A stretch of 64,000 nt of DNA from Candidatus Zixiibacteriota bacterium. Its GTDB lineage: Bacteria > Zixibacteria > MSB-5A5 > GN15 > FEB-12. Numbering within the stretch: position 1 is the first letter of the stretch; each line of letters starts with the position of its first letter. Made by a program: the position numbers and the translations under genes. Under the pieces are notes generated by a model, which did not search any database, was not told the origin of the DNA, and worked only from the letters and a program-made list of their open reading frames with translations. This document shows positions 1 to 64,000 of this stretch, one piece after another. The DNA lies in NCBI GenBank assembly GCA_029860345.1, contig JAOUBJ010000011.1, forward strand, positions 1 to 64,000, written 5' to 3'.

Positions 1-37
1 TGCGTAGGTTCTTCTCTGAGAAATCCAATTCTCGCAT
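1..37 (-). CDS. 5' end of an unidentified minus-strand gene (partial)
   Basis: Only the first 12 codons lie in the window; they read MRELDFSEKNLR. The start is supported by an ideal ribosome-binding site, AAGGAGG at 46-52 on the minus strand, 8 bases before the ATG at 37. A TTGACA element at 86-91 on the same strand could be a -35 box, but no good -10 box follows it. The product cannot be identified from 12 residues. Confidence 0.6.
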   Translation of the reverse strand, partial: MRELDFSEKNLR

Positions 38-160
38 GGGCATATCCTCCTTGGAAAGCTGTTAAGTGGATATGCCCTATTTCTTTGTCAAAAATCCACC
101 AATTTACACAAGAAAATTTACGCTAACCGGCCAATAGCAGCATCTGCGACAGGCTTCAAC

Positions 161-2734
161 CTACATCAGAATCACCAGCTTACCCATCTGGATGCTTCCG
201 TCGGGAGATTCAACTGTCCAATAGTACAGTCCGGTGGCGATCATCTGAGTATTGCGCGTTACAAGGTCCCACTCGTGGTCGCGCGCGGTCGGCAACGATG
301 CCTCCATATCATGCTGCAGCTCACGGACAAGGTCGCCATCGAGAGAATGAATTCGTATCGTGCACTTGGGCGGTAGATTGGTGAAGTGTATGGCGCGCAC
401 TCGATAGTCCGGACGGTCGATTTCATTTCGTCCCTCGAAGCCGCGAGCACGGTAGTCACCATCGATTCGGTAAGGGTTCGGGTATATGTAAATCTGGTCA
501 TTTGTCCCTGCTGCCTCGGCCTCAGTGTTGAACGGATAAGCCTCTTGCACACCCACAGTTTTGGATGTCTCCAGCGCATCCAGGTTACTCTTGGGTGAAC
601 CGAAGTCAAAGGCTGTCACGTTGACCCAATACGAGACAGTGGGCAAGAGATTGTCGATAGTGAACTCATACTCGAAGAACTTGAGGTATCCATCTTCGGT
701 GTAATCCTCGTCAGTCAGTTCTTCGGACGATAACGATCTCGGATCGCGCTGATTGGGGAAACGTTTGCGAATAGAATGTTCGTCCTCCGGGCGGTACTGA
801 TTATAATCATGCTCGACAAAGTAGAAAAGCGAGTCGGTGTGGTCGGGATGCACGTATGGATCACCCGGCGAGTAGAGAAGCGGGAGGAATGCAGAGTCGT
901 TGCATGGTTCCACGCCGCGTCCGTACAAACAGCGAAGGCTGTCAAGCGTGTATGGTATGTCGTAGAGTTCCCATGTGCGGATGGGTCTGCCGTCCTCGTC
1001 ACGGCGGCTGTCGTCAAATACAAACTTGTCGTAGTTTTCGTTGTCGTACGAAGCGATCAGGGCGAGACTCGTCGCCCGGCTGTCGCGACCGAAGTAGACG
1101 CGGTATCCTTCGAAGTCGGGAATGTGCAGAAAGATATCCTTCTCGACTTCGGATCGTTCTCCGTTGAAACGAACATGCACGCCGCCAACCAACGACGTTA
1201 GCCAGACATACGGCGCCGGTGGTGGCGCTGCTCCACGCCAGTCGGCTACGCCATCGCCACGATACCACTCCGTGTCGGCAGCGGTGATCAACCAGCCGGA
1301 GTCGGTGAGCATGGAGTCATAGACGCAAATACGAGACTCGCCGTAGTAGCCATCGCCGTCGGTGTCGATGCCCGGGTTGTCATAGATCCATTGTGCCCAC
1401 ATTGTGTTTTTGGCCAGATCGGAGAAGTCGAGGTTGGCATAGTATGCGACCGGATCATAGGACGTCGAGCGGAGATTGTTCAGATTGTTGACATCATTGT
1501 GAAAGTTCTCCCCGGCCACATAGGCAAAGACAAGCGAAAGTGACTGTCCGGGGTAAAGCGTGTAAGCGCCTTGAGAGAGCAGATACTGGATAAATGCTCC
1601 GTCGGAGATGTCGGGAGCCAGTTCCTGATCGGGGTAGAGCCAGGTGGAGTCGAGATCCGAAATGTTGGCTGTGAAGGCCTGGTCATAGTCGAGTTCGTAA
1701 TTGCTGAGCACGTGATATTTGTTCACGTCACCCTTGGGTTCACCTAACCCGCCTGTGCGGAAGTCACGAAAATTGGCCCGCCGTCTCGGACCAAAATCAC
1801 GGTTCGGATAGAATCCATTGGGTGCCCACCAGTTGAAGGTAGGTCTGTCGGCATCGCCCGGCGTGTGGAGAAGCGTAGCTCCGGTTACATGGCGGCACGA
1901 AGCCTCCAGACTCCCAATACTCCAACGCGGCGGATCGATCCATTCCCCCCGACTGGGGTCACCGTCATTGTCGGCGCACCAGGCAATGTTGACCGTGTCG
2001 ACAAAGCCGCATCCGAATGGAGAGGAGACGTGGGTCAGGAATCCACAAAGATCATAATATCCGCTATTCTCGGTACCTACGTTTACGATGAAACGCAGCC
2101 CAAGGTAGACATCGTTCAAAACATTATCGCTTATGTTGCGAATGTCGAGATCGAACAAGACAAAATCTTCAGCGTATTCGTACGACCATGCATACGAGTT
2201 TTGGGTAATCTCAAGACCGAGCGGAATGTGAGGCCCGTGTCGGAAATAGTCTGCAGGTCCCTCTCCCGCGTCCACGTACGTACAGATGCGATCCTGTTCG
2301 GAGACAGCATCCGGGTCCCCCCCGTCAGGTCCGTTGATAGAACGCGCCCGGATTTCCCCAAACGGGGGAATTTCCGGAAGCATTTCACGACCAATAGAGA
2401 CCAGCGTGTCCCGGCCGACGACACTACCGACCCACAGCCAACAGTTATCGAGATACAAGACAGGATAACCCTGGGGGTAGTGACAACCCCTGACCAGACC
2501 TTTGCCGGTGATAAAGTCAAGGAGAGGTGCTTCCGCCGAAGTAATCGGGGCACCGCTTCCGATCTGCAGTTGGATCTTGCCGATATCGTGCATCGAGAAA
2601 TGCGAACTGATATGATGGTCCAGGCTGTGATTAGGACTGCCCTTGTCAGCACGGCTGACTTCCCGCGCCTGCAAAAGACTGGCACCGGATAAGAGCCAGA
2701 CAACAGCAAAGATGCTAACGAAACGTTCCACCAT
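161..2734 (-). CDS. Large secreted protein with FlgD-like C-terminal domain
   Basis: An 857-residue protein with an N-terminal signal peptide (hydrophobic FAVVWLLSGASLLQA) and no recognisable enzyme motif. The middle has an acidic calcium-loop-like segment (DTDGDGYYG) and fibronectin-like beta-rich stretches (YWVNVTAFDFG). The last ~90 residues (YIYPNPYRIDG to GLYYWTVESPDGSIQMGKLVILM-type ending) resemble the FlgD-Ig/type IX sorting-type domain common in FCB secreted proteins. The start at 2734 is preceded by GGGAGG. It is monocistronic, divergent from the thioredoxin-like gene at 3084. Function unknown; an exported or surface role is inferred. Confidence 0.85.
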   Translation of the reverse strand: MVERFVSIFAVVWLLSGASLLQAREVSRADKGSPNHSLDHHISSHFSMHDIGKIQLQIGSGAPITSAEAPLLDFITGKGLVRGCHYPQGYPVLYLDNCWLWVGSVVGRDTLVSIGREMLPEIPPFGEIRARSINGPDGGDPDAVSEQDRICTYVDAGEGPADYFRHGPHIPLGLEITQNSYAWSYEYAEDFVLFDLDIRNISDNVLNDVYLGLRFIVNVGTENSGYYDLCGFLTHVSSPFGCGFVDTVNIAWCADNDGDPSRGEWIDPPRWSIGSLEASCRHVTGATLLHTPGDADRPTFNWWAPNGFYPNRDFGPRRRANFRDFRTGGLGEPKGDVNKYHVLSNYELDYDQAFTANISDLDSTWLYPDQELAPDISDGAFIQYLLSQGAYTLYPGQSLSLVFAYVAGENFHNDVNNLNNLRSTSYDPVAYYANLDFSDLAKNTMWAQWIYDNPGIDTDGDGYYGESRICVYDSMLTDSGWLITAADTEWYRGDGVADWRGAAPPPAPYVWLTSLVGGVHVRFNGERSEVEKDIFLHIPDFEGYRVYFGRDSRATSLALIASYDNENYDKFVFDDSRRDEDGRPIRTWELYDIPYTLDSLRCLYGRGVEPCNDSAFLPLLYSPGDPYVHPDHTDSLFYFVEHDYNQYRPEDEHSIRKRFPNQRDPRSLSSEELTDEDYTEDGYLKFFEYEFTIDNLLPTVSYWVNVTAFDFGSPKSNLDALETSKTVGVQEAYPFNTEAEAAGTNDQIYIYPNPYRIDGDYRARGFEGRNEIDRPDYRVRAIHFTNLPPKCTIRIHSLDGDLVRELQHDMEASLPTARDHEWDLVTRNTQMIATGLYYWTVESPDGSIQMGKLVILM

Positions 2735-2834
2735 CTAACCTCCCACTGCCCGTCTTCGAACCACAGAGATCCATCGCGACATACCTGTAGCGCCACGCTG
2801 CAAATCCTGCGGCTGTAACTTGTCTCCCTACTAT

Positions 2835-2863
2835 AATTAAGCGAAAGTGCAAAGATAGGTCAA
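2835..2863 (-). promoter_or_regulatory. Putative sigma-70 promoter for the 161-2734 gene
   Basis: On the minus strand TTGACC (2858-2863) and TTAATT (2835-2840) are separated by 17 bases. The -10 match is moderate; alternatives overlap in the AT-rich TTAATTATAG. It leaves a leader of about 95 bases before the gene. Confidence 0.4.
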
Positions 2864-2884
2864 GGCAAAAAACGCGAGAATCGC

Positions 2885-2913
2885 TTGACAAGGTCTTTCA
2901 TGTATAGTATGGT
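2885..2913 (+). promoter_or_regulatory. Putative sigma-70 promoter for the thioredoxin-like/Cys-rich pair
   Basis: TTGACA (2885-2890) and TATGGT (2908-2913) are separated by 17 bases, in the divergent gap between 2734 and 3084. The -35 is consensus, the -10 is four of six. The predicted leader is about 165 bases. Confidence 0.45.
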
Positions 2914-3083
2914 GCCATCGGAAGCGTATTTAATCATCAGTGAATTCGACAACATGCAGGGATAGGCGCCACCCACCTGTGTCCAGTAGAGTGCTTAGGT
3001 GCAAGCGGTGACTTATGGCTTCCAAGTAACACCATGAACGTCGGATGTTGTCTTCCGACCAACTTGATAATTGGAGGAGAGCC

Positions 3084-3653
3084 ATGGCAAGCTTAGACTT
3101 TAAGAAGATCGGTGTAGCTGTACTTATCTTTGCGGCGGTGATTACAGTTGCCGTGATTGTCGGCGTCGAAGCCGGCAACTTTTATAACGAGCGGGCTGCC
3201 AAACAGAGCCGAAGTGATTTTACGGAGTATAAGCTGGCCCAAATGCAGACCCTTGGGGTCGGCGGTAAGCTCCAGGACCACACTTTCGAGAACCTTGAAG
3301 GTGCGGACGTACGATTGTCAGACCTGGTAACTGACCGCGCTATCGTCCTTTTTTTCGATGTCGCTTGTGGTAGTTGTCTTGTGGAATTGGAACAGATGCA
3401 GACGGCCCTGGCGGATTCTCTTCGACGCCGCATTATCCTGATCTCACATGATGATCGGGTCGATTTGCAAGAGGCGCGCACCGCCTACAACATTGATGCG
3501 CATATCTTGTGGGATCAGGACAACTTCTACGCACATAACCTGGAAATAAACAACAGACCGTTCAATGTCATGATTGATTCGACCCTTACGATCAAGAAGA
3601 TTGTAGTCGGTGTGATGGAGGGCTCTGAGTTCAGCGACTTTATGAGTGATTAA
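3084..3653 (+). CDS. Membrane-anchored TlpA/AhpC-like thioredoxin-fold protein
   Basis: A 189-residue protein with one N-terminal membrane segment (VAVLIFAAVITVAVIVG) and an extracytoplasmic thioredoxin-like domain. The redox site is CGSC in the context FFDVACGSCLVELEQM, and a cis-proline-type segment RPFNVMID follows near the end. The family usually reduces or exchanges disulfides outside the cytoplasm (established for TlpA/ResA-like proteins). The ATG at 3084 is preferred over an upstream in-frame start at 3045 because GGAGGAG sits just before it and it gives a normal anchor. Only 74 bases separate it from a 10-cysteine secreted peptide gene, which suggests that peptide as a partner or substrate. 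Confidence 0.8.
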   Translation: MASLDFKKIGVAVLIFAAVITVAVIVGVEAGNFYNERAAKQSRSDFTEYKLAQMQTLGVGGKLQDHTFENLEGADVRLSDLVTDRAIVLFFDVACGSCLVELEQMQTALADSLRRRIILISHDDRVDLQEARTAYNIDAHILWDQDNFYAHNLEINNRPFNVMIDSTLTIKKIVVGVMEGSEFSDFMSD

Positions 3654-3727
3654 CACGCAAATACATAGGGTGACTCTCTAACGGGGTTGTTGTTCTGGAG
3701 AACGTCTTAATTCACGGAGGTGATGTT

Positions 3728-3997
3728 ATGATCAAGAGAATTGGTGAGGTGGCCGTACTGCTCTTCGTAGGTGTGTTTGTCCTCAGTGTGGCCTTCACAA
3801 TCACGGCAAGTACTACTCACGCCCACATTTGTGGCTGGTTGACTTGTTGCGAGTGGACGACTCCCTGCAGCGCGGGAAAGGGTATCGAGTTCCATAAGGA
3901 TTTTCCCGGTTATCCAGATAAGTGTGGTTGCTCATGCGCCCCCGAACCCCCGCAGAACCCCAATAATTGCCCGTTAATCTGTCCCGATATATGTTGA
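3728..3997 (+). CDS. Small secreted cysteine-rich peptide
   Basis: An 89-residue protein: N-terminal hydrophobic signal (VAVLLFVGVFVLSVAFTI), likely cleavage near THA, then a ~57-residue mature part with 10 cysteines (CGW, TCC, PC, KCGCSC, NC, IC, DIC) and a proline-rich stretch. The ribosome-binding site ACGGAGGTGATGTT is strong. An even number of cysteines in an exported peptide suggests disulfides, iron/metal binding or further processing. It lies directly downstream of a TlpA-like oxidoreductase and before a terminator, so the two probably form one transcription unit. It is reminiscent in size and layout of NVEALA-type Bacteroidetes peptides, but I do not see that motif. Confidence 0.75.
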   Translation: MIKRIGEVAVLLFVGVFVLSVAFTITASTTHAHICGWLTCCEWTTPCSAGKGIEFHKDFPGYPDKCGCSCAPEPPQNPNNCPLICPDIC

Positions 3998-4043
3998 TAC
4001 CAGTCTGATTTAACACATATCCCTGTTTAGGAGTCTCCCCCAA

Positions 4044-4070
4044 GGCCCCCACCCCGGGGGCCATTTTGTT
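4044..4070 (+). terminator. Rho-independent terminator after the Cys-rich peptide
   Basis: A perfect 7-bp GC stem (GGCCCCC at 4044-4050, GGGGGCC at 4056-4062) with a 5-base loop is followed by ATTTTGTT. It lies 47 bases after the stop of the Cys-rich peptide. Confidence 0.8.
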
Positions 4071-4203
4071 GTCGCTCCTGATCATCCGCTTGTTAGCTTA
4101 TCCTTCGACTCCGCTCTGGGTGACATGGCAGAAAGGGTGCTGCATATCGCGCCCAACCTCTTATTCAACAAGACCTTAACCTGTAAGCCGCACCAAAAAG
4201 GCC

Positions 4204-4233
4204 TTGACTTGCATTGATCAATTCTGGTAATTG
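4204..4233 (+). promoter_or_regulatory. Possible promoter for the partner-switching genes
   Basis: TTGACT (4204-4209) and TAATTG (4228-4233) are 18 bases apart, 147 bases before the STAS gene. The rest of the 4071-4379 gap shows no gene. The match is weak and is offered only because no better site is seen. Confidence 0.3.
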
Positions 4234-4379
4234 GTAAATTGAAGTGGTACATCGTGCGATGACGCCGGTGTCGTTACAATCGATGTGATCGAACGAAAGC
4301 GATCACGCGCCGGGAAACTCGGCGGTAAACGAAAACGTAGAAAGAAACGTAAGCTTTATAAAGCGGAGGCCCGACTACG

Positions 4380-4718
4380 ATGAAACTATCCGATCGTGAG
4401 CAGGACGGAGTGATGATTTTAGAACCCAGAGGCAAGATCATGGGTGGACCGGATGCAACACTGCTTCACGACAAGTTGTACGAGTTCATCCAGCAAGGCA
4501 AGACTCGCGTGGTTATCGATCTCTCGCGTATCGAGTGGATGAATTCGACCGGTCTGGGAATCCTTATTCAAGGCTTCACAACACTGCGCAACAGTGACGG
4601 CCAGTTGAAACTTGCCCAAGTGACCGAAAAGATCCAGTCACTGTTGACAATAACAAAATTGGGCGCGGTGTTTGATGCTTATGACTCGGTCGAGGATGCC
4701 ATTGCATCGTTCAACTAA
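4380..4718 (+). CDS. STAS-domain anti-sigma factor antagonist (SpoIIAA/RsbV-like)
   Basis: A 112-residue single STAS domain. The family signature around the phosphorylatable serine is visible as VVIDLSRIEWMNSTGLGIL, with the serine in MNSTGLG. Unphosphorylated STAS antagonists bind the RsbW-type kinase and free its target; phosphorylation reverses this. The next two genes encode an RsbW-like kinase and a PP2C phosphatase, so the complete partner switch is present. A ribosome-binding site (GCGGAGG) lies upstream. No sigma factor adjoins the module, so its output is unknown. Confidence 0.9.
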   Translation: MKLSDREQDGVMILEPRGKIMGGPDATLLHDKLYEFIQQGKTRVVIDLSRIEWMNSTGLGILIQGFTTLRNSDGQLKLAQVTEKIQSLLTITKLGAVFDAYDSVEDAIASFN

Positions 4719-4804
4719 CGACCAACACGTCAACTGAGAGAGTTGTTCATGGTAATGGGTAGGTGCAAAGGCAGCCTGCCTGTTTTTTTGGGAGACCGTC
4801 GTAT

Positions 4805-5224
4805 ATGATAAAACCCGTTATTAAAGGCAACAGCATTGCCATCCCCTCCGACCAGGAATTTCTGCCGGACGTTGATATCTTCATCGAAGGTATCCTGCGC
4901 GGGTTCGGCGCCGACGAATCAATCGTAGCCGATATTGCTATCTCCGTTTCTGAGTTGGTAAACAACGCCATTCTTCACGGCAATAAATCGATTTCGGATA
5001 AAGCGGTGACCGTTACGATTTCGAAAGGGAACGGTGAAGTCGCCATCTCGGTGGCCGATCAGGGAGGCGGATTCGATCCGTCGGGTGTAGAAAACCCGAT
5101 AGATGACGCCAATCTGTTGAAGGAAGTCGGGCGCGGCATATTCATTGTGAAGTCCCTGATGGACAAAGTAGATATCGATGCCTCCGATATAGGCACGACC
5201 ATTCGGATCACCAAGGAAATATAG
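4805..5224 (+). CDS. RsbW-like anti-sigma/serine kinase (GHKL ATPase)
   Basis: A 139-residue HATPase_c-type protein. The N box is seen as ISVSELVNNAILHGN and the G1 and G2 boxes as VADQGGGFDP and GRGIFIVKSLMD. RsbW-family kinases bind ATP with these boxes and phosphorylate the STAS antagonist. The ATG at 4805 is preferred to a GTG at 4763 because it fits the normal domain start and is preceded by GGGAG. It is flanked by the antagonist and by the phosphatase, which would act on the phosphorylated antagonist. Confidence 0.9.
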   Translation: MIKPVIKGNSIAIPSDQEFLPDVDIFIEGILRGFGADESIVADIAISVSELVNNAILHGNKSISDKAVTVTISKGNGEVAISVADQGGGFDPSGVENPIDDANLLKEVGRGIFIVKSLMDKVDIDASDIGTTIRITKEI

Positions 5225-5257
5225 TGAGGTCTTGACCATCACGACTGAGGCAGGACA

Positions 5258-7519
5258 ATGAGTGCAGAGTTACTGAGAACACTGTGCTACTTTCTTACCG
5301 GTGGCTTTCTGATATTTCTGGCTATCACGATAACTCGTGACAACTTCAGGAGTCGACTGAACCGGATAAGCGGAGCCATGCTGTTTTTTGCAGGCTTGGG
5401 ACCGTTGTTCATGGCTATGGGCTCCATCCTCGCTTCCTCGGCCCCCGATCCGGCGGTCTTTGAAAACTCGCTCGTGTTCAAGCTGCGCCACCTGTGGGAG
5501 TTCTTCTTTCCGCTCCTGCTGGTATTCTCGTGGCAGTTTCCTTTTGATCGTATGGAACGTCTTGGTCACCGCTATCTCAGGCTGGCGATTTTCCTGCCGC
5601 CGCTTGCGCATCTTGTGATCGTACTGGGTTTCGATCAACTCTCCTCTGCTCTTAATCTGTTCGATGTAGCATCCACCGACGAGGGATTGTCCAGTCTCAT
5701 CGTGAAACCACTCTCGATACTGTTCTCGTGGCTGAAACTGATATTGAATGTGCTGCGCGGCTACGAACAATCGATTTTCAGCGCCGTAAATCTCATCTTT
5801 GTCGGTGCGGCCGGCTACTTTCTGGAAACCGGCAAGCGGCATGTCACCAATCCCAGGATTTTCACTCAGACCAAATGGGTCATGGCCGGCATGCGTGTCG
5901 GCCTGGGTCTTTTTGCGGCGGTCAAACTGGGCGAACTGTTGGCACCCCGGTTGTTCACCGAACCGGTGACCTCCACCCTGTTGGTGTTGGCCCTTCTCTC
6001 AGCCTCCGCACTGTTGATTTTCGCCACTATACGGCACCAGTTCCTGGACGTCCAGATGGTGTTTCGGCAGTCGTTCGTCAATACCATCACTTCGGCTTTG
6101 CTGGTCGGCGTCTACATTGTGGTGGTGGTACAGAGTCGCAGTATCCTGGCGGCCATGTTCGGTGTGGAGGCGGAAGTGATCAGCTATGGTTTGATAATTC
6201 TGCTTCTGTTGTTCTTTCAACCGATCAATAACTGGATCGACGATTTGATTCGTTCGATGTTCATGCGCACACGCACCGATCATCGCAACGTGATTGAACG
6301 TTTTTCACGTCAGGTTATCTCGATGTTCGACCCCAGAAAACTGCGACAGATTATTGAGGAGACATTCAAGACAACGCTTCTGGTTAACCGTGTATACTTC
6401 GTTCTCTACGACGATAACATCACCGAGTATGCGGTGCTTCCCAGCGATGACTATGACCAGCGCATTGTTGTCAGCCGACAGGACCTGATGTTAAGAGGCA
6501 TCAACCTACTGGACGCACCTACATACTATCACAGTCTGTCCGATTACGCCGTCAATTCCGAACTGGCGACGCTCCTGGAAGAACGCGGTGTGCGGATGAT
6601 CCTGCCGATGAAAGACGCCGATCATCTACTGGGATTCGTGGCCCTCACAGACAAGGCGGCCGGTTACCGGTATTCTTCGGAGGATCTCAATCTGTTGGGC
6701 GTACTTTCCAACCAGATGGTTTCGGCATTGACCAACGCCCGTCTCTATGTCGAGTCGCTTGAGCGCACGCGACTGCAGGAAGAGATCAACATGGCTCGTC
6801 AGATTCAGCTTGATCTATTGCCTTCGGAACCGCCCGCTTTGGGTTGCTCCACGATCTGCGCGCACTCGACGCCCTCACGCACGGTCGGAGGGGATTTCTA
6901 CGACTTCATCAGAGTAGACTCGGACCGAATCGGCATGGTCATTGCCGACGCCTCCGGCAAGGGGATGCCGGCTGCCTTGATGATTGCGCAGACTCAGGCG
7001 ATAATTCGCAGTGAGGTCAACAACGGTACGCCCATTCATACCATGCTGAAAAACGTCAACCAACAAATGGCCGATTCTACGTCGTCGGAAAAGTACGTGA
7101 CTCTGTTTTATGGTGAGCTAAACACCAACACCGGTCATTTCCTGTACGCCAATGCCGGGCATAACTATCCCATCCTGGCTCGGTCCGACGGTTCGGTCGA
7201 ATTGTTGAACTCCGGCGGCACGGTTATCGGCGCCCTGCCTGACATGGAATATGAATCGGCCACGGTGAAACTCGAAGCAGACGATATGCTGGTCCTGTTC
7301 ACCGACGGTCTCTCCGAAGCCATGGATGAAAGCGAAGTTGAATATGGTGAGCCCCGTCTCAGACAACTGGTCTCGAATCATCGCAGCAAAGACGCCGACA
7401 GCCTTATGGACATGGTGCTCGACGATGTACGCTCTCACGACCCCACCTATCCCCCGCGTGATGACACTACTATGGTAGCTCTCAAAATGAACGGTGGAAT
7501 CTCAAGCCATGAGCAATAA
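5258..7519 (+). CDS. Membrane PP2C (SpoIIE/RsbU-type) phosphatase with GAF-like domain
   Basis: A 753-residue protein. Residues 1-340 hold about eight hydrophobic segments (a 7TM-histidine-kinase-like sensor region), ~350-500 a GAF-like region, then a short linker helix (LEEINMARQIQLDLLPSEPP, typical before RsbU domains) and a PP2C phosphatase domain from ~540. Metal-binding motifs GGDFYDF, VIADASGKGMPAALM and LFTDGLSEA are intact, so it should be active. It is expected to dephosphorylate the STAS antagonist encoded upstream in response to a membrane or small-molecule signal. Its stop overlaps the following NUDIX start by 11 bases, tying the two modules into one transcript. Confidence 0.92.
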   Translation: MSAELLRTLCYFLTGGFLIFLAITITRDNFRSRLNRISGAMLFFAGLGPLFMAMGSILASSAPDPAVFENSLVFKLRHLWEFFFPLLLVFSWQFPFDRMERLGHRYLRLAIFLPPLAHLVIVLGFDQLSSALNLFDVASTDEGLSSLIVKPLSILFSWLKLILNVLRGYEQSIFSAVNLIFVGAAGYFLETGKRHVTNPRIFTQTKWVMAGMRVGLGLFAAVKLGELLAPRLFTEPVTSTLLVLALLSASALLIFATIRHQFLDVQMVFRQSFVNTITSALLVGVYIVVVVQSRSILAAMFGVEAEVISYGLIILLLLFFQPINNWIDDLIRSMFMRTRTDHRNVIERFSRQVISMFDPRKLRQIIEETFKTTLLVNRVYFVLYDDNITEYAVLPSDDYDQRIVVSRQDLMLRGINLLDAPTYYHSLSDYAVNSELATLLEERGVRMILPMKDADHLLGFVALTDKAAGYRYSSEDLNLLGVLSNQMVSALTNARLYVESLERTRLQEEINMARQIQLDLLPSEPPALGCSTICAHSTPSRTVGGDFYDFIRVDSDRIGMVIADASGKGMPAALMIAQTQAIIRSEVNNGTPIHTMLKNVNQQMADSTSSEKYVTLFYGELNTNTGHFLYANAGHNYPILARSDGSVELLNSGGTVIGALPDMEYESATVKLEADDMLVLFTDGLSEAMDESEVEYGEPRLRQLVSNHRSKDADSLMDMVLDDVRSHDPTYPPRDDTTMVALKMNGGISSHEQ

Positions 7520-8081
7520 GCACGACCAATTTGACGAAACCGCCCTGACCGCTTTGAAGAATCACCATTGTGGCTACCACTTTTGCCCCAAGTGCAGCCG
7601 CCCCCTGGTCGAGCAGGATGTCGAACATCGCCTGCGCATGATCTGTTCGGATGCCCAATGTGGCTTCATCTTCTACCAGAACCCTATCCCCGCCGCCGGG
7701 GTGGTGGTCGTGCAGGATAATCAGGTCCTGCTGGTCAAGCGGGCGCATCCGCCGCGCATAGGCTGGTGGTGCATCCCGGCCGGGTTCATGGAGTGGGACG
7801 AGCACCCCAGAGAAACAGCAGTGCGTGAGTTGGCCGAGGAAACAGGACTCGACATCCGGCTGACCTCTATCTTTGACGTTTACCACGGCAATGACGATCC
7901 ACGAACCAACGCCGTGCTTGTACTTTATCTCGGTGAAGTTGTTGGCGGCGAGTTACGGGCGGCCGATGATGCCCTGGACGTTCGTTGGTTTCCACTTGAC
8001 GACCTGCCTGAGAAACTCGCTTTTGTGGCTCACCACCAGGCTCTGCGAGACTACATCGATCGCTTCAGCAATGTAAAATGA
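7509..8081 (+). CDS. NUDIX hydrolase with N-terminal zinc ribbon
   Basis: A 190-residue protein. The N-terminus has a zinc ribbon (FCPKCSRPL then ICSDAQCGF), and the NUDIX box follows as GFMEWDEHPRETAVRELAEETGL, matching GX5EX7REUXEEXGU. This architecture is seen in NudC-like and ADP-ribose-type pyrophosphohydrolases; the substrate cannot be read from sequence, and the SQPWPFPxS NudC motif is not seen. The ATG at 7509 is chosen (an in-frame GTG at 7494 lies deeper in the upstream gene). Its last bases overlap the kinase start (ATGA), so it sits between a partner-switching phosphatase and a two-component pair in one operon. Confidence 0.88.
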   Translation: MSNKHDQFDETALTALKNHHCGYHFCPKCSRPLVEQDVEHRLRMICSDAQCGFIFYQNPIPAAGVVVVQDNQVLLVKRAHPPRIGWWCIPAGFMEWDEHPRETAVRELAEETGLDIRLTSIFDVYHGNDDPRTNAVLVLYLGEVVGGELRAADDALDVRWFPLDDLPEKLAFVAHHQALRDYIDRFSNVK

Positions 8082-9547
8082 TGGATACCGGCTTCGGCAA
8101 GAAACTGTTCAGGTTATTTCTGATGTTCTCCCTGCTGCCGTCGGCCGTGTTGGCCCTGTTCGGATACTACCTGACAACCGAGACAGCCAACATGCAAACA
8201 GCTGAAAAGAGTGTTGAGTCTATCGGCGTCGCCGACTATTACAAAATGTTCCTGTACGCCAGGATTGATTCCGCCTTGATCAACTACTCTGCCGACCTGT
8301 CGCCCAACCTGGTCGGACTGGATTTTCTTGTTTTTCGGTCCGCGAGTGCCGACACGGTGCTGTGGGGTGATTCGCTGGTCCAAGCGGTCACCGATGACCT
8401 GTGGACGCACGCCGGCAAAAAGGGATACGGCATGTTCGAATCGGAACACGGGCTGCTACAATACAAGTGCAGACTGCTCGGTGAGTCCACGCAAGTATGC
8501 GGTGGGTTCTTTCACCTGCCCGACTTTGCTCGGGTAATGGGCACCATGCAGAGGGAACAAGCAGGACGCTCGGCCGGTAAAGACCTTCGCCCGCGCTACC
8601 TGCTCTTTTTGGCCAGCCTGTTTCTGCTGGTGGGCGCCGTCACATTGGTCGTGGCTTACATCTTTTCGGCCAGACTGGCCCGCTCTCTGTCGCGCCCGTT
8701 GACCCAGCTCAGCGTCGCATCGAAAGAGATTGCCCAGGGTAGATTCGGCCAAACCGTTCCGCCGGCCGGGGTCGGAGAAATACGTTCGTTGATCGACAAC
8801 TTTAATCGGATGTCCCGTCGTTTGGAATTCACCACCAATCGCCTGGCCCAATCGGAACGAGTTGCCGCATGGCGTAGCGTGGCCCGACGATTCGCTCACG
8901 AACTCAAAAACCCGCTGCAGCCGATCATGATTTCGCTGCATCGCCTGCATACGATGCTGGCTGACTCGGAGCAGCATACTGAGGCGGCTGAACCGCTCCG
9001 AGCGGCTTCGGAAGAACTGAAGCATCTGGTCGAACTGGCCGACCGGTTCGCCCAACTGGCAAAACTTCCCGAGCCGACCCTTGAGATGGTGGACCTCACC
9101 GAATTGCTTGAAAGCATCGCGACCCTCTACCGTGACCGCATGGAAAAATACCAATTCGAAGTCGATCTTCAGGACCGGCCGGTGACAGCGCGGATCGACC
9201 CCACCTACTTTCGCGAAGCGCTGCACAACCTGTTGCAAAACGCCGCCGACGCCTCGTCCGAAAACGGCAGGATCCGTCTGGCCCTTTGTTTGCGCCGGGA
9301 TGAGATCGATATCGCGGTCGAAGACTTCGGCAGCGGCATGTCGGAAGAGATTGTTACGGCCTCCCGGTTGCCCGGTTTTACGACCAAGACGAAAGGGAAA
9401 GGGCTGGGCCTGGCCGTTGTTGAAAAGGTAGTAACCGAGATTGGCGGGCGGCTTTCTATCGATTCGCAGCAAGGCCGCGGGACCAGGATAACCATCACCC
9501 TCAGGCAGGAAACGGATACCGATGCGGCCGCGGATTCTGATAATTGA
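8078..9547 (+). CDS. NtrY-like membrane sensor histidine kinase
   Basis: A 489-residue kinase: transmembrane helix near residues 12-30, a ~140-residue extracytoplasmic sensor, a second helix (~175-200), HAMP region (RPLTQLSVASKEIAQGRF), then the histidine box RFAHELKNPLQP with His near residue 274. The ATPase boxes are LHNLLQNAADAS, VEDFGSGMSEE and KGLGLAVVEKVV. The HELKNPL box and the adjacent sigma-54 regulator point to the NtrY class. It begins within the NUDIX stop (ATGA) and its 3' end overlaps the regulator by 26 bases, indicating translational coupling. The signal is unknown. Confidence 0.92.
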   Translation: MMDTGFGKKLFRLFLMFSLLPSAVLALFGYYLTTETANMQTAEKSVESIGVADYYKMFLYARIDSALINYSADLSPNLVGLDFLVFRSASADTVLWGDSLVQAVTDDLWTHAGKKGYGMFESEHGLLQYKCRLLGESTQVCGGFFHLPDFARVMGTMQREQAGRSAGKDLRPRYLLFLASLFLLVGAVTLVVAYIFSARLARSLSRPLTQLSVASKEIAQGRFGQTVPPAGVGEIRSLIDNFNRMSRRLEFTTNRLAQSERVAAWRSVARRFAHELKNPLQPIMISLHRLHTMLADSEQHTEAAEPLRAASEELKHLVELADRFAQLAKLPEPTLEMVDLTELLESIATLYRDRMEKYQFEVDLQDRPVTARIDPTYFREALHNLLQNAADASSENGRIRLALCLRRDEIDIAVEDFGSGMSEEIVTASRLPGFTTKTKGKGLGLAVVEKVVTEIGGRLSIDSQQGRGTRITITLRQETDTDAAADSDN

Positions 9548-10862
9548 CGACGAGCCGAATATCACCAGTTCGTTCGCATCGCTGCTGGCCGACGAAGGAT
9601 ACTCAGCCGACTGTGCCGCCGATGCCGAGAACGGTCTCAAACTGTGTGACGGTACGGCTTTCGATCTGATTCTACTGGACTTGAACCTTCCCCGCCAATC
9701 GGGAATCGACTTTCTCAAACAGATCAAAAGAACCGCTCGCCCGCCGCTGGTACTGGTCATCTCCGGCCAAACAGAGATACCGGTCGCCCTGGATGCAATG
9801 AAACTCGGCGCCGTCGACTACTTGGAGAAACCGGTGTCAGCCGAGCGATTGGTTTCGTCGGTGCGCGCTGCCTTGATGCTGGCCAAGGCCGAACAACAAC
9901 GGGCTATAATGGCCGATGAGGTCGATGCGCATTCGCGAATAATCGGTCAATCAAATGCTCTGGACAGTTTGCTGGGTACCATCGACCAGGCCGCACCCAC
10001 CGATGTTACCGTCCTGATAGAGGGCGAGAACGGCACCGGTAAGGAACTTGTCGCCACTCGTATCCACCTCGAAAGCAAGCGGCGGGATCGACCCTTCATC
10101 AAAGTCAACTGCCCCGGTGTTCCTGAAACTCTGTTTGAATCGGAATTGTTCGGCCACCGCAAGGGAGCCTTCACCGGTGCTGTGAGAGATTTCCCCGGTA
10201 AGTTCGCGCTGGCCGACTCAGGTACCATATTCCTCGATGAAGTCGGCGACCTCCCGCTGTCCTGTCAGGCCAAATTATTGCGCGTACTGGAAACAGGCGA
10301 GGTGGAAACCCTGGGCGATCCCGAACGTCGGCGGGTCGACGTGCGCGTGATCGCCGCTACCAATCGCAATCTGTCAAAACTGATTGCCGAAACCAAGTTT
10401 CGCGAGGACCTGTACTATCGGTTGTCGGTCTTTCCCGTAAAGGTACCGCCGTTGCGTCAACGGATTGACGATGTGCCCCTTCTGGTGGGTGAGTTTTTGC
10501 GACGATTCGATCCCTCCGGCGGCACTACGCTGTCGAGTGAAGCCCTGGCCTATTTGACAACCCTTGACTACCCAGGCAATGTGCGCCAGTTGAAGAACAT
10601 CATCGAACGATTGACTATCGTATGCAGCGGTAGCACGGTTGTTCTGGACGATCTGATTCTGCAACTCAGCGCTGCCGGTCAGGCCTCTGTCTCTCCGAGC
10701 GGGAATGGCCTGAATGTGCGCCTGCGCATATTCGAAAAGCACCTGATCCAGTCTACCCTGGCCGCCTGTGGCGGAAATATCTCGGAAGCGGCTCGACTGC
10801 TTGAGGTCGATCGGGCGAATCTCTCCAGGAAAATCAAAGAGTTCGGGCTCAAAGACAGCTGA
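9522..10862 (+). CDS. Sigma-54-dependent response regulator (NtrC/NtrX family)
   Basis: A 446-residue regulator with three domains: a receiver (acidic pair IIDDEP, phospho-acceptor Asp in LILLDLNLP, Lys in VDYLEKPVS), an AAA+ domain (Walker A GENGTGKE, sigma-54 contact loop GAFTGA, Walker B-type IFLDEVGDL, arginine-finger region), and a Fis-type helix-turn-helix at the end (AARLLEVDRANLSRKIKEFGL). It should be phosphorylated by the overlapping kinase and then activate sigma-54 promoters. Targets are not evident; I did not find a clear GG-N10-GC promoter nearby. Confidence 0.95.
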   Translation: MRPRILIIDDEPNITSSFASLLADEGYSADCAADAENGLKLCDGTAFDLILLDLNLPRQSGIDFLKQIKRTARPPLVLVISGQTEIPVALDAMKLGAVDYLEKPVSAERLVSSVRAALMLAKAEQQRAIMADEVDAHSRIIGQSNALDSLLGTIDQAAPTDVTVLIEGENGTGKELVATRIHLESKRRDRPFIKVNCPGVPETLFESELFGHRKGAFTGAVRDFPGKFALADSGTIFLDEVGDLPLSCQAKLLRVLETGEVETLGDPERRRVDVRVIAATNRNLSKLIAETKFREDLYYRLSVFPVKVPPLRQRIDDVPLLVGEFLRRFDPSGGTTLSSEALAYLTTLDYPGNVRQLKNIIERLTIVCSGSTVVLDDLILQLSAAGQASVSPSGNGLNVRLRIFEKHLIQSTLAACGGNISEAARLLEVDRANLSRKIKEFGLKDS

Positions 10863-11169
10863 CCTATTGCGTTCATCCTTCGACTGCGCTCAGGACGACA
10901 CGGCCAAGCCGTGTTTCTTCCCCTTCGGGCCAGGGGGTTCGACCTACAAGAGCCGTCGCGCGAGGTCGCACAACGGCACGGCAGAACGTCAGTCTTGTTC
11001 GTGCCCGGCAGATGTCCACATCTGCCGCATAGTAAGGCGGGTCCGTCTTCGCCTGCGCGGGAATGACAGAGTATTGACTACCCCACAATGAACAAAACCA
11101 AGGCAGGGGTGTGTAAAGATACCACGCTTGCAGGCTTCACATCGCTGCAAACAGGCGCGGAATCACAAC
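10863..11169 (+). repeat. Intergenic repeat mosaic with a palindrome
   Basis: No gene is seen. The stretch is built from motifs that recur elsewhere in the window: a CTTCGACTGCGCTCAGGA-type word, a perfect palindrome at 11007-11026 (arms GGCAGATG/CATCTGCC, 4-base loop), a GGTCCGTCTTCGCCTGCGCG-like word and GGGAATGACAG. Confidence 0.6.
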
Positions 11170-11198
11170 TTGACTCGTTGGCACGGAATTTGTTTTAT
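11170..11198 (+). promoter_or_regulatory. Putative sigma-70 promoter of the outer-membrane protein gene
   Basis: TTGACT (11170-11175) and TTTTAT (11193-11198) are 17 bases apart. The ribosome-binding site CGGAGG and the ATG at 11222 follow closely, giving a short leader of under 20 bases. Confidence 0.5.
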
Positions 11199-11221
11199 GC
11201 TCCTGAAAAACGGAGGACGTA

Positions 11222-12970
11222 ATGACCAAACGGATAATTGTTCACATCACAATCGCAGCGTTAGCAGCGGCTTTCTGTTCCGCAGCGGCTGTTGCCGGAG
11301 ACGACGATTACCAGGACTACCGGGATGCCAACGGCTTTGCCGAACTGTTTCGCATTGTCTATCACGAAGATGATATCTCAATTCACTTCACCCAGGGAAA
11401 CAAGGAATACATGTCCCGCTACGCGCGCGATGACATCTCGATCAGGAACGGTGTCGTCGAGGTGAGTGGCGAGACTGTTTTTGACAGGAACGGTCTCATC
11501 ATCGATGGTGTCAGGCGCGACTATGAAAGTATTATAGACGTCACCATACTCGATGACGGTGATTTCTTCTCGATAACTTTTCTGACATCCGAATCCGAGT
11601 CTCGGCGTGTCGACCGCCTGCGCAAGGGAAATCGAATCAGTTTCGACCAGAACATGGTGGTCGAAGAGGACGAGTTCGTTCGTGGGCTGGCCCTCACCGT
11701 TATCGGAAATGCCGAGATCTATGGCGAGGTTAACAAGGATGTTGTCTCGCTGTTCGGGGACGTATACATCGGACCGGCCGCGGTGGCCCGCGGCGATGTG
11801 ACCAGCCTTACCGGACATGTCGATGTTGCGCGCGAGGCGACCGTGTACGGAGAAATGTTTACCCACGACAAAAAACGGGTGACACGACGCCATCGCTTCC
11901 GCCGGCGTATGGATCGTTTCGATATTGACTGCGATCTGCGGTACAACCGCGTTGACGGTTTGCAGATCGGTCTCGGCGGTATGTTTGAAGACCCCGATTC
12001 GCTCTTGCCAAGCATCTGGACAGACGGCGCCTACGCCTTTGCATCGGAACGATGGCGCTACGATTTCGGTCTGGAGCAGACCGTTCTGCGCAACCCGGCC
12101 CTGGCCGTCGGCGGCGAATACTATCGTCACCTGGTGTCCGAAGATGACTGGCTTTTGGACAATGACGAGAACACAGCCTTCGCGCTGGTGGTGGGCGAAG
12201 ACTACAAGGACTATTATGAGGCAGAGGGGGGGTGGGCGTACACCCGGCTCAAACCGACCGATGACTTGCAGCTACAGGTGGGTTATACCTACGAGGAAAC
12301 CAAGTGGCTTGACGCCCACCATAATCTCTGGCATCTCTTCGGCTCCAAGAAATTCGGCGACAACTACGAAACCGTCCCAGCCGGTTTTACCGATACTTTA
12401 ATGACTGAAGTGGATTCTTCCACCAACGCCTACCTGACCGTGGAGGCCGACTTTGATACCGGCGACCCCGAGGAACGTTTCGCCTCTTCCGCCTGGAAGG
12501 TCTCATCGGCCCTGGAATACGCCCACCCCGATTTTTCTTCGGACTTCAGTTATCGCCGGTACACTCTGGCCGTGACCCGTTTTCAGAAAGTGCATAGGCG
12601 CTCCATGTTGATTATGCGCGGTATGTACGGTGGCAGTGACGGATACTTACCCATTTATAAACGGTACTTCCTGGGTGGATTGGGCACCCTTCGCGGCTAT
12701 CGACACAAGGAGTACATGGGCACCAGATTCTGGATGGTCAATACTGAATATCGTACTCGCTTCCCGGGTTCCGACATCTCCGCCTCCCTCATCTGGGACC
12801 TTGGTAAGATCGGCAACGATACGGCCCTTGACTCAGATGTCGATCTCAAGCATTCGCTGGGCTTCGCCTTGACTCTGGGTGATGACTTTCGTATCAGCAT
12901 CGCCAAACGCCTGGACCGCTCCGAAGATAACGATCCGAGAATCTACGTTCGCCTGGCACAACCTTTTTAG
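11222..12970 (+). CDS. Outer-membrane beta-barrel protein with bactofilin-like segment
   Basis: A 582-residue protein with a signal peptide (IAALAAAFCSAAAVAG). Residues ~150-220 show short repeated beta motifs (GNAEIYGEVNKDVVSLFGDV, GPAAVARGDVTSLTGHVDV) resembling the right-handed beta-helix of polymer-forming bactofilin-type domains. The C-terminal half looks like a surface-antigen/BamA-family barrel: FLGGLGTLRGY is the conserved glycine-rich loop region, followed by alternating strands and a terminal phenylalanine (RLAQPF), as in outer-membrane proteins. It probably inserts in the outer membrane; whether it is a transporter or an anchor is unknown. Followed after 26 bases by a small secreted protein, likely co-transcribed. 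Confidence 0.8.
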   Translation: MTKRIIVHITIAALAAAFCSAAAVAGDDDYQDYRDANGFAELFRIVYHEDDISIHFTQGNKEYMSRYARDDISIRNGVVEVSGETVFDRNGLIIDGVRRDYESIIDVTILDDGDFFSITFLTSESESRRVDRLRKGNRISFDQNMVVEEDEFVRGLALTVIGNAEIYGEVNKDVVSLFGDVYIGPAAVARGDVTSLTGHVDVAREATVYGEMFTHDKKRVTRRHRFRRRMDRFDIDCDLRYNRVDGLQIGLGGMFEDPDSLLPSIWTDGAYAFASERWRYDFGLEQTVLRNPALAVGGEYYRHLVSEDDWLLDNDENTAFALVVGEDYKDYYEAEGGWAYTRLKPTDDLQLQVGYTYEETKWLDAHHNLWHLFGSKKFGDNYETVPAGFTDTLMTEVDSSTNAYLTVEADFDTGDPEERFASSAWKVSSALEYAHPDFSSDFSYRRYTLAVTRFQKVHRRSMLIMRGMYGGSDGYLPIYKRYFLGGLGTLRGYRHKEYMGTRFWMVNTEYRTRFPGSDISASLIWDLGKIGNDTALDSDVDLKHSLGFALTLGDDFRISIAKRLDRSEDNDPRIYVRLAQPF

Positions 12971-12996
12971 GAGGTCGGTTCCAAAAACGAGCCGTC

Positions 12997-13629
12997 ATGT
13001 CAAAGTCGAATTCCTCGTATAAAACCCTGGCGGTTGCGGTCGTTCTGTCCGCAGCCGCTTTGGTCCATGCAGGCGAGACGCCCGACTTCGGTGTCATGGA
13101 TGCAGAGCCGAATCTGGCCGCATGGCTGGACCTGGCTCCGCTGATGTCGAATTCACGAGTTGAAAAAATCCGTGACGGAGTCGATTTCATCATCGATTTC
13201 AATTTGATCCTCAATCGACCGAAACGGTTTTTCGGCGCCGAAACAGTTGTAAAACGACATGGAATTGTCCAGATCGGATATCGAATTGTGACCGAAGATT
13301 TCATTGTCCGGATGGGCGGCGAAGGTTTTCAAAGAACCGGCAAGTTTGCCAACCTGGCCGAGTTACATCGATATCTGACCGACTCAATAGTGGTCGACCT
13401 AATCGACTACTCCGAGCTTGACAGCCTCAGGCGATACCGCCTGAAACTGGAGTTGGCATGTATCTCCATGTCCGGACTTAATTTAGAGCCGTCTCCGGAT
13501 TCGTCGACAGAGGATGAGTCCGCGCTCAAATACCTTTTCAGGCATTTTTTGAAACTCACCGGTTTTGGCCGTGACAGCTTTTCCGGCCAGACCCTGCTTT
13601 TCTCACCGGCCGAAGTACGTCAAAAATAA
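12997..13629 (+). CDS. Secreted or periplasmic protein of unknown function
   Basis: A 210-residue protein with a signal peptide (VAVVLSAAALVHAG). No family is recognised. It contains regions such as FIIDFNLILNRPKRFFGAETVVKR suggestive of a small beta-rich domain that could handle a DUF4390-like role, but this is not secure. Starts 26 bases after the barrel protein with AGGAGG upstream, so a joint envelope role is plausible. Confidence 0.75.
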   Translation: MSKSNSSYKTLAVAVVLSAAALVHAGETPDFGVMDAEPNLAAWLDLAPLMSNSRVEKIRDGVDFIIDFNLILNRPKRFFGAETVVKRHGIVQIGYRIVTEDFIVRMGGEGFQRTGKFANLAELHRYLTDSIVVDLIDYSELDSLRRYRLKLELACISMSGLNLEPSPDSSTEDESALKYLFRHFLKLTGFGRDSFSGQTLLFSPAEVRQK

Positions 13630-13739
13630 GCTACTGCGGCTCGTATCAGTCAGGCATTGAGTCCGCCGGGGGTTAATTCATTGCCTCCTCTCGCCGATAA
13701 TATGAATCAGTGTGAACCCCTGACTGAAAGTCCGGCTTG

Positions 13740-15530
13740 ATGGCAACTATGCACGATAAGACGACCAAGGAGCACTCAGTCGGTGATCTAATTGCTGAGG
13801 ACGAATCGGCAGCAAAGAAAATCACCGGGGACATCTTCGCCGATCTGGAGGCCACTCTGAACGAAGTGGCGGAGACCAATCCCAGAATCAACCTGAAACT
13901 TGCCGACGGCAACAAGACCACGACCGACCTGCAGGCGCTGCTAACGGTGTCGCAGGCGGTGAACTCATCGTTGGTTCTGGATGACGTGCTGCAGATTGTC
14001 ATGCAAAAGGCAATCGAATTGATGCAGGCGGAACGTGGCCTGATAATGCTTTTGGATGACGACAGCGAACTGCAAATCCGCACCGCCCACAATCTGGGTA
14101 GGAAAGAAATGATGCAGGAGGAGTTCCGGATATCCAACTCCGTCGTTACCAAAGTGGCCAAGACCGGAAAGTCGATCTATGCCTCCGACGCCCAGAGTGA
14201 TGCGCGCTATGCAGAACAAGCCTCGGTTGTTGAACTGAACCTGAGATCAATCATGTGCGTACCGATCAAGGAGCAAGGTTGCGTGATCGGCGTAATATAT
14301 GTCGACAATTCCAATCAGACCCGCATGTTTCTCAAGTCCGACCTCTACTTGTTTGAACTATACGCCCAGGCGGTTGCAGGCGCTCTGCGCAACGCTGCTC
14401 ATTACGACTCACTGCTTAAGCTCAAAAAGTACAACGAATCGGTCATCAATTTGTCACCGATCGGGATGGTGGTTGTCGACGATGGCTGCAATGTGGCTAC
14501 CATCAACACGACTGCCCTGGAGATACTCGAAATTAATATCGATGAAGTGACGGCGCTTGGCGATGAAGAACCGCTGACACCCTTTCTGGAACTTTTGCAG
14601 CCGGATGAACGATCTCGCTGGCGCAACATGATAGATACCGCCCTGAGCACCAACGAGGATTTTTCGGACCCCCGGTATTTTCATAACACCGGTTATATCG
14701 AGAAAGTGTTGTCGATTAAAATCTCGCCTACCTCGGCCTTGCCCAAGGGTGACACCGGCCTGATAATCACTATCGAAGACATTACAGAAAAAGTACTGAT
14801 GGAAAAGTATGTTATTCTCTCGGAGAAACTTGCCGCCAAGGGGGAGATGGCGGCATCTATCGCTCACGAGTTGAACAACTACCTGGCCATTGCCGCTACC
14901 AACGCCGAGTTGATGGGCATGAATCTCGACCGGGATAAGTTTGACAAGGCCCGCTTCAACGCCAAATCTATCGTCGACAATATCTTCAAGATCAAGCGGT
15001 TCGTCGACAATCTGATGGCTTTCGCACAACCCGAGCCGGAGTACATCAGCTACGATATCAAGCACCTGATTGAGGATATGCTGTTCTCGCTGCGCGTGCA
15101 ACCACGTCTTAAACGAATCCACTTCACAATTGACCTGGGGCGCGCTATCCCCAATCTCGAAATGGATGTTGGTCAGATTCAGCAGGTGCTGATGAACCTG
15201 CTCAACAACGCCGCCGATGCCATTGAAGAAAGGGCCATCGCCGAGCAAGCAGTCGGAAATGACTTCAAGCGGGAGATCGGGATAATCGCAGGCTACAACG
15301 AACGGTCAGGACTTGTCTCGATTGACGTCACCGACAACGGTGTCGGCATGGCCCAGGAGATCCTAAGCAAGTTGTTCACTCCGCACTTCACCACCAAGAA
15401 GGGCGGGCACGGCCTTGGACTGTCCAACTGCCGAAAAATCGTCGAGAGCCATCAGGGAAAACTTACAGCCAAATCGACTCTCGGCCACGGCAGCACCTTC
15501 ACCCTGACTCTGCCGCACAAGTTGACCTAA
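13740..15530 (+). CDS. Cytoplasmic GAF-PAS sensor histidine kinase
   Basis: A ~596-residue soluble kinase. Residues ~65-220 form a GAF domain (LLTVSQAVNSSLVLDDVLQI, MCVPIKEQGCVIGVIYVDN), ~230-350 a PAS-like region, then a dimerisation helix with the histidine in SIAHELNNYLAIAATNAEL, and an ATPase domain with NLLNNAADAIEE, VTDNGVGMAQE and HGLGLSNCRKIV. No response regulator adjoins, but a Ser/Thr kinase starts 20 bases downstream. The ATG at 13740 is used; no clear ribosome-binding site is seen, and ATG at 13749 is possible. Confidence 0.9.
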   Translation: MATMHDKTTKEHSVGDLIAEDESAAKKITGDIFADLEATLNEVAETNPRINLKLADGNKTTTDLQALLTVSQAVNSSLVLDDVLQIVMQKAIELMQAERGLIMLLDDDSELQIRTAHNLGRKEMMQEEFRISNSVVTKVAKTGKSIYASDAQSDARYAEQASVVELNLRSIMCVPIKEQGCVIGVIYVDNSNQTRMFLKSDLYLFELYAQAVAGALRNAAHYDSLLKLKKYNESVINLSPIGMVVVDDGCNVATINTTALEILEINIDEVTALGDEEPLTPFLELLQPDERSRWRNMIDTALSTNEDFSDPRYFHNTGYIEKVLSIKISPTSALPKGDTGLIITIEDITEKVLMEKYVILSEKLAAKGEMAASIAHELNNYLAIAATNAELMGMNLDRDKFDKARFNAKSIVDNIFKIKRFVDNLMAFAQPEPEYISYDIKHLIEDMLFSLRVQPRLKRIHFTIDLGRAIPNLEMDVGQIQQVLMNLLNNAADAIEERAIAEQAVGNDFKREIGIIAGYNERSGLVSIDVTDNGVGMAQEILSKLFTPHFTTKKGGHGLGLSNCRKIVESHQGKLTAKSTLGHGSTFTLTLPHKLT

Positions 15531-15550
15531 CCAACCTGCACGAGGATGAC

Positions 15551-18500
15551 ATGAAACCACCCCCTCTGCCGAAATGCATTCGGTATCTGGGCCACCTTGG
15601 TCGCGGGGGAACGGCAGAAGTCGGTCGGGTGCGTGTGGACGGCCTTCCCTTCGACGTTGCGCTGAAATACCCTGCCACCAATGACAACGAGGCAATCGCC
15701 GCTTTTCGCCACCTGGCCGATCGTGAACGACTTCTCATCGGCGACCTTGAATTCCCCGGGCTGGTGCGAATCATCGATCACTCTGAGTTGGACGCTCACT
15801 ACCTGTTGCTTGAGTTGTGCGAAGGTCCCACCCTTGACGGTGTGGGAACAACTCACGATGTCCAAAAGGTGCTGGATATTCTGAGCGCCCTGGCCCTGAA
15901 TCTGAATTTCTTGAACATCCATCACCGCGTCCACGGTGATCTCAAACCTCAAAACGTCTTCCTGCCCGCATCATGGTCCGAAACAGGGCTGGGCCAACTG
16001 TTCTACCTGAAACTTTCCGACTTCTCTCTTGGCCGGCGCCTGGATGAATCTGAAGGTTCTCGGGCCGGACTGGGCACGGTGGGATACATGGCCCCGGAAA
16101 CATTGACCGACGAAATCTGCGATCACCGTTCCGACCTCTTTGCCCTGGGTGTGATCGCCTGGCAGTTAACAACCGGCCATCACCCCTTCATCGATCCGAA
16201 CGACGCCGACCCGGTGCGCACAAATAGCCGCGTCTGTGAAGCTCAACCGTTTTCCCCGGGTGAAGTACGCAGCGAAGTGCCCAAGAAAGTAACCGAACTC
16301 ATGGCGGCTTTGATGGAGAAAGACCCGAGTAACAGACCGGCCTCGGGTGGAGAAGTTTGCGCTAGTCTGAGGGAGGCCGGCGCCGCCTACCCGTATGAAA
16401 AGGGGTTGAGACCAAAGCACCTGATGACTGCGGCTGGTTCCTACGCTGAGAAGATCGACCAGTCGCTGCACCTGAACTCAAGTCGGCGCCAACGCCTGGA
16501 CCGTATCACCAACCACGATCATCAGTGTTTGAGGATGGTCCTGAACGCCAATTTTCTAAAGGGTGCGCTCGTTCTCAAACAGGATCGGTTTGAGTTTACC
16601 AGGTCCATATACCGGCCACACCGCTTACGACGGCATTGGCTGAACCACTACGCCTCCGCCGATATGGGAGCGCGTCGCAAAATCATTCAAAGGGCGGTGG
16701 TGGGCGACCAAACGATGGCCGAACATTTGGGCTTGTTCAATCCCGAGACCAAGGCTCCCCCGGACGGGCTGGTAGAGATGATCCTTCCCCTTCTGAAACC
16801 GTCGACGGTGCGGTTACTAACGGCCCGTTTTGCTCCCTCAGCGGAGAAACTGAAGTTGTACGCTGCGGCCGCTCGGTATTACGTTCAATCCGGCAATCTT
16901 GAAGGCGCCGAACGGTGTGCTTTTCAAGCCGCTGTGGCTTTGAATAAGAAGCATCAGAACGAGGCCGCCCTTCGCCTGTTGCAGAGCGTCATCCGGTACG
17001 CCCGCCTGACCGACCGGACTTTTGAAGTGAGACAACTGTTGATGAATCGTGGCGACATCCTCAAAGAGATTGGCGACGCTGCCCCGGCCATGGCCGCCTA
17101 CGATGAGATAATTGCATTGTACGAAGGGCAACCGGCCGACAAACTCCTGGCCGAGACCTACAAAGACATGGGCGACCTGTACAAAATCAAGCAGGAGCCG
17201 GCTGCAGGTTTGTCGGCCCTTGAGAAGGCGATGAGGATTTACTCTGAACTCGGCGATGAATTGGAGATTTCGCACACTCTCAACAATATCGGTAACCTGC
17301 ATTGGGTGGGTGCAGACTATCCGGCGGCTCTGAGATCCTACCGTCGCGCCTTGAGAATTCAGCGACGGCACAAGGCGATGGATAACGTTGCCTCAACACT
17401 GAGCAATATTGCATCGATACTGGCCATCCGTGGCAAGTTGGTGCGTGCCACCCGACTTTTCAGTTTGTCGATCGATATTTGCCGCGAAACCACCAACCAA
17501 CTTGAGGAAGCACGCATCCTCAACAATCTGGGCTACGTTTACCACCTGCGCGGCATGTCCGACGAAGCGGTAGACAGCCTGGAGAGTTCGCTGGAAATAA
17601 ACCGAAAGATAGGCACCAAAAAGGAGATTCTGTTCAATCTGGAGAATCTGACGGCCATCATGATAGGCGCCGGGCAACTTAGACAATCGGTCAAGTATCT
17701 GCAGGAAGGCATGACCCTGGCCACCGAGCTTGATGACACCGCACACCTGGGCGCATTCACCGGCGATATGGGCAGGACGCTCAAGCGCATGGGACGGTTC
17801 AGTGAGGCCGAAGCCTTGTATAGTGATGCTGCTTCTCTTTACGAAGAGGTTGAAGATCCCATCGGTCGCGCCCGTCTGGAGATCAGCCGGGCAGACTTGC
17901 GAGACAGGATAGGTGATGCCCAAAGCGCCGGCCAGATTGCCCTTGAAACCTTGAAGCAGCGAGCGGCGGTGAACGATAAGCCCCAGGAACTGGAAGCGCT
18001 GTTGGTGTTAACCAGGGTCACCGACTCACCAGAGCATCTTGAGCGCGCCCGTGAATTGGTGGCCGAGTTGAAGTTGGAGCGAGAACGGGTTGTGGTCGAG
18101 TTTAACGCTCTCAGCAGGGCCTTGCGACGAGGCGTAACCAGGACGGAGATCGATCCGTACACCGAGATTGTGGAAACTCTGGACACTATTAAGAACGATA
18201 TCGAATTGCCGTGGATGTGCAGCCTGGCCGGCGAACTCATGATAGCCGGCGACCGCCATTCGGATGCACTAATATACCTGGAGCGCTCGCTGAAACTGGC
18301 CGAGAGTTTTGGACTGCTGCCCGAACAGATCGACAGCCAGACGCTTATCGGCCGGGTTCACCTGCATGCCGGGAATTATGAATCGGCCTATGGCTGCTTT
18401 CGCATGGCCTTTGAGACGGCCCGCACAATATCGGGACAGATCAGCAACCCGGATGATCAGAATTCGTTTCAGAACCTGCCGACGATTAAGTTTCTGGTGG

Positions 18501-18556
18501 TTGAAATAAAGCGGCTGGCGCAATTACTGGCGCCACAAAAACGGGCAGGTGCTTGA
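15551..18556 (+). CDS. Ser/Thr protein kinase with TPR repeats
   Basis: A 1001-residue protein. The Hanks-type kinase domain covers ~10-280: glycine loop GHLGRGGTAEVGRV, catalytic Lys39 in VALKY, catalytic loop HGDLKPQN (Asp130), metal Asp in SDFSL (DFG replaced by DFS) and GTVGYMAPE. Arg of HRD is Gly, as in kinases not needing activation-loop phosphorylation. Residues ~450-1000 are tetratricopeptide repeats (e.g. LNNIGNLHWVGADYPAALRSY). No transmembrane helix is seen. It resembles large Pkn-TPR kinases of other gene-rich signalling bacteria. Its end overlaps a hairpin that also terminates the opposing peptide gene. Confidence 0.92.
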   Translation: MKPPPLPKCIRYLGHLGRGGTAEVGRVRVDGLPFDVALKYPATNDNEAIAAFRHLADRERLLIGDLEFPGLVRIIDHSELDAHYLLLELCEGPTLDGVGTTHDVQKVLDILSALALNLNFLNIHHRVHGDLKPQNVFLPASWSETGLGQLFYLKLSDFSLGRRLDESEGSRAGLGTVGYMAPETLTDEICDHRSDLFALGVIAWQLTTGHHPFIDPNDADPVRTNSRVCEAQPFSPGEVRSEVPKKVTELMAALMEKDPSNRPASGGEVCASLREAGAAYPYEKGLRPKHLMTAAGSYAEKIDQSLHLNSSRRQRLDRITNHDHQCLRMVLNANFLKGALVLKQDRFEFTRSIYRPHRLRRHWLNHYASADMGARRKIIQRAVVGDQTMAEHLGLFNPETKAPPDGLVEMILPLLKPSTVRLLTARFAPSAEKLKLYAAAARYYVQSGNLEGAERCAFQAAVALNKKHQNEAALRLLQSVIRYARLTDRTFEVRQLLMNRGDILKEIGDAAPAMAAYDEIIALYEGQPADKLLAETYKDMGDLYKIKQEPAAGLSALEKAMRIYSELGDELEISHTLNNIGNLHWVGADYPAALRSYRRALRIQRRHKAMDNVASTLSNIASILAIRGKLVRATRLFSLSIDICRETTNQLEEARILNNLGYVYHLRGMSDEAVDSLESSLEINRKIGTKKEILFNLENLTAIMIGAGQLRQSVKYLQEGMTLATELDDTAHLGAFTGDMGRTLKRMGRFSEAEALYSDAASLYEEVEDPIGRARLEISRADLRDRIGDAQSAGQIALETLKQRAAVNDKPQELEALLVLTRVTDSPEHLERARELVAELKLERERVVVEFNALSRALRRGVTRTEIDPYTEIVETLDTIKNDIELPWMCSLAGELMIAGDRHSDALIYLERSLKLAESFGLLPEQIDSQTLIGRVHLHAGNYESAYGCFRMAFETARTISGQISNPDDQNSFQNLPTIKFLVVEIKRLAQLLAPQKRAGA

Positions 18557-18567
18557 GACACCTGCCC
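18543..18567 (-). terminator. Shared hairpin terminator between kinase and micro-gene
   Basis: Perfect 9-bp stem (GGGCAGGTG at 18543-18551, CACCTGCCC at 18559-18567), 7-base loop. Read on the minus strand it is followed by GTTTTTG, a usual Rho-independent end for the peptide gene at 18599-18673; on the plus strand it overlaps the kinase stop and has only a poor T tract. A second small hairpin (AGACCT/AGGTCT, 18578-18592) lies between it and the peptide stop. Confidence 0.75.
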
Positions 18568-18598
18568 TTAGTCTTACAGACCTCGAAGGTCTTAAGGC

Positions 18599-18673
18599 TT
18601 ACTGTCCACCCTGGCTGAACGCCGGAGCGATGCGAGCTTCTAAGACCTCGATTGTGAGTTTGTAATCTTTCAT
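18599..18673 (-). CDS. 24-residue peptide, candidate exported or modified precursor
   Basis: A 24-codon reading frame that begins MKDYKLTIEVLEARIAP and ends SQGGQ. Support for it being real: AAGGAGG at 18681-18687 sits 7 bases before the ATG; a consensus promoter lies at 18767-18794; a terminator follows at 18543-18567. The charged, helix-prone first part and small Gly/Gln/Ser tail resemble a leader-core layout. The gene upstream on the same strand encodes a fusion of a PqqD-like domain, an M50 membrane metalloprotease and a HlyD-like arm, a set known from handling of ribosomal peptides (YydH-like proteases). No modifying enzyme is in view, so processing and export are inference. The LEARIAP word resembles short N-terminal LEERIAP-type motifs I associate with planctomycete proteins; homology is unproven. 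Confidence 0.72.
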   Translation of the reverse strand: MKDYKLTIEVLEARIAPAFSQGGQ

Positions 18674-18766
18674 TAACTCACCTCCTTGCAGTCCTATCGG
18701 TTTACTCCGGAGCGAGTGCTATCCAAACACCCTTAACATCAACGTACTATACTCCAGAGCCAAACA

Positions 18767-18794
18767 AATATAACGAAAGCCTGTAATCTGTCAA
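18767..18794 (-). promoter_or_regulatory. Strong sigma-70 promoter of the 24-residue peptide gene
   Basis: Minus strand: TTGACA (rc of 18789-18794), 16-base spacer, TATATT (rc of 18767-18772). It lies in the 216-bp gap after the protease-exporter gene and gives a leader of about 87 bases, so the peptide can be expressed independently and at a higher level than the large gene. Confidence 0.7.
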
Positions 18795-18889
18795 GGCCAA
18801 AATGGGGTCTAATTAGCCATAATTCTACGCAGAACCTGCTCTCGGATCGGCAGTTATGGTAGGAAATAATTCACCGGACGCGGAAAAGA

Positions 18890-21199
18890 TTACCACCAGG
18901 ACCAAAACTCGACACGCATCTCAGATGCTATTTTGCGGCCGATAAGGCTGATAAGAGACGCCTTTCCACACTCGATCTTGGCAAATCCTGTCATCCCTCT
19001 TCGCAGCCTGCCCTCTTTGTTATCTACGATCACGGACACCGGGAAGACGGCTTCGTGATCGGTATACTGCGCGCTGAGCGGCACCAGGGCAACACGCCCG
19101 AGGAAAACCTCACCGGCATGCGATCGTACTTTGACTCGGACAGTCTGTTCGCACTCAACCAGATTGACATCGAAATCAGAAACCGGAACCAGCAGTTCGA
19201 CCTCATGGTCATCAACAATTGACAGGATGAGTTCGTCGCCCATGCCCAGATCGACACGGCCTGACATGGGAGCACGAATGGTCTGGGCCGCCTGCTGGGA
19301 CCTGAGAAAATCCAATTTGGCTTCCTGTTTGTCGATCTCCGCCTGAAGGACGGCGATCTCCTCAGGTTTCGGCCCGGAAAGCAACAATTGAAGCGATGCC
19401 TCCTTGGTTTTTAGCTCGGCCGCCGCAATGCTGACCGCGGATTCGGCGTCCTCCAGTTCGCGCTTCGGTTTCATCTCTCTGGAAGCCAGTTCGGAGGCGA
19501 GTTCCAACTCGCGGCTTCGCTGTTGATGATTGATACGGGCGGCGGTCACTTGCGCCTGGGCTTCGGCGACCGCATCCTTCTTGGGTGGCGCCCTCAGCAG
19601 GTCCATCTGGGTAAACACTTCGTCAAGCACCGAAGTCTCGGCAATGATTTCCTTGGCCACCTGGTTGGATACGAGCACGGCCACCGAGTCTCCCTCGACT
19701 ACATACTGACCTTCTTTCACCAACCTGAGCAGGTTAAGCGAGGCCATGTCGGTTGAGGCTGTCTGCAGAAAACTTGTTTTACGGTCGGCATCTTTACCGC
19801 CACGCCGGTAGACCGTTTCCAGCAGGCCCAACTCATTCAGGCGCAGTCGACATTCGGCGATTGGACGAACCAGAACCTCACCGGTGACCCGCCGAGGAAA
19901 CGGAACGGCCAGCATGAGTACAACCACGGCGGCGGCGATGACAATATTCCCGACAAGTCGCCATGGTTTTCGGTAAAGGGTCTTCATAAATCTCAGGTGC
20001 TTCAGGATTCCTCTTGCAAATCCCATAAATGTTTGTCTCAAGGTAACAAACAGAAATGTAGCCAACAACAACAAACCGAAGCCGCCGGCCACACCGATCA
20101 GAAACGAAGCAATCACCGACAACACCCAGACCAGCAAAACACCGGTGTACATGACGGCAAACACCGAGTACCAGAGGAAAACTCGTTTTTCCCGTCGACT
20201 TACATCGATCGATTCGACAGGCCAGCCGAGCAGCAATCGTTTCAGCCAGTTACCCAGGTAGGCAAACGATTTCCGGCGCAAGTTGGGAATGTCCAGCCAG
20301 TCCGACAATAAATAGTATCCATCCAGCTTGATAAGCGGGTTCAGGTTGACCAGAAGTGTGACCCAGCTGATGATGACGATAATCCGGAATAGATCGTTGG
20401 GTACGCCGCCGACCACGGTGATTCGCCAGGCTATAGCCGCGACAGCCATAAGTATTAATTGAAAGTAAGGACCGGCGGCGGTGACGGCCAGGCGGTGGCG
20501 CTTTTTCTCAAACAGCCAGGCATCCGACAGGTCGCAGTAGAAGGCCGGTTGAAAATAAAGCAGCAAGAACCCCATCTCGCGCACCTCTCCCCCGTGGTAG
20601 TGACAAATCACGGCGTGGGCGAATTCGTGGACGACAAAGAACACAAATATGGCGGCGATCACGACAAGTATGGAACCCAAATTGAAAATGCTGTACAGAC
20701 TGACCGTGAACTCAGATGCATTGGTCATGAGGACCCAGAGTCCCAACAAGATTGCCGCGGCCTGCACGGTAAACCCGAAACGGTTGTGGAAGGGGCGATA
20801 GATTGAAGTGAGCCGTTTCAGAAAACCGCCCGGAGAGAACGCTTTCAGTTTGACAAACAACAACCTGGAAAACAAAGAACCCTGCTTGTCTATCAAGTAA
20901 CTCTTACGCGACACCGCCTGCTCGGCGCGGGCATTGTCGAGAAAGAAGAGTTTTTCCAGAGCCTCAACAAACTGCCCGACGTTCTCGGCGCTGATATTCA
21001 GGTCGAATTTCGCCTGGAAGCGCTCGGCGATCAGATCGTATGACGTCGTGCCGTCGAGCTGTTGCACCAGCCAGTATTCCGGTTCGCGCAATCTGAAGTA
21101 ACTTCCCCTTATAGGGTCCTTCATGTTGTAGACCGTCTCGCCATCCACGGTGGCCGGCGCCACGACCAGATCGCTGCGCAACTTGGCATAAGTAGACAT
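18890..21199 (-). CDS. PqqD-like / M50 metalloprotease / HlyD-like fusion protein
   Basis: A 769-residue membrane protein. Residues ~1-95 look like a PqqD/RRE-type winged helix (WLVQQLDGTTSYDLIAERF). Residues ~140-410 are a site-2-type M50 protease: zinc motif HEFAH at 191-195 inside a membrane helix and the third ligand in NLNPLIKLDGYY (Asp293). From ~430, after a last membrane helix, comes a HlyD/membrane-fusion arm with a lipoyl half (VTGEVLVRPIAECRL), a long coiled coil (~540-640) and the second lipoyl half (IRAPMSGRVDLGMGDEL). Such putative peptide zinc metalloproteases accompany ribosomally made peptides. Gene order places the 24-residue peptide directly downstream. Start at 21199 has only a weak ribosome-binding site. 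Confidence 0.88.
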   Translation of the reverse strand: MSTYAKLRSDLVVAPATVDGETVYNMKDPIRGSYFRLREPEYWLVQQLDGTTSYDLIAERFQAKFDLNISAENVGQFVEALEKLFFLDNARAEQAVSRKSYLIDKQGSLFSRLLFVKLKAFSPGGFLKRLTSIYRPFHNRFGFTVQAAAILLGLWVLMTNASEFTVSLYSIFNLGSILVVIAAIFVFFVVHEFAHAVICHYHGGEVREMGFLLLYFQPAFYCDLSDAWLFEKKRHRLAVTAAGPYFQLILMAVAAIAWRITVVGGVPNDLFRIIVIISWVTLLVNLNPLIKLDGYYLLSDWLDIPNLRRKSFAYLGNWLKRLLLGWPVESIDVSRREKRVFLWYSVFAVMYTGVLLVWVLSVIASFLIGVAGGFGLLLLATFLFVTLRQTFMGFARGILKHLRFMKTLYRKPWRLVGNIVIAAAVVVLMLAVPFPRRVTGEVLVRPIAECRLRLNELGLLETVYRRGGKDADRKTSFLQTASTDMASLNLLRLVKEGQYVVEGDSVAVLVSNQVAKEIIAETSVLDEVFTQMDLLRAPPKKDAVAEAQAQVTAARINHQQRSRELELASELASREMKPKRELEDAESAVSIAAAELKTKEASLQLLLSGPKPEEIAVLQAEIDKQEAKLDFLRSQQAAQTIRAPMSGRVDLGMGDELILSIVDDHEVELLVPVSDFDVNLVECEQTVRVKVRSHAGEVFLGRVALVPLSAQYTDHEAVFPVSVIVDNKEGRLRRGMTGFAKIECGKASLISLIGRKIASEMRVEFWSWW

Positions 21200-21441
21200 G
21201 ATACCAATCTATGTGCTGTGAACTTGCGGAACAAGTTTGAAGCAGCGTGGTGGGCTTTTACCAGAGAATCGTAGCTTGATGCTGAAGCAGCTGGCAGGCG
21301 GGGTCTTTCCCGGTACCCCGGCGTGACTGCTCACGCCGACGACAAAGCAACTTTTCAGGGCATAATTCGTCTCATACAGTATGGACAGACAGGACCAATA
21401 CCATCCTCGGCTATGACCCAGCAGTAACGGAGACAGAGAAC

Positions 21442-23883
21442 ATGTTCGCACACTATTTTCGAGCCGCAGCCCGCAGCCTGGCCAGGAAAAAGTTCTACAC
21501 ATTCGTCAATGTATTCTCCCTGGCCTTTGGCTCGGCCCTTTGTTTGGCCGTCATGGGGCACTTCAGCCATGAACTGGCTTTTGATCGCTTTCACTCAAAT
21601 CTCGAACGCATACATCGCCTGGAATGCGATTATGAGTCCGGTGAAGAGTCGTTTTCATCGGCTCAGGTTATGGCGCCGTTAGGACGAGCCATGGTCCAGG
21701 AGATACCGGAGGTGGAGAATGCCGCCGTTTTTCGGATGATGCGTCTAACCAGTGTCAAGGTTGGCGATGAGCGCGCTCGGATTGTCGATGAAAACAGAGG
21801 TGCTGCCTATATACATCACCCCGAGGTGTTGTTCACCGATGGCAGTTTCTTTGATGTCTTTACTCTGCCCATCTATCGCGGCGACACTCGTTCGGCCCTG
21901 GTTCAACCCAATTCGGTGCTTATCACGCGTCGAGCCGTGGACGAGTACTTTGCCAACGAGGACCCAATCGGACAGAGCGTACAGTTCAATGATGAGTTTG
22001 AATGTACGGTAACCGGCGTCCTTGAAGACATTCCGCAAAACACTCAATTGTATACGGATTTCGTCATTTCATATTCGACACTGGAGCATCTTGGCGAGAA
22101 CGTGAGTTCGTGGAGCGAGTTCAACGGCTACGACGGTGGAGATTATGTCTATCTTCTGATGCGGGACCAAGCCTCTCCACAGACAATGCTGGGCAAGATA
22201 CCCGCTGTCGTTGAAAGACACCTGACCGCCGAGGAAGCAACGAAGTTCAAGTTTCGCACCAAATCTTTCGGTGATATCTATTTCGAGACCTTCTACTCCG
22301 GCAACCGTGGCGAACTCACACCCGGTGGCGAATGGGATGTGCTTATCGGATTCGGCATGGTCGCCTTGTTCATTCTCTTTCAGGCGATTGCCAACTTCAT
22401 CAACCTCTCCACCGCCCAATCGGCCGATCGCATGAAAGAGGTTGGTGTGCGTAAGGTTCTCGGCGCCGACCGGCCGAGTCTCATCAAGCAATACCTGGGT
22501 GAGTCGGTGACTATCGCGGTGGTATCGGCGGCCATCGGCGTCCTGCTGTTCGAGGCGGGCAAGGCGCTACTTGCCGATCGGTTGCCGCGTGAGATGCTGG
22601 TTGGTGTCTACGAGCATCCGTTGATGCTGGTCACACTGGCCGGCCTCGTACTGCTGGTGGGAATACTGGGAGGATTCTACCCAGCCCTGTTTCTTTCGAG
22701 ATACCGGCCAATCGAGGTTCTCCAGAGCAAAGTCGGGATGAAGTCAACGCGCTCGGTGTTGCGCAAGGGGTTGGTCGTTTTCCAGTTTGCCGTCGCCGCT
22801 CTAATGATCTTCTGCACCACTGTTATCATGCGACAAACCGACTACATCTCCTCAATCGAACTTGGATATGATCCCACCAACATGGTTATAGTCGACTTTG
22901 AAGACTCACCGGAAGCAGCCGACAGTTGCCGAATTCTGAAGGACGAGCTCCTTTCCACCGGACAAGTTCTCGCCACCGCGGCCGTGAACGCTCCACCGGG
23001 ACGGGAAACATACCGTTACGGAGCGTTTTATCATACCGAGGAACGTGACGACGAGAAGCGATTGGTGGCCAAGACGTACTACATCGACGATGACTTCCTG
23101 ACAACTTTCGGTTTGACTATAGTAGACGGAACCAGCTTTGGTGACAATCTAAACGTTGATGCGTCGACGGCTGTTATCATCTCTGAGTCGGCTGCCAAGG
23201 AACTTGAACGAGAACATCCGGTCGGCACGCTTGTCTATGGCGGAGAAGACAGATTCTATGAGATCATCGGCGTAGTCGAAGATTTTCATGGCGCCTTCCA
23301 CTACGGTTACCGACCTACTGTTGCCCTGTTGTGGCGGCCTGAGAAAACGGCCAGTCTTTGCGTCAAGCTTCCGACCGGCGATTTCACCGGCGGCATGGCC
23401 GCAATCAGACAGACACATGCATCACTCTTCCCGGATGCCGACTTTCGAAGCATCTTCCTTGACGACGAGATTGACAAAAACTATGCAGAAGGCCGCTCAC
23501 AGACAAAAATGTTCGGGACCTTCTCCATCCTGGCTATCGCTATCGCCTGCCTGGGTATCTTTGGATTGGTGTCTTACACGGCCCAGCAACGCACGAAGGA
23601 AATCGGCATTCGTAAAGTCCTTGGCGCTTCCGTGACGAACATAGTCGCCCTGCTCACCAAAGAATTCATCCTCTTACTGGTGATTGCCAATGTGGTCGCG
23701 GCGCCGCTGGGATACATGCTGATGACCGATATGTTGTCTTACGAGCCCTACCGGATAGACCTGGGCTTCGGCCTCTTTGCCTTCACTGCGCTGGTGGGGC
23801 TGACCTTCGCCATGCTGACCGCCGGGCTGCGTTCTATACAGGCAGCAACGGCCAACCCGGTCGACTCGATGCGGGATGAGTAG
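21442..23883 (+). CDS. FtsX/MacB-type ABC transporter permease
   Basis: An 813-residue permease with two MacB_PCD-FtsX units: four-helix FtsX domains near 290-420 (ADRMKEVGVRKVLGADRPSLIKQYLGES) and 690-800 (QQRTKEIGIRKVLGASVTNIVALLTKEF), each preceded by a periplasmic MacB_PCD domain. The duplicated RKVLGA coupling motif is typical of the type that works with a MacB-like ATPase in macrolide, lipoprotein or peptide export. No ATPase gene is in the window. Transcribed divergently from the protease/HlyD gene with a 242-bp gap, it may serve the peptide, but adjacency is the only evidence. Confidence 0.92.
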   Translation: MFAHYFRAAARSLARKKFYTFVNVFSLAFGSALCLAVMGHFSHELAFDRFHSNLERIHRLECDYESGEESFSSAQVMAPLGRAMVQEIPEVENAAVFRMMRLTSVKVGDERARIVDENRGAAYIHHPEVLFTDGSFFDVFTLPIYRGDTRSALVQPNSVLITRRAVDEYFANEDPIGQSVQFNDEFECTVTGVLEDIPQNTQLYTDFVISYSTLEHLGENVSSWSEFNGYDGGDYVYLLMRDQASPQTMLGKIPAVVERHLTAEEATKFKFRTKSFGDIYFETFYSGNRGELTPGGEWDVLIGFGMVALFILFQAIANFINLSTAQSADRMKEVGVRKVLGADRPSLIKQYLGESVTIAVVSAAIGVLLFEAGKALLADRLPREMLVGVYEHPLMLVTLAGLVLLVGILGGFYPALFLSRYRPIEVLQSKVGMKSTRSVLRKGLVVFQFAVAALMIFCTTVIMRQTDYISSIELGYDPTNMVIVDFEDSPEAADSCRILKDELLSTGQVLATAAVNAPPGRETYRYGAFYHTEERDDEKRLVAKTYYIDDDFLTTFGLTIVDGTSFGDNLNVDASTAVIISESAAKELEREHPVGTLVYGGEDRFYEIIGVVEDFHGAFHYGYRPTVALLWRPEKTASLCVKLPTGDFTGGMAAIRQTHASLFPDADFRSIFLDDEIDKNYAEGRSQTKMFGTFSILAIAIACLGIFGLVSYTAQQRTKEIGIRKVLGASVTNIVALLTKEFILLLVIANVVAAPLGYMLMTDMLSYEPYRIDLGFGLFAFTALVGLTFAMLTAGLRSIQAATANPVDSMRDE

Positions 23884-24089
23884 CAGGCAGGCGGGGTCGC
23901 CTGCCAGCACCTAAAGGTGTGCCTGGCAGATGTCCTCATCTGCTGCGCTCTCAAGGTTCGAATAAGTTCATGGTTCGACTCCGCTCACCATGACACGGTC
24001 AAGCCGTGGTTCTTGCCATTCGGGCGTTTCGTGCATGGGCCGGAATGTGCGACAAGGGGCCGCGAAGCGGCCAGAGAGCCGTTTCTGGC
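23884..24089 (+). repeat. Intergenic palindrome and repeat words
   Basis: A perfect palindrome begins 3 bases after the permease stop (GGCAGGCG at 23886-23893, CGCCTGCC at 23898-23905, loop GGGT) with no T tract. A near copy of the GGCAGATG palindrome follows (~23936). The rest is GGTTCGACTCCGCTCACCATGA-like repeat words that recur near 46150. No gene is seen. Confidence 0.5.
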
Positions 24090-24887
24090 CTACACCTTCC
24101 GCGCTACGAAGATCAACTCGCCGGGGTCCTTGGAACCAAACGCAGACTTGTCATAACCGGCGTAGAGATGGTCGACCTCAAAACCGCACCGGACCAACAG
24201 ATGCTCCGCCTCCCAACGGAATAGATAGTGCATCCTGAACTCGTGCACCAGCCGTTCCTTTTTGCCGCTTGGGTGCGTAACGTAGTAAATAATCTCTACG
24301 TCCGAAACCTGGCTAAAGTGGTCACGCTTGGCAACGCGCATCCGCCTGAGCACTTTGCGTCCGTCGGCCATAGTAAACTCCGGTTCGTCGCCAGACTCTA
24401 TCAGGGCCTTGTCATCCACGAGAAACTTCAACGATGGATTAAACAGATCAAGAATCAGCTTCCCGCCCGGTTCAAGATGGCGATGGACCGTTTGTAAGCA
24501 CTGAATCTGTTCGTCGACAGTCTCGATATGCTGAAAGGGTCGGAACGGCATAGTGACCAGACTAAACTGTTCGTCAAGATCGAAGTTGCACATGTCCCCT
24601 TCTACCAGACTCACTCGCGCCTGGACTTCGTCCGGTTCTTCGGCCAGCACGGTTCGACACTTGTCCATCATTCTGGGTGAAAGGTCCAACCCGACGATCT
24701 CACAGCCGGCCTGCGCTGTTGGGATCAATACGCGACCGGTGCCGCTGCCCAGTTCGAGCGTTTTACCGCCGGACGTTTTGGAGGATTCTACAAAAAACTG
24801 AACATCCTGACGTTCTTTGTATGGCACAGTGTCATCGTAGAATTCGGCTACGAATGGAAAGGCCAGGTATCCGCCTGATTTGTCCAT
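24090..24887 (-). CDS. Class I SAM-dependent methyltransferase
   Basis: A 265-residue Rossmann methyltransferase. Motif I is LELGSGTGRVLIPTAQ, followed by an acidic residue at VGLDLSPRM and motif with VEGDMCNFDL; motif IV-like region FSLVTMPFRPFQHI. The C-terminal part is a cysteine-poor substrate domain. Substrate unknown. The ATG at 24887 is chosen because AAGGAG lies 6 bases upstream; a longer reading frame would run into the tRNA terminator. Probably its own transcript, after the tRNA on the same strand. Confidence 0.88.
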   Translation of the reverse strand: MDKSGGYLAFPFVAEFYDDTVPYKERQDVQFFVESSKTSGGKTLELGSGTGRVLIPTAQAGCEIVGLDLSPRMMDKCRTVLAEEPDEVQARVSLVEGDMCNFDLDEQFSLVTMPFRPFQHIETVDEQIQCLQTVHRHLEPGGKLILDLFNPSLKFLVDDKALIESGDEPEFTMADGRKVLRRMRVAKRDHFSQVSDVEIIYYVTHPSGKKERLVHEFRMHYLFRWEAEHLLVRCGFEVDHLYAGYDKSAFGSKDPGELIFVARKV

Positions 24888-24909
24888 CTGAGTCTCCTTA
24901 ACTGTTGGC

Positions 24910-24948
24910 AGAAACAACAACCCCCGTGGGCTGAGGACAACCCACGGG
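24910..24948 (-). terminator. Terminator following tRNA-Ala
   Basis: Minus-strand hairpin with 8-bp stem (CCCGTGGG / CCCACGGG at 24923-24930 and 24941-24948, 10-base loop) followed by GGTTGTTGTTTC. It sits 14 bases after the mature tRNA 3' end and ahead of the methyltransferase ribosome-binding site. Confidence 0.65.
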
Positions 24949-24962
24949 AGTTTCGGAATTTG

Positions 24963-25035
24963 TGGAGCCAAGGGGGATCGAACCCCTGACCTCTTGACTG
25001 CCAGTCAAGCGCTCTCCCAGCTGAGCTATGGCCCC
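24963..25035 (-). tRNA. tRNA-Ala (anticodon GGC)
   Basis: A 73-nt cloverleaf: acceptor GGGGCCA paired with TGGCTCC, D arm GCTC/GAGC, anticodon stem CTTGA/TCAAG with loop CTGGCAG (anticodon GGC), T arm AGGGG/CCCCT with TTCGATC loop, discriminator A. CCA is not encoded. Confidence 0.95.
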
Positions 25036-25283
25036 AATCGGCGAGTATTCTACAACTTATTTCGGCAGCTGTCAACCGAATAGTTAGCCAGTCAAGCTGG
25101 CTCTTTTGCGCTCCGCGCCTCTCTATTGTCACCCCAAATTGTCACCCCGAGCGCAGTCGAGGGGTGAATCTATTATGCTGACTTCCGCCCCAAGCAAGGC
25201 TTGAGACGGCCACCCGGCGAGCATCTTCTGTCCATGGCGTGCCCGTGTGATCTTCAGATCGCGCGGGATGGCATAGCGGAATT
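25036..25283. repeat. Repeat-bearing intergenic gap
   Basis: Holds a copy at 25187-25215 of a dispersed ~28-bp word (CCCAAGCAAGGCTTGAGACGG then CCACCC), and a TCACCCCGAGCGCAGTCGAGG word. No gene is seen. Confidence 0.5.
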
Positions 25284-26345
25284 CTAGGGTCCCTGCTCAG
25301 CCGGTGTCATCAGAATCGGCGCGCTGTCGAACTGTCGATCGTAATAATACCAGGTCTCCCGTAACCGTTGATGCACGTCAAAGTGCCCGGCGATCAATCC
25401 TGTTCCCTTTGCGAAATAGAATTCCCAATAGTCGTTTTCGCACCTGGACACATCCTGCCCGCTGTCGCCTCGTGGTTGGTCGAATCTTACCATCAGCAAG
25501 TCTTGGTGGAGTACTCCATATATCTCCAGGTCCTGGTCTGTATGAACGGTTTTTCGGAGTGTTACGTAGCCGCAACCAGACCACCAACGTGGCATGCGGG
25601 TTGTGTCGACTGTGTTGTTGCCGTAGTACAAAAGACGAAGCCAGGTGTGCGCAGTGGTTCCAATGAGGCCGCTGTCATCGAGTATGAAACCCATATTGCT
25701 GTTCGAGTCGGGCCATTCGTGGGGCTCCGGTTGCCAATGCTGTACACCGGAATCAGTAGTATACCAGAAAAGGGAATCGTTTTCGACCGGTTGGTATTCC
25801 ACGCCGGTGGAGTCTTCGTTTACGATACCCCACTTGACGACTTTGTGACGGAGATTCGACAGGCTGTCCCACCGACCATTGCCGTTCAGATCACAAAACG
25901 GCATCCATGTCTCATAATGACGCTCCGGATACCAGCCTAGAGAATAACAAGAGCGTTCCCCATCACCGTTATGGTCATCAAAAGGTATACCCGGTTCCCA
26001 CGGGTCGTCCGGCCCGTCGTGTTTGCCATTGTGGTTATAATCCATGTTCTCTGGTCCGACAGCCATCACGAAAATGTCGATACCTGGATCGTAGACACCA
26101 TTGCCGTTCACGTCGGTAAACGGCTCACCCAGGCTGCTCTCGCACGACAGATACCACTCCACCCAGCCCAAGCCTATGGTTGATCGCTGGATCATGAACC
26201 GCGACGTATCGAAGCGGACGTAGTCGTCGAATAATATCGGTTCGGTGATTTGGGGTACAATGGGTTTTGAGAATTCACCGCAACTGACTGCGATTATACA
26301 GATCAAGCATGCTGCGACAGACAGAAGTCTCAAGATGTTCTTCAC
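25284..26345 (-). CDS. Lipoprotein with calcium-binding-type loops
   Basis: A 353-residue protein with a lipoprotein signal peptide (lipobox-like IAVSC near residue 22). The middle contains EF-hand-like or thrombospondin-like acidic loops: DVNGNGVYDPGIDIF, DYNHNGKHDGPDDPW, DDHNGDGERS, DLNGNGRWDS. The remainder is beta-rich with no known domain. A clear paralogue, in the same order of loops, lies at 30902-31945. Calcium binding is inferred from the DxNxNGxxD pattern; the role is unknown. A consensus promoter precedes it. Confidence 0.82.
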   Translation of the reverse strand: MKNILRLLSVAACLICIIAVSCGEFSKPIVPQITEPILFDDYVRFDTSRFMIQRSTIGLGWVEWYLSCESSLGEPFTDVNGNGVYDPGIDIFVMAVGPENMDYNHNGKHDGPDDPWEPGIPFDDHNGDGERSCYSLGWYPERHYETWMPFCDLNGNGRWDSLSNLRHKVVKWGIVNEDSTGVEYQPVENDSLFWYTTDSGVQHWQPEPHEWPDSNSNMGFILDDSGLIGTTAHTWLRLLYYGNNTVDTTRMPRWWSGCGYVTLRKTVHTDQDLEIYGVLHQDLLMVRFDQPRGDSGQDVSRCENDYWEFYFAKGTGLIAGHFDVHQRLRETWYYYDRQFDSAPILMTPAEQGP

Positions 26346-26368
26346 GTTGACCTCCCGTGGTTTGCGTT

Positions 26369-26396
26369 AATATAGCAAACTCTATCCTGTTGTCAA
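26369..26396 (-). promoter_or_regulatory. Sigma-70 promoter of the calcium-loop lipoprotein
   Basis: TTGACA (rc of 26391-26396), 16-base spacer, TATATT (rc of 26369-26374), 24 bases from the ATG at 26345. Confidence 0.7.
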
Positions 26397-26399
26397 CTT

Positions 26400-26719
26400 T
26401 GGTGTGGACTGTGGGCGGTGGTTTACACCGTGCGGTTGGGGCGGGTGGGTTTCGACGCTAAGTACCAGTCCGTCATGCCGGACTTGATCCGGCATCCTGT
26501 TTGAAGTACAAAGACTGGATTCTGGCCTACGCCAGTTCTTAGTAGGGCAGGATCCCTGTGATCCTGCCAATCTTTGCCGGCATCGCAAGGATGCCGCTCT
26601 ACTAAGAGGAAGATGGATTCCCGCCTTCGCGGGAATGACACCCATAAATGGGTCTTATGGTCTGCCCCGGTGTCAACGTGGCGCACGAGGACGTACACCA
26701 CGCACGAAGAGACTCACGC
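26400..26719. repeat. Intergenic repeat mosaic
   Basis: Contains palindromes at 26546-26568 (GGCAGGATC/GATCCTGCC) and around 26615-26632 (ATTCCCGC/GCGGGAAT), a GTCATGCCGGACTTGATCC word and, at 26675-26705, a 31-base word found inverted at 61474-61504. No gene is seen. Confidence 0.55.
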
Positions 26720-28105
26720 CTACCGATTACGGCGGGTGAAGGAGATCACGGCGCCGGCGAAAGCGGCGATCACGGACAGGATGGCGACCTGATGAAATGG
26801 TGTCAGGAAAGCTTCGGCACCGTCGGAGAGATGCATCCGGTTTTGCAAGAATGCGAACAGCCCGGTGGACACAGCGATGCCGATAGCCATACCGAGGTTG
26901 CGTGTGGTGGAGACGATGCCCGATGCAGTCGCCCGCTGTTCTTGCGGGATGGCACCCATCACCGCCGAGGCATTCGGTGTCCCGAATATCCCCACACCGA
27001 ACCCGATCAGCACCAGTGACAGAGCGATGTATACCGGCTGGGTGGCAACTTCGAACCATTGGAACAGCGCGAACCCAACCGACACCAGCAACAACCCACC
27101 GGTGGTCAGGATGCGATAACCAAACCGATCCGACAACCAACCAGCCTGACGCGCGGTGAAAAACATGGTGACCGGCAGAATGGTCAGGTATAGTCCAAGA
27201 GTCCGTGGCGACAGTCCTTTTACATTCTGCAAAAAGAACGGCAACAACACCAGACTGCCGGCCAGCGCAACGAACATCAAAAGCATGGCCACAAGTCTGA
27301 GCGAAAACTCAGCGTTGTGAAAAATGTCCAGTCCTATCAGCGCCCGGTGTGGCCGGTTTTCTCCCACAATGAACAGCGTCGCGGCAATGACCATCAGGGT
27401 CCAGCAGCCACCGACCTGAAGACTCCAAAACGGATACTCATCGAAAAACGACAACCCTAACATCGCGGTCAACAGCGCGGTCGCCAAGGCAGCCGCCCCT
27501 GTCAGATGCATCCTGGCAGTCGTTGTGGGCAGAGGAAACTTCCGAAAAAACATCTGGCTCAGGACCAACGCCACTAAGCCAATCGGCAGATTGATTATGA
27601 AAATCGATTGCCATGGGAAATACTGAAGGAGAAAGCCTCCAATCGGCGGCCCAGCCATAAGACCGGCCGAGACCATCATGACCATCGTGCCAATCCCCTT
27701 TCCCCGCTCTGAAGGCGGGAAAACCTCGGTGACCAGCCCTATGCCCACCGCCTGGAACATGGCTGCACCCACACCCTGAATGACACGCCCGGCAATCAAC
27801 ATATTGATGTCGCGGCTGAGAATGCAAACGGTCGACCCGAGCAGGAAGGCGGCGTAACCAAACTTGTAAGCAAAAGGATATCCCCGCCGCTGCGCCCAGG
27901 CTCCGAAAACCATCATAAGTGCAACCAGTGTAGCGGCATAGGCCATCACCACCCAGGCAACCTGATCGATCCGACAGCTCAAATCAGAGGCGATAGTCGG
28001 CAAGGCGACATTGAGGATGGACCCGTCGAGAGTCCCCATAAAAGTCCCGATGGCCGCTATAGTGAAAAAGCGGTAGCGATGCGCCTGTACATAAGCCTGA
28101 GTCAA
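26720..28105 (-). CDS. MFS drug transporter, DHA2 (EmrB/QacA) family
   Basis: A 461-residue protein with about 14 hydrophobic segments. The DHA2 signature near the first helices (TIAAIGTFMGTLDGSILNVALPTI) and motif C-like GVGAAMFQAVGIGLVTEVFPPSERGKGIGTM are visible. Such pumps export drugs or other amphiphiles by proton antiport; the substrate is not deducible. No EmrA-type adaptor neighbours it. It has no clear operon partner. Confidence 0.92.
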   Translation of the reverse strand: MTQAYVQAHRYRFFTIAAIGTFMGTLDGSILNVALPTIASDLSCRIDQVAWVVMAYAATLVALMMVFGAWAQRRGYPFAYKFGYAAFLLGSTVCILSRDINMLIAGRVIQGVGAAMFQAVGIGLVTEVFPPSERGKGIGTMVMMVSAGLMAGPPIGGFLLQYFPWQSIFIINLPIGLVALVLSQMFFRKFPLPTTTARMHLTGAAALATALLTAMLGLSFFDEYPFWSLQVGGCWTLMVIAATLFIVGENRPHRALIGLDIFHNAEFSLRLVAMLLMFVALAGSLVLLPFFLQNVKGLSPRTLGLYLTILPVTMFFTARQAGWLSDRFGYRILTTGGLLLVSVGFALFQWFEVATQPVYIALSLVLIGFGVGIFGTPNASAVMGAIPQEQRATASGIVSTTRNLGMAIGIAVSTGLFAFLQNRMHLSDGAEAFLTPFHQVAILSVIAAFAGAVISFTRRNR

Positions 28106-28241
28106 TTGACGGTAAACGCCTGTAAGTTATTGGCTTGAAAAAGATTGACAATCATCTCGAGTTACCATAAGCTACCAGAATGAAGCGGTCAACTTGTTTT
28201 TTACTTCCTGTGATTGAACAGAATTCGATGTTGAGCGTCCC

Positions 28242-28247
28242 TATAAT
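28242..28247 (+). promoter_or_regulatory. Possible -10 element for the sigma-factor operon
   Basis: A perfect TATAAT lies 24 bases upstream of the sigma-factor ATG, without a recognisable -35 box at 16-18 bases. Either an extended or an activator-dependent promoter; weak evidence. Confidence 0.3.
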
Positions 28248-28270
28248 AGCAGAAAGTTGATTTTCGGGGT

Positions 28271-28852
28271 ATGAAAAAGACGATCCCCGAGTTAGTAGCG
28301 AGTTTTGTGGCCGGTGATCAGCAGGCTTTTGCCGAACTGGTCAGCCGATTTCAGAAGAAGATATATACGCTGGCGCACCATCTTCTGGGCAACCATCTTG
28401 ATGCCGACGAAGTGGTTCAGGAGACATTTGTCAGAGTATATAAGAAGCGTAAGGAACTCAGAGATGTAAATTATTTCTCGACGTTTTTGGTTCGGATCGC
28501 CACCAACTATGCGATCGACCTGCTCCGCAAACGAAAAGGACATCATGGAATTGCGGAGGATACGTCATCGCTGCCGGGGGAGGTTCAATTGGATCTTTCA
28601 CGGCGAGTGTCGACACCGAGCGAAGCGTTTGAGCAAAAGCGCTTGATGGAGGAGATTAACCGGGCGCTGGACCTTTTGCCGCCAAAGCAAAGAATGACAG
28701 CCGTTCTTCACGACGTTGAAGGCTACAGCAAAGCAGAGATTGCCGACATCTTCAACTGCCCCCAGGCCACCGTCCGATCAAACCTCCATATTGCGCGCAT
28801 AAAGCTGAGAAAGATACTAAGGCAGCGACTCAGATTAAAGGAGCAAAAATGA
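28271..28852 (+). CDS. ECF-type RNA polymerase sigma factor
   Basis: A 193-residue sigma-70 family protein: region 2 (QKKIYTLAHHLLGNHLDADEVVQETFVRVYKKR, ATNYAIDLLRKRK) and region 4 (LDLLPPKQRMTAVLHDVEGYSKAEIADIFNCPQATVRSNLHIARIKLR). The DADEVVQETF core is typical. Its last codons overlap the start of a zinc-finger anti-sigma factor (ATGA), indicating a sigma/anti-sigma pair. Regulon unknown. Confidence 0.95.
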   Translation: MKKTIPELVASFVAGDQQAFAELVSRFQKKIYTLAHHLLGNHLDADEVVQETFVRVYKKRKELRDVNYFSTFLVRIATNYAIDLLRKRKGHHGIAEDTSSLPGEVQLDLSRRVSTPSEAFEQKRLMEEINRALDLLPPKQRMTAVLHDVEGYSKAEIADIFNCPQATVRSNLHIARIKLRKILRQRLRLKEQK

Positions 28853-29421
28853 TCTGTCAGCGCGCTTTGTCGCTTCTGGATGACTTTCTGGACAACGAAC
28901 TTGCCGAATCGGTCAGCCAAGAGGTCAAGAGCCACCTTGACCAATGTGGTGACTGCCGCCGGGAGTTCGAGGAGTCCAGACGTCTCAAGGAGCTTCTCAA
29001 ACAGAAGGGTACCCGCGATCCGGGCGAGGACTACTGGCTGGAAACCTCACAACTCGTTCTGGCCAAAACTGTCCAACAATCTGGCGGGTACGAATCTTAT
29101 GCTTCCAGTGACACCGAAGCCGACAGCAAAGGACCGTTCCTACAGGCGTTGGTCTCACTGGCCGCATCACTGGTGATACTGGCATCAGCGGTTATCGTGG
29201 GCATGAATCAGGGTCATGCCCCCGATGCCGGAGTTCGTGGCGGACCGATCTTGTTTTCAAGCTCGGCCGGCCGGCAGCTTAACGCCACCCACTCAATTAT
29301 GACCAATGACGAACGTCAGCGACTGGCCAAAGGAATGTTGATTATGGGCCCCCCCGGGCTCTTGGGACATTTCGGCGGCCTGACTGAGTTGCGCATGGTC
29401 ATCACTCCGGAACATCACTGA
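28849..29421 (+). CDS. Anti-sigma factor with zf-HC2 domain
   Basis: A 190-residue protein. The N-terminal zinc anti-sigma motif is seen as SHLDQCGDCRREF (HxxxCxxC). One membrane helix lies near 103-123 (LVSLAASLVILASAVIVG), leaving a ~65-residue extracytoplasmic tail. It should hold the overlapping sigma factor at the membrane. The tail (ILFSSSAGRQLNATHS) has no known sensor motif. Confidence 0.9.
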   Translation: MICQRALSLLDDFLDNELAESVSQEVKSHLDQCGDCRREFEESRRLKELLKQKGTRDPGEDYWLETSQLVLAKTVQQSGGYESYASSDTEADSKGPFLQALVSLAASLVILASAVIVGMNQGHAPDAGVRGGPILFSSSAGRQLNATHSIMTNDERQRLAKGMLIMGPPGLLGHFGGLTELRMVITPEHH

Positions 29422-29441
29422 ACGAACGCAGGAGAACCAAA

Positions 29442-30281
29442 TTGAAAACCCTCACCACCGCCCTCATGTTTGGTTTGGTCTGTCTTCTATTCACCGGTTG
29501 CGTCCAGGGGGACAAGAAAGTCACCCTAAGGTTGAAATACCAACCGGGCATGAAACTGGTTTACGACCAAACTTCCAAAAGCAGCACGCAAGTTACGGCC
29601 GGCGATTCGCTCATTGAAGAATCGTCCCATGCCTACGATGTCGACATTGTGTTTCACATCATATCGTTGGCTGAAGACAGCACCGCCGAGGTGCTGGATA
29701 CCTCCACCTGGTCCTACGAGGTCGCATCAAAGGAAGACAGCACCAAAATGACAACCGTGGACAGGTCGCGCATATCTACGCTGTTCGTTCAACCGAACGG
29801 TCGATACACCGACCTGGTCCTATCGCCGGACGAAAAATTGAGCACGGTTACCTGGCTGAAAAGTTATTTCGAACAGGGCATGCCGGTCTTCCCCGATGGT
29901 GAACTTACTCCGGGATACAGTTGGACCCAAAGCACTAAGGTCCTGCTGCCTGAAGAGACAATGGACGCCTCCACTACCTATCGGATAAAGGCGTTGGCTC
30001 GTGAAGCCGGATATGATTGCGCCGTGATTGAGTACGACGGTAACATGGTGATACCGGTGGTGGAAACCGAAGTCGACAGTTGTACGCGTTCGGGCTATGA
30101 TGAAATCAGGATCAGCGGCGTGACATACTTTGCCTACAAAGAGGGGATCGTGATTATCGAACGGCAGAACTGGCAGGTAGAGGGTCACCGCACAAAAACT
30201 TGCGATGGTATCGTCGACCGTTACCGGATCAGCACCAACTCAGACCTTGAGTTTATGCTGGCCGAGTTCGTCAAGCCGTAG
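29442..30281 (+). CDS. Lipoprotein of unknown function
   Basis: A 279-residue lipoprotein (lipobox LFTGC) beginning 20 bases after the anti-sigma gene with AGGAG upstream, so probably in the same operon. The body is beta-rich with repeated strands (VTLRLKYQPGMKLVYDQTSKS), similar in tone to DUF6263-like proteins, but not identified. It may be a sensed or controlled envelope protein of the sigma factor. Confidence 0.8.
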   Translation: MKTLTTALMFGLVCLLFTGCVQGDKKVTLRLKYQPGMKLVYDQTSKSSTQVTAGDSLIEESSHAYDVDIVFHIISLAEDSTAEVLDTSTWSYEVASKEDSTKMTTVDRSRISTLFVQPNGRYTDLVLSPDEKLSTVTWLKSYFEQGMPVFPDGELTPGYSWTQSTKVLLPEETMDASTTYRIKALAREAGYDCAVIEYDGNMVIPVVETEVDSCTRSGYDEIRISGVTYFAYKEGIVIIERQNWQVEGHRTKTCDGIVDRYRISTNSDLEFMLAEFVKP

Positions 30282-30319
30282 GGGGTTGTTCACCGGCTCT
30301 AATGAGGAAGTAATCAGAC

Positions 30320-30886
30320 ATGCCATGCAGAAAACTACTTACGCCAATTCTCCTGTTGGCCTGCCTACAATTGAGTTGTACGAAGTATAATACTCTGGCT
30401 TACCTTATGGTCGGCCAGGATATACAGCACGCTGGTGGTACGCACTCACCCGGGTCATCCTACGGTCTGCATTGCGGTAAACACATACTTCACCCTTCGG
30501 TCCAATGCTTCAGAAACTCAGCACGGGCACCTCTCGACGAAGATTTGCCGATGGGGATCAGTATACGGGTTGCTGGTGCCGAAGGAGTAGAACTCATACC
30601 GTATCGTGATAGGATGTTGTTTGCTGCAGACAGCTTGGCTGTGATCTTTCACAATACAGGTGAGGTTGTTTATGCGCAAAGAGAACCCCCCACCTCATTT
30701 CCAGTAAACAGAGGCAGTGTGGTCCACCGGTATGGTTCCCTGATAATTCCAGCCGACGCTAAGCGCATCACGTTGATAGTCACCGGCTATGCAGACCCAG
30801 TCCTCAACGAAAGCCTCAACTGCGATTCGCTCATTTTTCCTATGTACCGCTATGAGGAAAGCAATCTGTCGGTGTGGGTCGGGTGA
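30320..30886 (+). CDS. Small lipoprotein of unknown function
   Basis: A 188-residue protein with a lipobox-like LQLSC at residue ~16-20 and a GAGGAAG ribosome-binding site. Seven cysteines overall, no domain recognised. It follows the sigma operon by 38 bases and may be its last member; it converges with the minus-strand lipoprotein gene 15 bases later. Confidence 0.7.
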   Translation: MPCRKLLTPILLLACLQLSCTKYNTLAYLMVGQDIQHAGGTHSPGSSYGLHCGKHILHPSVQCFRNSARAPLDEDLPMGISIRVAGAEGVELIPYRDRMLFAADSLAVIFHNTGEVVYAQREPPTSFPVNRGSVVHRYGSLIIPADAKRITLIVTGYADPVLNESLNCDSLIFPMYRYEESNLSVWVG

Positions 30887-30901
30887 CCTGTGTCGCCGGT
30901 G

Positions 30902-31945
30902 TCATTCAATCATGGGAAGGGGGAGCGAGTCAAAGCGCTGATCAAGGTAGAACCACTCGCCCTCACCTGACGAGTATGCGGGGAGGTGAAAGGCCAGGAG
31001 ACCGAGCGCCTTACTGAAGTATGCACTAAAGAAATTGCCTTCAGGATTACCGCCTCCGCCCATTGTCGTATAGTCGTCGTATGCAACGACCAGTAGGTTG
31101 TCGAATTGTCTGCCTTCGATAGTCAGCGATTGCCCGGTGTCGATCGTCCGTCGATAGCTGGCCCCGGGATTTGGAAAGGTCGAGGAAACACGAATAGTGT
31201 CGAGTAAGATGGTATCAGACTTGAACACTGTGAAGGCAACCAAACTCAGGTACGGCCGATGTCTCAATACGTTATCTCTTATACGGAAAATTGATTTCCC
31301 GATCATACTTGAATTCGTGAGCACGTCCGGATACCAGTAGAACAGTCCTGAATCAGACTGGATACTGAAGATTGAATCTTCGGGGAACAGGGTGTATTCG
31401 ACCGCGATGGAGTCAACCTCCGACATTCTCCATCGCACGGCCAGATACAGGTATTGCGGCTGCTTGTCCCACTGTCCGTTGTCGTTGAGATCGCAGTATG
31501 GCACACCCGGCTCACGGTTGGGCAGGCTCAACCAATTCGAGTCACAGTCCCTATCACCGTCGCCGTCCAAGTCGTCAAAGGGCACTCCGGGTGACCAGGG
31601 GTCCTCAGCCCCGTCGTGTTTGCCGTTGTCATTAAGGTCCTGGTTGTCTGGACCGCGAGACATTATGAAAAGGTCTACGCCTGGATCGAAGACACCGTTT
31701 CCGTTGTTGTCGATGAACGGTTCGCCCACACTCTTTTCGCACCAGACATAGGCCTCGGCCGCAGGTGGCGCCATCGTCGTGCGTAGAATCATGTATGAGG
31801 TTGTGTCGAAATGAACATAGTCCGCAAAAAGCACGGGCTGGGGTGCCTGCGGTCCGTTGGGACTTGTATCTTCGGTGCAGTTTTGAACCACCACAATGAC
31901 CAAGCACGCAGCAGCTATCAATAGGATTATACGGTTACTCATCAT
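30902..31945 (-). CDS. Lipoprotein with calcium-binding-type loops (paralogue of 25284 gene)
   Basis: A 347-residue protein with lipobox-like VVQNC and acidic loops DNNGNGVFDPGVDLF, DLNDNGKHDGAEDPW, DDLDGDGDRD and DLNDNGQWDK in the same order as the 25284-26345 protein. Both begin with the segment VLFADYVHFDT / ILFDDYVRFDT after the signal. They are duplicates 4.5 kb apart with diverged C-terminal halves. Function unknown. Confidence 0.82.
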   Translation of the reverse strand: MMSNRIILLIAAACLVIVVVQNCTEDTSPNGPQAPQPVLFADYVHFDTTSYMILRTTMAPPAAEAYVWCEKSVGEPFIDNNGNGVFDPGVDLFIMSRGPDNQDLNDNGKHDGAEDPWSPGVPFDDLDGDGDRDCDSNWLSLPNREPGVPYCDLNDNGQWDKQPQYLYLAVRWRMSEVDSIAVEYTLFPEDSIFSIQSDSGLFYWYPDVLTNSSMIGKSIFRIRDNVLRHRPYLSLVAFTVFKSDTILLDTIRVSSTFPNPGASYRRTIDTGQSLTIEGRQFDNLLVVAYDDYTTMGGGGNPEGNFFSAYFSKALGLLAFHLPAYSSGEGEWFYLDQRFDSLPLPMIE

Positions 31946-31963
31946 TCCTCCTGGCTACCCCCT

Positions 31964-31991
31964 AATGTAGCAATTGTGCTCCGTATGTCAA
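31964..31991 (-). promoter_or_regulatory. Sigma-70 promoter of the second calcium-loop lipoprotein
   Basis: TTGACA (rc of 31986-31991), 16-base spacer, TACATT (rc of 31964-31969). The same architecture precedes its paralogue. Confidence 0.65.
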
Positions 31992-32093
31992 CGTTGTCCG
32001 CCGGGTGAGCCACAGCTTGCCCTGGGATCGGTAGTCTATGCGATCTCCCAACTCCCTCTTTACAAGCGAACATGTTCGTCCTTTATTGCTCGA

Positions 32094-32765
32094 ATGAGTG
32101 ATTTCATGAATAAACTCAATCGACGGTTCGACCACGCCGCGCTGAAACCGGAAGTGGATGAAGCCGCTGTCCGTACACTTTGCAAAGAAGCTATCGAGAA
32201 CGACTTCTACTCGGTCGCTATCAACCCGGTATGGGTGCGGACGGCAGCCGACGAGTTGAAAGGCAGTGCGGTCAAGATACTTTCGGTGGCCGGGTTCCCA
32301 CTGTCGGCGGCGCGAACCGATGTCAAACTGTTCGAAGCAATCAAAGGCGTCGATGACGGCGCGCACGAAATCGATATGGTGGCCAATGTCGGCTGGATGG
32401 TATCGGATCGTTTCAAAGAGGTAGAGACCGAGATAGCCGAGATTCGAAGTAAGCTGCCGTTCAATGTAGTGCTGAAGGTCATTATCGAAGCGGGCAAGCT
32501 CACGACCGAACAACAGATCGAAGCAACAAAATGCATCATAAACGCCGGCGCACAGTTTGTAAAAACCTGCACCGGCTTTTTCGGCGGTGCGACACTCGAG
32601 CAGATCCGAACGCTGCATGAAGCAGCAGCCGGGCAGATCGAAGTGAAGGCCTCGGGTGGTATCCGCACGCTCGAACAATGCCGCGAGTTCCTGGCCGCCG
32701 GCGCGACACGGCTGGGCAGTTCATCGTCGGTGGCGATTATGGGAGAGTTGAATGCAGTCTTGTAG
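32094..32765 (+). CDS. deoC: Deoxyribose-phosphate aldolase
   Basis: A 223-residue TIM-barrel aldolase. The Schiff-base lysine is in FVKTCTGF, the second lysine in VKASGGIRT, and the catalytic aspartates in EIDMVANVG. DeoC cleaves 2-deoxyribose-5-phosphate to glyceraldehyde-3-phosphate and acetaldehyde. The ATG at 32094 is chosen; the longer reading frame upstream overlaps the promoter of the opposing gene. No other deo gene is near. Confidence 0.95.
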   Translation: MSDFMNKLNRRFDHAALKPEVDEAAVRTLCKEAIENDFYSVAINPVWVRTAADELKGSAVKILSVAGFPLSAARTDVKLFEAIKGVDDGAHEIDMVANVGWMVSDRFKEVETEIAEIRSKLPFNVVLKVIIEAGKLTTEQQIEATKCIINAGAQFVKTCTGFFGGATLEQIRTLHEAAAGQIEVKASGGIRTLEQCREFLAAGATRLGSSSSVAIMGELNAVL

Positions 32766-32964
32766 GGCAGGACCCCTGTGGTCCTGCCGATCTTGGCGGC
32801 TACGGGGACTCCGTCCCAAACAAGGTTTGAGACGGCCACCCCGAGTAAAGGACGGATTCCTGCTTTCGCAGGAATGACAAGTCGAGCAGGAATGACAAGT
32901 CGAGCAAGAGTGACAAGTCGAGTAGGGCGGGACCGCCGAACCATTTACGAGAGGAGAATGCGCC
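32766..32964. repeat. Palindrome and 18-bp tandem repeat
   Basis: Palindrome at 32766-32788 (GGCAGGACC/GGTCCTGCC), a dispersed CAAGGTTTGAGACGGCCACC word at 32815-32842, and three copies of an 18-bp unit (AGGAATGACAAGTCGAGC) at 32870-32923. Confidence 0.7.
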
Positions 32965-33318
32965 ATGAGTCAGGCAGATCAGGATCGTCGCGTCGATTAC
33001 ATTGAATTCCCGAGCACCGATATCGAAAAGACAAAGAGGTTCTACGGGGCCGTATTCGGATGGAAGTTTACTGATTATGGTCCGGAGTATACCAGTTTTA
33101 ACGATGGAAGATTGGGCGGTGGATTTGCCAAATCGCCGGAAGTTGTGTCGGGCGGACCGCTTGTGGTGCTTTATGCCACCGCCCTAGAAGAGATCAAGGA
33201 TAAAGTCAGCGAGCATGGTGGTAAAGTCGTGCGGGATACTTTTGAGTTTCCGGGCGGACGGCGGTTTCATTTCAGCGACCCCAGCGGCAACGTATTGGCA
33301 GTCTGGTCGGATAAGTAG
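32965..33318 (+). CDS. VOC (glyoxalase-like) family protein
   Basis: A 117-residue two-module vicinal oxygen chelate protein. Features: DYIEFPSTDIEKTKRFYGAVFGWKF at the start and FHFSDPSGNVLAVWSDK at the end, as in the glyoxalase/bleomycin resistance superfamily. It lacks the full set of glyoxalase I metal ligands (the first usual His is Glu), so its substrate is unknown. GAGAGGAG-like ribosome-binding site upstream. It is separated from deoC by repeats. Confidence 0.88.
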   Translation: MSQADQDRRVDYIEFPSTDIEKTKRFYGAVFGWKFTDYGPEYTSFNDGRLGGGFAKSPEVVSGGPLVVLYATALEEIKDKVSEHGGKVVRDTFEFPGGRRFHFSDPSGNVLAVWSDK

Positions 33319-33882
33319 GGAGAACTGAAGCGGACAGTGGGGGGCCTATGCATACCCCGAATCCCACAGCAAGCTGTGGGGCACCCAGTCCCGTAGGTTG
33401 GAACCCCCTTGTGGGTTCCGACTTGCCAGTCACTCACATAGTCAGCCACACACTACGCATCCGGATGAAGAATCACACGAAGCGCGTGATGTCGGGTCTC
33501 CAAGAGAAGAGAGACCCAACCTACTGTTAAAAAGCAATAGCAAAACTACCGGTTCTGTGGGCCACCTATGTCATGGTGAGCTCAGTCGAACCATGAGCCA
33601 TGAAAGCAGGAGCTCACCCCTCGACTCCGCTCGGGGTGACACGGCTAGTCATTCTGGCGAAGGCCACAATCCAGTCTTCTCTTCGGGTGGCCGTCTCAAG
33701 CCTTGTTTGGGACGGCAGGCAAGCCTGCTCACTGCGCTTCGCGCGCACAATACGTGAGCACTGCGTGATAGCATCACAGGCCGCGAAGCACAAGAGAGCG
33801 ATTTATCGCCACCCCCAAAGCGGCTTTGAGGGTGCCACCCGACGGAAGCACCGGGGCACAACCCCCAAGGATGGTAGCCCGA
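33319..33882. repeat. Large intergenic repeat mosaic
   Basis: No gene is seen in about 560 bases. Contents: palindromes at 33363-33380 (CCCACAGC/GCTGTGGG) and 33400-33419 (GGAACCC/GGGTTCC), a 64-bp double-hairpin repeat at 33467-33530 with a copy at 35224-35287, an inverted CTCAAGCCTTGTTTGG word at 33685-33711, and a word at 33811-33840 that is found inverted at 45803-45833. Confidence 0.6.
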
Positions 33883-34353
33883 TCAGTCAGGCGTTTTGAT
33901 CCAGAAGTGCACTTTATAGTATGACTTCCCTGGTCCATAGATGCCCTGGCCAACCTTGGTATCGTAGGTCGCCCAGTCCGATACTTCGGTTGAGGAACGA
34001 GAGCGAACACTCCAGAGATAATCTGTATCCGGCCTGAGTGGATTCGGAAGGACAAAGCTCGTTCCCACAATCCCTTCTTCGTAGAAGACTTCGGCCCCTG
34101 GGCTCGGGACCTTATCCATCAGCGGTCCGGCGCCATCCACCATCACCACCTCATAAATGATCAAGTCATAACTCTGGTCCGCGTTACCCTCCCAGCGAAA
34201 CTGCGGCTGGAGACTTGAAACCTTTGTAGGCCAGTAAGGGGACCCAGCCGCGGCCTTGGGTTTCGGCTCAATCGGCTTGATCAGATGATAAGTCTGCGAA
34301 GCACACCCCACACAGATAAGCGCCAAACACAAAAACAAGGGAACTCTCTTCAT
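33883..34353 (-). CDS. Small lipoprotein, fibronectin-like
   Basis: A 156-residue lipoprotein (lipobox ICVGC). The body reads as one fibronectin III-like beta-sandwich (LQPQFRWEGNADQSYDLIIYE, LRPDTDYLWSVRSRSS). It overlaps the preceding lipoprotein gene by 4 bases (ATGA), so the pair is translationally coupled. Similar domains are used for binding in the envelope, but no partner is indicated. Confidence 0.8.
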   Translation of the reverse strand: MKRVPLFLCLALICVGCASQTYHLIKPIEPKPKAAAGSPYWPTKVSSLQPQFRWEGNADQSYDLIIYEVVMVDGAGPLMDKVPSPGAEVFYEEGIVGTSFVLPNPLRPDTDYLWSVRSRSSTEVSDWATYDTKVGQGIYGPGKSYYKVHFWIKTPD

Positions 34354-34940
34354 CGCGGCTCACTCCATTCCATTAGTTGTTGAGTCGGATCTACGCCTTC
34401 TACTTCTTTGGCGAGGGCCGGTGGTAAAATGTGAAACTCGTCGACCACCTGAGCCTCGTGTATAAAACGATCTTTGCTGGAGGGATCGAACGCAAAAGTC
34501 CCTATGTAGACTACATGCGCACCTTCCGGTACAGTGAACGTTGCCCAAATACGGCGGTTTCTTGAAACGTGCTTGGGCCTTGCCGTCCAACTTCCCTCGG
34601 TCATACCTTCCCACCTGATTGTTTGAATCACATAGCGACCCGGCCTGAGCCGCCAGCGGAACCAACCGTCATCGGCAGGTTTGATTTGGAAGTACGCTTT
34701 GAATTCGGAGTCCGTCTCACTTCCGACCAAAACCTCAGCCTGGCTGAATTTGTTCAACTCTGCGAGGTCACTTTTGGGATTCAACCGGCCCAACACCGGC
34801 ACGGCATCCGGTGGAGCTTCGCTCGGACTTCGCAGGTTAACGCCCCTGCCACCGCATCCTCCCATGATAAACACGGTGCAAAGAAGGACAGTCCAATCCT
34901 TGAATCGTGCGTGGTTCTCAGTTGCAATTGTGTTCTTCAT
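34350..34940 (-). CDS. Lipoprotein of unknown function
   Basis: A 196-residue lipoprotein (lipobox IMGGC near residue 29, after a long n-region). The mature part begins with a Pro/Ser-rich linker, then a beta-rich region with WFRWRLRPGRYVIQTIRWEGM suggestive of a carboxypeptidase-regulatory or Ig-like fold. First gene of a two-gene operon with the fibronectin-like lipoprotein. Confidence 0.78.
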   Translation of the reverse strand: MKNTIATENHARFKDWTVLLCTVFIMGGCGGRGVNLRSPSEAPPDAVPVLGRLNPKSDLAELNKFSQAEVLVGSETDSEFKAYFQIKPADDGWFRWRLRPGRYVIQTIRWEGMTEGSWTARPKHVSRNRRIWATFTVPEGAHVVYIGTFAFDPSSKDRFIHEAQVVDEFHILPPALAKEVEGVDPTQQLMEWSEPR

Positions 34941-35370
34941 GTTTGCTTTCGTCTGTCGCTGGGTCTAGTTGAATCTGCGTCGAATTTCGACACTGGAATG
35001 GTCAACTGCGTTTGTGCATTGAGTGTCCTGAGCCGAGGTTTCCAGGGTCAAGAGTTTCAAAAGCTCAGCATGTTCCTCTCTGTTTGTCTGAGTATGCAGA
35101 GTCTTCTTGGCGGAGTCAATTGTTTTCACGATTTGGTCAGTGATTGGTCCTGTGACCACGAAAAATGAACCCACCAGCCCATACATGGGTCTGATGCACG
35201 AAGCGCTCTTGGTGGGGTACCTTGAAGAATCACGCGAAGCGCGTGATGTCGGGTCTCCAAGAGAAGAGAGACCCGACCTACGGTTAAGAGGCTGGGCGCG
35301 AAGCGCAAGGAGTGATTTATCACCAAAAAACTTCAACCCGGTATTGGCAATCGACAATGATCTGGTTATT
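34941..35370. repeat. Repeat-bearing intergenic gap
   Basis: Contains the second copy of the 64-bp double-hairpin repeat at 35224-35287 (nested inverted repeats ATCACGCG/CGCGTGAT and GGGTCTC/GAGACCC). No gene is seen before 35371. Confidence 0.5.
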
Positions 35371-35571
35371 ATGTTTGCGATAATGCAAGAGAAAGCACCC
35401 AGCCGCCGACCGTTTCTGGGAATGCACTTTAAGTGCTGTAAACTGTATTCCCGGATCTATCTGAATAAGAAGCAGACCGCCTTTGTCGGCTGGTGTCCAA
35501 AGTGTGCCTCAAAAGTGGAAGTGAGAGTTTCCCCCACCGGCAGTGACTCGCAGTTTTTCACCGCCGGGTGA
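35371..35571 (+). CDS. Zinc-ribbon-like microprotein
   Basis: A 66-residue protein with CC in FKCCKLY and CPKC in GWCPKCASKV, which could form one small zinc site, and the strongly patterned tail VEVRVSPTGSDSQFF. Its regular composition, unlike the flanking repeats, suggests a real gene. The start is uncertain (ATG at 35371 or 35383). It lies 130 bases before the archaemetzincin-like gene on the same strand, separated by a perfect palindrome. I have the impression this pattern recurs in other bacteria, but cannot verify it. Confidence 0.6.
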   Translation: MFAIMQEKAPSRRPFLGMHFKCCKLYSRIYLNKKQTAFVGWCPKCASKVEVRVSPTGSDSQFFTAG

Positions 35572-35580
35572 AAAGATGAA

Positions 35581-35690
35581 CGGGCAGACCGGGAGGTCTG
35601 CCCGCGCACGAATTGAGTAGGGTGGGTCCGTCTTCGCCTGCGCGCTGCGGCGTGAACCCGCCAAGGGGCAGACGAGGGCGTCTGCCGCCC
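35581..35690. repeat. Two perfect palindromes flanking a repeat word
   Basis: 35581-35604 has 10-bp arms CGGGCAGACC/GGTCTGCCCG with a GGGA loop; 35667-35686 has arms GGCAGACG/CGTCTGCC with loop AGGG. Between them is the GTGGGTCCGTCTTCGCCTGCG word also seen near 11040 and 42095. Confidence 0.7.
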
Positions 35691-35702
35691 ACAGGAATGA
35701 AT

Positions 35703-36245
35703 ATGGCCTTTTTGAAATCGAAAATAGTCGTAGTCCCGGTCGGCGAGGTCGACTTTTCGGTGGTCAATAGATTGGCCGCCGAGATCGGCCCGGTGTTCAA
35801 CCGCTCGGTCGACATTCTCAAGGGGATGAAGACACCGGATGAGGCCCACAATGTCGTTCGTAACCAGTATTACGCACCGGTCGTGCTGTCCAAGCTGGAG
35901 CGAATTAAATCCAATGCGCGCGAGAAAGTGATTGCGGTTTTCGAAGAAGATTTGTATTTGCCTGATGAGGCATACATACTGGGATATGCGGACTGTCTGG
36001 CCGGAACGGCCATTGTGTCGCTGTTTCGCATCCGTTTGGAGTTTTACGGCCTGCCGGAGGATGAAGCCAAGGTCTATCCGCGCTTGTTCAAAGAGGCCAT
36101 TCACCAGGCGGCGCACTTGTTCGAACTGTCGGAGTGTCGCAATCCCAAGTGTGTGAATTATTTTAGCCAGATGATGTTGGACATTGACACCAAAAGCGAC
36201 AAGTTCTGTGACATCTGCCGCCGTCAGTTGACGGGGGTGGTGTGA
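35703..36245 (+). CDS. Archaemetzincin-like protein lacking catalytic residues
   Basis: A 180-residue protein with the archaemetzincin layout. The active-site region should read HExxHxxGxxHC followed by CxM and CxxC. Here it is HQAAHLFELSEC at 134-145, then RNPKCVNYF and FCDIC. The structural cysteines are kept, but the catalytic Glu is Gln135, the glycine is Glu141 and the third zinc ligand His is Glu144. So it should not act as a normal metalloprotease. The ATG at 35703 is preferred (AGGA 7 bases upstream); 35697 is possible. Followed 27 bases later by a coiled-coil membrane protein. Confidence 0.82.
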   Translation: MAFLKSKIVVVPVGEVDFSVVNRLAAEIGPVFNRSVDILKGMKTPDEAHNVVRNQYYAPVVLSKLERIKSNAREKVIAVFEEDLYLPDEAYILGYADCLAGTAIVSLFRIRLEFYGLPEDEAKVYPRLFKEAIHQAAHLFELSECRNPKCVNYFSQMMLDIDTKSDKFCDICRRQLTGVV

Positions 36246-36272
36246 GTAGAAAAGGCGCGGGGACATGAGACT

Positions 36273-36707
36273 ATGGCGGAGAAAAAACCACTAACACCAG
36301 TTGTTCGTAACCGATTGCTGCGACTAGTTCTGAGGGCATTTCCGTTGCCGTTCATTCCTGTTCCTGAGTTGTATGACCTTTTTCTCGATCTACGTCGTTC
36401 CGAGGGCGACGTCGATCAGCAGGTCACTGAAGCTATTGACTCCCTTAGAAAGACCACTAATCTAGTAGATAGACTTGAAGGCGGGCTGAAGGAACGCTCT
36501 GAAAAACTGGCCCGCCTCCGCGAGGATTACAACAAGCTCTCAAGCTTGGCAAACATCGAACGTGAGAACGCAGAAGCCTTTGTAAAACAACTTGAAGAAA
36601 CAGTGGGCAAAGGTAAATCTAAAGATAGGTGGCTTTCGTTGGGGTTCAGCCTTCTTTCAGGACTCGTATTCTTCATACTAGGAATTATATTCGCCAATGC
36701 CTTTTGA
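36273..36707 (+). CDS. Coiled-coil protein with C-terminal membrane anchor
   Basis: A 144-residue protein: basic N-terminus (VVRNRLLRLVLRAFPLPFIP), a heptad-rich central helix (~50-110, RKTTNLVDRLEGGLKERSEKLARLREDYNKL) and one C-terminal membrane segment (SLGFSLLSGLVFFILGIIFANAF). No family recognised. It lies between the archaemetzincin-like gene and the helicase, possibly one operon. A tail-anchor topology is inferred. Confidence 0.75.
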   Translation: MAEKKPLTPVVRNRLLRLVLRAFPLPFIPVPELYDLFLDLRRSEGDVDQQVTEAIDSLRKTTNLVDRLEGGLKERSEKLARLREDYNKLSSLANIERENAEAFVKQLEETVGKGKSKDRWLSLGFSLLSGLVFFILGIIFANAF

Positions 36708-36767
36708 AGATTGCGGATCATGCGTTTTTTTGGGGCGCTGTGGATACAACTATAAGTAGCTAGAATC

Positions 36768-39044
36768 ATGACACTTGACCAAATAATCGACCTGCTTAAA
36801 AGCGACGATGACTTCCAAAAGAACATCGTCCAGTGGAAGACCATCCCGGCGCGTGAAGCTATTACCGAAGACTTCCCCTCCAACCTTGATCCGCGAATAG
36901 TCGGTACGTTGGCTGAAAAGGGAATCGAGAATCTCTACACTCATCAGGCTGAAGCAGTCCGGATGGTGCAGGAGGGTCGTGACATTGTTGTTGTGACGCC
37001 GACAGCATCGGGCAAGACGCTGTGCTACAACCTGCCGGTGCTGAATCGTATCCTTGCCGAGCCAGAGACACGCGCTCTCTACCTTTTCCCCACTAAGGCA
37101 CTTTCACAGGATCAACTGGGTGAGGTGCATGATTTTATCGAGAAACTTGATGTCGACATCAAGACCTACACCTTCGACGGCGACACGCCCAACTCGGCCC
37201 GCCGCGCAATTCGTTCGGCCGGACATATCGTTATCACCAACCCGGACATGCTGCACACCGGCATCCTGCCGCATCATACCAAGTGGATCAAACTTTTCGA
37301 GAACCTTCGGTATGTCGTGATCGATGAGGTGCATCATTACCGCGGTGTTTTTGGATCGCATCTGGCCAATGTCGTCAAGCGCCTGCACCGAATCTGCAAG
37401 TTCTATGGTTCCAACCCGGTGTTTATATGTTGTTCGGCGACTATTGCCAACCCGGACAGTCTGGCATCACGAATCATCGGACGCGATGTGGCGCTTATCG
37501 ACAACAACGGCGCCCCTTCGGGTGAAAAGCACTTTGTTATTTACAACCCGCCGGTGATCAATAAGCAGCTCGGCATTCGCAAATCGGCGGTCAACGAAGC
37601 CTCGCGGTTGGCCGCTCGCGTTTTGAGGCACCGTATTCAAACGATAGTGTTTGCTCGCTACCGGCTTTATGTCGAAGTACTGCTGACCTACTTGCAGCGT
37701 GAGCTAAAAGGAGACTTTGGGCGCGGTATCAACATCGCCGGTTATCGTGGCGGCTATCTGCCGAACGAACGCCGTCAAATCGAACGCGGACTGCGCGATG
37801 GTTCCATCCACGGCGTGGTGTCCACCAACGCGCTGGAGTTGGGGGTGGACATTGGCAGCCTTGAGGTTTCTATAATCGTCGGCTACCCCGGCTCGATTGC
37901 ATCGTTGTGGCAGCAGGCCGGACGAGCCGGACGACGCAACGCCGGCTCGCTGACTATCATGGTGGCCAATTCTTCGGCTATCAATCAGTTTTTGTGCGCC
38001 GAGCCGAAGTATATTTTTGATCGCACGCCGGAGTCGGGCATTATCGATCCCGACAATCTGATAATCAGAACCAATCACCTCAAGTGCGGCGCCTTTGAAC
38101 TTCCTTACGACGAAGAAGAGACCAGTATGTCCGACGGCACCGTTGAGATTCTCGACTACCTGGCCGAGAGCAATGTGATCAGGCAATCGGGCGATCGCTA
38201 TCACTGGTCGTCGGAGATCTATCCGGCCCAGGAAGTATCGCTGCGCTCGGCTTCGCCTCAGAACTTCGTCATACTGAACGAAAGCAAACAGGCGCAGGTG
38301 ATCGGAGAAGTGGACTATTTCTCAGCGCCGATCTTTCTGCACCCGGAGGCTATTTACCTGCATTCAGCCAATCAGTATCAGGTTACCAATCTCGACTGGG
38401 AAGGACGCAAAGCATACGTCAAAGAGGTCAAGGTCGACTACTACACCGACGCCGAGACCAAGACCGATCTCAAAGTGCTGGCCATTAACGATGAAACCGG
38501 GTTCGGCGATTCTCTGATGAACTGCGGAGAGGTATCCGTTACTTCGGTCACCGTCATGTTCAAAAAGATCAAGTTCCAAACGCATGAGAACGTCGGCTCG
38601 GGCAAACTGGAGCTGCCCGAACTGGAGATGCACACCAATGCCTTCTGGTATGCCTTCCCTTCCGACGTCCCGAATCAAGTGGGGCTGGACGGTTCCGCCT
38701 TCGGCGGCGCGTTGCGCGGACTGGCCAATATCTTAGGCAAAATAGCTCCCTTGTGGGTGATGTGCGATCCTCGCGACCTTCGTTCCATCTCACAGGTTCG
38801 CGCACCGTTCACCGAGCGACCGACTGTTTACATCTACGAGAACATCCCCGGCGGAGTCGGGCTTTCGGAAAAACTGTTCAACGAACACGAGCCGCTGTGG
38901 GAATCCTGCCTGGACCATCTCAGGCAGTGTCCATGCAAAGACGGCTGCCCATCTTGTGTCGGCCCGGCCATGGAAGTGGGTCACGAGGGCAAAGAGGGTG
39001 CTATCCGTCTGATGGAGTTCATGCTGGCTCACGTTCCGGTCTGA
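36768..39044 (+). CDS. DEAD/DEAH-box helicase with DUF1998-type zinc site (MrfA/YprA-like)
   Basis: A 758-residue superfamily 2 helicase: Q-motif-like YTHQAEAV, Walker A PTASGKTLCYN, Walker B DEVHHYRG, SAT motif CCSATIAN, motif VI QQAGRAGRRN. The C-terminal region holds the four-cysteine metal site CPCKDGCPSC of the DUF1998 family, to which the DNA repair helicase MrfA belongs. A role in processing damaged DNA is likely by family. Full length. No MrfB-type exonuclease neighbour is seen. Confidence 0.93.
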   Translation: MTLDQIIDLLKSDDDFQKNIVQWKTIPAREAITEDFPSNLDPRIVGTLAEKGIENLYTHQAEAVRMVQEGRDIVVVTPTASGKTLCYNLPVLNRILAEPETRALYLFPTKALSQDQLGEVHDFIEKLDVDIKTYTFDGDTPNSARRAIRSAGHIVITNPDMLHTGILPHHTKWIKLFENLRYVVIDEVHHYRGVFGSHLANVVKRLHRICKFYGSNPVFICCSATIANPDSLASRIIGRDVALIDNNGAPSGEKHFVIYNPPVINKQLGIRKSAVNEASRLAARVLRHRIQTIVFARYRLYVEVLLTYLQRELKGDFGRGINIAGYRGGYLPNERRQIERGLRDGSIHGVVSTNALELGVDIGSLEVSIIVGYPGSIASLWQQAGRAGRRNAGSLTIMVANSSAINQFLCAEPKYIFDRTPESGIIDPDNLIIRTNHLKCGAFELPYDEEETSMSDGTVEILDYLAESNVIRQSGDRYHWSSEIYPAQEVSLRSASPQNFVILNESKQAQVIGEVDYFSAPIFLHPEAIYLHSANQYQVTNLDWEGRKAYVKEVKVDYYTDAETKTDLKVLAINDETGFGDSLMNCGEVSVTSVTVMFKKIKFQTHENVGSGKLELPELEMHTNAFWYAFPSDVPNQVGLDGSAFGGALRGLANILGKIAPLWVMCDPRDLRSISQVRAPFTERPTVYIYENIPGGVGLSEKLFNEHEPLWESCLDHLRQCPCKDGCPSCVGPAMEVGHEGKEGAIRLMEFMLAHVPV

Positions 39045-39142
39045 CCCATGAATGGGCTTCTTGCGCCGCGCGGTGATAAATCACTTTCTTGCCCTTCGCG
39101 GCGATAAATCGCTTTTTTGCCCTTCGCGCGCATCCATGTCAT

Positions 39143-39697
39143 CCCGAGCGGAGTCGAGGGGTGGCACTTTTCCGGGGCGACACAAGGCCGCCCCCTACAG
39201 AAGAACCCACTTGGCGCAAAGCCTCCAGGTGGGGTACCGAAGTAGAACCTATCACTCGCGTAGCGGCGGGGCTTGTCTCCGCCGATCAAGTCATCCTGAG
39301 CGCAGTCGAAGGGTGGCACTTTTCCGGGGCGACACAAGGCCGCCCCCTACAGAAGAACCCACTTGGCGCAAAGCCTCCAGGTGGGGTACCGAAGTAGAAC
39401 CTATCAGTCGCGCAGCGGCGGGGCTTGTCTCCGCCGACCAAGTCATCCTGAGCGCGGCCGAAGGGTGGCACTTTTCCGGGGCGACACAAGGCCGCCCCCT
39501 ACAGAAGGACCCACCTGGCGCAAAGCCTTTAGGTGGGGTACCGAAGTACACCTATCCCTCGCGTGGCGGCGGGGCTTGTCTCCGCCGACCAAGTCATCCT
39601 GAGCGCAGTCGAAGGGTGGCACTTTTCCGGGGCGACACAAGGCCGCCCCCTACAGAAGGACCCACCTGGCGCAAAGCCTTTAGGTGGGGTACCGAAG
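39143..39697. repeat. 152-bp tandem repeat, about 3.6 copies
   Basis: The word GTGGCACTTTTCCGGGG occurs at 39161, 39313, 39465 and 39616, i.e. with periods of 152, 152 and 151. Each unit carries GGCCGCCCCCTACAGAAG and GGTGGGGTACCGAAG words and a TCATCCTGAGCGCAGTCGAAGG word shared with dispersed repeats. Units differ by scattered substitutions. No gene is seen from 39045 to 39899; open frames across it are a by-product of the period being near a multiple of 3. Confidence 0.85.
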
Positions 39698-39899
39698 ATG
39701 GCGGGTCTGCCAACCCGGCCATATTGTCGCACTGCAACATGGCGTCTTCGGTCGCATATTTTGCGCCGGCCAATTCCGCCCTTGTATAAACAAACAGTAC
39801 ACTCTATCTTAATAGGCAAGCACACACTGTAGCAGGGTATCGCTACGCATTTGAACAAACCAGGTTGGTCCCCGTCCAGCCAAGGATGGAGGAAGAGTG

Positions 39900-40883
39900 A
39901 TGAGGACACGTTTTTGTGTTTTGACCGCGCTGTTGTTGATGCTGCCGTTCAGTATCGCCACGGCGCAGGAGCCTCAATGTGGAGATGCCGACGGCAACGG
40001 ATCGGTGGCTGATATTGGCGATATACTCGCTATATTGGAGTACATTTGCGACAACGGGGACATCGATACGGTCAACGCGGACTTTGATACAAGAATCGGA
40101 GTTACCGTAGCCGACGCCTCGGCGATGTTTCATCTCGAATCGAAGGCGGGCAGCCAGAGTCAATGCAACCCAACCGAAGCATACAGTTTTGATCCTTCCC
40201 CTGCGGACACTATTTATGTCCCGTACATCAACGGCATTTCAAACGATGCCACGCAAGTCTTTCTGCCGGTGGGAATGACTCTCAGCCAGGCCTACAAGAC
40301 CTGTTTCTATCTACCCATTCTCCACCAGGCTGACGGTTCAAACAACACGTTTGAGTACAACCGAGCATATTTCTTGGGGGAAGGTCTTAGTTTTATTCCC
40401 TGGGGGAGCGATCCTCCGCTGGCGGACACCCTGGTGCTCGCAGGCTCCACCTTCTCGGGAGGGGTGGCGGGCAACCACATCTGGTTCTCGCTTGAGTACC
40501 AACGAACCGTCGCCGGTGAAGGAGCTATCGTCACGTCTCTCACTGATCGGTACAACCCGCTCAGGTACGCTGTCGGTAGGTCTCTAGGCGGAATCGGTGG
40601 AGAACGAGATTTGGACCTCTTCCGCCCGGTGGTTGTATATGTCGATGTATCATTCCCGATGGGTGACTGTGATTGTAGCGGCGAGTTGGATATTGCCGAT
40701 CTGGTCTGTGTTGTCGATCATATATTCAACTTTGGTCCGACCTGCCATCCGTACATGCAACCGTATAGCGTTCATATTCTGGACGCAGACTGTTCCGGCA
40801 GCGCCGATATCGCCGACCTGGTGTACATTGTCGACCACATGTTCAACGGCGGACCGGCGCCGTGTAATCCGTTCGCACCGTAG
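39900..40883 (+). CDS. Secreted dockerin-like repeat protein
   Basis: A 327-residue protein with signal peptide (LTALLLMLPFSIATAQ). It begins with a dockerin-like loop (CGDADGNGSVADIGDILAIL), has a middle cohesin-like or carbohydrate-binding-like beta region, and ends with two dockerin-like loops (DCDCSGELDIADLVCVVDHIF and DADCSGSADIADLVYIVDHMFNGGPAP). Calcium-binding positions D-x-D/N-x-S/D-G are visible. The next gene is a tandem duplicate of it, with the same layout. Role unknown; dockerins bind cohesins, and no cohesin has been recognised here. Confidence 0.88.
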   Translation: MRTRFCVLTALLLMLPFSIATAQEPQCGDADGNGSVADIGDILAILEYICDNGDIDTVNADFDTRIGVTVADASAMFHLESKAGSQSQCNPTEAYSFDPSPADTIYVPYINGISNDATQVFLPVGMTLSQAYKTCFYLPILHQADGSNNTFEYNRAYFLGEGLSFIPWGSDPPLADTLVLAGSTFSGGVAGNHIWFSLEYQRTVAGEGAIVTSLTDRYNPLRYAVGRSLGGIGGERDLDLFRPVVVYVDVSFPMGDCDCSGELDIADLVCVVDHIFNFGPTCHPYMQPYSVHILDADCSGSADIADLVYIVDHMFNGGPAPCNPFAP

Positions 40884-40906
40884 AAGAGGAATACTCGGAG
40901 GACAGC

Positions 40907-41881
40907 ATGAGGATGCTGGTTTGTGTAGCGATTGTGGGGCTGGCCTTGGCCGGACCGGCTGCTGCCCAGGAGATTCTCTGCGGCGATGTCAATAGTGACG
41001 AAGCAGTCGATATCAGCGACTTGCTCGACTTCATGGATTACCTGGGCGGCAACACCGACATAGACACGGCAGCGGGTGAGTATGACCATCGTGTCGGCGT
41101 ATCCATTTGCGACCTCTGGGCTATGGTTTTTTACTGGGTGGGTCCCAAGGCAAGCTGGGGTGATTGCAATCCCACCGAACAGTACGGATTCTCCCTGTCG
41201 GCTACCGACACCGTCTATATCCCATCCGTCAGCGGCATCCGCGAGGAAGTCACAGAGGTTTTTCTTCCGGTCGCCATGACCTTCGAAGGGGACCGTGGTT
41301 CCTTCCATTGGCCACTGCTCCACCAGGCAGCAGGTTCAAACGGTGTGTTCGGCCTGACTCAGGCTCTTTCCCACCACGAAGGTGACTCAACAGGATTGCT
41401 CCTGGAAGTTAGTGATCCTTTGCTGGGTGATACGGTGGCCCTGACCGGGCTTCTGTTTCTGGAGATCGGTAGTCCGGAGGGCAATCACATCTGGTTCTCG
41501 CTGCACTACGAACGCACCGGAAGCGGCACCGGCGATATTGTGACAGAGTTGACGGATCGCTATTACCCTCTCAATTACACTGTGGCGCGACAGACAGGTC
41601 AGACCGACGCAGACCTCTTTCGCCCGGTCGTCGTGTCGGTCGATGTCTCGTTTCCCATGGGAGACTCAGATTGCAACGGCCAGTTGGACATTACAGACTT
41701 AGTGACTATGGTCGACCATGTGTTCGGAGGTGGCAGTGTCTGCCGCCCTTATGTACAACCTTATGGTCTGCATATCCTGGACATGGACTGCTCCGGCAAC
41801 TACGACATTTCGGATTTGGTTTATACGGTGGATTACATGTTTACCGGTGGCCCAAAACCATGTAACCCGTTTGCACCATAA
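40907..41881 (+). CDS. Secreted dockerin-like repeat protein (tandem paralogue)
   Basis: A 324-residue paralogue of the preceding gene starting 23 bases after it with CTCGGAGG upstream. Layout is identical: signal peptide, CGDVNSDEAVDISDLLDFM loop, middle domain with HIWFSLHYERTGSGTGDIVTELTDRYYPL matching HIWFSLEYQRTVAGEGAIVTSLTDRYNPL of its neighbour, and two terminal loops ([42 protein letters not shown]). Followed by a strong terminator. The duplication is old enough for many substitutions. Confidence 0.88.
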   Translation: MRMLVCVAIVGLALAGPAAAQEILCGDVNSDEAVDISDLLDFMDYLGGNTDIDTAAGEYDHRVGVSICDLWAMVFYWVGPKASWGDCNPTEQYGFSLSATDTVYIPSVSGIREEVTEVFLPVAMTFEGDRGSFHWPLLHQAAGSNGVFGLTQALSHHEGDSTGLLLEVSDPLLGDTVALTGLLFLEIGSPEGNHIWFSLHYERTGSGTGDIVTELTDRYYPLNYTVARQTGQTDADLFRPVVVSVDVSFPMGDSDCNGQLDITDLVTMVDHVFGGGSVCRPYVQPYGLHILDMDCSGNYDISDLVYTVDYMFTGGPKPCNPFAP

Positions 41882-41965
41882 GACGGTTTCCGACCGGCGA
41901 GAGCCACGTCTACCTGGCCACAGCGGGATGAGGCGATTCCCTCGAATCGGCTGCGGCCAACTGAA

Positions 41966-42010
41966 CGACCGTTGCTGAACAAGGAAGTTTGGCAACGGTC
42001 GATTTTTCTT
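41966..42010 (+). terminator. Terminator of the dockerin-like pair
   Basis: Perfect 10-bp stem (CGACCGTTGC at 41966-41975, GCAACGGTCG at 41992-42001), 16-base loop, then ATTTTTCTT. Confidence 0.85.
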
Positions 42011-42084
42011 GGCTTTTCATGTCTTGATTACAACTGTATAGTGGTGATGTCATGATGACGCTCGACGTTGCGTTGGGGTGAGGG

Positions 42085-42236
42085 ACTCGTAGGGTGGGTC
42101 CATCTTCGCCTGCGCGCCGTGGCGTGGACCCGCTAAGTCGTCAGGCAGGTTTGGTAGGTCAGGTCCTTTATGGACCTGACGCAGGACAACAAGTCAGGAC
42201 CACAAGGGTCCTGACCTACAAAGGGCGCCATCCAAC
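42085..42236. repeat. Two adjacent palindromes and repeat words
   Basis: After the terminator the gap carries a GTAGGGTGGGTCCATCTTCGCC word and two hairpins: 42158-42180 (GTCAGGTCC/GGACCTGAC) and 42193-42215 (GTCAGGACC/GGTCCTGAC). No gene. Confidence 0.65.
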
Positions 42237-43091
42237 CTACATGACTCTGCCAGTCTTCTCGATGATCAGGTACAGCCGGTTCGTCTCGGCGAGTGGATCA
42301 GGGCTGCAATCCAACTTGTCCCATAGCCCGACCTTGTCCCAAGTAAGCAAGGGATAGTTGCATACGAATCCTGAAGGGCTGGAAGCTCTAAGTGTCCACA
42401 GTTTTTCGATCGGTCGAGCCAGGGCAACAGTGTCTCCCGCAAAAAAGAACTCGGAACGAAACCGGACATCCGTCGATTCCAGTGAAACCATGAGATTACA
42501 GCAGTCGTTTTCATCGACCAGACCGTTCACCAGATGCTCTTTCAGAAACGGATGATCAGTGTGGAATGCCCGGCGATGGAGGTCGAACAGCCTTCGTTCC
42601 AGCTTAAGGTGCAATTGAGACTTGTACGGCGTGGACAAGAACAAATACCGGCTGGTTACCCGCAGCACCTCCTTCAGGAAGTCACTGCGTTGATCCGGAG
42701 GAACATGCTCCAGGACATCCAACGAGACCACGCAGTCGTATTCGTTGTCCGCGACCGGAAGCGTCTTGCCATCGTAAGTAATGTCCGCCTTTCCTGAGAT
42801 ATTGGCCACATCGATGGAGGAATCTGAAGCCTTCAGAAAGTGTCTAAGTTTTCCCGATAATCCGCCCAGATCCAGGATGGTTCTGCAAGCGTGATACTTG
42901 ATAAAGGATGCAGCCAGATAGTGTCTCTCGAAAGAATCGAAGCCGTTGAACAATTTGTATGTGGCGGCTATGAGGTTACCAAGACGGTTGCCCTCAGCCG
43001 CCGCCCTGTCAAAATCGAATAATCGAAAACCACTCCCCCGCTCGGGTACCGATTCGCGGGAATGAAGTGTGTCTTTGAACGAGATGTTCAT
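42237..43091 (-). CDS. SAM-dependent methyltransferase
   Basis: A 284-residue class I methyltransferase with motif I ILDLGGLSGKLRHFLK, motif II-like ADITYDGKTLPVADNEYDCVVSLDVLEHVPPDQ, as in polyketide/ubiquinone/sugar-type methyltransferases (Methyltransf_11). The ATG at 43091 is taken rather than a GTG at 43112. Not in an operon with neighbours. Substrate unknown; a similar enzyme lies beside the flippase gene at the end of the window. Confidence 0.85.
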   Translation of the reverse strand: MNISFKDTLHSRESVPERGSGFRLFDFDRAAAEGNRLGNLIAATYKLFNGFDSFERHYLAASFIKYHACRTILDLGGLSGKLRHFLKASDSSIDVANISGKADITYDGKTLPVADNEYDCVVSLDVLEHVPPDQRSDFLKEVLRVTSRYLFLSTPYKSQLHLKLERRLFDLHRRAFHTDHPFLKEHLVNGLVDENDCCNLMVSLESTDVRFRSEFFFAGDTVALARPIEKLWTLRASSPSGFVCNYPLLTWDKVGLWDKLDCSPDPLAETNRLYLIIEKTGRVM

Positions 43092-43500
43092 CCAGCCCCC
43101 CGGTTCACACAAGATATGAGACTCCTCTTCAAAAGAGGATCATGGTTGTACTAATTATTGTCGTCAGTGCTTCGTGAGCTTATAAGGGTAACACAATCGT
43201 CGGTCTCCAGTTTGTGCAACATTTGTGCAATACTGACTCCGGGCCCCTCTAACCGCCAACCTGCCTCTCCCCTTGAGGCGTTTTGACGGAGTTCTCAAAC
43301 AGAGTTTCGGTGGGTCTTGCCCAGCAGCGCAGGCTGATTCGTGTGACCCGCCGCTCATGTCTGACGCGCACTTAGGTGTCAGGTCACAATCCCGCTGGAG
43401 CGAGATTAAGACCCAACACCACGGCACACCGGGTTTTTCAACAAGCCTCTGGGCCGGTATTCCATTGTCCGCTGAGATCGCGGCGAAACGGCTGGAAACG
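43092..43500. other. Intergenic stretch without recognised feature
   Basis: About 400 bases between the methyltransferase start and the DsrC terminator. Open frames here are short and have the composition of chance. No promoter of the TTGACA class was found for the methyltransferase. Confidence 0.4.
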
Positions 43501-43502
43501 AC

Positions 43503-43532
43503 AAAAGCCGCCAGGCTATCTGCCCGGCGGCT
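43503..43532 (-). terminator. Terminator of dsrC
   Basis: Minus-strand hairpin AGCCGCC/GGCGGCT (43506-43512 with 43526-43532, 13-base loop), followed by TTTGT, 37 bases after the dsrC stop. Confidence 0.65.
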
Positions 43533-43568
43533 CTGTCACTCTCTGTCGGTCTGCGTATTTTTTTGCGC

Positions 43569-43907
43569 CTACACGCACCCGGTTGGCTTGGCCATTCCCG
43601 CAACTTTGCAAAGCCCAAGGGCCGGACCCGACGGGAACAGCTCGTATACTCTGGCCAGCTTGAAACCGGTCTCCAGGCAGAGCTTGCGGATCAGCGGGGC
43701 CGAGTCGAATCTCAGGTAGTAGGCGCGGATATATTTGATCAGTTTCCAATGGTCGTCGGTCAATTCGTCGACCCCTTCGCTTGTGGCCAGCGCCTTGGCG
43801 ACTTCCTCATTCCATACTCCCGGATTTTGCATGAATCCGAGTTCATCTATCTCAAACTGAATATCGCCTTGTCTCACCGTCGGCACTTGCAGTTCTCCAT
43901 CGACCAT
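43569..43907 (-). CDS. dsrC: DsrC/TusE-family sulfur relay protein
   Basis: A 112-residue DsrC. Conserved features: GFMQNPGVWNEEVAKALA, TDDHWKLIKYIRAYY, and the C-terminal arm with two cysteines separated by 10 residues, LC-KVAGMAKPTG-CV, the last Cys being penultimate. Both cysteines are present, as in DsrC proteins that carry trisulfide intermediates for DsrAB/DsrMKJOP, unlike TusE, which keeps only the last. Start codon chosen without a strong ribosome-binding site. No dsrAB or tus gene is visible in the window, so it is orphaned here. Confidence 0.9.
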   Translation of the reverse strand: MVDGELQVPTVRQGDIQFEIDELGFMQNPGVWNEEVAKALATSEGVDELTDDHWKLIKYIRAYYLRFDSAPLIRKLCLETGFKLARVYELFPSGPALGLCKVAGMAKPTGCV

Positions 43908-44103
43908 TTGCCGGCTGCGCTCTTCGGGGCCGCTGCTCAGCCGGGCTGTCGTGTTGTTTTGCTCCCTTACTTCACAATATCGGCAGACTTTGTGAAAAAG
44001 GTAACAATCTCTTTGGGGCCAATCTAAACATTATCTCTGTTTTGTCAAGAGGTTTTAGCTGATGCAGGACTAAAGAGGTCACCTACACCCTTTTCTCTGT
44101 TCT

Positions 44104-44132
44104 TGACAATGCCAACCTTAACATGTATTATA
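44104..44132 (+). promoter_or_regulatory. Sigma-70 promoter upstream of the decayed dockerin gene
   Basis: TTGACA (44104-44109), 17-base spacer, TATTAT (44127-44132). It lies 60 bases before the ATG at 44192. Confidence 0.65.
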
Positions 44133-44191
44133 TAGACCAACATAGTACGATATCAATCGTGCTCGTTTGGTCTGCCCGACCGGAGGTTACA

Positions 44192-44304
44192 ATGTTCAAG
44201 AAGTCCGCGCTCCTGTTTGTTGGCTGCATACTATTGACATATCTGACCTGGTCTACCTGGTGGACTTCATGTTTTCAGGCGGTCCCGCCCCGCCGGGTTG
44301 TTAG
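44192..44304 (+). pseudogene. Remnant of a dockerin-bearing secreted protein
   Basis: An ATG with GGAGG upstream starts a signal peptide (MFKKSALLFVGCILL). From 44236, in a different frame, the sequence reads [22 protein letters not shown] and stops at 44302-44304, i.e. a standard terminal dockerin-like repeat. The whole middle of the gene is missing and the junction is out of frame. Promoter and ribosome-binding site look intact. This is best explained by an internal deletion of a gene like those at 39900 and 40907. Confidence 0.75.
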
Positions 44305-44345
44305 AGGGTGTACGAGAGTATCAGACCGGACTTTGCTTCCCATAG

Positions 44346-44366
44346 AAAAACCGGCGCATGGCCGGT
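44346..44366 (-). terminator. Terminator of the first PEP-CTERM gene
   Basis: Minus-strand stem ACCGGC/GCCGGT (44350-44355 with 44361-44366) followed by TTTTC. Confidence 0.65.
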
Positions 44367-44392
44367 CTTCCAGAGCTTTGAATCTGTATCTT

Positions 44393-44719
44393 TCAGGTAG
44401 TCTTGTTTTGTCGGTGTCGCTGCAGCAAGCCGATACCGATCAACCCGGCAATCATCAGGGCGATGGTAGCCGGTTCCGGGACGGACGTGACGGCGTCGGT
44501 CGGCGGCTCATCGGTTGCAGACGACGTCTTGTATAGGTCGGCACCCATCGGTCCGTTGCTGTGGAAGTCGCCATAGCCGCCGTTGGTCCACTGGTTAATA
44601 TTCTCAACATCGCCACCAAGATTCGTGTGAGGGGCGGGAAATCCGAACGACGATGATACTGTCGCTATCAGAATGATGATGGTGGCAATTGACGAGTATT
44701 TTGTGAAGTTGCTTTTCAT
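44393..44719 (-). CDS. PEP-CTERM sorting-domain protein
   Basis: A 108-residue protein with N-terminal signal peptide (IATIIILIATVSSSFGF) and a C-terminal PEP-CTERM tripartite anchor: VPEPATIALMIAGLIGIGLLQ followed by RHRQ. Such tails are cut by an exosortase (EpsH-like) and typically accompany exopolysaccharide. The mature part is only ~60 residues, Gly/Asn rich. ATG at 44719; GTG at 44725 is possible. Confidence 0.85.
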   Translation of the reverse strand: MKSNFTKYSSIATIIILIATVSSSFGFPAPHTNLGGDVENINQWTNGGYGDFHSNGPMGADLYKTSSATDEPPTDAVTSVPEPATIALMIAGLIGIGLLQRHRQNKTT

Positions 44720-44894
44720 TTGCACGCTGCCTTAGCTACTAGTTAACTCAAACGACATAGTAGCAAAACCCTTACCGAGAGCGGCAGTACTGCCGGGCAG
44801 CAACTTACGAGGATATTATTGTCCAGTTTGCACAGAAGGTGTGCTCTTGGTGCACTTTTTGAGAAAAGCGATCTCACGCCACACTATCGAAACA

Positions 44895-44919
44895 CGAAAA
44901 AACCGGCCCGAAGCCGGTT
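44895..44919 (-). terminator. Terminator of the second PEP-CTERM gene
   Basis: Stem AACCGGC/GCCGGTT (44901-44907 with 44913-44919), 5-base loop, minus-strand T run afterwards. Its stem is very similar to that of the first PEP-CTERM terminator. Confidence 0.7.
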
Positions 44920-44947
44920 TTGGAAATCGTCAATTGTCATGGTAGAA

Positions 44948-45571
44948 TCAGGAGGCGTTGGCCTGACGTCGTCGACGCTGAAGTATGGCGATGCCGAGCA
45001 GTCCGAGAGCTAACAAAGCCAGCGTGGCCGGCTCCGGAATCGCGGAAGTATCCCCACCCTCATAGTCCATCATGAAAACGGCCAGATCTACCCTGAGGTA
45101 ACCATCACCGGCATCCAGATCAACGTTGAGTGAACCATCGGTCCAGTGTACATGCTGAGCAATATCCGGCGCCCATTTATTTGAGTTATCCAGAAAACGC
45201 TGGTTGGTCGGGTCCCAGCCCAACAATCCTTCGATAGCTGTTTCGCTGCCGTCGTTGGAGACCCAGACACCGTCGATATAGAGTCGAGCCCGCAGGATTT
45301 CGTCGGTCGGCAGAGGCATCACTGTCGGTGTTGAGTGACCCCAATGAAGCCGGTCGGTGTACTGGTCGGAGCTTTGATCCAGCGAACTCAGGAATTCATC
45401 GGTTTGTGTGTATGAGAAATCGACCACAGAGGCAAACATATACTCATGCTGGTCCAGAAAGAATGTCCAGTCCTCCTGGATGTTCTCTGAGTAATGCACG
45501 GTCGGAAAGGCCATGGCCAAAGATGCTGATAGCAGCACAATAACAGCAATCATTCCAAGAAGTCTATACAT
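44948..45571 (-). CDS. PEP-CTERM sorting-domain protein
   Basis: A 207-residue protein with signal peptide (IAVIVLLSASLAMAF) and C-terminal anchor IPEPATLALLALGLLGIAILQ then RRRRQ. The body reads like a beta-sandwich (DWTFFLDQHEYMFASVVDFSY). The cognate exosortase is not in this window. It lies 223 bases upstream of the other PEP-CTERM gene on the same strand, each with its own terminator, so separately transcribed. Confidence 0.88.
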   Translation of the reverse strand: MYRLLGMIAVIVLLSASLAMAFPTVHYSENIQEDWTFFLDQHEYMFASVVDFSYTQTDEFLSSLDQSSDQYTDRLHWGHSTPTVMPLPTDEILRARLYIDGVWVSNDGSETAIEGLLGWDPTNQRFLDNSNKWAPDIAQHVHWTDGSLNVDLDAGDGYLRVDLAVFMMDYEGGDTSAIPEPATLALLALGLLGIAILQRRRRQANAS

Positions 45572-46634
45572 ACAACAGCCTCTGTAGAAACTACGTTTTC
45601 AATACACTATTCCGCAAACAATGAAAGCAAAAACCGGGCCGCCACACACGTTGTTGCACAACAATAACTTACAAGCCATCGATAAGCACGATGCTGTCCA
45701 TGTTGTTCATAGTTTGAGCACTTAGTTGCAAACCGCTTCACATATACCTGATTGGATGGGGCTGATGAGGGCGGTCACATATGGCTTCAGGTTCAAGTGC
45801 CAGGGTGGCACCCTCAAAGCCGCTTTGGGGGTGATGAATCACTCTTTGCGCTCCGCGCCGATAGTGACAGCATTCATAAGTGAGCTGGGCAGTGCCCGCG
45901 AAGCGCGAGAAACAGGCTTGCCTGTCGCCCCAGACAAGCAGGCTGTGTCGCCCGGGCAAGTTCCTCCGGTTCCTGCGTTCGCCGAAGGCAAGTGTTTGAA
46001 CCGGAGGTTTCAAAGGGATCTCATCCACACCGCCTTAGTGAGAATCGCAGGGTCACAATCCCGACTTCGTCGAGATCAGGACCCTGCGAAACCACATTAT
46101 GACACAGCCTCAAGGTCTGGACCGGAGGAAATCAGCAGGAAAGATCGATGGTTCGACTCCGCTCACCATGAGGTGATGAATCACCTTCTGTGCTGCCCTG
46201 TGATAAATGACTTTTTCGCGCTGGCCCCGTTAGCAGTCCGGCCCTGAGCGCCCTCCAACCTCAGCCTGATCGCCATCAATCCCACCCGGCCCAAAGCCTC
46301 TGGTTGGGCTACCGTCGTATTCAGTTTGCAGGTGCTGTCAGGCGACTCGCCTGACGGTCTTAAGGCTCGTGAGCAGGCGTCGGGCGGGGTTGTCCAACGC
46401 CACCTGACAACCAGCAAACCGTGGGAACGAGCACCCGGCCCAAAGCGAAGCAACAGTCTTGATGACGGACGTTTGAGCATGCCGCCCCAGCCTCTACGAA
46501 CCCACTGGTAGCTATCCATAGCCTGAATTCTGAGGCTCTGAGGCGCCAAACCCGTTGCAAAACGGCCGTAGATTGCCGATATTAAGGCAGATGGGAAAGT
46601 CTTGCCACGGTTCACCCGTTGGAAAAGGAGAATC
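45572..46634. repeat. Kilobase-long intergenic repeat mosaic
   Basis: No gene is seen. Recognised pieces: a 31-bp word at 45803-45833 found inverted at 33811-33840 and again near 62593-62623, a palindrome at 46337-46355 (GTCAGGCG/CGCCTGAC), and GGTTCGACTCCGCTCACCATGA words. AAGGAG before 46635 is the ribosome-binding site of the next gene. Confidence 0.55.
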
Positions 46635-47834
46635 ATGCCGCAAATTGCAAGAATGCTGCGATTGAACTTGCTCACCCTCACCATTTTGATCTCCCTCTGG
46701 TCGACCGGTCACACGGCGACGGATGCGATCAGCTATCAGGGACGGTTGACCATGGCCGACGGCAATCCCGTCTCCAACGGTCAGCATTCGATCCAGTTTG
46801 CCATTTATGATGACTCCCTGGCCGGCCAGCAGCTATGGAGCGAGACGGCGACTATAGTAACACTCAATGGATTGTTCACTCATCTGTTGGGCACGATCAA
46901 TCCCCTGCCGGATGAATTGTTTAAGAACCCTGATCGGCTTTACCTTCAGGTCGTATTTGAGGAGGAGTCGATCGAGCCGCGTTCGATCCTGACCGGTGCT
47001 CCGACCGCAGGCGTCGCCAGTGATCTGATCGTAACCGACCACAACGACACTCTGGTGATAGAGACGGATGCCCTTCAGCGCCGCCTGTCCCTGTTCGATC
47101 AGAAGGGTCAGGAACAGGTCAAACTTCAAGGCAGCGGGGCCGGTGGGCAGGTGGTGCTTAACAACCAGGATGGAACCACAGGAATCAGTTTGCACGGTGG
47201 GTTGAATGGTGACGAAAGTGTAGTGTTGCCTGATTCGTCGGTGAGCAGTTCGGAGATCATCGACGAGACCGGCTATGTGACCTGGATCAATGTCAATCCG
47301 GTAACGATGGTCACGCTTGAGATGACCGACCTGATAAACCTGGAGATTGAGACCCCGGCTGACGGCTATATCGTTCTTGAAGGCAAATGCTATGTGGAGC
47401 TGAGCGGGACCACAGGCCCCAATGTGGCACTGGTACAAATCGATGCAAGTGAGGGGGGCGGCTCGCAGTTTCCGTATTACACTCTGGCCGGGCTGGGTGG
47501 CTATGTAAACACCAACGAATCATATTTCCCCGTCTATGTGACCCGTGTTTATTGGAGGCAGGCCGGAGTACATTATTTCCGCATGGAGGGTCGCGCCAAC
47601 AACGCCGCACCGGCCCTGGCCCGTAGTTGGGATCATATCCTGACCGCGGTGTTTTATCCCACCAGCTACGGTGTGGTCAGTAAAGTGTCGACGACGCCTG
47701 ACGGTCACCCCAACGCCACACCGCATGACATCAAAGACCCTCAGGACCCTGATGGTCGCTCTCGCTTTTACCAGATGGACATGCGCTACTTCGAGCGTCG
47801 ATCGAAGGATACTACCGATAGGTCGAATAAGTAG
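46635..47834 (+). CDS. Secreted fibre-like beta-repeat protein
   Basis: A 399-residue protein with signal peptide (LTLTILISLWSTGHTA). The segment AISYQGRLTMADGNPVSNGQ is the start of a domain seen in tail-fibre-like surface proteins; a repetitive central part (VLNNQDGTTGISLHGGLN) suggests a beta-helix, and the C-terminal third is a jelly-roll-like domain. Function in surface structures is inferred. ATG at 46635 is chosen because of AAGGAG 5 bases upstream. Confidence 0.78.
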   Translation: MPQIARMLRLNLLTLTILISLWSTGHTATDAISYQGRLTMADGNPVSNGQHSIQFAIYDDSLAGQQLWSETATIVTLNGLFTHLLGTINPLPDELFKNPDRLYLQVVFEEESIEPRSILTGAPTAGVASDLIVTDHNDTLVIETDALQRRLSLFDQKGQEQVKLQGSGAGGQVVLNNQDGTTGISLHGGLNGDESVVLPDSSVSSSEIIDETGYVTWINVNPVTMVTLEMTDLINLEIETPADGYIVLEGKCYVELSGTTGPNVALVQIDASEGGGSQFPYYTLAGLGGYVNTNESYFPVYVTRVYWRQAGVHYFRMEGRANNAAPALARSWDHILTAVFYPTSYGVVSKVSTTPDGHPNATPHDIKDPQDPDGRSRFYQMDMRYFERRSKDTTDRSNK

Positions 47835-47898
47835 GTTGGAACCCTCTTGACCTGAAAAACCGCACACGGGACACATTTCCAACACAAGGGTCACAATG

Positions 47899-48699
47899 TT
47901 AATCATGCTCGCCACATGGCACCGGTGGCGGTCCGCCTGAAAACATGAAAGCATTCAAGTAGTCAACATCATCGTCGTCAATTAGACCATCTCCATTGAC
48001 GTCGGCTTGTTCCAGGCATGGCGGCGGCGGTCCGCCTTCGTTGACGTATTCGGTCAACCAAACCAGATCACCGATATGGACGGGTCCCGCCCCTTTGTCC
48101 TCCACATCGCCTCGAAAGCGACAGCACCAGGGTGGTCGGCCGACCGTGAAACAGTGCGGCCCGTCCCACGATGGCCAGATGCGGTCCGAGTTGTCATTAT
48201 TGGCAACCCATTGCCACACATTGTTGGGCGGATAAAAACTGGAATCCAGACAGACCGTCTTGCCTTCGTGCTCTGCATCGATCGGACCGATGCTCAGAGT
48301 TATCGCTACGGCATCGAAATATGGGGGAATGCCGGTCGATTGGTCCCAGTATATCCCGGCAAACCCGACTGTGTCGGCGCCCGAACCGGTTACACCGTCA
48401 TAGACGACCCACAACATCTGGAACATGGTAGTGTCGATAGCCCCGGTCCAGTCGCCTGTAGACGTACTCCAATGGGCGCCGCTATTTGAGTAGATGCGAA
48501 AGCCGTTGCTGATACCCTTGCATCCGAGTGAGTCGGTGGTCATACGCACCCGGAACATGATGCGCTGTCCCCAGGCAATGGAATTTGAGTCGTGCAGACC
48601 GTCAACATAGTCCAGCGAAACCGCTTGTCCGCGAACCATGGTTGCACTGATGAGAATGGACACCACGAACACCAAGCCTAGGATCACCACCGTCCTCAT
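47899..48699 (-). CDS. Secreted protein with C-terminal dockerin-like repeat
   Basis: A 266-residue protein: signal peptide (LGLVFVVSILISATMVRGQ), a cohesin-like or NosD-like beta domain (~25-190), then two dockerin-like loops (IGDLVWLTEYVNEGGPPPP and DVNGDGLIDDDDVDYLNAFM). The second has a full D-N-D-L-D calcium pattern. Start supported by GGAGGAG. Confidence 0.85.
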   Translation of the reverse strand: MRTVVILGLVFVVSILISATMVRGQAVSLDYVDGLHDSNSIAWGQRIMFRVRMTTDSLGCKGISNGFRIYSNSGAHWSTSTGDWTGAIDTTMFQMLWVVYDGVTGSGADTVGFAGIYWDQSTGIPPYFDAVAITLSIGPIDAEHEGKTVCLDSSFYPPNNVWQWVANNDNSDRIWPSWDGPHCFTVGRPPWCCRFRGDVEDKGAGPVHIGDLVWLTEYVNEGGPPPPCLEQADVNGDGLIDDDDVDYLNAFMFSGGPPPVPCGEHD

Positions 48700-48772
48700 A
48701 CACTCCTCCGATCAAGTTCGTACATCATTCGGGTAAGACCTGGCATCCCACAAAAAGTCTACGGTTGTGTCC

Positions 48773-48801
48773 AATATACGCAGTCGGCAGAGCAGTGTCA
48801 A
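48773..48801 (-). promoter_or_regulatory. Sigma-70 promoter of the 47899 gene
   Basis: TTGACA (rc of 48796-48801), 17-base spacer, TATATT (rc of 48773-48778), leader about 65 bases. Confidence 0.7.
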
Positions 48802-48826
48802 GGTCGGGTGTGTTGCGCCGGAGCAG

Positions 48827-50977
48827 CTAGCGCATCAAGAGCATCTTCCTGGAGGCACGCTGATCGCCTGCGTTGATGCGATAGATGTATACGCCGCTGG
48901 CTACCGGTTGGCCTTGATCGTTCTGAGCATCCCAGGCCACAGTGTGGAGTCCGGCGCCTCGTTGGGCATCAAGCAGGGTCCTGACCGTCTGGCCGAGCAG
49001 ATTGAAAACTTCCACGCGAACCTGCTCAGGCTGCGGCAAGGTGAAATCTATAAAAGTAATCGGGTTGAACGGGTTGGGGTAGTTCTGCGACAGTCCGAAG
49101 CGATCAGGTACCGGTGGTTCAACATGCACCTGATGGATTCGATCCCGGTGCAGGTAGTACAGGTGAATCGATCCCCCGCCCGAGGTAGCCACGACCCGGC
49201 CATCGGTGGCCAAAAACTCCCCGGCTCGGCCGCCGTGCGCAACCAATCCGGGCGGCGATGTGGCAAGATCATAGATGGCCACACCATCGACGCCAACAGT
49301 GTAAAGACGATTGTCGTACAGTACGCCATCGGTTACCGGCAAGGTCAACGGAGTTACTTCCTCCACGACCGGAAAGACAGGGTCGGAACAATCAACGTAG
49401 GTCATATCGTCATAAGTAAAATAGGTCAGTCGGCTGTCCCGGACGTGCAGTTGGAAAGCCGGGATAGCCAGATCGATCTGTGAAAGCCACATCAGGGAGA
49501 GATCGTCGTTCACCCGATAGATGCTAATGGCATTCTTACCGGTTGACACATAGAGAACCGAATCGGCCGTGGCTACCGAGAGCACTTCTCCAAGAAACGG
49601 CCAGGTTGCTGCGTGCAAAATGCCGGTGGAATCATTGATGGGATATATGCTGATCGAAAAGGCTCCTCTGACCATCACAGCCGCGCCGTCGTTCAGCCAA
49701 TTAGGAAGGTATTCCAGGTCGACCGCATCGTTGGCATCGACCGAGACCGAACCCTCCAGATAGTATTCGTCCGGATCGCTGCTTGACGTAATGAACGCGA
49801 TCCTATTTAGACCGTGATATAGAACAATCAAACTGTCACCGTTATGATCCAGCGCGGCCACGTTCTGGAGACCGGGGTATACGGTAAAGTCCAGTCGTGG
49901 TGTCCGGCGCCAGCGATCAAGGCTGAAAACATCGATCGGATTGGATTGTCCGCCGGTGTACAACCGATCGGCGTGCAGGGACATACCGCGAACGGGACCC
50001 GGTCGATCATAAGCGATGCGCGACTGACCGGGATCGGCAAGCGAATACATCACCAGTCCACCGGTCCGGCCCGGCAGAATCAGATATGGCAGGTCATCGA
50101 GATAGAACAGGTCGCCATCCGGGCGATCATCGTCGATCTCGAAGGTGGTGCGTTGAGAATGATCTGCGCGGTCCATTAACTGAACGACGCGATCACCGAC
50201 CAACACGAACTGGCTCTCAGTCATCAGGACCTTGACGACCGGCACTCCCCCATCGACTGACTCCACGATTCCTGAACCGGTCTGGCCGAAACGTCCGAAC
50301 AGGATTCCATCGTTGATCGCCGCGATGATAAACTCCTCACCGGCTCGACCGAACAAGGCGGCGCGCTGAGGCACAAACAGATAATCAACAAACCGCCCAA
50401 AGCCCGCACCGGCCAAATCGTAGCGTATAACGCCGTTGTATTCATCGAGTCCGTATAGCGTGTCGCCGGATATTTCCAGTTGTGTTACCAATACCGGTTT
50501 CATGCTGGAATCGGCGAACCGGATGTCGTAATGTTCATCGATGCTGTACCTGAGGATACCTGAGAACCAGGCCGACACGTACAGGTCTTGTTCGTGAATG
50601 TCAAAATCGGACAAGGGTATGCCGACATCAACGGCGCCCAAGCGGGACAGACTGGGTAGATGACTGATATCGACTATAAGCAGGCTGTCACGCATGGTGT
50701 GAACGAGCAACAACCCATCGCGCACTTTCATCTGAACCGGCTCGTCGTCAAGAAACAACTGCTGGACCTGCACGAAATTCGCGTTGCCGAGGTCATACCG
50801 GCTGACCACAATCCCCTCCGGCGACAGGGCCAGTGCAAAACTGTCAACAATGGTCACGGTATGGAAACGGTTCCACAACAATGTCTGGTCGGGCAACCGG
50901 TCGATCCCACCGGCGTAGGCGGTCGCGGTCATGACAATACAACCTGCAACGACCAACCACCAGCGACGGATTTTCAT
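48827..50977 (-). CDS. Secreted beta-propeller (LVIVD-repeat-like) protein with sorting domain
   Basis: A 716-residue protein: signal peptide (VVAGCIVMTATAYAGG), then ~600 residues of repeated beta motifs (LLIVDISHLPSLSRLGAVDV and similar) as in LVIVD-type propellers, then a C-terminal domain (FGLSQNYPNPFNPITFIDFTL to KMLLMR) of the type IX sorting class. Its start overlaps the stop of the protease gene (50974-50977, ATGA), so it is the second gene of that operon. Possibly a surface partner of the protease. Confidence 0.87.
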   Translation of the reverse strand: MKIRRWWLVVAGCIVMTATAYAGGIDRLPDQTLLWNRFHTVTIVDSFALALSPEGIVVSRYDLGNANFVQVQQLFLDDEPVQMKVRDGLLLVHTMRDSLLIVDISHLPSLSRLGAVDVGIPLSDFDIHEQDLYVSAWFSGILRYSIDEHYDIRFADSSMKPVLVTQLEISGDTLYGLDEYNGVIRYDLAGAGFGRFVDYLFVPQRAALFGRAGEEFIIAAINDGILFGRFGQTGSGIVESVDGGVPVVKVLMTESQFVLVGDRVVQLMDRADHSQRTTFEIDDDRPDGDLFYLDDLPYLILPGRTGGLVMYSLADPGQSRIAYDRPGPVRGMSLHADRLYTGGQSNPIDVFSLDRWRRTPRLDFTVYPGLQNVAALDHNGDSLIVLYHGLNRIAFITSSSDPDEYYLEGSVSVDANDAVDLEYLPNWLNDGAAVMVRGAFSISIYPINDSTGILHAATWPFLGEVLSVATADSVLYVSTGKNAISIYRVNDDLSLMWLSQIDLAIPAFQLHVRDSRLTYFTYDDMTYVDCSDPVFPVVEEVTPLTLPVTDGVLYDNRLYTVGVDGVAIYDLATSPPGLVAHGGRAGEFLATDGRVVATSGGGSIHLYYLHRDRIHQVHVEPPVPDRFGLSQNYPNPFNPITFIDFTLPQPEQVRVEVFNLLGQTVRTLLDAQRGAGLHTVAWDAQNDQGQPVASGVYIYRINAGDQRASRKMLLMR

Positions 50978-53900
50978 TTTACGAGTACCATTTTTCTAGT
51001 CATGGTTTTATCGCTGGTCTTCATACGGTACAAATAGACGCCCGTCGACAATCCCGTGGCATCGAAGGGTACGCTGTATTCACCCACTTGCATCTGTCGA
51101 TCAAGTAGAACGCGCACCTCTTGACCGAGGATGTTGAACACGCGCAGATCGACATGAGTGCTGCGCGGCAGACTGAACTCGATGTTCGTGACCGGATTGA
51201 ACGGGTTTGGGTAGTTCTGACTAAGGGTGGCTCTCACGGGAAGACGGGTCGGTTCGTCATCGACGCCGGTCGGCAGAAGCGAAGGCGGAAGGATACCTGA
51301 GTTACGATTATCAACGAGAAAGCGGCCTGTGTTCAAGCCGTCGTCATAGGCGGCGTCGAAATCCCACACCAGGATTTCCAGGCCGTCGCTCACGATAATC
51401 AGTTCGACCAGGCCGTCGCCGTCGAGATCGTCCACCAAGGGCGCATAGCGGGACGAAAACACCTGGGTCGGACGAGTGGGAGTTGCCACCGGCCAGTCTG
51501 GAAGCGGTTGGGCCAGATGATCGAGAATGAAAATCTGCTCGGTACCGGTTCCCGGCAGGATGTGCCCGGCGCGAATCATGATCTCGGGAAACTCATCACC
51601 GGTCAGGTTGGCTACGGTGGGCGTACCGAAGGTCACCGCTTCCGTGAAAGCCGCCGCACCATTGTGTGCTTCGTCGTCTATGTAGGGGCTGCCGTCGGAC
51701 CGGTATATATAAAGAGACGCTATGTCGTACTCAAAGAACGTGCAGAGTATCTCCGGTATGCGGTCAAGGTCAAGGTCGGCCAGAATCGGATAGGAACCTA
51801 TCCAGAGTTCGACCCCCGGAACTTTCACCGGCCAGCCGGGCAGATCGTCGACGCCGTTGGTCTTGACCCACATGGTCATATCACCCAGCGAGTCGCGCCC
51901 CAGCACGACTACTTCCGGCAAGCCGTCGTCGGTGAGGTCGCCCACCGCCGTGCCGTAGACTCTCGGTGAACTTTCAATGGTCGGCGCCAGCATATCGTAA
52001 GCAGGCAGGCCCGTGCGGGCGTCGAACAAACCCAGTCCGGTGGATGGCTCCGGTGAACTATAGGAAGCTACCACCTCGTTTAATCCATCACCGTTCAGAT
52101 CGGTCGAGGTTACAAAAGGCGAGGTGGGACCGCCGTGACTGTAGGAGTCGGATATCCTTGGGTCAAAGGATGCAAACAAACCGCCCAACGAGTAGAAATA
52201 CGGATCACCGTTGAATTCATAGGCCATGATCTGACCTATCTTGTTCAAAAGCACGATGGCTGAATCTTCCCCGATCCCCAACTGTGTTACGGTCATATTT
52301 GGATAAGCATAACCGAAAGGTATCTGCCCCGTAAATACTTCCACCGGCCAGCCATCGGCGTAACTTCCGTCGTACTTGAAGACATGTAAACCGTCGCGAC
52401 TGGTACAGATGATTTCGTCCTGACCATCCCGGTCGACATCGTAAATGGCCGGGACGCACCGAACATCGGACGTATCGGCCACCGGGTAACCCTCGACCAG
52501 GTCGCCGTGCGCATCAAACATGTAGAGCCCGGCACTGGTGGGAATCACGATTTCACGCACACCGTCCCTGTTGAGATCGGCACAGGCGGCCGTAACTCCG
52601 GGACGGCCGGCAATACTACGCGGCCAGCCGTCGGCGAAGGCTGAGACGACCTGAATGGTCGCCGAGTCGATCTGTAGACCGGAGGCGAAGTATCCATAGA
52701 GATAAACGCGGAAGAGACCGGTATCCACTCCGGACACCGACCAATCGAACAACAGTGAGTCAAAGTACTCACCGGTGGAACCATCCAGCCGCACGAACGG
52801 TCCGGGCTGTTTGCGGTAGGCAACAAACATGGAATCAAAATCCGGACCATAGGCGCTGCCGATTATAGGTATATGGTATTTGAGTTCGTCGTCGGTCTGT
52901 GGCGAGGTTATCTCAAGCTTTTGACTGCGCACATGAACACAATTGGTGAATGAATGGTTGCCGTACTGATCGGTCAGTTTGAAATTGATGAATCCCTCCA
53001 GAGTCGGATCATCGAACAAAAAGGCGACAGAATCAGGCGGCAACTCCCCCCCCGAGGCCAGGTACTGCCAGTCGTCGGAACCCTGGCCGATTGAGAAGTC
53101 CAATTGCCAACTCCCCTCGTATCCAACCACTCCGGCGATTCGAACCGAGAAATCCTCGGTATACCTTTGGCGCCTGATCGGCGAGATCATTTGAATGCCG
53201 CCGTGCCACAAAAGATCATACGACGCCGACAGGTCGAGATAACCGTAGCCTGAGATCGTATCGGGACCGACCAACGTGTCACCCTGGTCAAGTGGGTCCA
53301 AAAGATCAATCGCGCCCATTCTCAGAATCTCTTCGAGTTCAGCCAGAGACAGGTCCGGTCTGGTGCCTCTCAGAAAAGCAGCCGCCCCCACTACCATGGG
53401 CGCCGCCATTGAGGTTCCATCGGCCAAATAGTAAAGACTGTCTTCACCGACTATCCGAACATCCGGTTCGCCGATGGCTGCATACATGTCCGTTCCCTCG
53501 GCGCGCAGCGAGAGTATGTCCAGGCCCGGCGCTACAATATCGACATGGGCGCCCCAGGTTGAGAAGTCGGTCATGTTGCCCGAAGAGTGACCCGCAGCCA
53601 CAGTAAAGGTGGAATCATAGGCGGCTGGGAAGAATCGGGTGTTGTCGCCGGTGTTGCCGGGAGCGACGGCTACGAAGACGCCATTGAGACGGGCGAATTC
53701 CATGGCCTCTTGCAGCAAGCCGGACTCGAACGGTGTACCCCAACTTATGTTGATCACCTGGGCGCCGGCATTAACGGCGTATATGATTCCGGCCACACCA
53801 ACCGCCGTGGTGGCATTGGGTCGAATTTTGACGGCCATGATTTTGGCAAACGGCGCTACACCGGCGACACCCAGCGGATTTGAGTTGGCCGCAATAATTC

Positions 53901-54168
53901 CGGCAATATGTGTGCCGTGGCCGACCTCGTCGGTCGGGTCGTTATCGCCGATGGGATTGAACAAAGTCTGGACGTCTCCGGACACGTCGTAGCCCAGCGT
54001 GTCATCGACAAAACCGTTGTGATCGTCGTCGACCAGGTTGCCCGGGATTTCGTCGGCGTTGACCCACAGACGTCCCTCCAATTCCGGATGCAGCAAATCC
54101 ACACCGGTATCGACAATCGCCACCACCACTTTGGTCGTCTCGGCCGGGGCATCCAGTAGAACCGCCAC
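50974..54168 (-). CDS. Subtilisin-family (S8) serine protease, catalytic part
   Basis: A 1064-codon frame with the S8 triad: Asp in IVDTGVDLLHPE, His in GHGTHIAGIIA, Ser in DGTSMAAPMVV. After the protease come beta-sandwich and FG-GAP/VCBS-type repeats (DLNRDGVREIVIPTSAG, DVDRDGQDEIICTSRDG) and a C-terminal NYPNPFNPVTNIEFSL sorting domain ending in KMVLVK. The propeptide and signal peptide are in another frame upstream (53856-54692); a one-base shift near 54165-54190 separates them. Starts with GTG as an open frame only; on its own it would not be secreted. Confidence 0.85.
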   Translation of the reverse strand: MAVLLDAPAETTKVVVAIVDTGVDLLHPELEGRLWVNADEIPGNLVDDDHNGFVDDTLGYDVSGDVQTLFNPIGDNDPTDEVGHGTHIAGIIAANSNPLGVAGVAPFAKIMAVKIRPNATTAVGVAGIIYAVNAGAQVINISWGTPFESGLLQEAMEFARLNGVFVAVAPGNTGDNTRFFPAAYDSTFTVAAGHSSGNMTDFSTWGAHVDIVAPGLDILSLRAEGTDMYAAIGEPDVRIVGEDSLYYLADGTSMAAPMVVGAAAFLRGTRPDLSLAELEEILRMGAIDLLDPLDQGDTLVGPDTISGYGYLDLSASYDLLWHGGIQMISPIRRQRYTEDFSVRIAGVVGYEGSWQLDFSIGQGSDDWQYLASGGELPPDSVAFLFDDPTLEGFINFKLTDQYGNHSFTNCVHVRSQKLEITSPQTDDELKYHIPIIGSAYGPDFDSMFVAYRKQPGPFVRLDGSTGEYFDSLLFDWSVSGVDTGLFRVYLYGYFASGLQIDSATIQVVSAFADGWPRSIAGRPGVTAACADLNRDGVREIVIPTSAGLYMFDAHGDLVEGYPVADTSDVRCVPAIYDVDRDGQDEIICTSRDGLHVFKYDGSYADGWPVEVFTGQIPFGYAYPNMTVTQLGIGEDSAIVLLNKIGQIMAYEFNGDPYFYSLGGLFASFDPRISDSYSHGGPTSPFVTSTDLNGDGLNEVVASYSSPEPSTGLGLFDARTGLPAYDMLAPTIESSPRVYGTAVGDLTDDGLPEVVVLGRDSLGDMTMWVKTNGVDDLPGWPVKVPGVELWIGSYPILADLDLDRIPEILCTFFEYDIASLYIYRSDGSPYIDDEAHNGAAAFTEAVTFGTPTVANLTGDEFPEIMIRAGHILPGTGTEQIFILDHLAQPLPDWPVATPTRPTQVFSSRYAPLVDDLDGDGLVELIIVSDGLEILVWDFDAAYDDGLNTGRFLVDNRNSGILPPSLLPTGVDDEPTRLPVRATLSQNYPNPFNPVTNIEFSLPRSTHVDLRVFNILGQEVRVLLDRQMQVGEYSVPFDATGLSTGVYLYRMKTSDKTMTRKMVLVK

Positions 54169-54692
54169 ATGTGCAGGTCTACATCGGCCAGCCCGGACTT
54201 GAAAACAACGGTGTCATTATAGGTGCCCTCACGTCGGAAGATTCCAAGATAGCTCTGGCCCTCATTATAGAGATACCATTGGTTGTCAAAAAACTCGTCG
54301 TCCGGCATCGCGAAGAACTCCAAGTGATAATCCGGCTCCACATATTCCACGTTCGATTCACCCAACATGCTTTTGACATCGGCCACGGCGGCCGCCTTGC
54401 TGTCGGTATAGAAGATGTGTACTCGCTCGAAACCGGCGCCTTTGATAAGCTGGGGTTTCATCTGTAGCCTGGTAAGCGGCTCCAGCCGGTTGCCTTTGCT
54501 CAACCCTTTTGATACTACATCAAGACGAACGTTGGATTTCAGTTTGACGATGAATTTGCCGGGGATGGGACCGGTCGGGCCGTTTTCACGGTAGACGGCT
54601 TCGCTGCTGGACACGAAAACGGCAGCTAATACCAGTAGATTAATGAGCGTTCTGATCACCTTGTACCTCATGAGCTTGTAATCATTAAACAT
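53856..54692 (-). pseudogene. N-terminal fragment of the S8 protease (frameshifted)
   Basis: The signal peptide (VIRTLINLLVLAAVFVSSSEA) and inhibitor-like propeptide (KFIVKLKSNVRLDVVSKGL, HIFYTDSKAAAVADVKSMLG, NVEYVEPDYHLEFF) of the subtilisin are in this frame to about 54168; sequence beyond is out of frame and not protein-like. The shift is -1 relative to this frame. No slippery heptamer is seen, so a mutation or an assembly error is more likely than programmed frameshifting. Confidence 0.7.
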
Positions 54693-54775
54693 TGCGCCGT
54701 GAGGGGCCGGCGTCAGGACCTTTCATGTACAAGACGATCTGCGCCATCGATTCGTTTAACCTCCATAGTACTTGT

Positions 54776-54803
54776 AAGATACCGGCAATCAAAAAGTTGT
54801 CAA
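54776..54803 (-). promoter_or_regulatory. Sigma-70 promoter of the protease operon
   Basis: TTGACA (rc of 54798-54803), 16-base spacer, TATCTT (rc of 54776-54781). It precedes the protease/propeller operon by about 80 bases. The rest of the gap 54804-55150 shows a 12-bp palindrome ATTGTATACAAT at 54998-55009, no gene. Confidence 0.6.
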
Positions 54804-55150
54804 GGCAGAAAGGGCCGGGGCGGCTTGCGGGTGGGGAATTCAGTAAGGCGACATCCCTGAGATACCGCCGAATCGCCGGGAGCCGCGCGGTGTCAGGTCC
54901 TTTCCTGCCATTGGTGAGCCAGCCGCTTAACCCGGAGCCCGAAGGAAAAATAGTGTCAACACTGAATTCTCCGAAGGAAAAACAGCTTTGAAACAGCATT
55001 GTATACAATTGTATTGTGAAGACCAAACTATGCCGTCTGTCGGAAAACTGTGATGAGCATCCGGTCCTTTGGCAGCAGGGCCGCCACAGATCAATGCACT
55101 GGGTATAGTTGTAACAATCAGCTGCCTCGGGCCGGCTCACGGAGGAGGAT

Positions 55151-55657
55151 ATGGTAGCAGGAATTCGATACTTGGTGGGAATGTTACTCTTGGCATCACC
55201 TCTTATTACAGGATGCGGATCAAGCATGGAAACTGAACTGGAACGTAACAAAGATCTCGTTCGTCTTGAGAGCGAAGAGATTGGGAACAAGGGCAATCTC
55301 GACATAATTGACGAACTGTTCTCTGTTGACATCGTTCGCCATTTCCTTCCAGATGGTTCCCAAACGAAAGGCCTTGAAGAATTGCGCGAGCGTATAGCTC
55401 ACCACCGCAAGGCATTTCCAGATTGGGCAGAAGAAATCAAGCTGATCGTTGCCGAAGGCGATTATGTTGCGATTCATTGGACATCCACTGGAACGAATAC
55501 GGGTAGGTTCCGTGGCAGCCCACCCACTGGGAAACGGATTCAAACAAATGACATGTCGATCTTTCGAATTGTTGATGGTAAGATTGTGGAGCAGTGGCTC
55601 CTGCCGGATGTGTTGACCCTGAATCGACAACTCGGCCTCATTCCGCAGTCACCGTAG
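55151..55657 (+). CDS. Lipoprotein with SnoaL-like ester cyclase domain
   Basis: A 168-residue protein with lipobox LITGC near residue 22 and a SnoaL-type alpha+beta fold (KGLEELRERIAHHRKAFPDWAEEIKLIVAEGDYVAIHW, THxGxFRG-like TNTGRFRGSPPTGKRI, IVEQWLLPDVL). Polyketide cyclase-like proteins of this family often lack enzymatic roles. Strong ribosome-binding site GGAGGAGG. Export of a SnoaL domain as a lipoprotein is unusual. Confidence 0.85.
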   Translation: MVAGIRYLVGMLLLASPLITGCGSSMETELERNKDLVRLESEEIGNKGNLDIIDELFSVDIVRHFLPDGSQTKGLEELRERIAHHRKAFPDWAEEIKLIVAEGDYVAIHWTSTGTNTGRFRGSPPTGKRIQTNDMSIFRIVDGKIVEQWLLPDVLTLNRQLGLIPQSP

Positions 55658-55900
55658 GTCGGAACCCTCTTAGCGGGGCCGACATCAGTCATTGGCAGAA
55701 CCAGAAACGGTTCTGCCCTACGATTATTGCTGCCCCGTCTTATTAGTGTGCAAGTGTTGGAGTTTGGCGGCTCCGAAGACGGACCGACCCTACGGCAGAA
55801 TCCACGTGTGGCACCCTCAAACTTGGTATGGAGCGGCTCTGGATACCCGCCCCAAACAAGGTTTGAGGCGGCCACCCGACTTGGGTGTCCGACAGAGCGC
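55658..55900. repeat. Intergenic palindrome and repeat words
   Basis: Palindrome at 55694-55717 (GGCAGAACC/GGTTCTGCC) and a CCCAAACAAGGTTTGAGGCGG word at 55849-55877. Confidence 0.6.
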
Positions 55901-57310
55901 TTAAAGACGGTACTTCTGGCGGTTCAGTTCGAGTTGTGAATCGCAGGCGATGATTTCGCGGCGAATCGAGGCTTTGAGGTCATCGAGGTTATCAGCATCG
56001 GCCTTGTTCATGAGGTAGGTGACTATGGCAAAGAACTCGGCGGATGGTATCAGACAGATATCCGCCTGTCGGGCCAGGTCCATGCATTCTGGCTCGAACC
56101 AATCGGTGCGCTCTTCCGGAGGGCGGCCTCGGTCGGCATTGCCGATCAATACACCCTTGGTGGCCGCTCGGGAGTTTTGCTGATCAACCACTTGTTTGAA
56201 GTTATCTACATCCGACGACGTGATAGGGCCCTGGTCCGATGTTGCTGCGGCGAAAACGACTCGATGCCCGTCGTTCTCCGTCTCCACAGCAACCCATACA
56301 CTGCTATCATGTTCACAACTGAGCACATGAGTGGTAAAGCCGAGCTTGCTCAAAGCAATCTCTATAGCCGAGGCCATTTGATCACGTTCCCTGTGCAACA
56401 TATTGGCCAGTTGTCTCAGGTCCTCATGCTTGTGCTGCAAACCAGCCAGTTGCCTTTTGAGAGTCTCGATCTGGGTCTCGGCCAGATCGATCCCGGCCCG
56501 GAATGGACTCAGATCATTCAACTGTGTCTCGTACTGGCTGATCCATTTGGGTCGATCGGGATTGAGTCGGTGACGTTTATGCACCTCGGTGAAAGCGCTG
56601 ACCAGGTGCGCGGCTTCCCCCTCGCTGCTGAATCTCGGCACTACATATACCAGGCCCGGCCAGTCAACACTGGTCAACCGAGATACAATCGGGTCTTTGA
56701 AGTACGGTCCACCGACTGCGATAATCTCCCGTCGCCCCTTGTCCATGACGTTTTGGGTTTGAATACAGTCGACGGCTCCCCTGCCGAACAGTTTGCTGAC
56801 CGGATCGTTCGGCGCCAGGTAGCGGACGGCCCTCAAGTGGCAACTTTTGAATGAGTATTTCCCAAGAATTTCTTCCAACCAAAAGAAAGCCGACAGCAAT
56901 GACTGCGTGTATGTTCCACCGCCGGCCGTAGTTCTCTTGCGAACTTTGATATGCGAGTTTGGTATCTGTGATCTTAGCACCAGAACACCACCACGATTGA
57001 GCAGCCCCAGCAAACCTGTCGACGCCTGCTTGATGCCGACAAGGTACTGACCAAATTCGCGCTCATCGTAGGGGAAGTACTCAGTTTCGGATAGATCGCT
57101 TGAGTTGTTCCGCAAGCCGTGAGCCTCAGCGAAGGCCAGGGGATCAAGGAACAGAATGTTGTAGTCGCTGAAATCGTCACCGGCCAGCAGATCGGTATGG
57201 TTGTAAGTCTGCTGATCGACAGACCAGTTAACAAACATCACCTTGCCTGCCGCCTTGGCGTCAACGGCGGTCAGACCTTTGTCATCGGATGTGATTGTCC
57301 GTGTCACCAT
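55901..57310 (-). CDS. Unknown protein with degenerate nuclease-like C-terminal domain
   Basis: A 469-residue cytoplasmic protein. N-terminal ~250 residues are alpha/beta (VMFVNWSVDQQTYNHTDLLAG, GGVLVLRSQIPNSHI), then a coiled coil (QIETLKRQLAGLQHKHEDLRQL), then a domain with the order of a restriction-endonuclease-like fold (GFTTHVLSCEHDSSVWVAVE, GPITSSDVDNFKQVVDQ, GVLIGNADRGRPPEERTDW). The usual E-V-K catalytic strand appears as VVFAAATS, so the nuclease centre seems lost. Start at 57310 has no strong ribosome-binding site; ATG 57238 is an alternative. Role unknown; a defence-related origin is conceivable but not shown. Confidence 0.7.
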   Translation of the reverse strand: MVTRTITSDDKGLTAVDAKAAGKVMFVNWSVDQQTYNHTDLLAGDDFSDYNILFLDPLAFAEAHGLRNNSSDLSETEYFPYDEREFGQYLVGIKQASTGLLGLLNRGGVLVLRSQIPNSHIKVRKRTTAGGGTYTQSLLSAFFWLEEILGKYSFKSCHLRAVRYLAPNDPVSKLFGRGAVDCIQTQNVMDKGRREIIAVGGPYFKDPIVSRLTSVDWPGLVYVVPRFSSEGEAAHLVSAFTEVHKRHRLNPDRPKWISQYETQLNDLSPFRAGIDLAETQIETLKRQLAGLQHKHEDLRQLANMLHRERDQMASAIEIALSKLGFTTHVLSCEHDSSVWVAVETENDGHRVVFAAATSDQGPITSSDVDNFKQVVDQQNSRAATKGVLIGNADRGRPPEERTDWFEPECMDLARQADICLIPSAEFFAIVTYLMNKADADNLDDLKASIRREIIACDSQLELNRQKYRL

Positions 57311-57525
57311 AACTTACTACTTCGTCCAGGCAGTCTCCTAATGCCTGAGTTCATCAACCGGCTTGGCTCAGCCGGCGCCTTCCCCCTGGTATGGCCTTCA
57401 TCGCCTGCACATCAAGGATGCAGCCCATGCCTGTATGATCGGTATCTGGGGTGAATGGTTGATAAGAATCCTGAAATATCCACCATCCTCCAGGTCAATC
57501 GGGGTGCCGGTAACCCGCTTTCTGG
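57311..57525. other. Gap without recognised gene
   Basis: Divergent intergenic region between the nuclease-like gene and the propeller protein; its right end leads into the promoter at 57526. No repeat family member was seen. Confidence 0.4.
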
Positions 57526-57553
57526 TTGACAAAACAGCCGGTTCGGCTATTAT
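57526..57553 (+). promoter_or_regulatory. Sigma-70 promoter of the 1244-residue protein
   Basis: TTGACA (57526-57531), 16-base spacer, TATTAT (57548-57553), leader about 97 bases. Confidence 0.65.
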
Positions 57554-57657
57554 GAGTGGATAGTTACAATCAGTATTACAATCCGGAAGTCGACTTCATC
57601 AGTTCAAGTCATTGACGCCACCGGACGCAAGAAGAGACAACCAGGCTGAGGAGTATC

Positions 57658-60600
57658 ATGAAAAAACTCTGTTTATTGACGTCAATCGCTCTGATCTTCG
57701 TTGCGGCTGCGTTTTTCTTTATGGATAAGCAGCCGGTCGAAGTCGACAATAGCTTCTATACCGACATCACTCCCTATATCTGGAAAAACAACGGCAAAGT
57801 TCCCAAGCTAAAACAACGACCCAACGATTGGTTCTACGCCCAGCGCTCGCTCCCCTACGCCACAATACCGCCTGGCAAGCAGCTGGCCGCGGTGGAGGCA
57901 ACCCAGGCAGCCAGAAAACTCGTGCAAAGCGAGGATAAGGTCATCTCCTGGACCGAAGCGGGACCGACCAATGTGGCCGGTCGCATTACTGACATCGCCG
58001 TACATCCATCGGAACCGAACACTGTCTATGTGGGTGCTGCAGCCGGCGGAGTTTTCAAGTCGTTTAATGGTGGCGTTAGCTGGACACCGATTTTCGATGA
58101 TGTCGGTACGCCTTCAATCGGCGCCATCGCCATCAATCCCAGTGACGCCGGCACCATCTATGTCGGAACCGGCGAAGCCAATGCCGCAGCCGACACCTAT
58201 GAAGGCACCGGCATATACAAGTCCACCGACTCCGGGCAGACATGGACCCAGATGGGATTGGATTCAAGCTACCACATCGGACGAATCGTCATCGACCCGC
58301 TACGGCCGGAAACCCTGTTCGTGGCCGTGGCCGGAAAACACTTCGGCGCAACAAATCCCGACCGCGGACTTTACCGCTCACAAGACGGCGGCGCCACCTG
58401 GGAACAGGTGTTGTATGTCTCGGATTCCACCAGTTGCATCGATGTTGTCTACGATGCGCCGTCGGGCACAGTGGTGGCGGCCATGTGGGAGAAAGTGCGC
58501 TATGTGGACATATACAAAATCTACGGCGGTATTACCAGCGGGATATATAGGTCGACCAATCACGGCGACAGTTGGACGATGCTGGATACCGACGACGGTC
58601 TGCCCGGTCCGATCGACAGTTGTGGCAGGATTGGTCTCACCATGGAGCCTAACAGCGGCACCTGCTATGCCATGTACAATAATCTAAACGGTTACGATTT
58701 GCTGGGGATGTATCGGAGCGATGACGTGGGCGCCAACTGGTACCAGGTCAATGACGGCTCATTGTATGGGACCTATGGCGGTTTCGGCTGGTATTTCGGC
58801 CAGGTGCGGGTTGCGCCGGGAAATCCCAACACTGTGTTTTCGCTGGGTGTACAGATGATGCGAAGCACTAACGGCGGCCTGAGTTGGTCGGAAGTTACCG
58901 GCGCCACTCATGTCGACCATCATGCCATGTGGATCAATCCGACCGACCCCAATCATATCTACAACGGTTGCGACGGCGGTGTGAATGTCAGCACCAACTC
59001 AGGCAACTCCTGGACGGTGCTTGAGAACATGCCCAACACGCAGTTCTATGCTATTACCATCGATCCCAACAACCCCGAACGGCTCTACGGCGGTACCCAG
59101 GACAACGGCACCAACCGCACCCTGACCGGAGCGCTCAACGACTGGGATCATATTTTCGGCGGCGACGGTTTCTACGTGGTGATTGACCCGCGCAATTCCG
59201 ATGTCATGTTCTGCGAGTACCAGTGGGGCAACATGTACCGGTCCAGCGACGGCGGTTACAACTGGGAGTCGGCCATGAACGGGATTGACTATTCCAGTGA
59301 TCGCCACAACTGGAATACGCCGATTGTAATGAACCCGGTCAACGCCGACTACGTGTACTACGGCTCCAACCGTCTGTGGGAATCAATCGACAACGGCCTA
59401 TCCTGGCATGTTATCAGTGGCGACCTCAGTGGAGGACCTTATCCCGATAAACCGAGTTATGGAACCATCACTACTATATCGGTATCGGCCTACGACCCCG
59501 ATGTAATCTGGGTCGGGACCGACGACGGCAAGGTTCAATATACCGACGCCGGTGGCGAGGACTGGTTCGATGTCAGCGCTTCGCTCCCCAATCGATGGGT
59601 GACCAGGGTTGTCGCCGATCCCTCCAATGACAATATCGCATACGTTTGCATTTCAGGATATCAATGGTCCGAACCTCTGCCGCGCATCTATCGGACAACC
59701 AACAAGGGCGCCAACTGGACGCCCATCCACGGTGACCTGCCCGATGTTCCAGTCAACGATCTGATTCTCGACCCGCATATTGTGGATCGGATATATATCG
59801 GTACCGACGTCGGCGTCTGGGCCACCGATAATCTCGGCACCAACTGGTACCCGATCGACAACGGCGCACCAATCGCCACCGTGCATGATCTGGATTTCCA
59901 CCGGGGTACCCGCAAGCTGGTGGCCGGGACGCATGGTCGTTCGATGTTCATGACCACCATTGAGTGTCCCGATGTTACCGATTCCGACCTGGACGGCATT
60001 ATGGACCTGTGCGACAATTGCCCGTCGACGAGCAACCCGGATCAGGCCGACGCCGATTATGACCAGGTCGGCGACCTCTGCGACGACTGTACCGACACCG
60101 ACCAGGATAACTACGGTAATCCCGGATACGCCAACAACACCTGCCCCGACGATAACTGTCCGTATGCCTTCAACCCCCTTCAGGAAGACACCGACGACGA
60201 CGGCGTGGGTGATGCCTGCGACTACCGCGTACCCGAGTGGGACACCGTGACCAGTTGCGGCACGCAGTTGATAGTCGGCGTCAACGGCAATTTCGGCAAA
60301 CAGGGTCAGTGGGGCGCTAATCTGGACTATGCCAACTTTGGTGACTGCGAACCGTGGCAGGGCATCTATGTGTACGACGGCTCGCCGGTCGTCTGTCGGG
60401 ACACCGGCGGCGTGGTGGCCGGTTGGGCCATATTCGGCGACAACCGATTCAGTCTGGTCGACGATCAGAAACTGCCGGTACCAACGGTTACAACTTCCGA
60501 TTACGATATCTACGAAAGCGGTACTTTCATCACCCAGGATTCAGCTTTAGCTTTGGAGAAAACCTGGTGGGCGCCAAGGCAGGGACCCGACTGCAATTTT

Positions 60601-61392
60601 GTAATCCAACAGTTACGCCTCTACTCATATAATGGTCAAACCCACACCGGACTGGCCATAGGTGAAGCCATCGACTGGGATATCCCATCGGATAACGGCG
60701 CCGACAACACCGGCGCCTTTCACTACGACGGGCTTGATCGGCTGGTCTACCTCAGGGGAACCGACGACGGCTCCGGTTGTCAACTGGGCACCGACCGATA
60801 CGGCGGACAGGCCTGGCTCGGTTCATACACTACCGATACTTGCGGTTTTTCCACCGACGGACCCTACGGCGCTTACACCGACCGCAACTCTGTGTGGGTC
60901 TGGCCCAACGGTAACTTCGTACCATCCGAGTTGTACAGCAACATGCAGCAGGCCGGATTCGCCGCTGAGCCGGCGGCTACCGATCAACACACCGTCATGA
61001 CGTTCTTTGCCAACCACACTCTTGACGCTCAAGACACTCTAACTGTTTTCACGGCCTTGATCACCGTTCATGAGGGAGACTCGACCGATCTCTTTGCCAG
61101 TCTTGATGCCGCCCAGGCCTGGTTCGGTTCGCAAATCCAACCGAATTGCGGATGCTGCATGCCGCCGATTCGGGGCAACGTCGACTATGATCCCGGCGAT
61201 ATCATGGACATTTCCGATTTGGTGTACCTGGTCGACTACATGTTTACCGCCGGGCCGGATCTGCCGTGCTGGGCGGAGGGCAATGTCAACGGAGAGGGAC
61301 CGGACTCCAGCGCCGGTATCGACATCTCCGATCTGGTGCATTTGGTCGATTACATGTTTACCGGCGGTCCACCCCCGGCCGATTGTCCGTAG
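57658..61392 (+). CDS. Very large secreted sortilin/BNR-like propeller with dockerin ends
   Basis: A 1244-residue protein. Signal peptide or anchor ([17 protein letters not shown]), then ~750 residues of sortilin/BNR-type propeller repeats with the SxDxGxxW theme ([37 protein letters not shown]). From ~775 thrombospondin type 3-like loops ([32 protein letters not shown]), a further beta domain, and two terminal dockerin-like repeats ([39 protein letters not shown]). Likely a cell-surface or secreted binding protein or glycoside-acting enzyme; catalytic residues were not identified. Confidence 0.9.
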
Positions 61393-61517
61393 GGAAATAG
61401 TAGGGCGTCCGCCGCCGCGGATTAGAGGTTCCGCCAACGGTGAGTGGCAGCCGTAGGTCGAAACCCCTGTTTTGTGCGTGGTGTACGTCCTCGTGCGCCA
61501 CGTTAATCGATGTTGGA
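61393..61517. repeat. Short gap with dispersed repeat word
   Basis: Contains a GTAGGTCGAAACCCC word and at 61474-61504 the inverse of the 31-base word at 26675-26705. Confidence 0.5.
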
Positions 61518-62375
61518 TCAAGAGGTCGGCTTCTTCTTCGCCAGGAGCATCAATTTGGGGCTGAACAGCGAACTCTCGATAAAGCCGCCTTTGAAGAAAG
61601 TATATAACACCGCATCATGTACTTCCTGAAAGCGCATGAGCAGGTTCATGAGAAAGGTCTTGATCTTGCTCTTTTTGGGTCCGTAGATCAAACCGCAGTT
61701 CCAGGTGCCGATGAACTTGCACACGAGCACCTCAAATTGATCGGACGGACAACAACTGAGCATATTCTTCTTCTTCATAATATTAAGATTGTGCGCCTCA
61801 ATTGCATGAGGAGCAAAAAACTTAATCATCAGATAATTCAACCATCGAAAATTCGGCACTGTCAATAACAGATAGCCATCAGGTTTCAATAGGTCGGTGT
61901 GAGCACGTATGACGTCGTCCATCTCGGTGAAGTGTTCGATTAGACCGTGCGACATGACAACATCAAACTGTTCTGAGTATTCACGCTGGAATTCCCTATC
62001 GAAAACATCGGAGTGAATTACGTGGCTTTCATCAAACCCGTGTGCGGCGAAATTGCGCCGGTTCAGGGCCGCGCCGGACTCGGTGTATTCCACGCCGTAT
62101 GGGATATAGCCGAATCTACGATGCATGGCCAGCAGTTCGTTGCCGGGCGAACTGCCGACCTCCAGCACTTTGAGGGGACCTTCGGGCAGGTATTTGCCGC
62201 ACTGAACATCGTACAGCAAGTACTTGACATAGCCGTCTTTGATTTTTCCGAAGAAGCGATCAGCCAACCCGGCTTTGAGACCGGACCGGGCGCCACTGGT
62301 AACCTCATCGGCGCCGGATTCGACCTCAACTTCCCAGTAGTCTTTTTCCGTCAGCTTCTTCTTGGACATCATCAA
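61518..62375 (-). CDS. SAM-dependent methyltransferase
   Basis: A 285-residue class I methyltransferase: motif I VLEVGSSPGNELLAMHRR, motif VVMSHGLIEHFTEMDDVIRAH, C-terminal cap with cysteines. A consensus promoter precedes it. It stands divergent from the flippase gene at 62858, a common setting in polysaccharide clusters, so a role in sugar methylation is plausible but unproven. Confidence 0.85.
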   Translation of the reverse strand: MMMSKKKLTEKDYWEVEVESGADEVTSGARSGLKAGLADRFFGKIKDGYVKYLLYDVQCGKYLPEGPLKVLEVGSSPGNELLAMHRRFGYIPYGVEYTESGAALNRRNFAAHGFDESHVIHSDVFDREFQREYSEQFDVVMSHGLIEHFTEMDDVIRAHTDLLKPDGYLLLTVPNFRWLNYLMIKFFAPHAIEAHNLNIMKKKNMLSCCPSDQFEVLVCKFIGTWNCGLIYGPKKSKIKTFLMNLLMRFQEVHDAVLYTFFKGGFIESSLFSPKLMLLAKKKPTS

Positions 62376-62396
62376 TCCAGTTTAACAGTATCTGAG

Positions 62397-62425
62397 AGTA
62401 TAGCCGGCCAATGCTTGACTGTCAA
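62397..62425 (-). promoter_or_regulatory. Sigma-70 promoter of the methyltransferase
   Basis: TTGACA (rc of 62420-62425), 17-base spacer, TATACT (rc of 62397-62402). The predicted start site lies about 15 bases from the gene start. Confidence 0.7.
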
Positions 62426-62857
62426 GCGGCTATCTTGCATGTACTCTCTGTCGGCAGTCAGGCCTGTTTCTTGCGCTTGGCAGTGATGAATCAGCCATAA
62501 ATGGCTAACTTGCGCTTCGCGCGCCTTTGCTCCATGTTATGTCTCACCTGGGGTGGCCGTCTCAAGTCTTGTTTGGTGCGCTTACCAAGATTCACCCCCA
62601 AACCGGGTTTGAGGGTGCCACCCAGCCGGATCAAGTCCGGCATGACGAATGCATGAGATTGCCGCGCTCCCCCGCGAAACGCGGGATCGCTCGCAATGAC
62701 TCAACGTGGAATTTCCTCTACAAATCCTCCGCATCTCTGCTGTGGCCAAGTCGACCGATACTCATCTTTAGTTTGCCTGTAAGCGACCGGCCGCTTTCTT
62801 TGCTGGTTGATCTTGAATCGTCGGCCGATTTGTTTGACAAACGGGAAAGTCCGAAAG
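62426..62857. repeat. Repeat-bearing intergenic gap
   Basis: Contains an inverted GTGGCCGTCTCAAGTCTTG word at 62551-62576 and the CACCCCCAAACCGGGTTTGAG word at 62593-62623. The plus-strand open frame over this gap and into the flippase region is out of frame with the real protein. Confidence 0.5.
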
Positions 62858-64000
62858 ATGCCGTCAGTAATCAGACTACTTATCAGAAATGTGTTCACCT
62901 CCTGGATGGGCATGGTGATCGCGCTGGTCATCACGTTCTTTTTCACACCTTATTTGATTGCGCAACTGGGCAAGAGCCAATACGGCGTGTGGTCGCTGGT
63001 GTTTTCTTTGGTTGCCTACATGCGGCTGGCCGACGTCGGCATGAATCAGGCGGTGACGAGATTCTTCTCCAGGTTTTACGCTCTGTCCGACTGGAAACAA
63101 CTCAACGAGGTGGTCAGTTCGTCGGCTCGCATCTACCTCATAGTCTCGCTGGCCATAGTGGCGGCCACGGCATCGATTGCCTACGGCCTGCTGCACTATT
63201 TTCAGATCGACGCGGAACTGCTCCGGGTAGCACGCATCACCTTGGTGGTAATCGGCCTCAATCAGGCAGTTACCTACCTGATGATACCGTTCGCCGCATT
63301 GCTGCCGTTTCATCGCGCCGACATCGTCAACTACTTCGAGATCGGTACCCTGATTGTCCAGACGGCGGTGATCGTGCTACTGTTGGAACTCGGCTACGGT
63401 TTGGTGGCCATGTCGCTGTTGATTCTGGGCTTGAACATCCTCTCGCACCTGTGGCGCTATTCGATTCGTTCAAAGTTGTTCCCCCAAGTTCAGTTTTCCA
63501 GGGCGGGCATCTCGACCGAGAAGACCAAAGAACTGTTGAGCTACGGTGGTACTTCGTTGCTCATCGTGGCGGCATGGATTGTTATTTTTCAGACGGACAA
63601 TATCGTGATCGGACGGTTCATTTCGATGGAAGCAGTGGCCGTGTACACGGTGCCGGCCATGATCGTGACACAGTTGCGCAATTCGATCAGCGCCATCTCC
63701 ACACCGATCATTCCAACTATCAGCCACATCGAAGCTGAGTCCGACGAGACCCAGGTCATGCAAATCTACCTCAAGTCGACGCGCTATCTATATTATCTGT
63801 CCGGTTTCATCTGCATCGGCGTGCTACTCTACGGCGGACCGTTCATCCTGTTGTGGGTCAAGGAAGGATTCGCCGATTCAATCGACATTCTCTACATTCT
63901 CATCATACCGGCTTCGATCTACCTGCCGCAAATGATCGCCAACTCTGTGCTGTTCGGCGTTTCCAAACACAAGGTGCTGTTCTATATTCTGGCGGCCGAA
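62858..64000 (+). CDS. Polysaccharide flippase (MOP superfamily), partial
   Basis: 381 codons reach the window end without a stop. The N-terminus is membrane-rich (VFTSWMGMVIALVITFFFTPYLI) with the family-typical LGKSQYGVWSLVFSL (GxxxYGxxS), followed by further helices (AYGLLHYF, MSLLILGLNIL) as in Wzx/RfbX/MVIN-type transporters. They flip lipid-linked oligosaccharide across the inner membrane. The start at 62858 is taken as the first ATG with a complete first helix; the upstream ribosome-binding site is weak. Confidence 0.88.
   Translation, partial: MPSVIRLLIRNVFTSWMGMVIALVITFFFTPYLIAQLGKSQYGVWSLVFSLVAYMRLADVGMNQAVTRFFSRFYALSDWKQLNEVVSSSARIYLIVSLAIVAATASIAYGLLHYFQIDAELLRVARITLVVIGLNQAVTYLMIPFAALLPFHRADIVNYFEIGTLIVQTAVIVLLLELGYGLVAMSLLILGLNILSHLWRYSIRSKLFPQVQFSRAGISTEKTKELLSYGGTSLLIVAAWIVIFQTDNIVIGRFISMEAVAVYTVPAMIVTQLRNSISAISTPIIPTISHIEAESDETQVMQIYLKSTRYLYYLSGFICIGVLLYGGPFILLWVKEGFADSIDILYILIIPASIYLPQMIANSVLFGVSKHKVLFYILAAE

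Follow-up and report, generated by a model that had tools for sequence, protein, structure and literature searches.

The 24-codon gene studied here, the fusion protein encoded beside it and the adjoining kinase genes probably make up an unrecognised system of short-peptide secretion and signalling. The reading preferred here, to which we assign a probability of roughly 55%, is that of a leader-guided system for secreting a short peptide, coupled to a signalling cassette centred on a kinase-TPR protein. Across the phylum a predicted core of 7-8 residues is paired with a kinase-TPR gene, which leads to a specific hypothesis of signalling or peptide phosphorylation, testable with synthetic peptides. 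A more ambitious proposal is put forward tentatively, at somewhat less than even odds: a new, minimal class of ribosomal peptides, in which a single RRE-protease-adaptor fusion recognises, cuts and exports, the ELExRIAP leader is common to many phyla and, in Zixibacteria, a dedicated kinase-TPR protein takes the 7-8-residue product as its ligand or substrate. Such a system of short-peptide signalling (or of phosphopeptides) would, if real, be the first of its type to be described in a diderm candidate phylum.

The precursor gene and the fusion protein

Within the window (the whole stretch of DNA analysed, 64,000 nucleotides of a Zixibacterium), the precursor gene lies on the reverse strand at 18599..18673. 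Its 24-residue translation is MKDYKLTIEVLEARIAPAFSQGGQ, in which the predicted cut separates the leader MKDYKLTIEVLEARIAP from the core AFSQGGQ. The sequence-only reading had taken this short frame for a real transcription unit, and each of its signals was confirmed. The TTGACA-16-TATATT promoter (18794-18767, reverse strand) agrees with 11 of 12 consensus positions, 0.3 such sites being expected in shuffled sequences, and its position is kept in relatives, with TTGACR-16/17-TATWYT found again at -110 to -124 from the peptide in most members of the same family. It is followed by the ribosome-binding site AAGGAGG (18681..18687, reverse strand) and, beyond the frame, by an intrinsic terminator (18567-18543, reverse strand), a hairpin and then GTTTTTG, for which the expectation was 0.4. 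The terminator extends into the final codons of the kinase gene, which converges on it, and is weaker when read in the opposite direction; the folding energy of the 3' region is -29.9 kcal/mol (z -5.7). The gene is under purifying selection, with 2517, 1840 and 6396 differences at codon positions 1, 2 and 3 and a pN/pS of 0.26 among 40 homologues. In its 5'-UTR no structure is conserved and no Rfam family reaches the cut-off, while the peptides matched no NCBIfam family and only chance-level families in Pfam. The host genome carries no second strong copy of either the peptide or the fusion.

The fusion protein (769 residues; 18890..21199, reverse strand) had been described as a PqqD-like domain joined to an M50 protease and a HlyD-like arm, an architecture upheld by profile and predicted fold. 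The RRE (residues 3-89) is weak by sequence, PF05402 being matched in 9 of 16 homologues with a best value of 5e-4, and clear by predicted fold, the model aligning with a lasso B1 protein whose structure was solved together with its leader (6jx3_B; Z 11.1, rmsd 2.4, 83 residues aligned). Such a PqqD/lasso-B1 fold, here as predicted, is a hallmark of leader-guided RiPP processing. The M50 domain (about residues 124-400) exhibits the site-2 protease hallmarks HExxH and NPxxxxD in a membrane domain, as HEFAH (191-195) and NPLIKLD (287-293). The zinc ligands H191/E192/H195 and the NPLIKLD motif are invariant in 16 homologues, and H191, E192, H195, P288 and D293 in 41; the predicted structure resembles SpoIVFB (Z 10.0) and RseP (Z 9.7). 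A transmembrane segment leads from the protease to the membrane-fusion arm (about residues 433-755), whose predicted structure has the adaptor fold of MacA (Z 15.2) and EmrA (Z 14.1), and the protein ends in a conserved RVEFWSWW. The daptide_HExxH profile NF041824 of NCBIfam covers residues 31-394 (E 1.1e-71), yet its 242 bits fall short of the curated cut-off of 300, so that the fusion is a clear relative outside the DapP/daptide_HExxH family. The YydH/LiaK profile NF058609 matched weakly (44.8 vs 225 bits).

The precursors of Zixibacteria measure 21-35 residues and share the consensus YxLxVEVLEARIAP|xGxSxGGQ, in which the core Ser is nearly invariant and the end is GGQ or a variant of it. 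Daptide leaders carry ELExMEAP and are cut after the Pro by an RRE-S2P protein (PMC10036551); VLEARIAP in Zixibacteria and ELExRIAP in other phyla correspond to this in a motif comparison in which cleavage is a prediction. Judged by its motif, the zixibacterial leader is daptide-type, and a cut after Pro would thus release a peptide of 7-8 residues, here AFSQGGQ. The predicted RRE, site-2 protease and export-arm folds, together with this daptide-like leader, support the earlier proposal that the fusion may recognise, cut and export the small peptide.

Distribution and the kinase-TPR neighbour

Peptide and fusion occur together far more often than apart across 132 genomes of Zixibacteria, an uncultured phylum (odds ratio 54): both are present in 95 and neither in 24, with seven genomes having the peptide only and six the fusion only, meaning that a peptide was not detected. 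In 58 of the 95 the two lie within 5 kb of each other and in 37 they are unlinked and both kept. The pairing proposed from the sequence was therefore not refuted by the search for homologous fusions lacking the small gene beside them, and it is supported. What had been left out is the peptide's most constant neighbour, a gene for a Ser/Thr protein kinase-TPR protein of 1001 residues (15551..18556, forward strand) with intact kinase motifs and, at residues 417-999, a TPR superhelix, a domain of the peptide-binding type. It stands tail-to-tail with the peptide gene in 56 of the 77 peptides read, including many loci with the fusion elsewhere, and in most loci the peptide frame is located within about 25-150 bp of the kinase stop codon. 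Kinase motifs and TPR Asn pairs are conserved across families. Immediately upstream, and conserved there, is a GAF-histidine kinase gene (13737..15530, forward strand); an Omp85/DUF5686-like outer-membrane protein (11222..12970, forward strand) belongs to the same cassette in many relatives, and the conserved neighbours include ClC and others besides these three. Both the kinase-TPR protein and the GAF-histidine kinase look cytosolic. PADLOC matches of the kinase were generic kinase matches, and VIA-align with the model of the kinase-TPR protein listed no TPR protein, as matches to the kinase domain take up the whole list.

Two genera depart from this arrangement. In g12, peptide and fusion were lost together from two genomes, a congener having both, and in these two the kinase-TPR gene runs directly into the ClC gene. 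In g30, the kinase-TPR gene is missing from all four genomes and the SxGGQ core is lost too, the cores instead reading S[RK][YWF]G.. and occurring in as many as seven copies; across the phylum the peptide occurs at about one copy per genome.

Proposed mechanism and competing explanations

In the preferred reading, the precursor would be made at a high level, as its consensus promoter and ribosome-binding site suggest. Its N-terminal YxLxVEVLE would dock as a strand on the RRE of the fusion, as the fold and the solved structures of RRE-leader pairs suggest, and the M50 domain would cut after the Pro of LExRIAP, as in daptide precursors, freeing the core. The fused MacA/EmrA-like arm may then pass the core over the periplasm, the likely recipient being a channel of the TolC type; TolC-type proteins are present. 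The GAF-histidine kinase and the kinase-TPR protein, whose genes are demonstrably linked to the peptide's, would be its functional partner, most likely its sensor, in whose Asn-rich TPR groove the peptide would bind; the peptide would therefore be an autocrine or intercellular signal. We infer cleavage, export and the role of the kinase, whether sensor or tailoring enzyme, from these features. Several observations count against the preferred reading: no ABC exporter that might supply the energy is linked, and the kinase-TPR gene persists without the peptide in genomes of g12, as does the peptide without that gene in g30. The 99%-complete host genome contains no SBP_bac_5 match, so that no OppA-type peptide-binding protein was found; with cytosolic-looking kinases, sensing an exported peptide would thus require another importer, for which two OPT-family proteins are possible candidates, or sensing before export. 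Long-term synteny within one phylum is also not proof of function.

The same apparently cytosolic location suits a different role for the kinase-TPR protein, that of a tailoring enzyme whose TPR domain binds the cytoplasmic precursor and whose kinase phosphorylates the core Ser, the fusion acting afterwards to cut and export the phosphopeptide; no re-import would then be needed. The earlier statement that no modifying enzyme is present is unsafe, since the neighbouring kinase is apparently intact and the core Ser nearly invariant; no dedicated modifying enzyme was found, and this kinase is a candidate for one. Ser or Thr occurs at core positions 2-6 in 55 of 56 peptides adjoining the kinase-TPR gene, and g30 lost the kinase and the SxGGQ core alike. 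There is precedent in lasso-peptide kinases such as PadeK, which are encoded with the precursor and phosphorylate a conserved Ser in it ahead of maturation (PMC9266682), although the present kinase is PknB-like with TPRs and the peptide a candidate substrate only. Yet Ser is common anyway, g30 is a single event, the kinase-linked core GGFIGGGS (locus L135) has no Ser at the usual place, and a position behind a GAF-histidine kinase gene fits signalling better. Tailoring appears rather unlikely.

An exported antimicrobial or envelope-acting peptide, with a kinase cassette that merely regulates or monitors production, is less probable again. Related M50 proteases serve the epipeptide YydF and daptides, and the several divergent copies of g30 recall antimicrobial clusters; however, a polar, Gly-rich core of 7-8 residues kept phylum-wide, with roughly one copy in each genome, does not resemble toxins, which diversify, and no immunity gene was recognised. 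The same copy number of about one, the RRE logic and the lack of linkage in 37 of 95 genomes would suit a precursor whose cleaved fragment serves as a cofactor or structural element retained in the envelope (PQQ/mycofactocin-like), its modifying enzymes encoded elsewhere. No modifying enzyme is conserved nearby, though, and a cytosolic cofactor would have no need of a fused export arm, which makes this reading very improbable. Ordinary synteny, with the short frame being spurious or having a regulatory role for the kinase gene at whose 3' end it lies, could account for its proximity to the stop codon in most loci. This reading is largely excluded by the pN/pS, the strong ribosome-binding site, the gene's own promoter, its retention with the fusion even when unlinked and an amino-acid motif common to precursors of other phyla whose genes adjoin no kinase of this sort.

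Relation to known systems and occurrence in other phyla

The nearest known relatives are the daptides (MpaA/MpaP; PMC10036551, PMC12338566), which share an RRE-site-2-protease protein and short precursors with a similar leader. Here, in contrast, the protease is fused to a membrane-fusion arm, and the core, instead of being hydrophobic with an invariant C-terminal Thr, has 7-8 residues and mostly ends in GGQ; DapB, DapC, DapD and DapM were not recognised among the profiled genes of the conserved neighbourhood. The epipeptide protease YydH/LiaK (NF058609; PMC7026026) is likewise an M50 enzyme, believed to free a short ribosomal peptide and export it, but the present protein adds an RRE and a HlyD arm, and no radical-SAM epimerase is seen. 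Rgg-SHP-Eep and other RRNPP systems (PMC7564271) also combine a precursor of about 20-30 residues, an M50 protease, a C-terminal mature peptide and a precursor gene adjoining that of a TPR protein, a trait found here in the tail-to-tail kinase-TPR gene. They differ from this diderm system, which is RRE-guided, has a Ser/Thr kinase rather than a DNA-binding or Rap protein as candidate receptor and for which no OppA-type importer that could serve Opp re-import was found. The C-terminal half of the fusion shares the adaptor fold of MacA/EmrA/HlyD in tripartite pumps, yet at the inner membrane it is joined in cis to a protease and not partnered by an ABC, MFS or RND transporter.

The fusion also occurs in Acidobacteria, Verrucomicrobia and Planctomycetes, among others, where it adjoins one or more ELExRIAP precursors whose Gly/Asn-rich tails are longer. 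Matches of these peptides to HxsA4 and collagen-like models were due only to the repetitive tails, and kinase-TPR/BTAD genes near the fusion (L096, L107, L108) are common in those phyla and were not counted as evidence. Nothing relevant on the LExRIAP motif or on M50-HlyD fusions was found in the literature, the coverage of which is incomplete. From Zixibacteria to these phyla, the leader LExRxAP of the precursors is thus defined, and with it a proposed single-protein machine for recognition, cutting and export; together, leader and fusion make it possible to search uncultured bacteria for many peptide genes that lack annotation. In the other phyla, 43 short frames of the LExRIAP type lie within 2.5 kb of the fusion, as against none in 253 kb farther away.

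Peptide gene and fusion protein

The 24-residue precursor gene (18599-18673, minus strand), which translates to MKDYKLTIEVLEARIAPAFSQGGQ, has a TTGACA-16-TATATT promoter (18794-18767, minus), an AAGGAGG ahead of its ATG, and a hairpin-T terminator (18567-18543, minus) sharing sequence with the final codons of the convergent gene. The sequence does contain these signals and the short frame, all claimed in the sequence-only reading; promoter and terminator were located by scans against shuffles. A TTGACR-16/17-TATWYT promoter repeats within the family at near-constant spacing (-110 to -124). That reading had also proposed looking for a conserved small gene 3' of homologous fusions, and a short ORF with YxLxVExLEARIAP...SxGGQ is indeed found there in nearly all fetched loci. 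Residues Y4, L6, L11, E12, A16 and P17 are invariant among 28 aligned peptides, while 40 homologues give a pN/pS of 0.26, with third-position changes 2.5-3.5 times those at other codon positions.

The fusion protein (769 aa; 18890-21199, minus) matches the daptide intramembrane metalloprotease profile NF041824 over residues 31-394 (E 1.1e-71, below the curated cut-off), and its C-terminal half matches several periplasmic-adaptor profiles. In its structure model (pLDDT 84), an N-terminal RRE superposes (Z 11.1, rmsd 2.4, 83 residues) on the structure of a lasso-peptide B1 protein bound to its leader, followed by a site-2 protease (S2P) domain resembling SpoIVFB and RseP and a MacA/EmrA-like arm; profiles and predicted folds bear out the RRE-M50-HlyD architecture proposed earlier. 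TolC-type proteins are present.

The host genome has one copy of the fusion, which also occurs in 47 of 61 near relatives. Named relatives are mostly Candidatus Zixiibacteriota or Zixibacteria. A phylum-wide count over 132 genomes found both genes in 95, neither in 24, the peptide only in seven and the fusion only in six (Fisher p 8e-15, uncorrected for phylogeny, many genomes being incomplete MAGs). The two lie less than 5 kb apart in 58 genomes, and in 37 they sit on separate contigs or at a distance of over 20 kb, so that the association is not merely a by-product of linkage. Both are missing from two genomes of one genus (g12), where the kinase-TPR gene is directly followed by a ClC-channel gene; a congener has both at that place. 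A precursor-processor pair is strongly supported.

Daptide precursors carry ELExMEAP as leader motif and are cleaved behind its Pro; the proposed enzyme is an RRE-S2P peptidase (PMC10036551, PMC12338566). In the Zixibacteria system the RRE would recognise the peptide, cleavage after Pro would, by analogy with daptides, yield AFSQGGQ, and the fusion would export this core. The system represents a novel form of RRE-S2P peptide processing guided by a leader and does not count as a daptide system; the original finding was sound, and understated.

A kinase-TPR partner

The sequence-only reading missed a second partner, a protein in which a long TPR superhelix comes after a Ser/Thr kinase domain (15551-18556, plus). 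Its homologues mostly remain tail-to-tail with the peptide gene even where the fusion is elsewhere, with a GAF-histidine kinase gene upstream. The kinase-TPR gene lies within 500 bp of 56 of the 77 Zixibacteria peptides read; many of the others come from genus g30, sit at contig ends or are extra copies. Genus g30 is an instructive case: no kinase-TPR match was found at 1e-25 in any of its four genomes (three single-contig, three at least 95% complete), and the peptides in these genomes (up to seven) carry the core S[RK][YWF]G.. in place of xGxSxGGQ. In a genus that has lost kinase-TPR, 4-7 divergent peptide genes stand in tandem (L041, 12488-13584; L046, 12462-14171). The kinase-TPR model is of high confidence (pLDDT 91), its predicted kinase domain matching PknB (Z 31); K39, D130, K132, N135 and D157, the catalytic residues, are kept, and Asn pairs repeat in the TPR helices, distant families included. 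The link between kinase and peptide is well supported.

As to its role, a sensor of the peptide is modestly favoured over a tailoring kinase. Linkage to the peptide gene, the GAF-histidine kinase partner and the TPR Asn pairs all fit a sensor, for which Rgg-SHP-Eep offers a parallel (PMC7564271), yet no OppA-type importer was found in the host genome, though two OPT-family proteins exist. Tailoring would need no import, and Ser/Thr at core positions 2-6 is kept in 55 of 56 kinase-linked cores, and lasso kinases act in this way on a conserved Ser (PMC9266682); it ranks modestly behind the sensor.

An Omp85/DUF5686-type outer-membrane protein (11222-12970) is conserved in the kinase cassette. 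Parts of a signalling run (4763-10862: RsbW-like ATPase, RsbU-like PP2C, NUDIX, histidine kinase, NtrC-type regulator) stay upstream of the GAF-histidine kinase and kinase-TPR genes in several distant Zixibacteria families.

Other phyla and a dispersed repeat

Fusion homologues occur in MAGs labelled, by their depositors, Acidobacteria, Verrucomicrobia, Planctomycetes, Eisenbacteria, Rokubacteria, Aminicenantes and Bacteroidetes. Short ORFs with ELExRIAP-type leaders, singly or several together, often adjoin these homologues, and most have longer Gly/Asn/Pro-rich tails. The 2.5 kb to either side of the fusion hold 43 of these ORFs, spread over 20 loci; the other 253 kb of this set of loci hold none. 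L100 (11714-12067) and L102 (7837-8315), one from a MAG labelled Aminicenantes, carry the precursor MAKKSTKKVVKLNVERLEKRIAPTRAAIAMG in 3-4 almost identical tandem copies, oriented convergently to the fusion. In L096, L098 and L109 precursors lie upstream of it, and the core motifs GGYDGQPGNQS and NPGNNNPPxNNTNNPGNEGTGGQVSTG recur. That MAGs of different phyla share these motifs suggests that whole sets have spread horizontally.

Elsewhere in the window, a short repeat, VIPAKAGI/SFPRRRESI, is dispersed in several frames (26382-26701, 32207-32966, 33600-33757), with a tandem stretch near 32870-32940, and resembles a small repeat of mobile or REP-like type.
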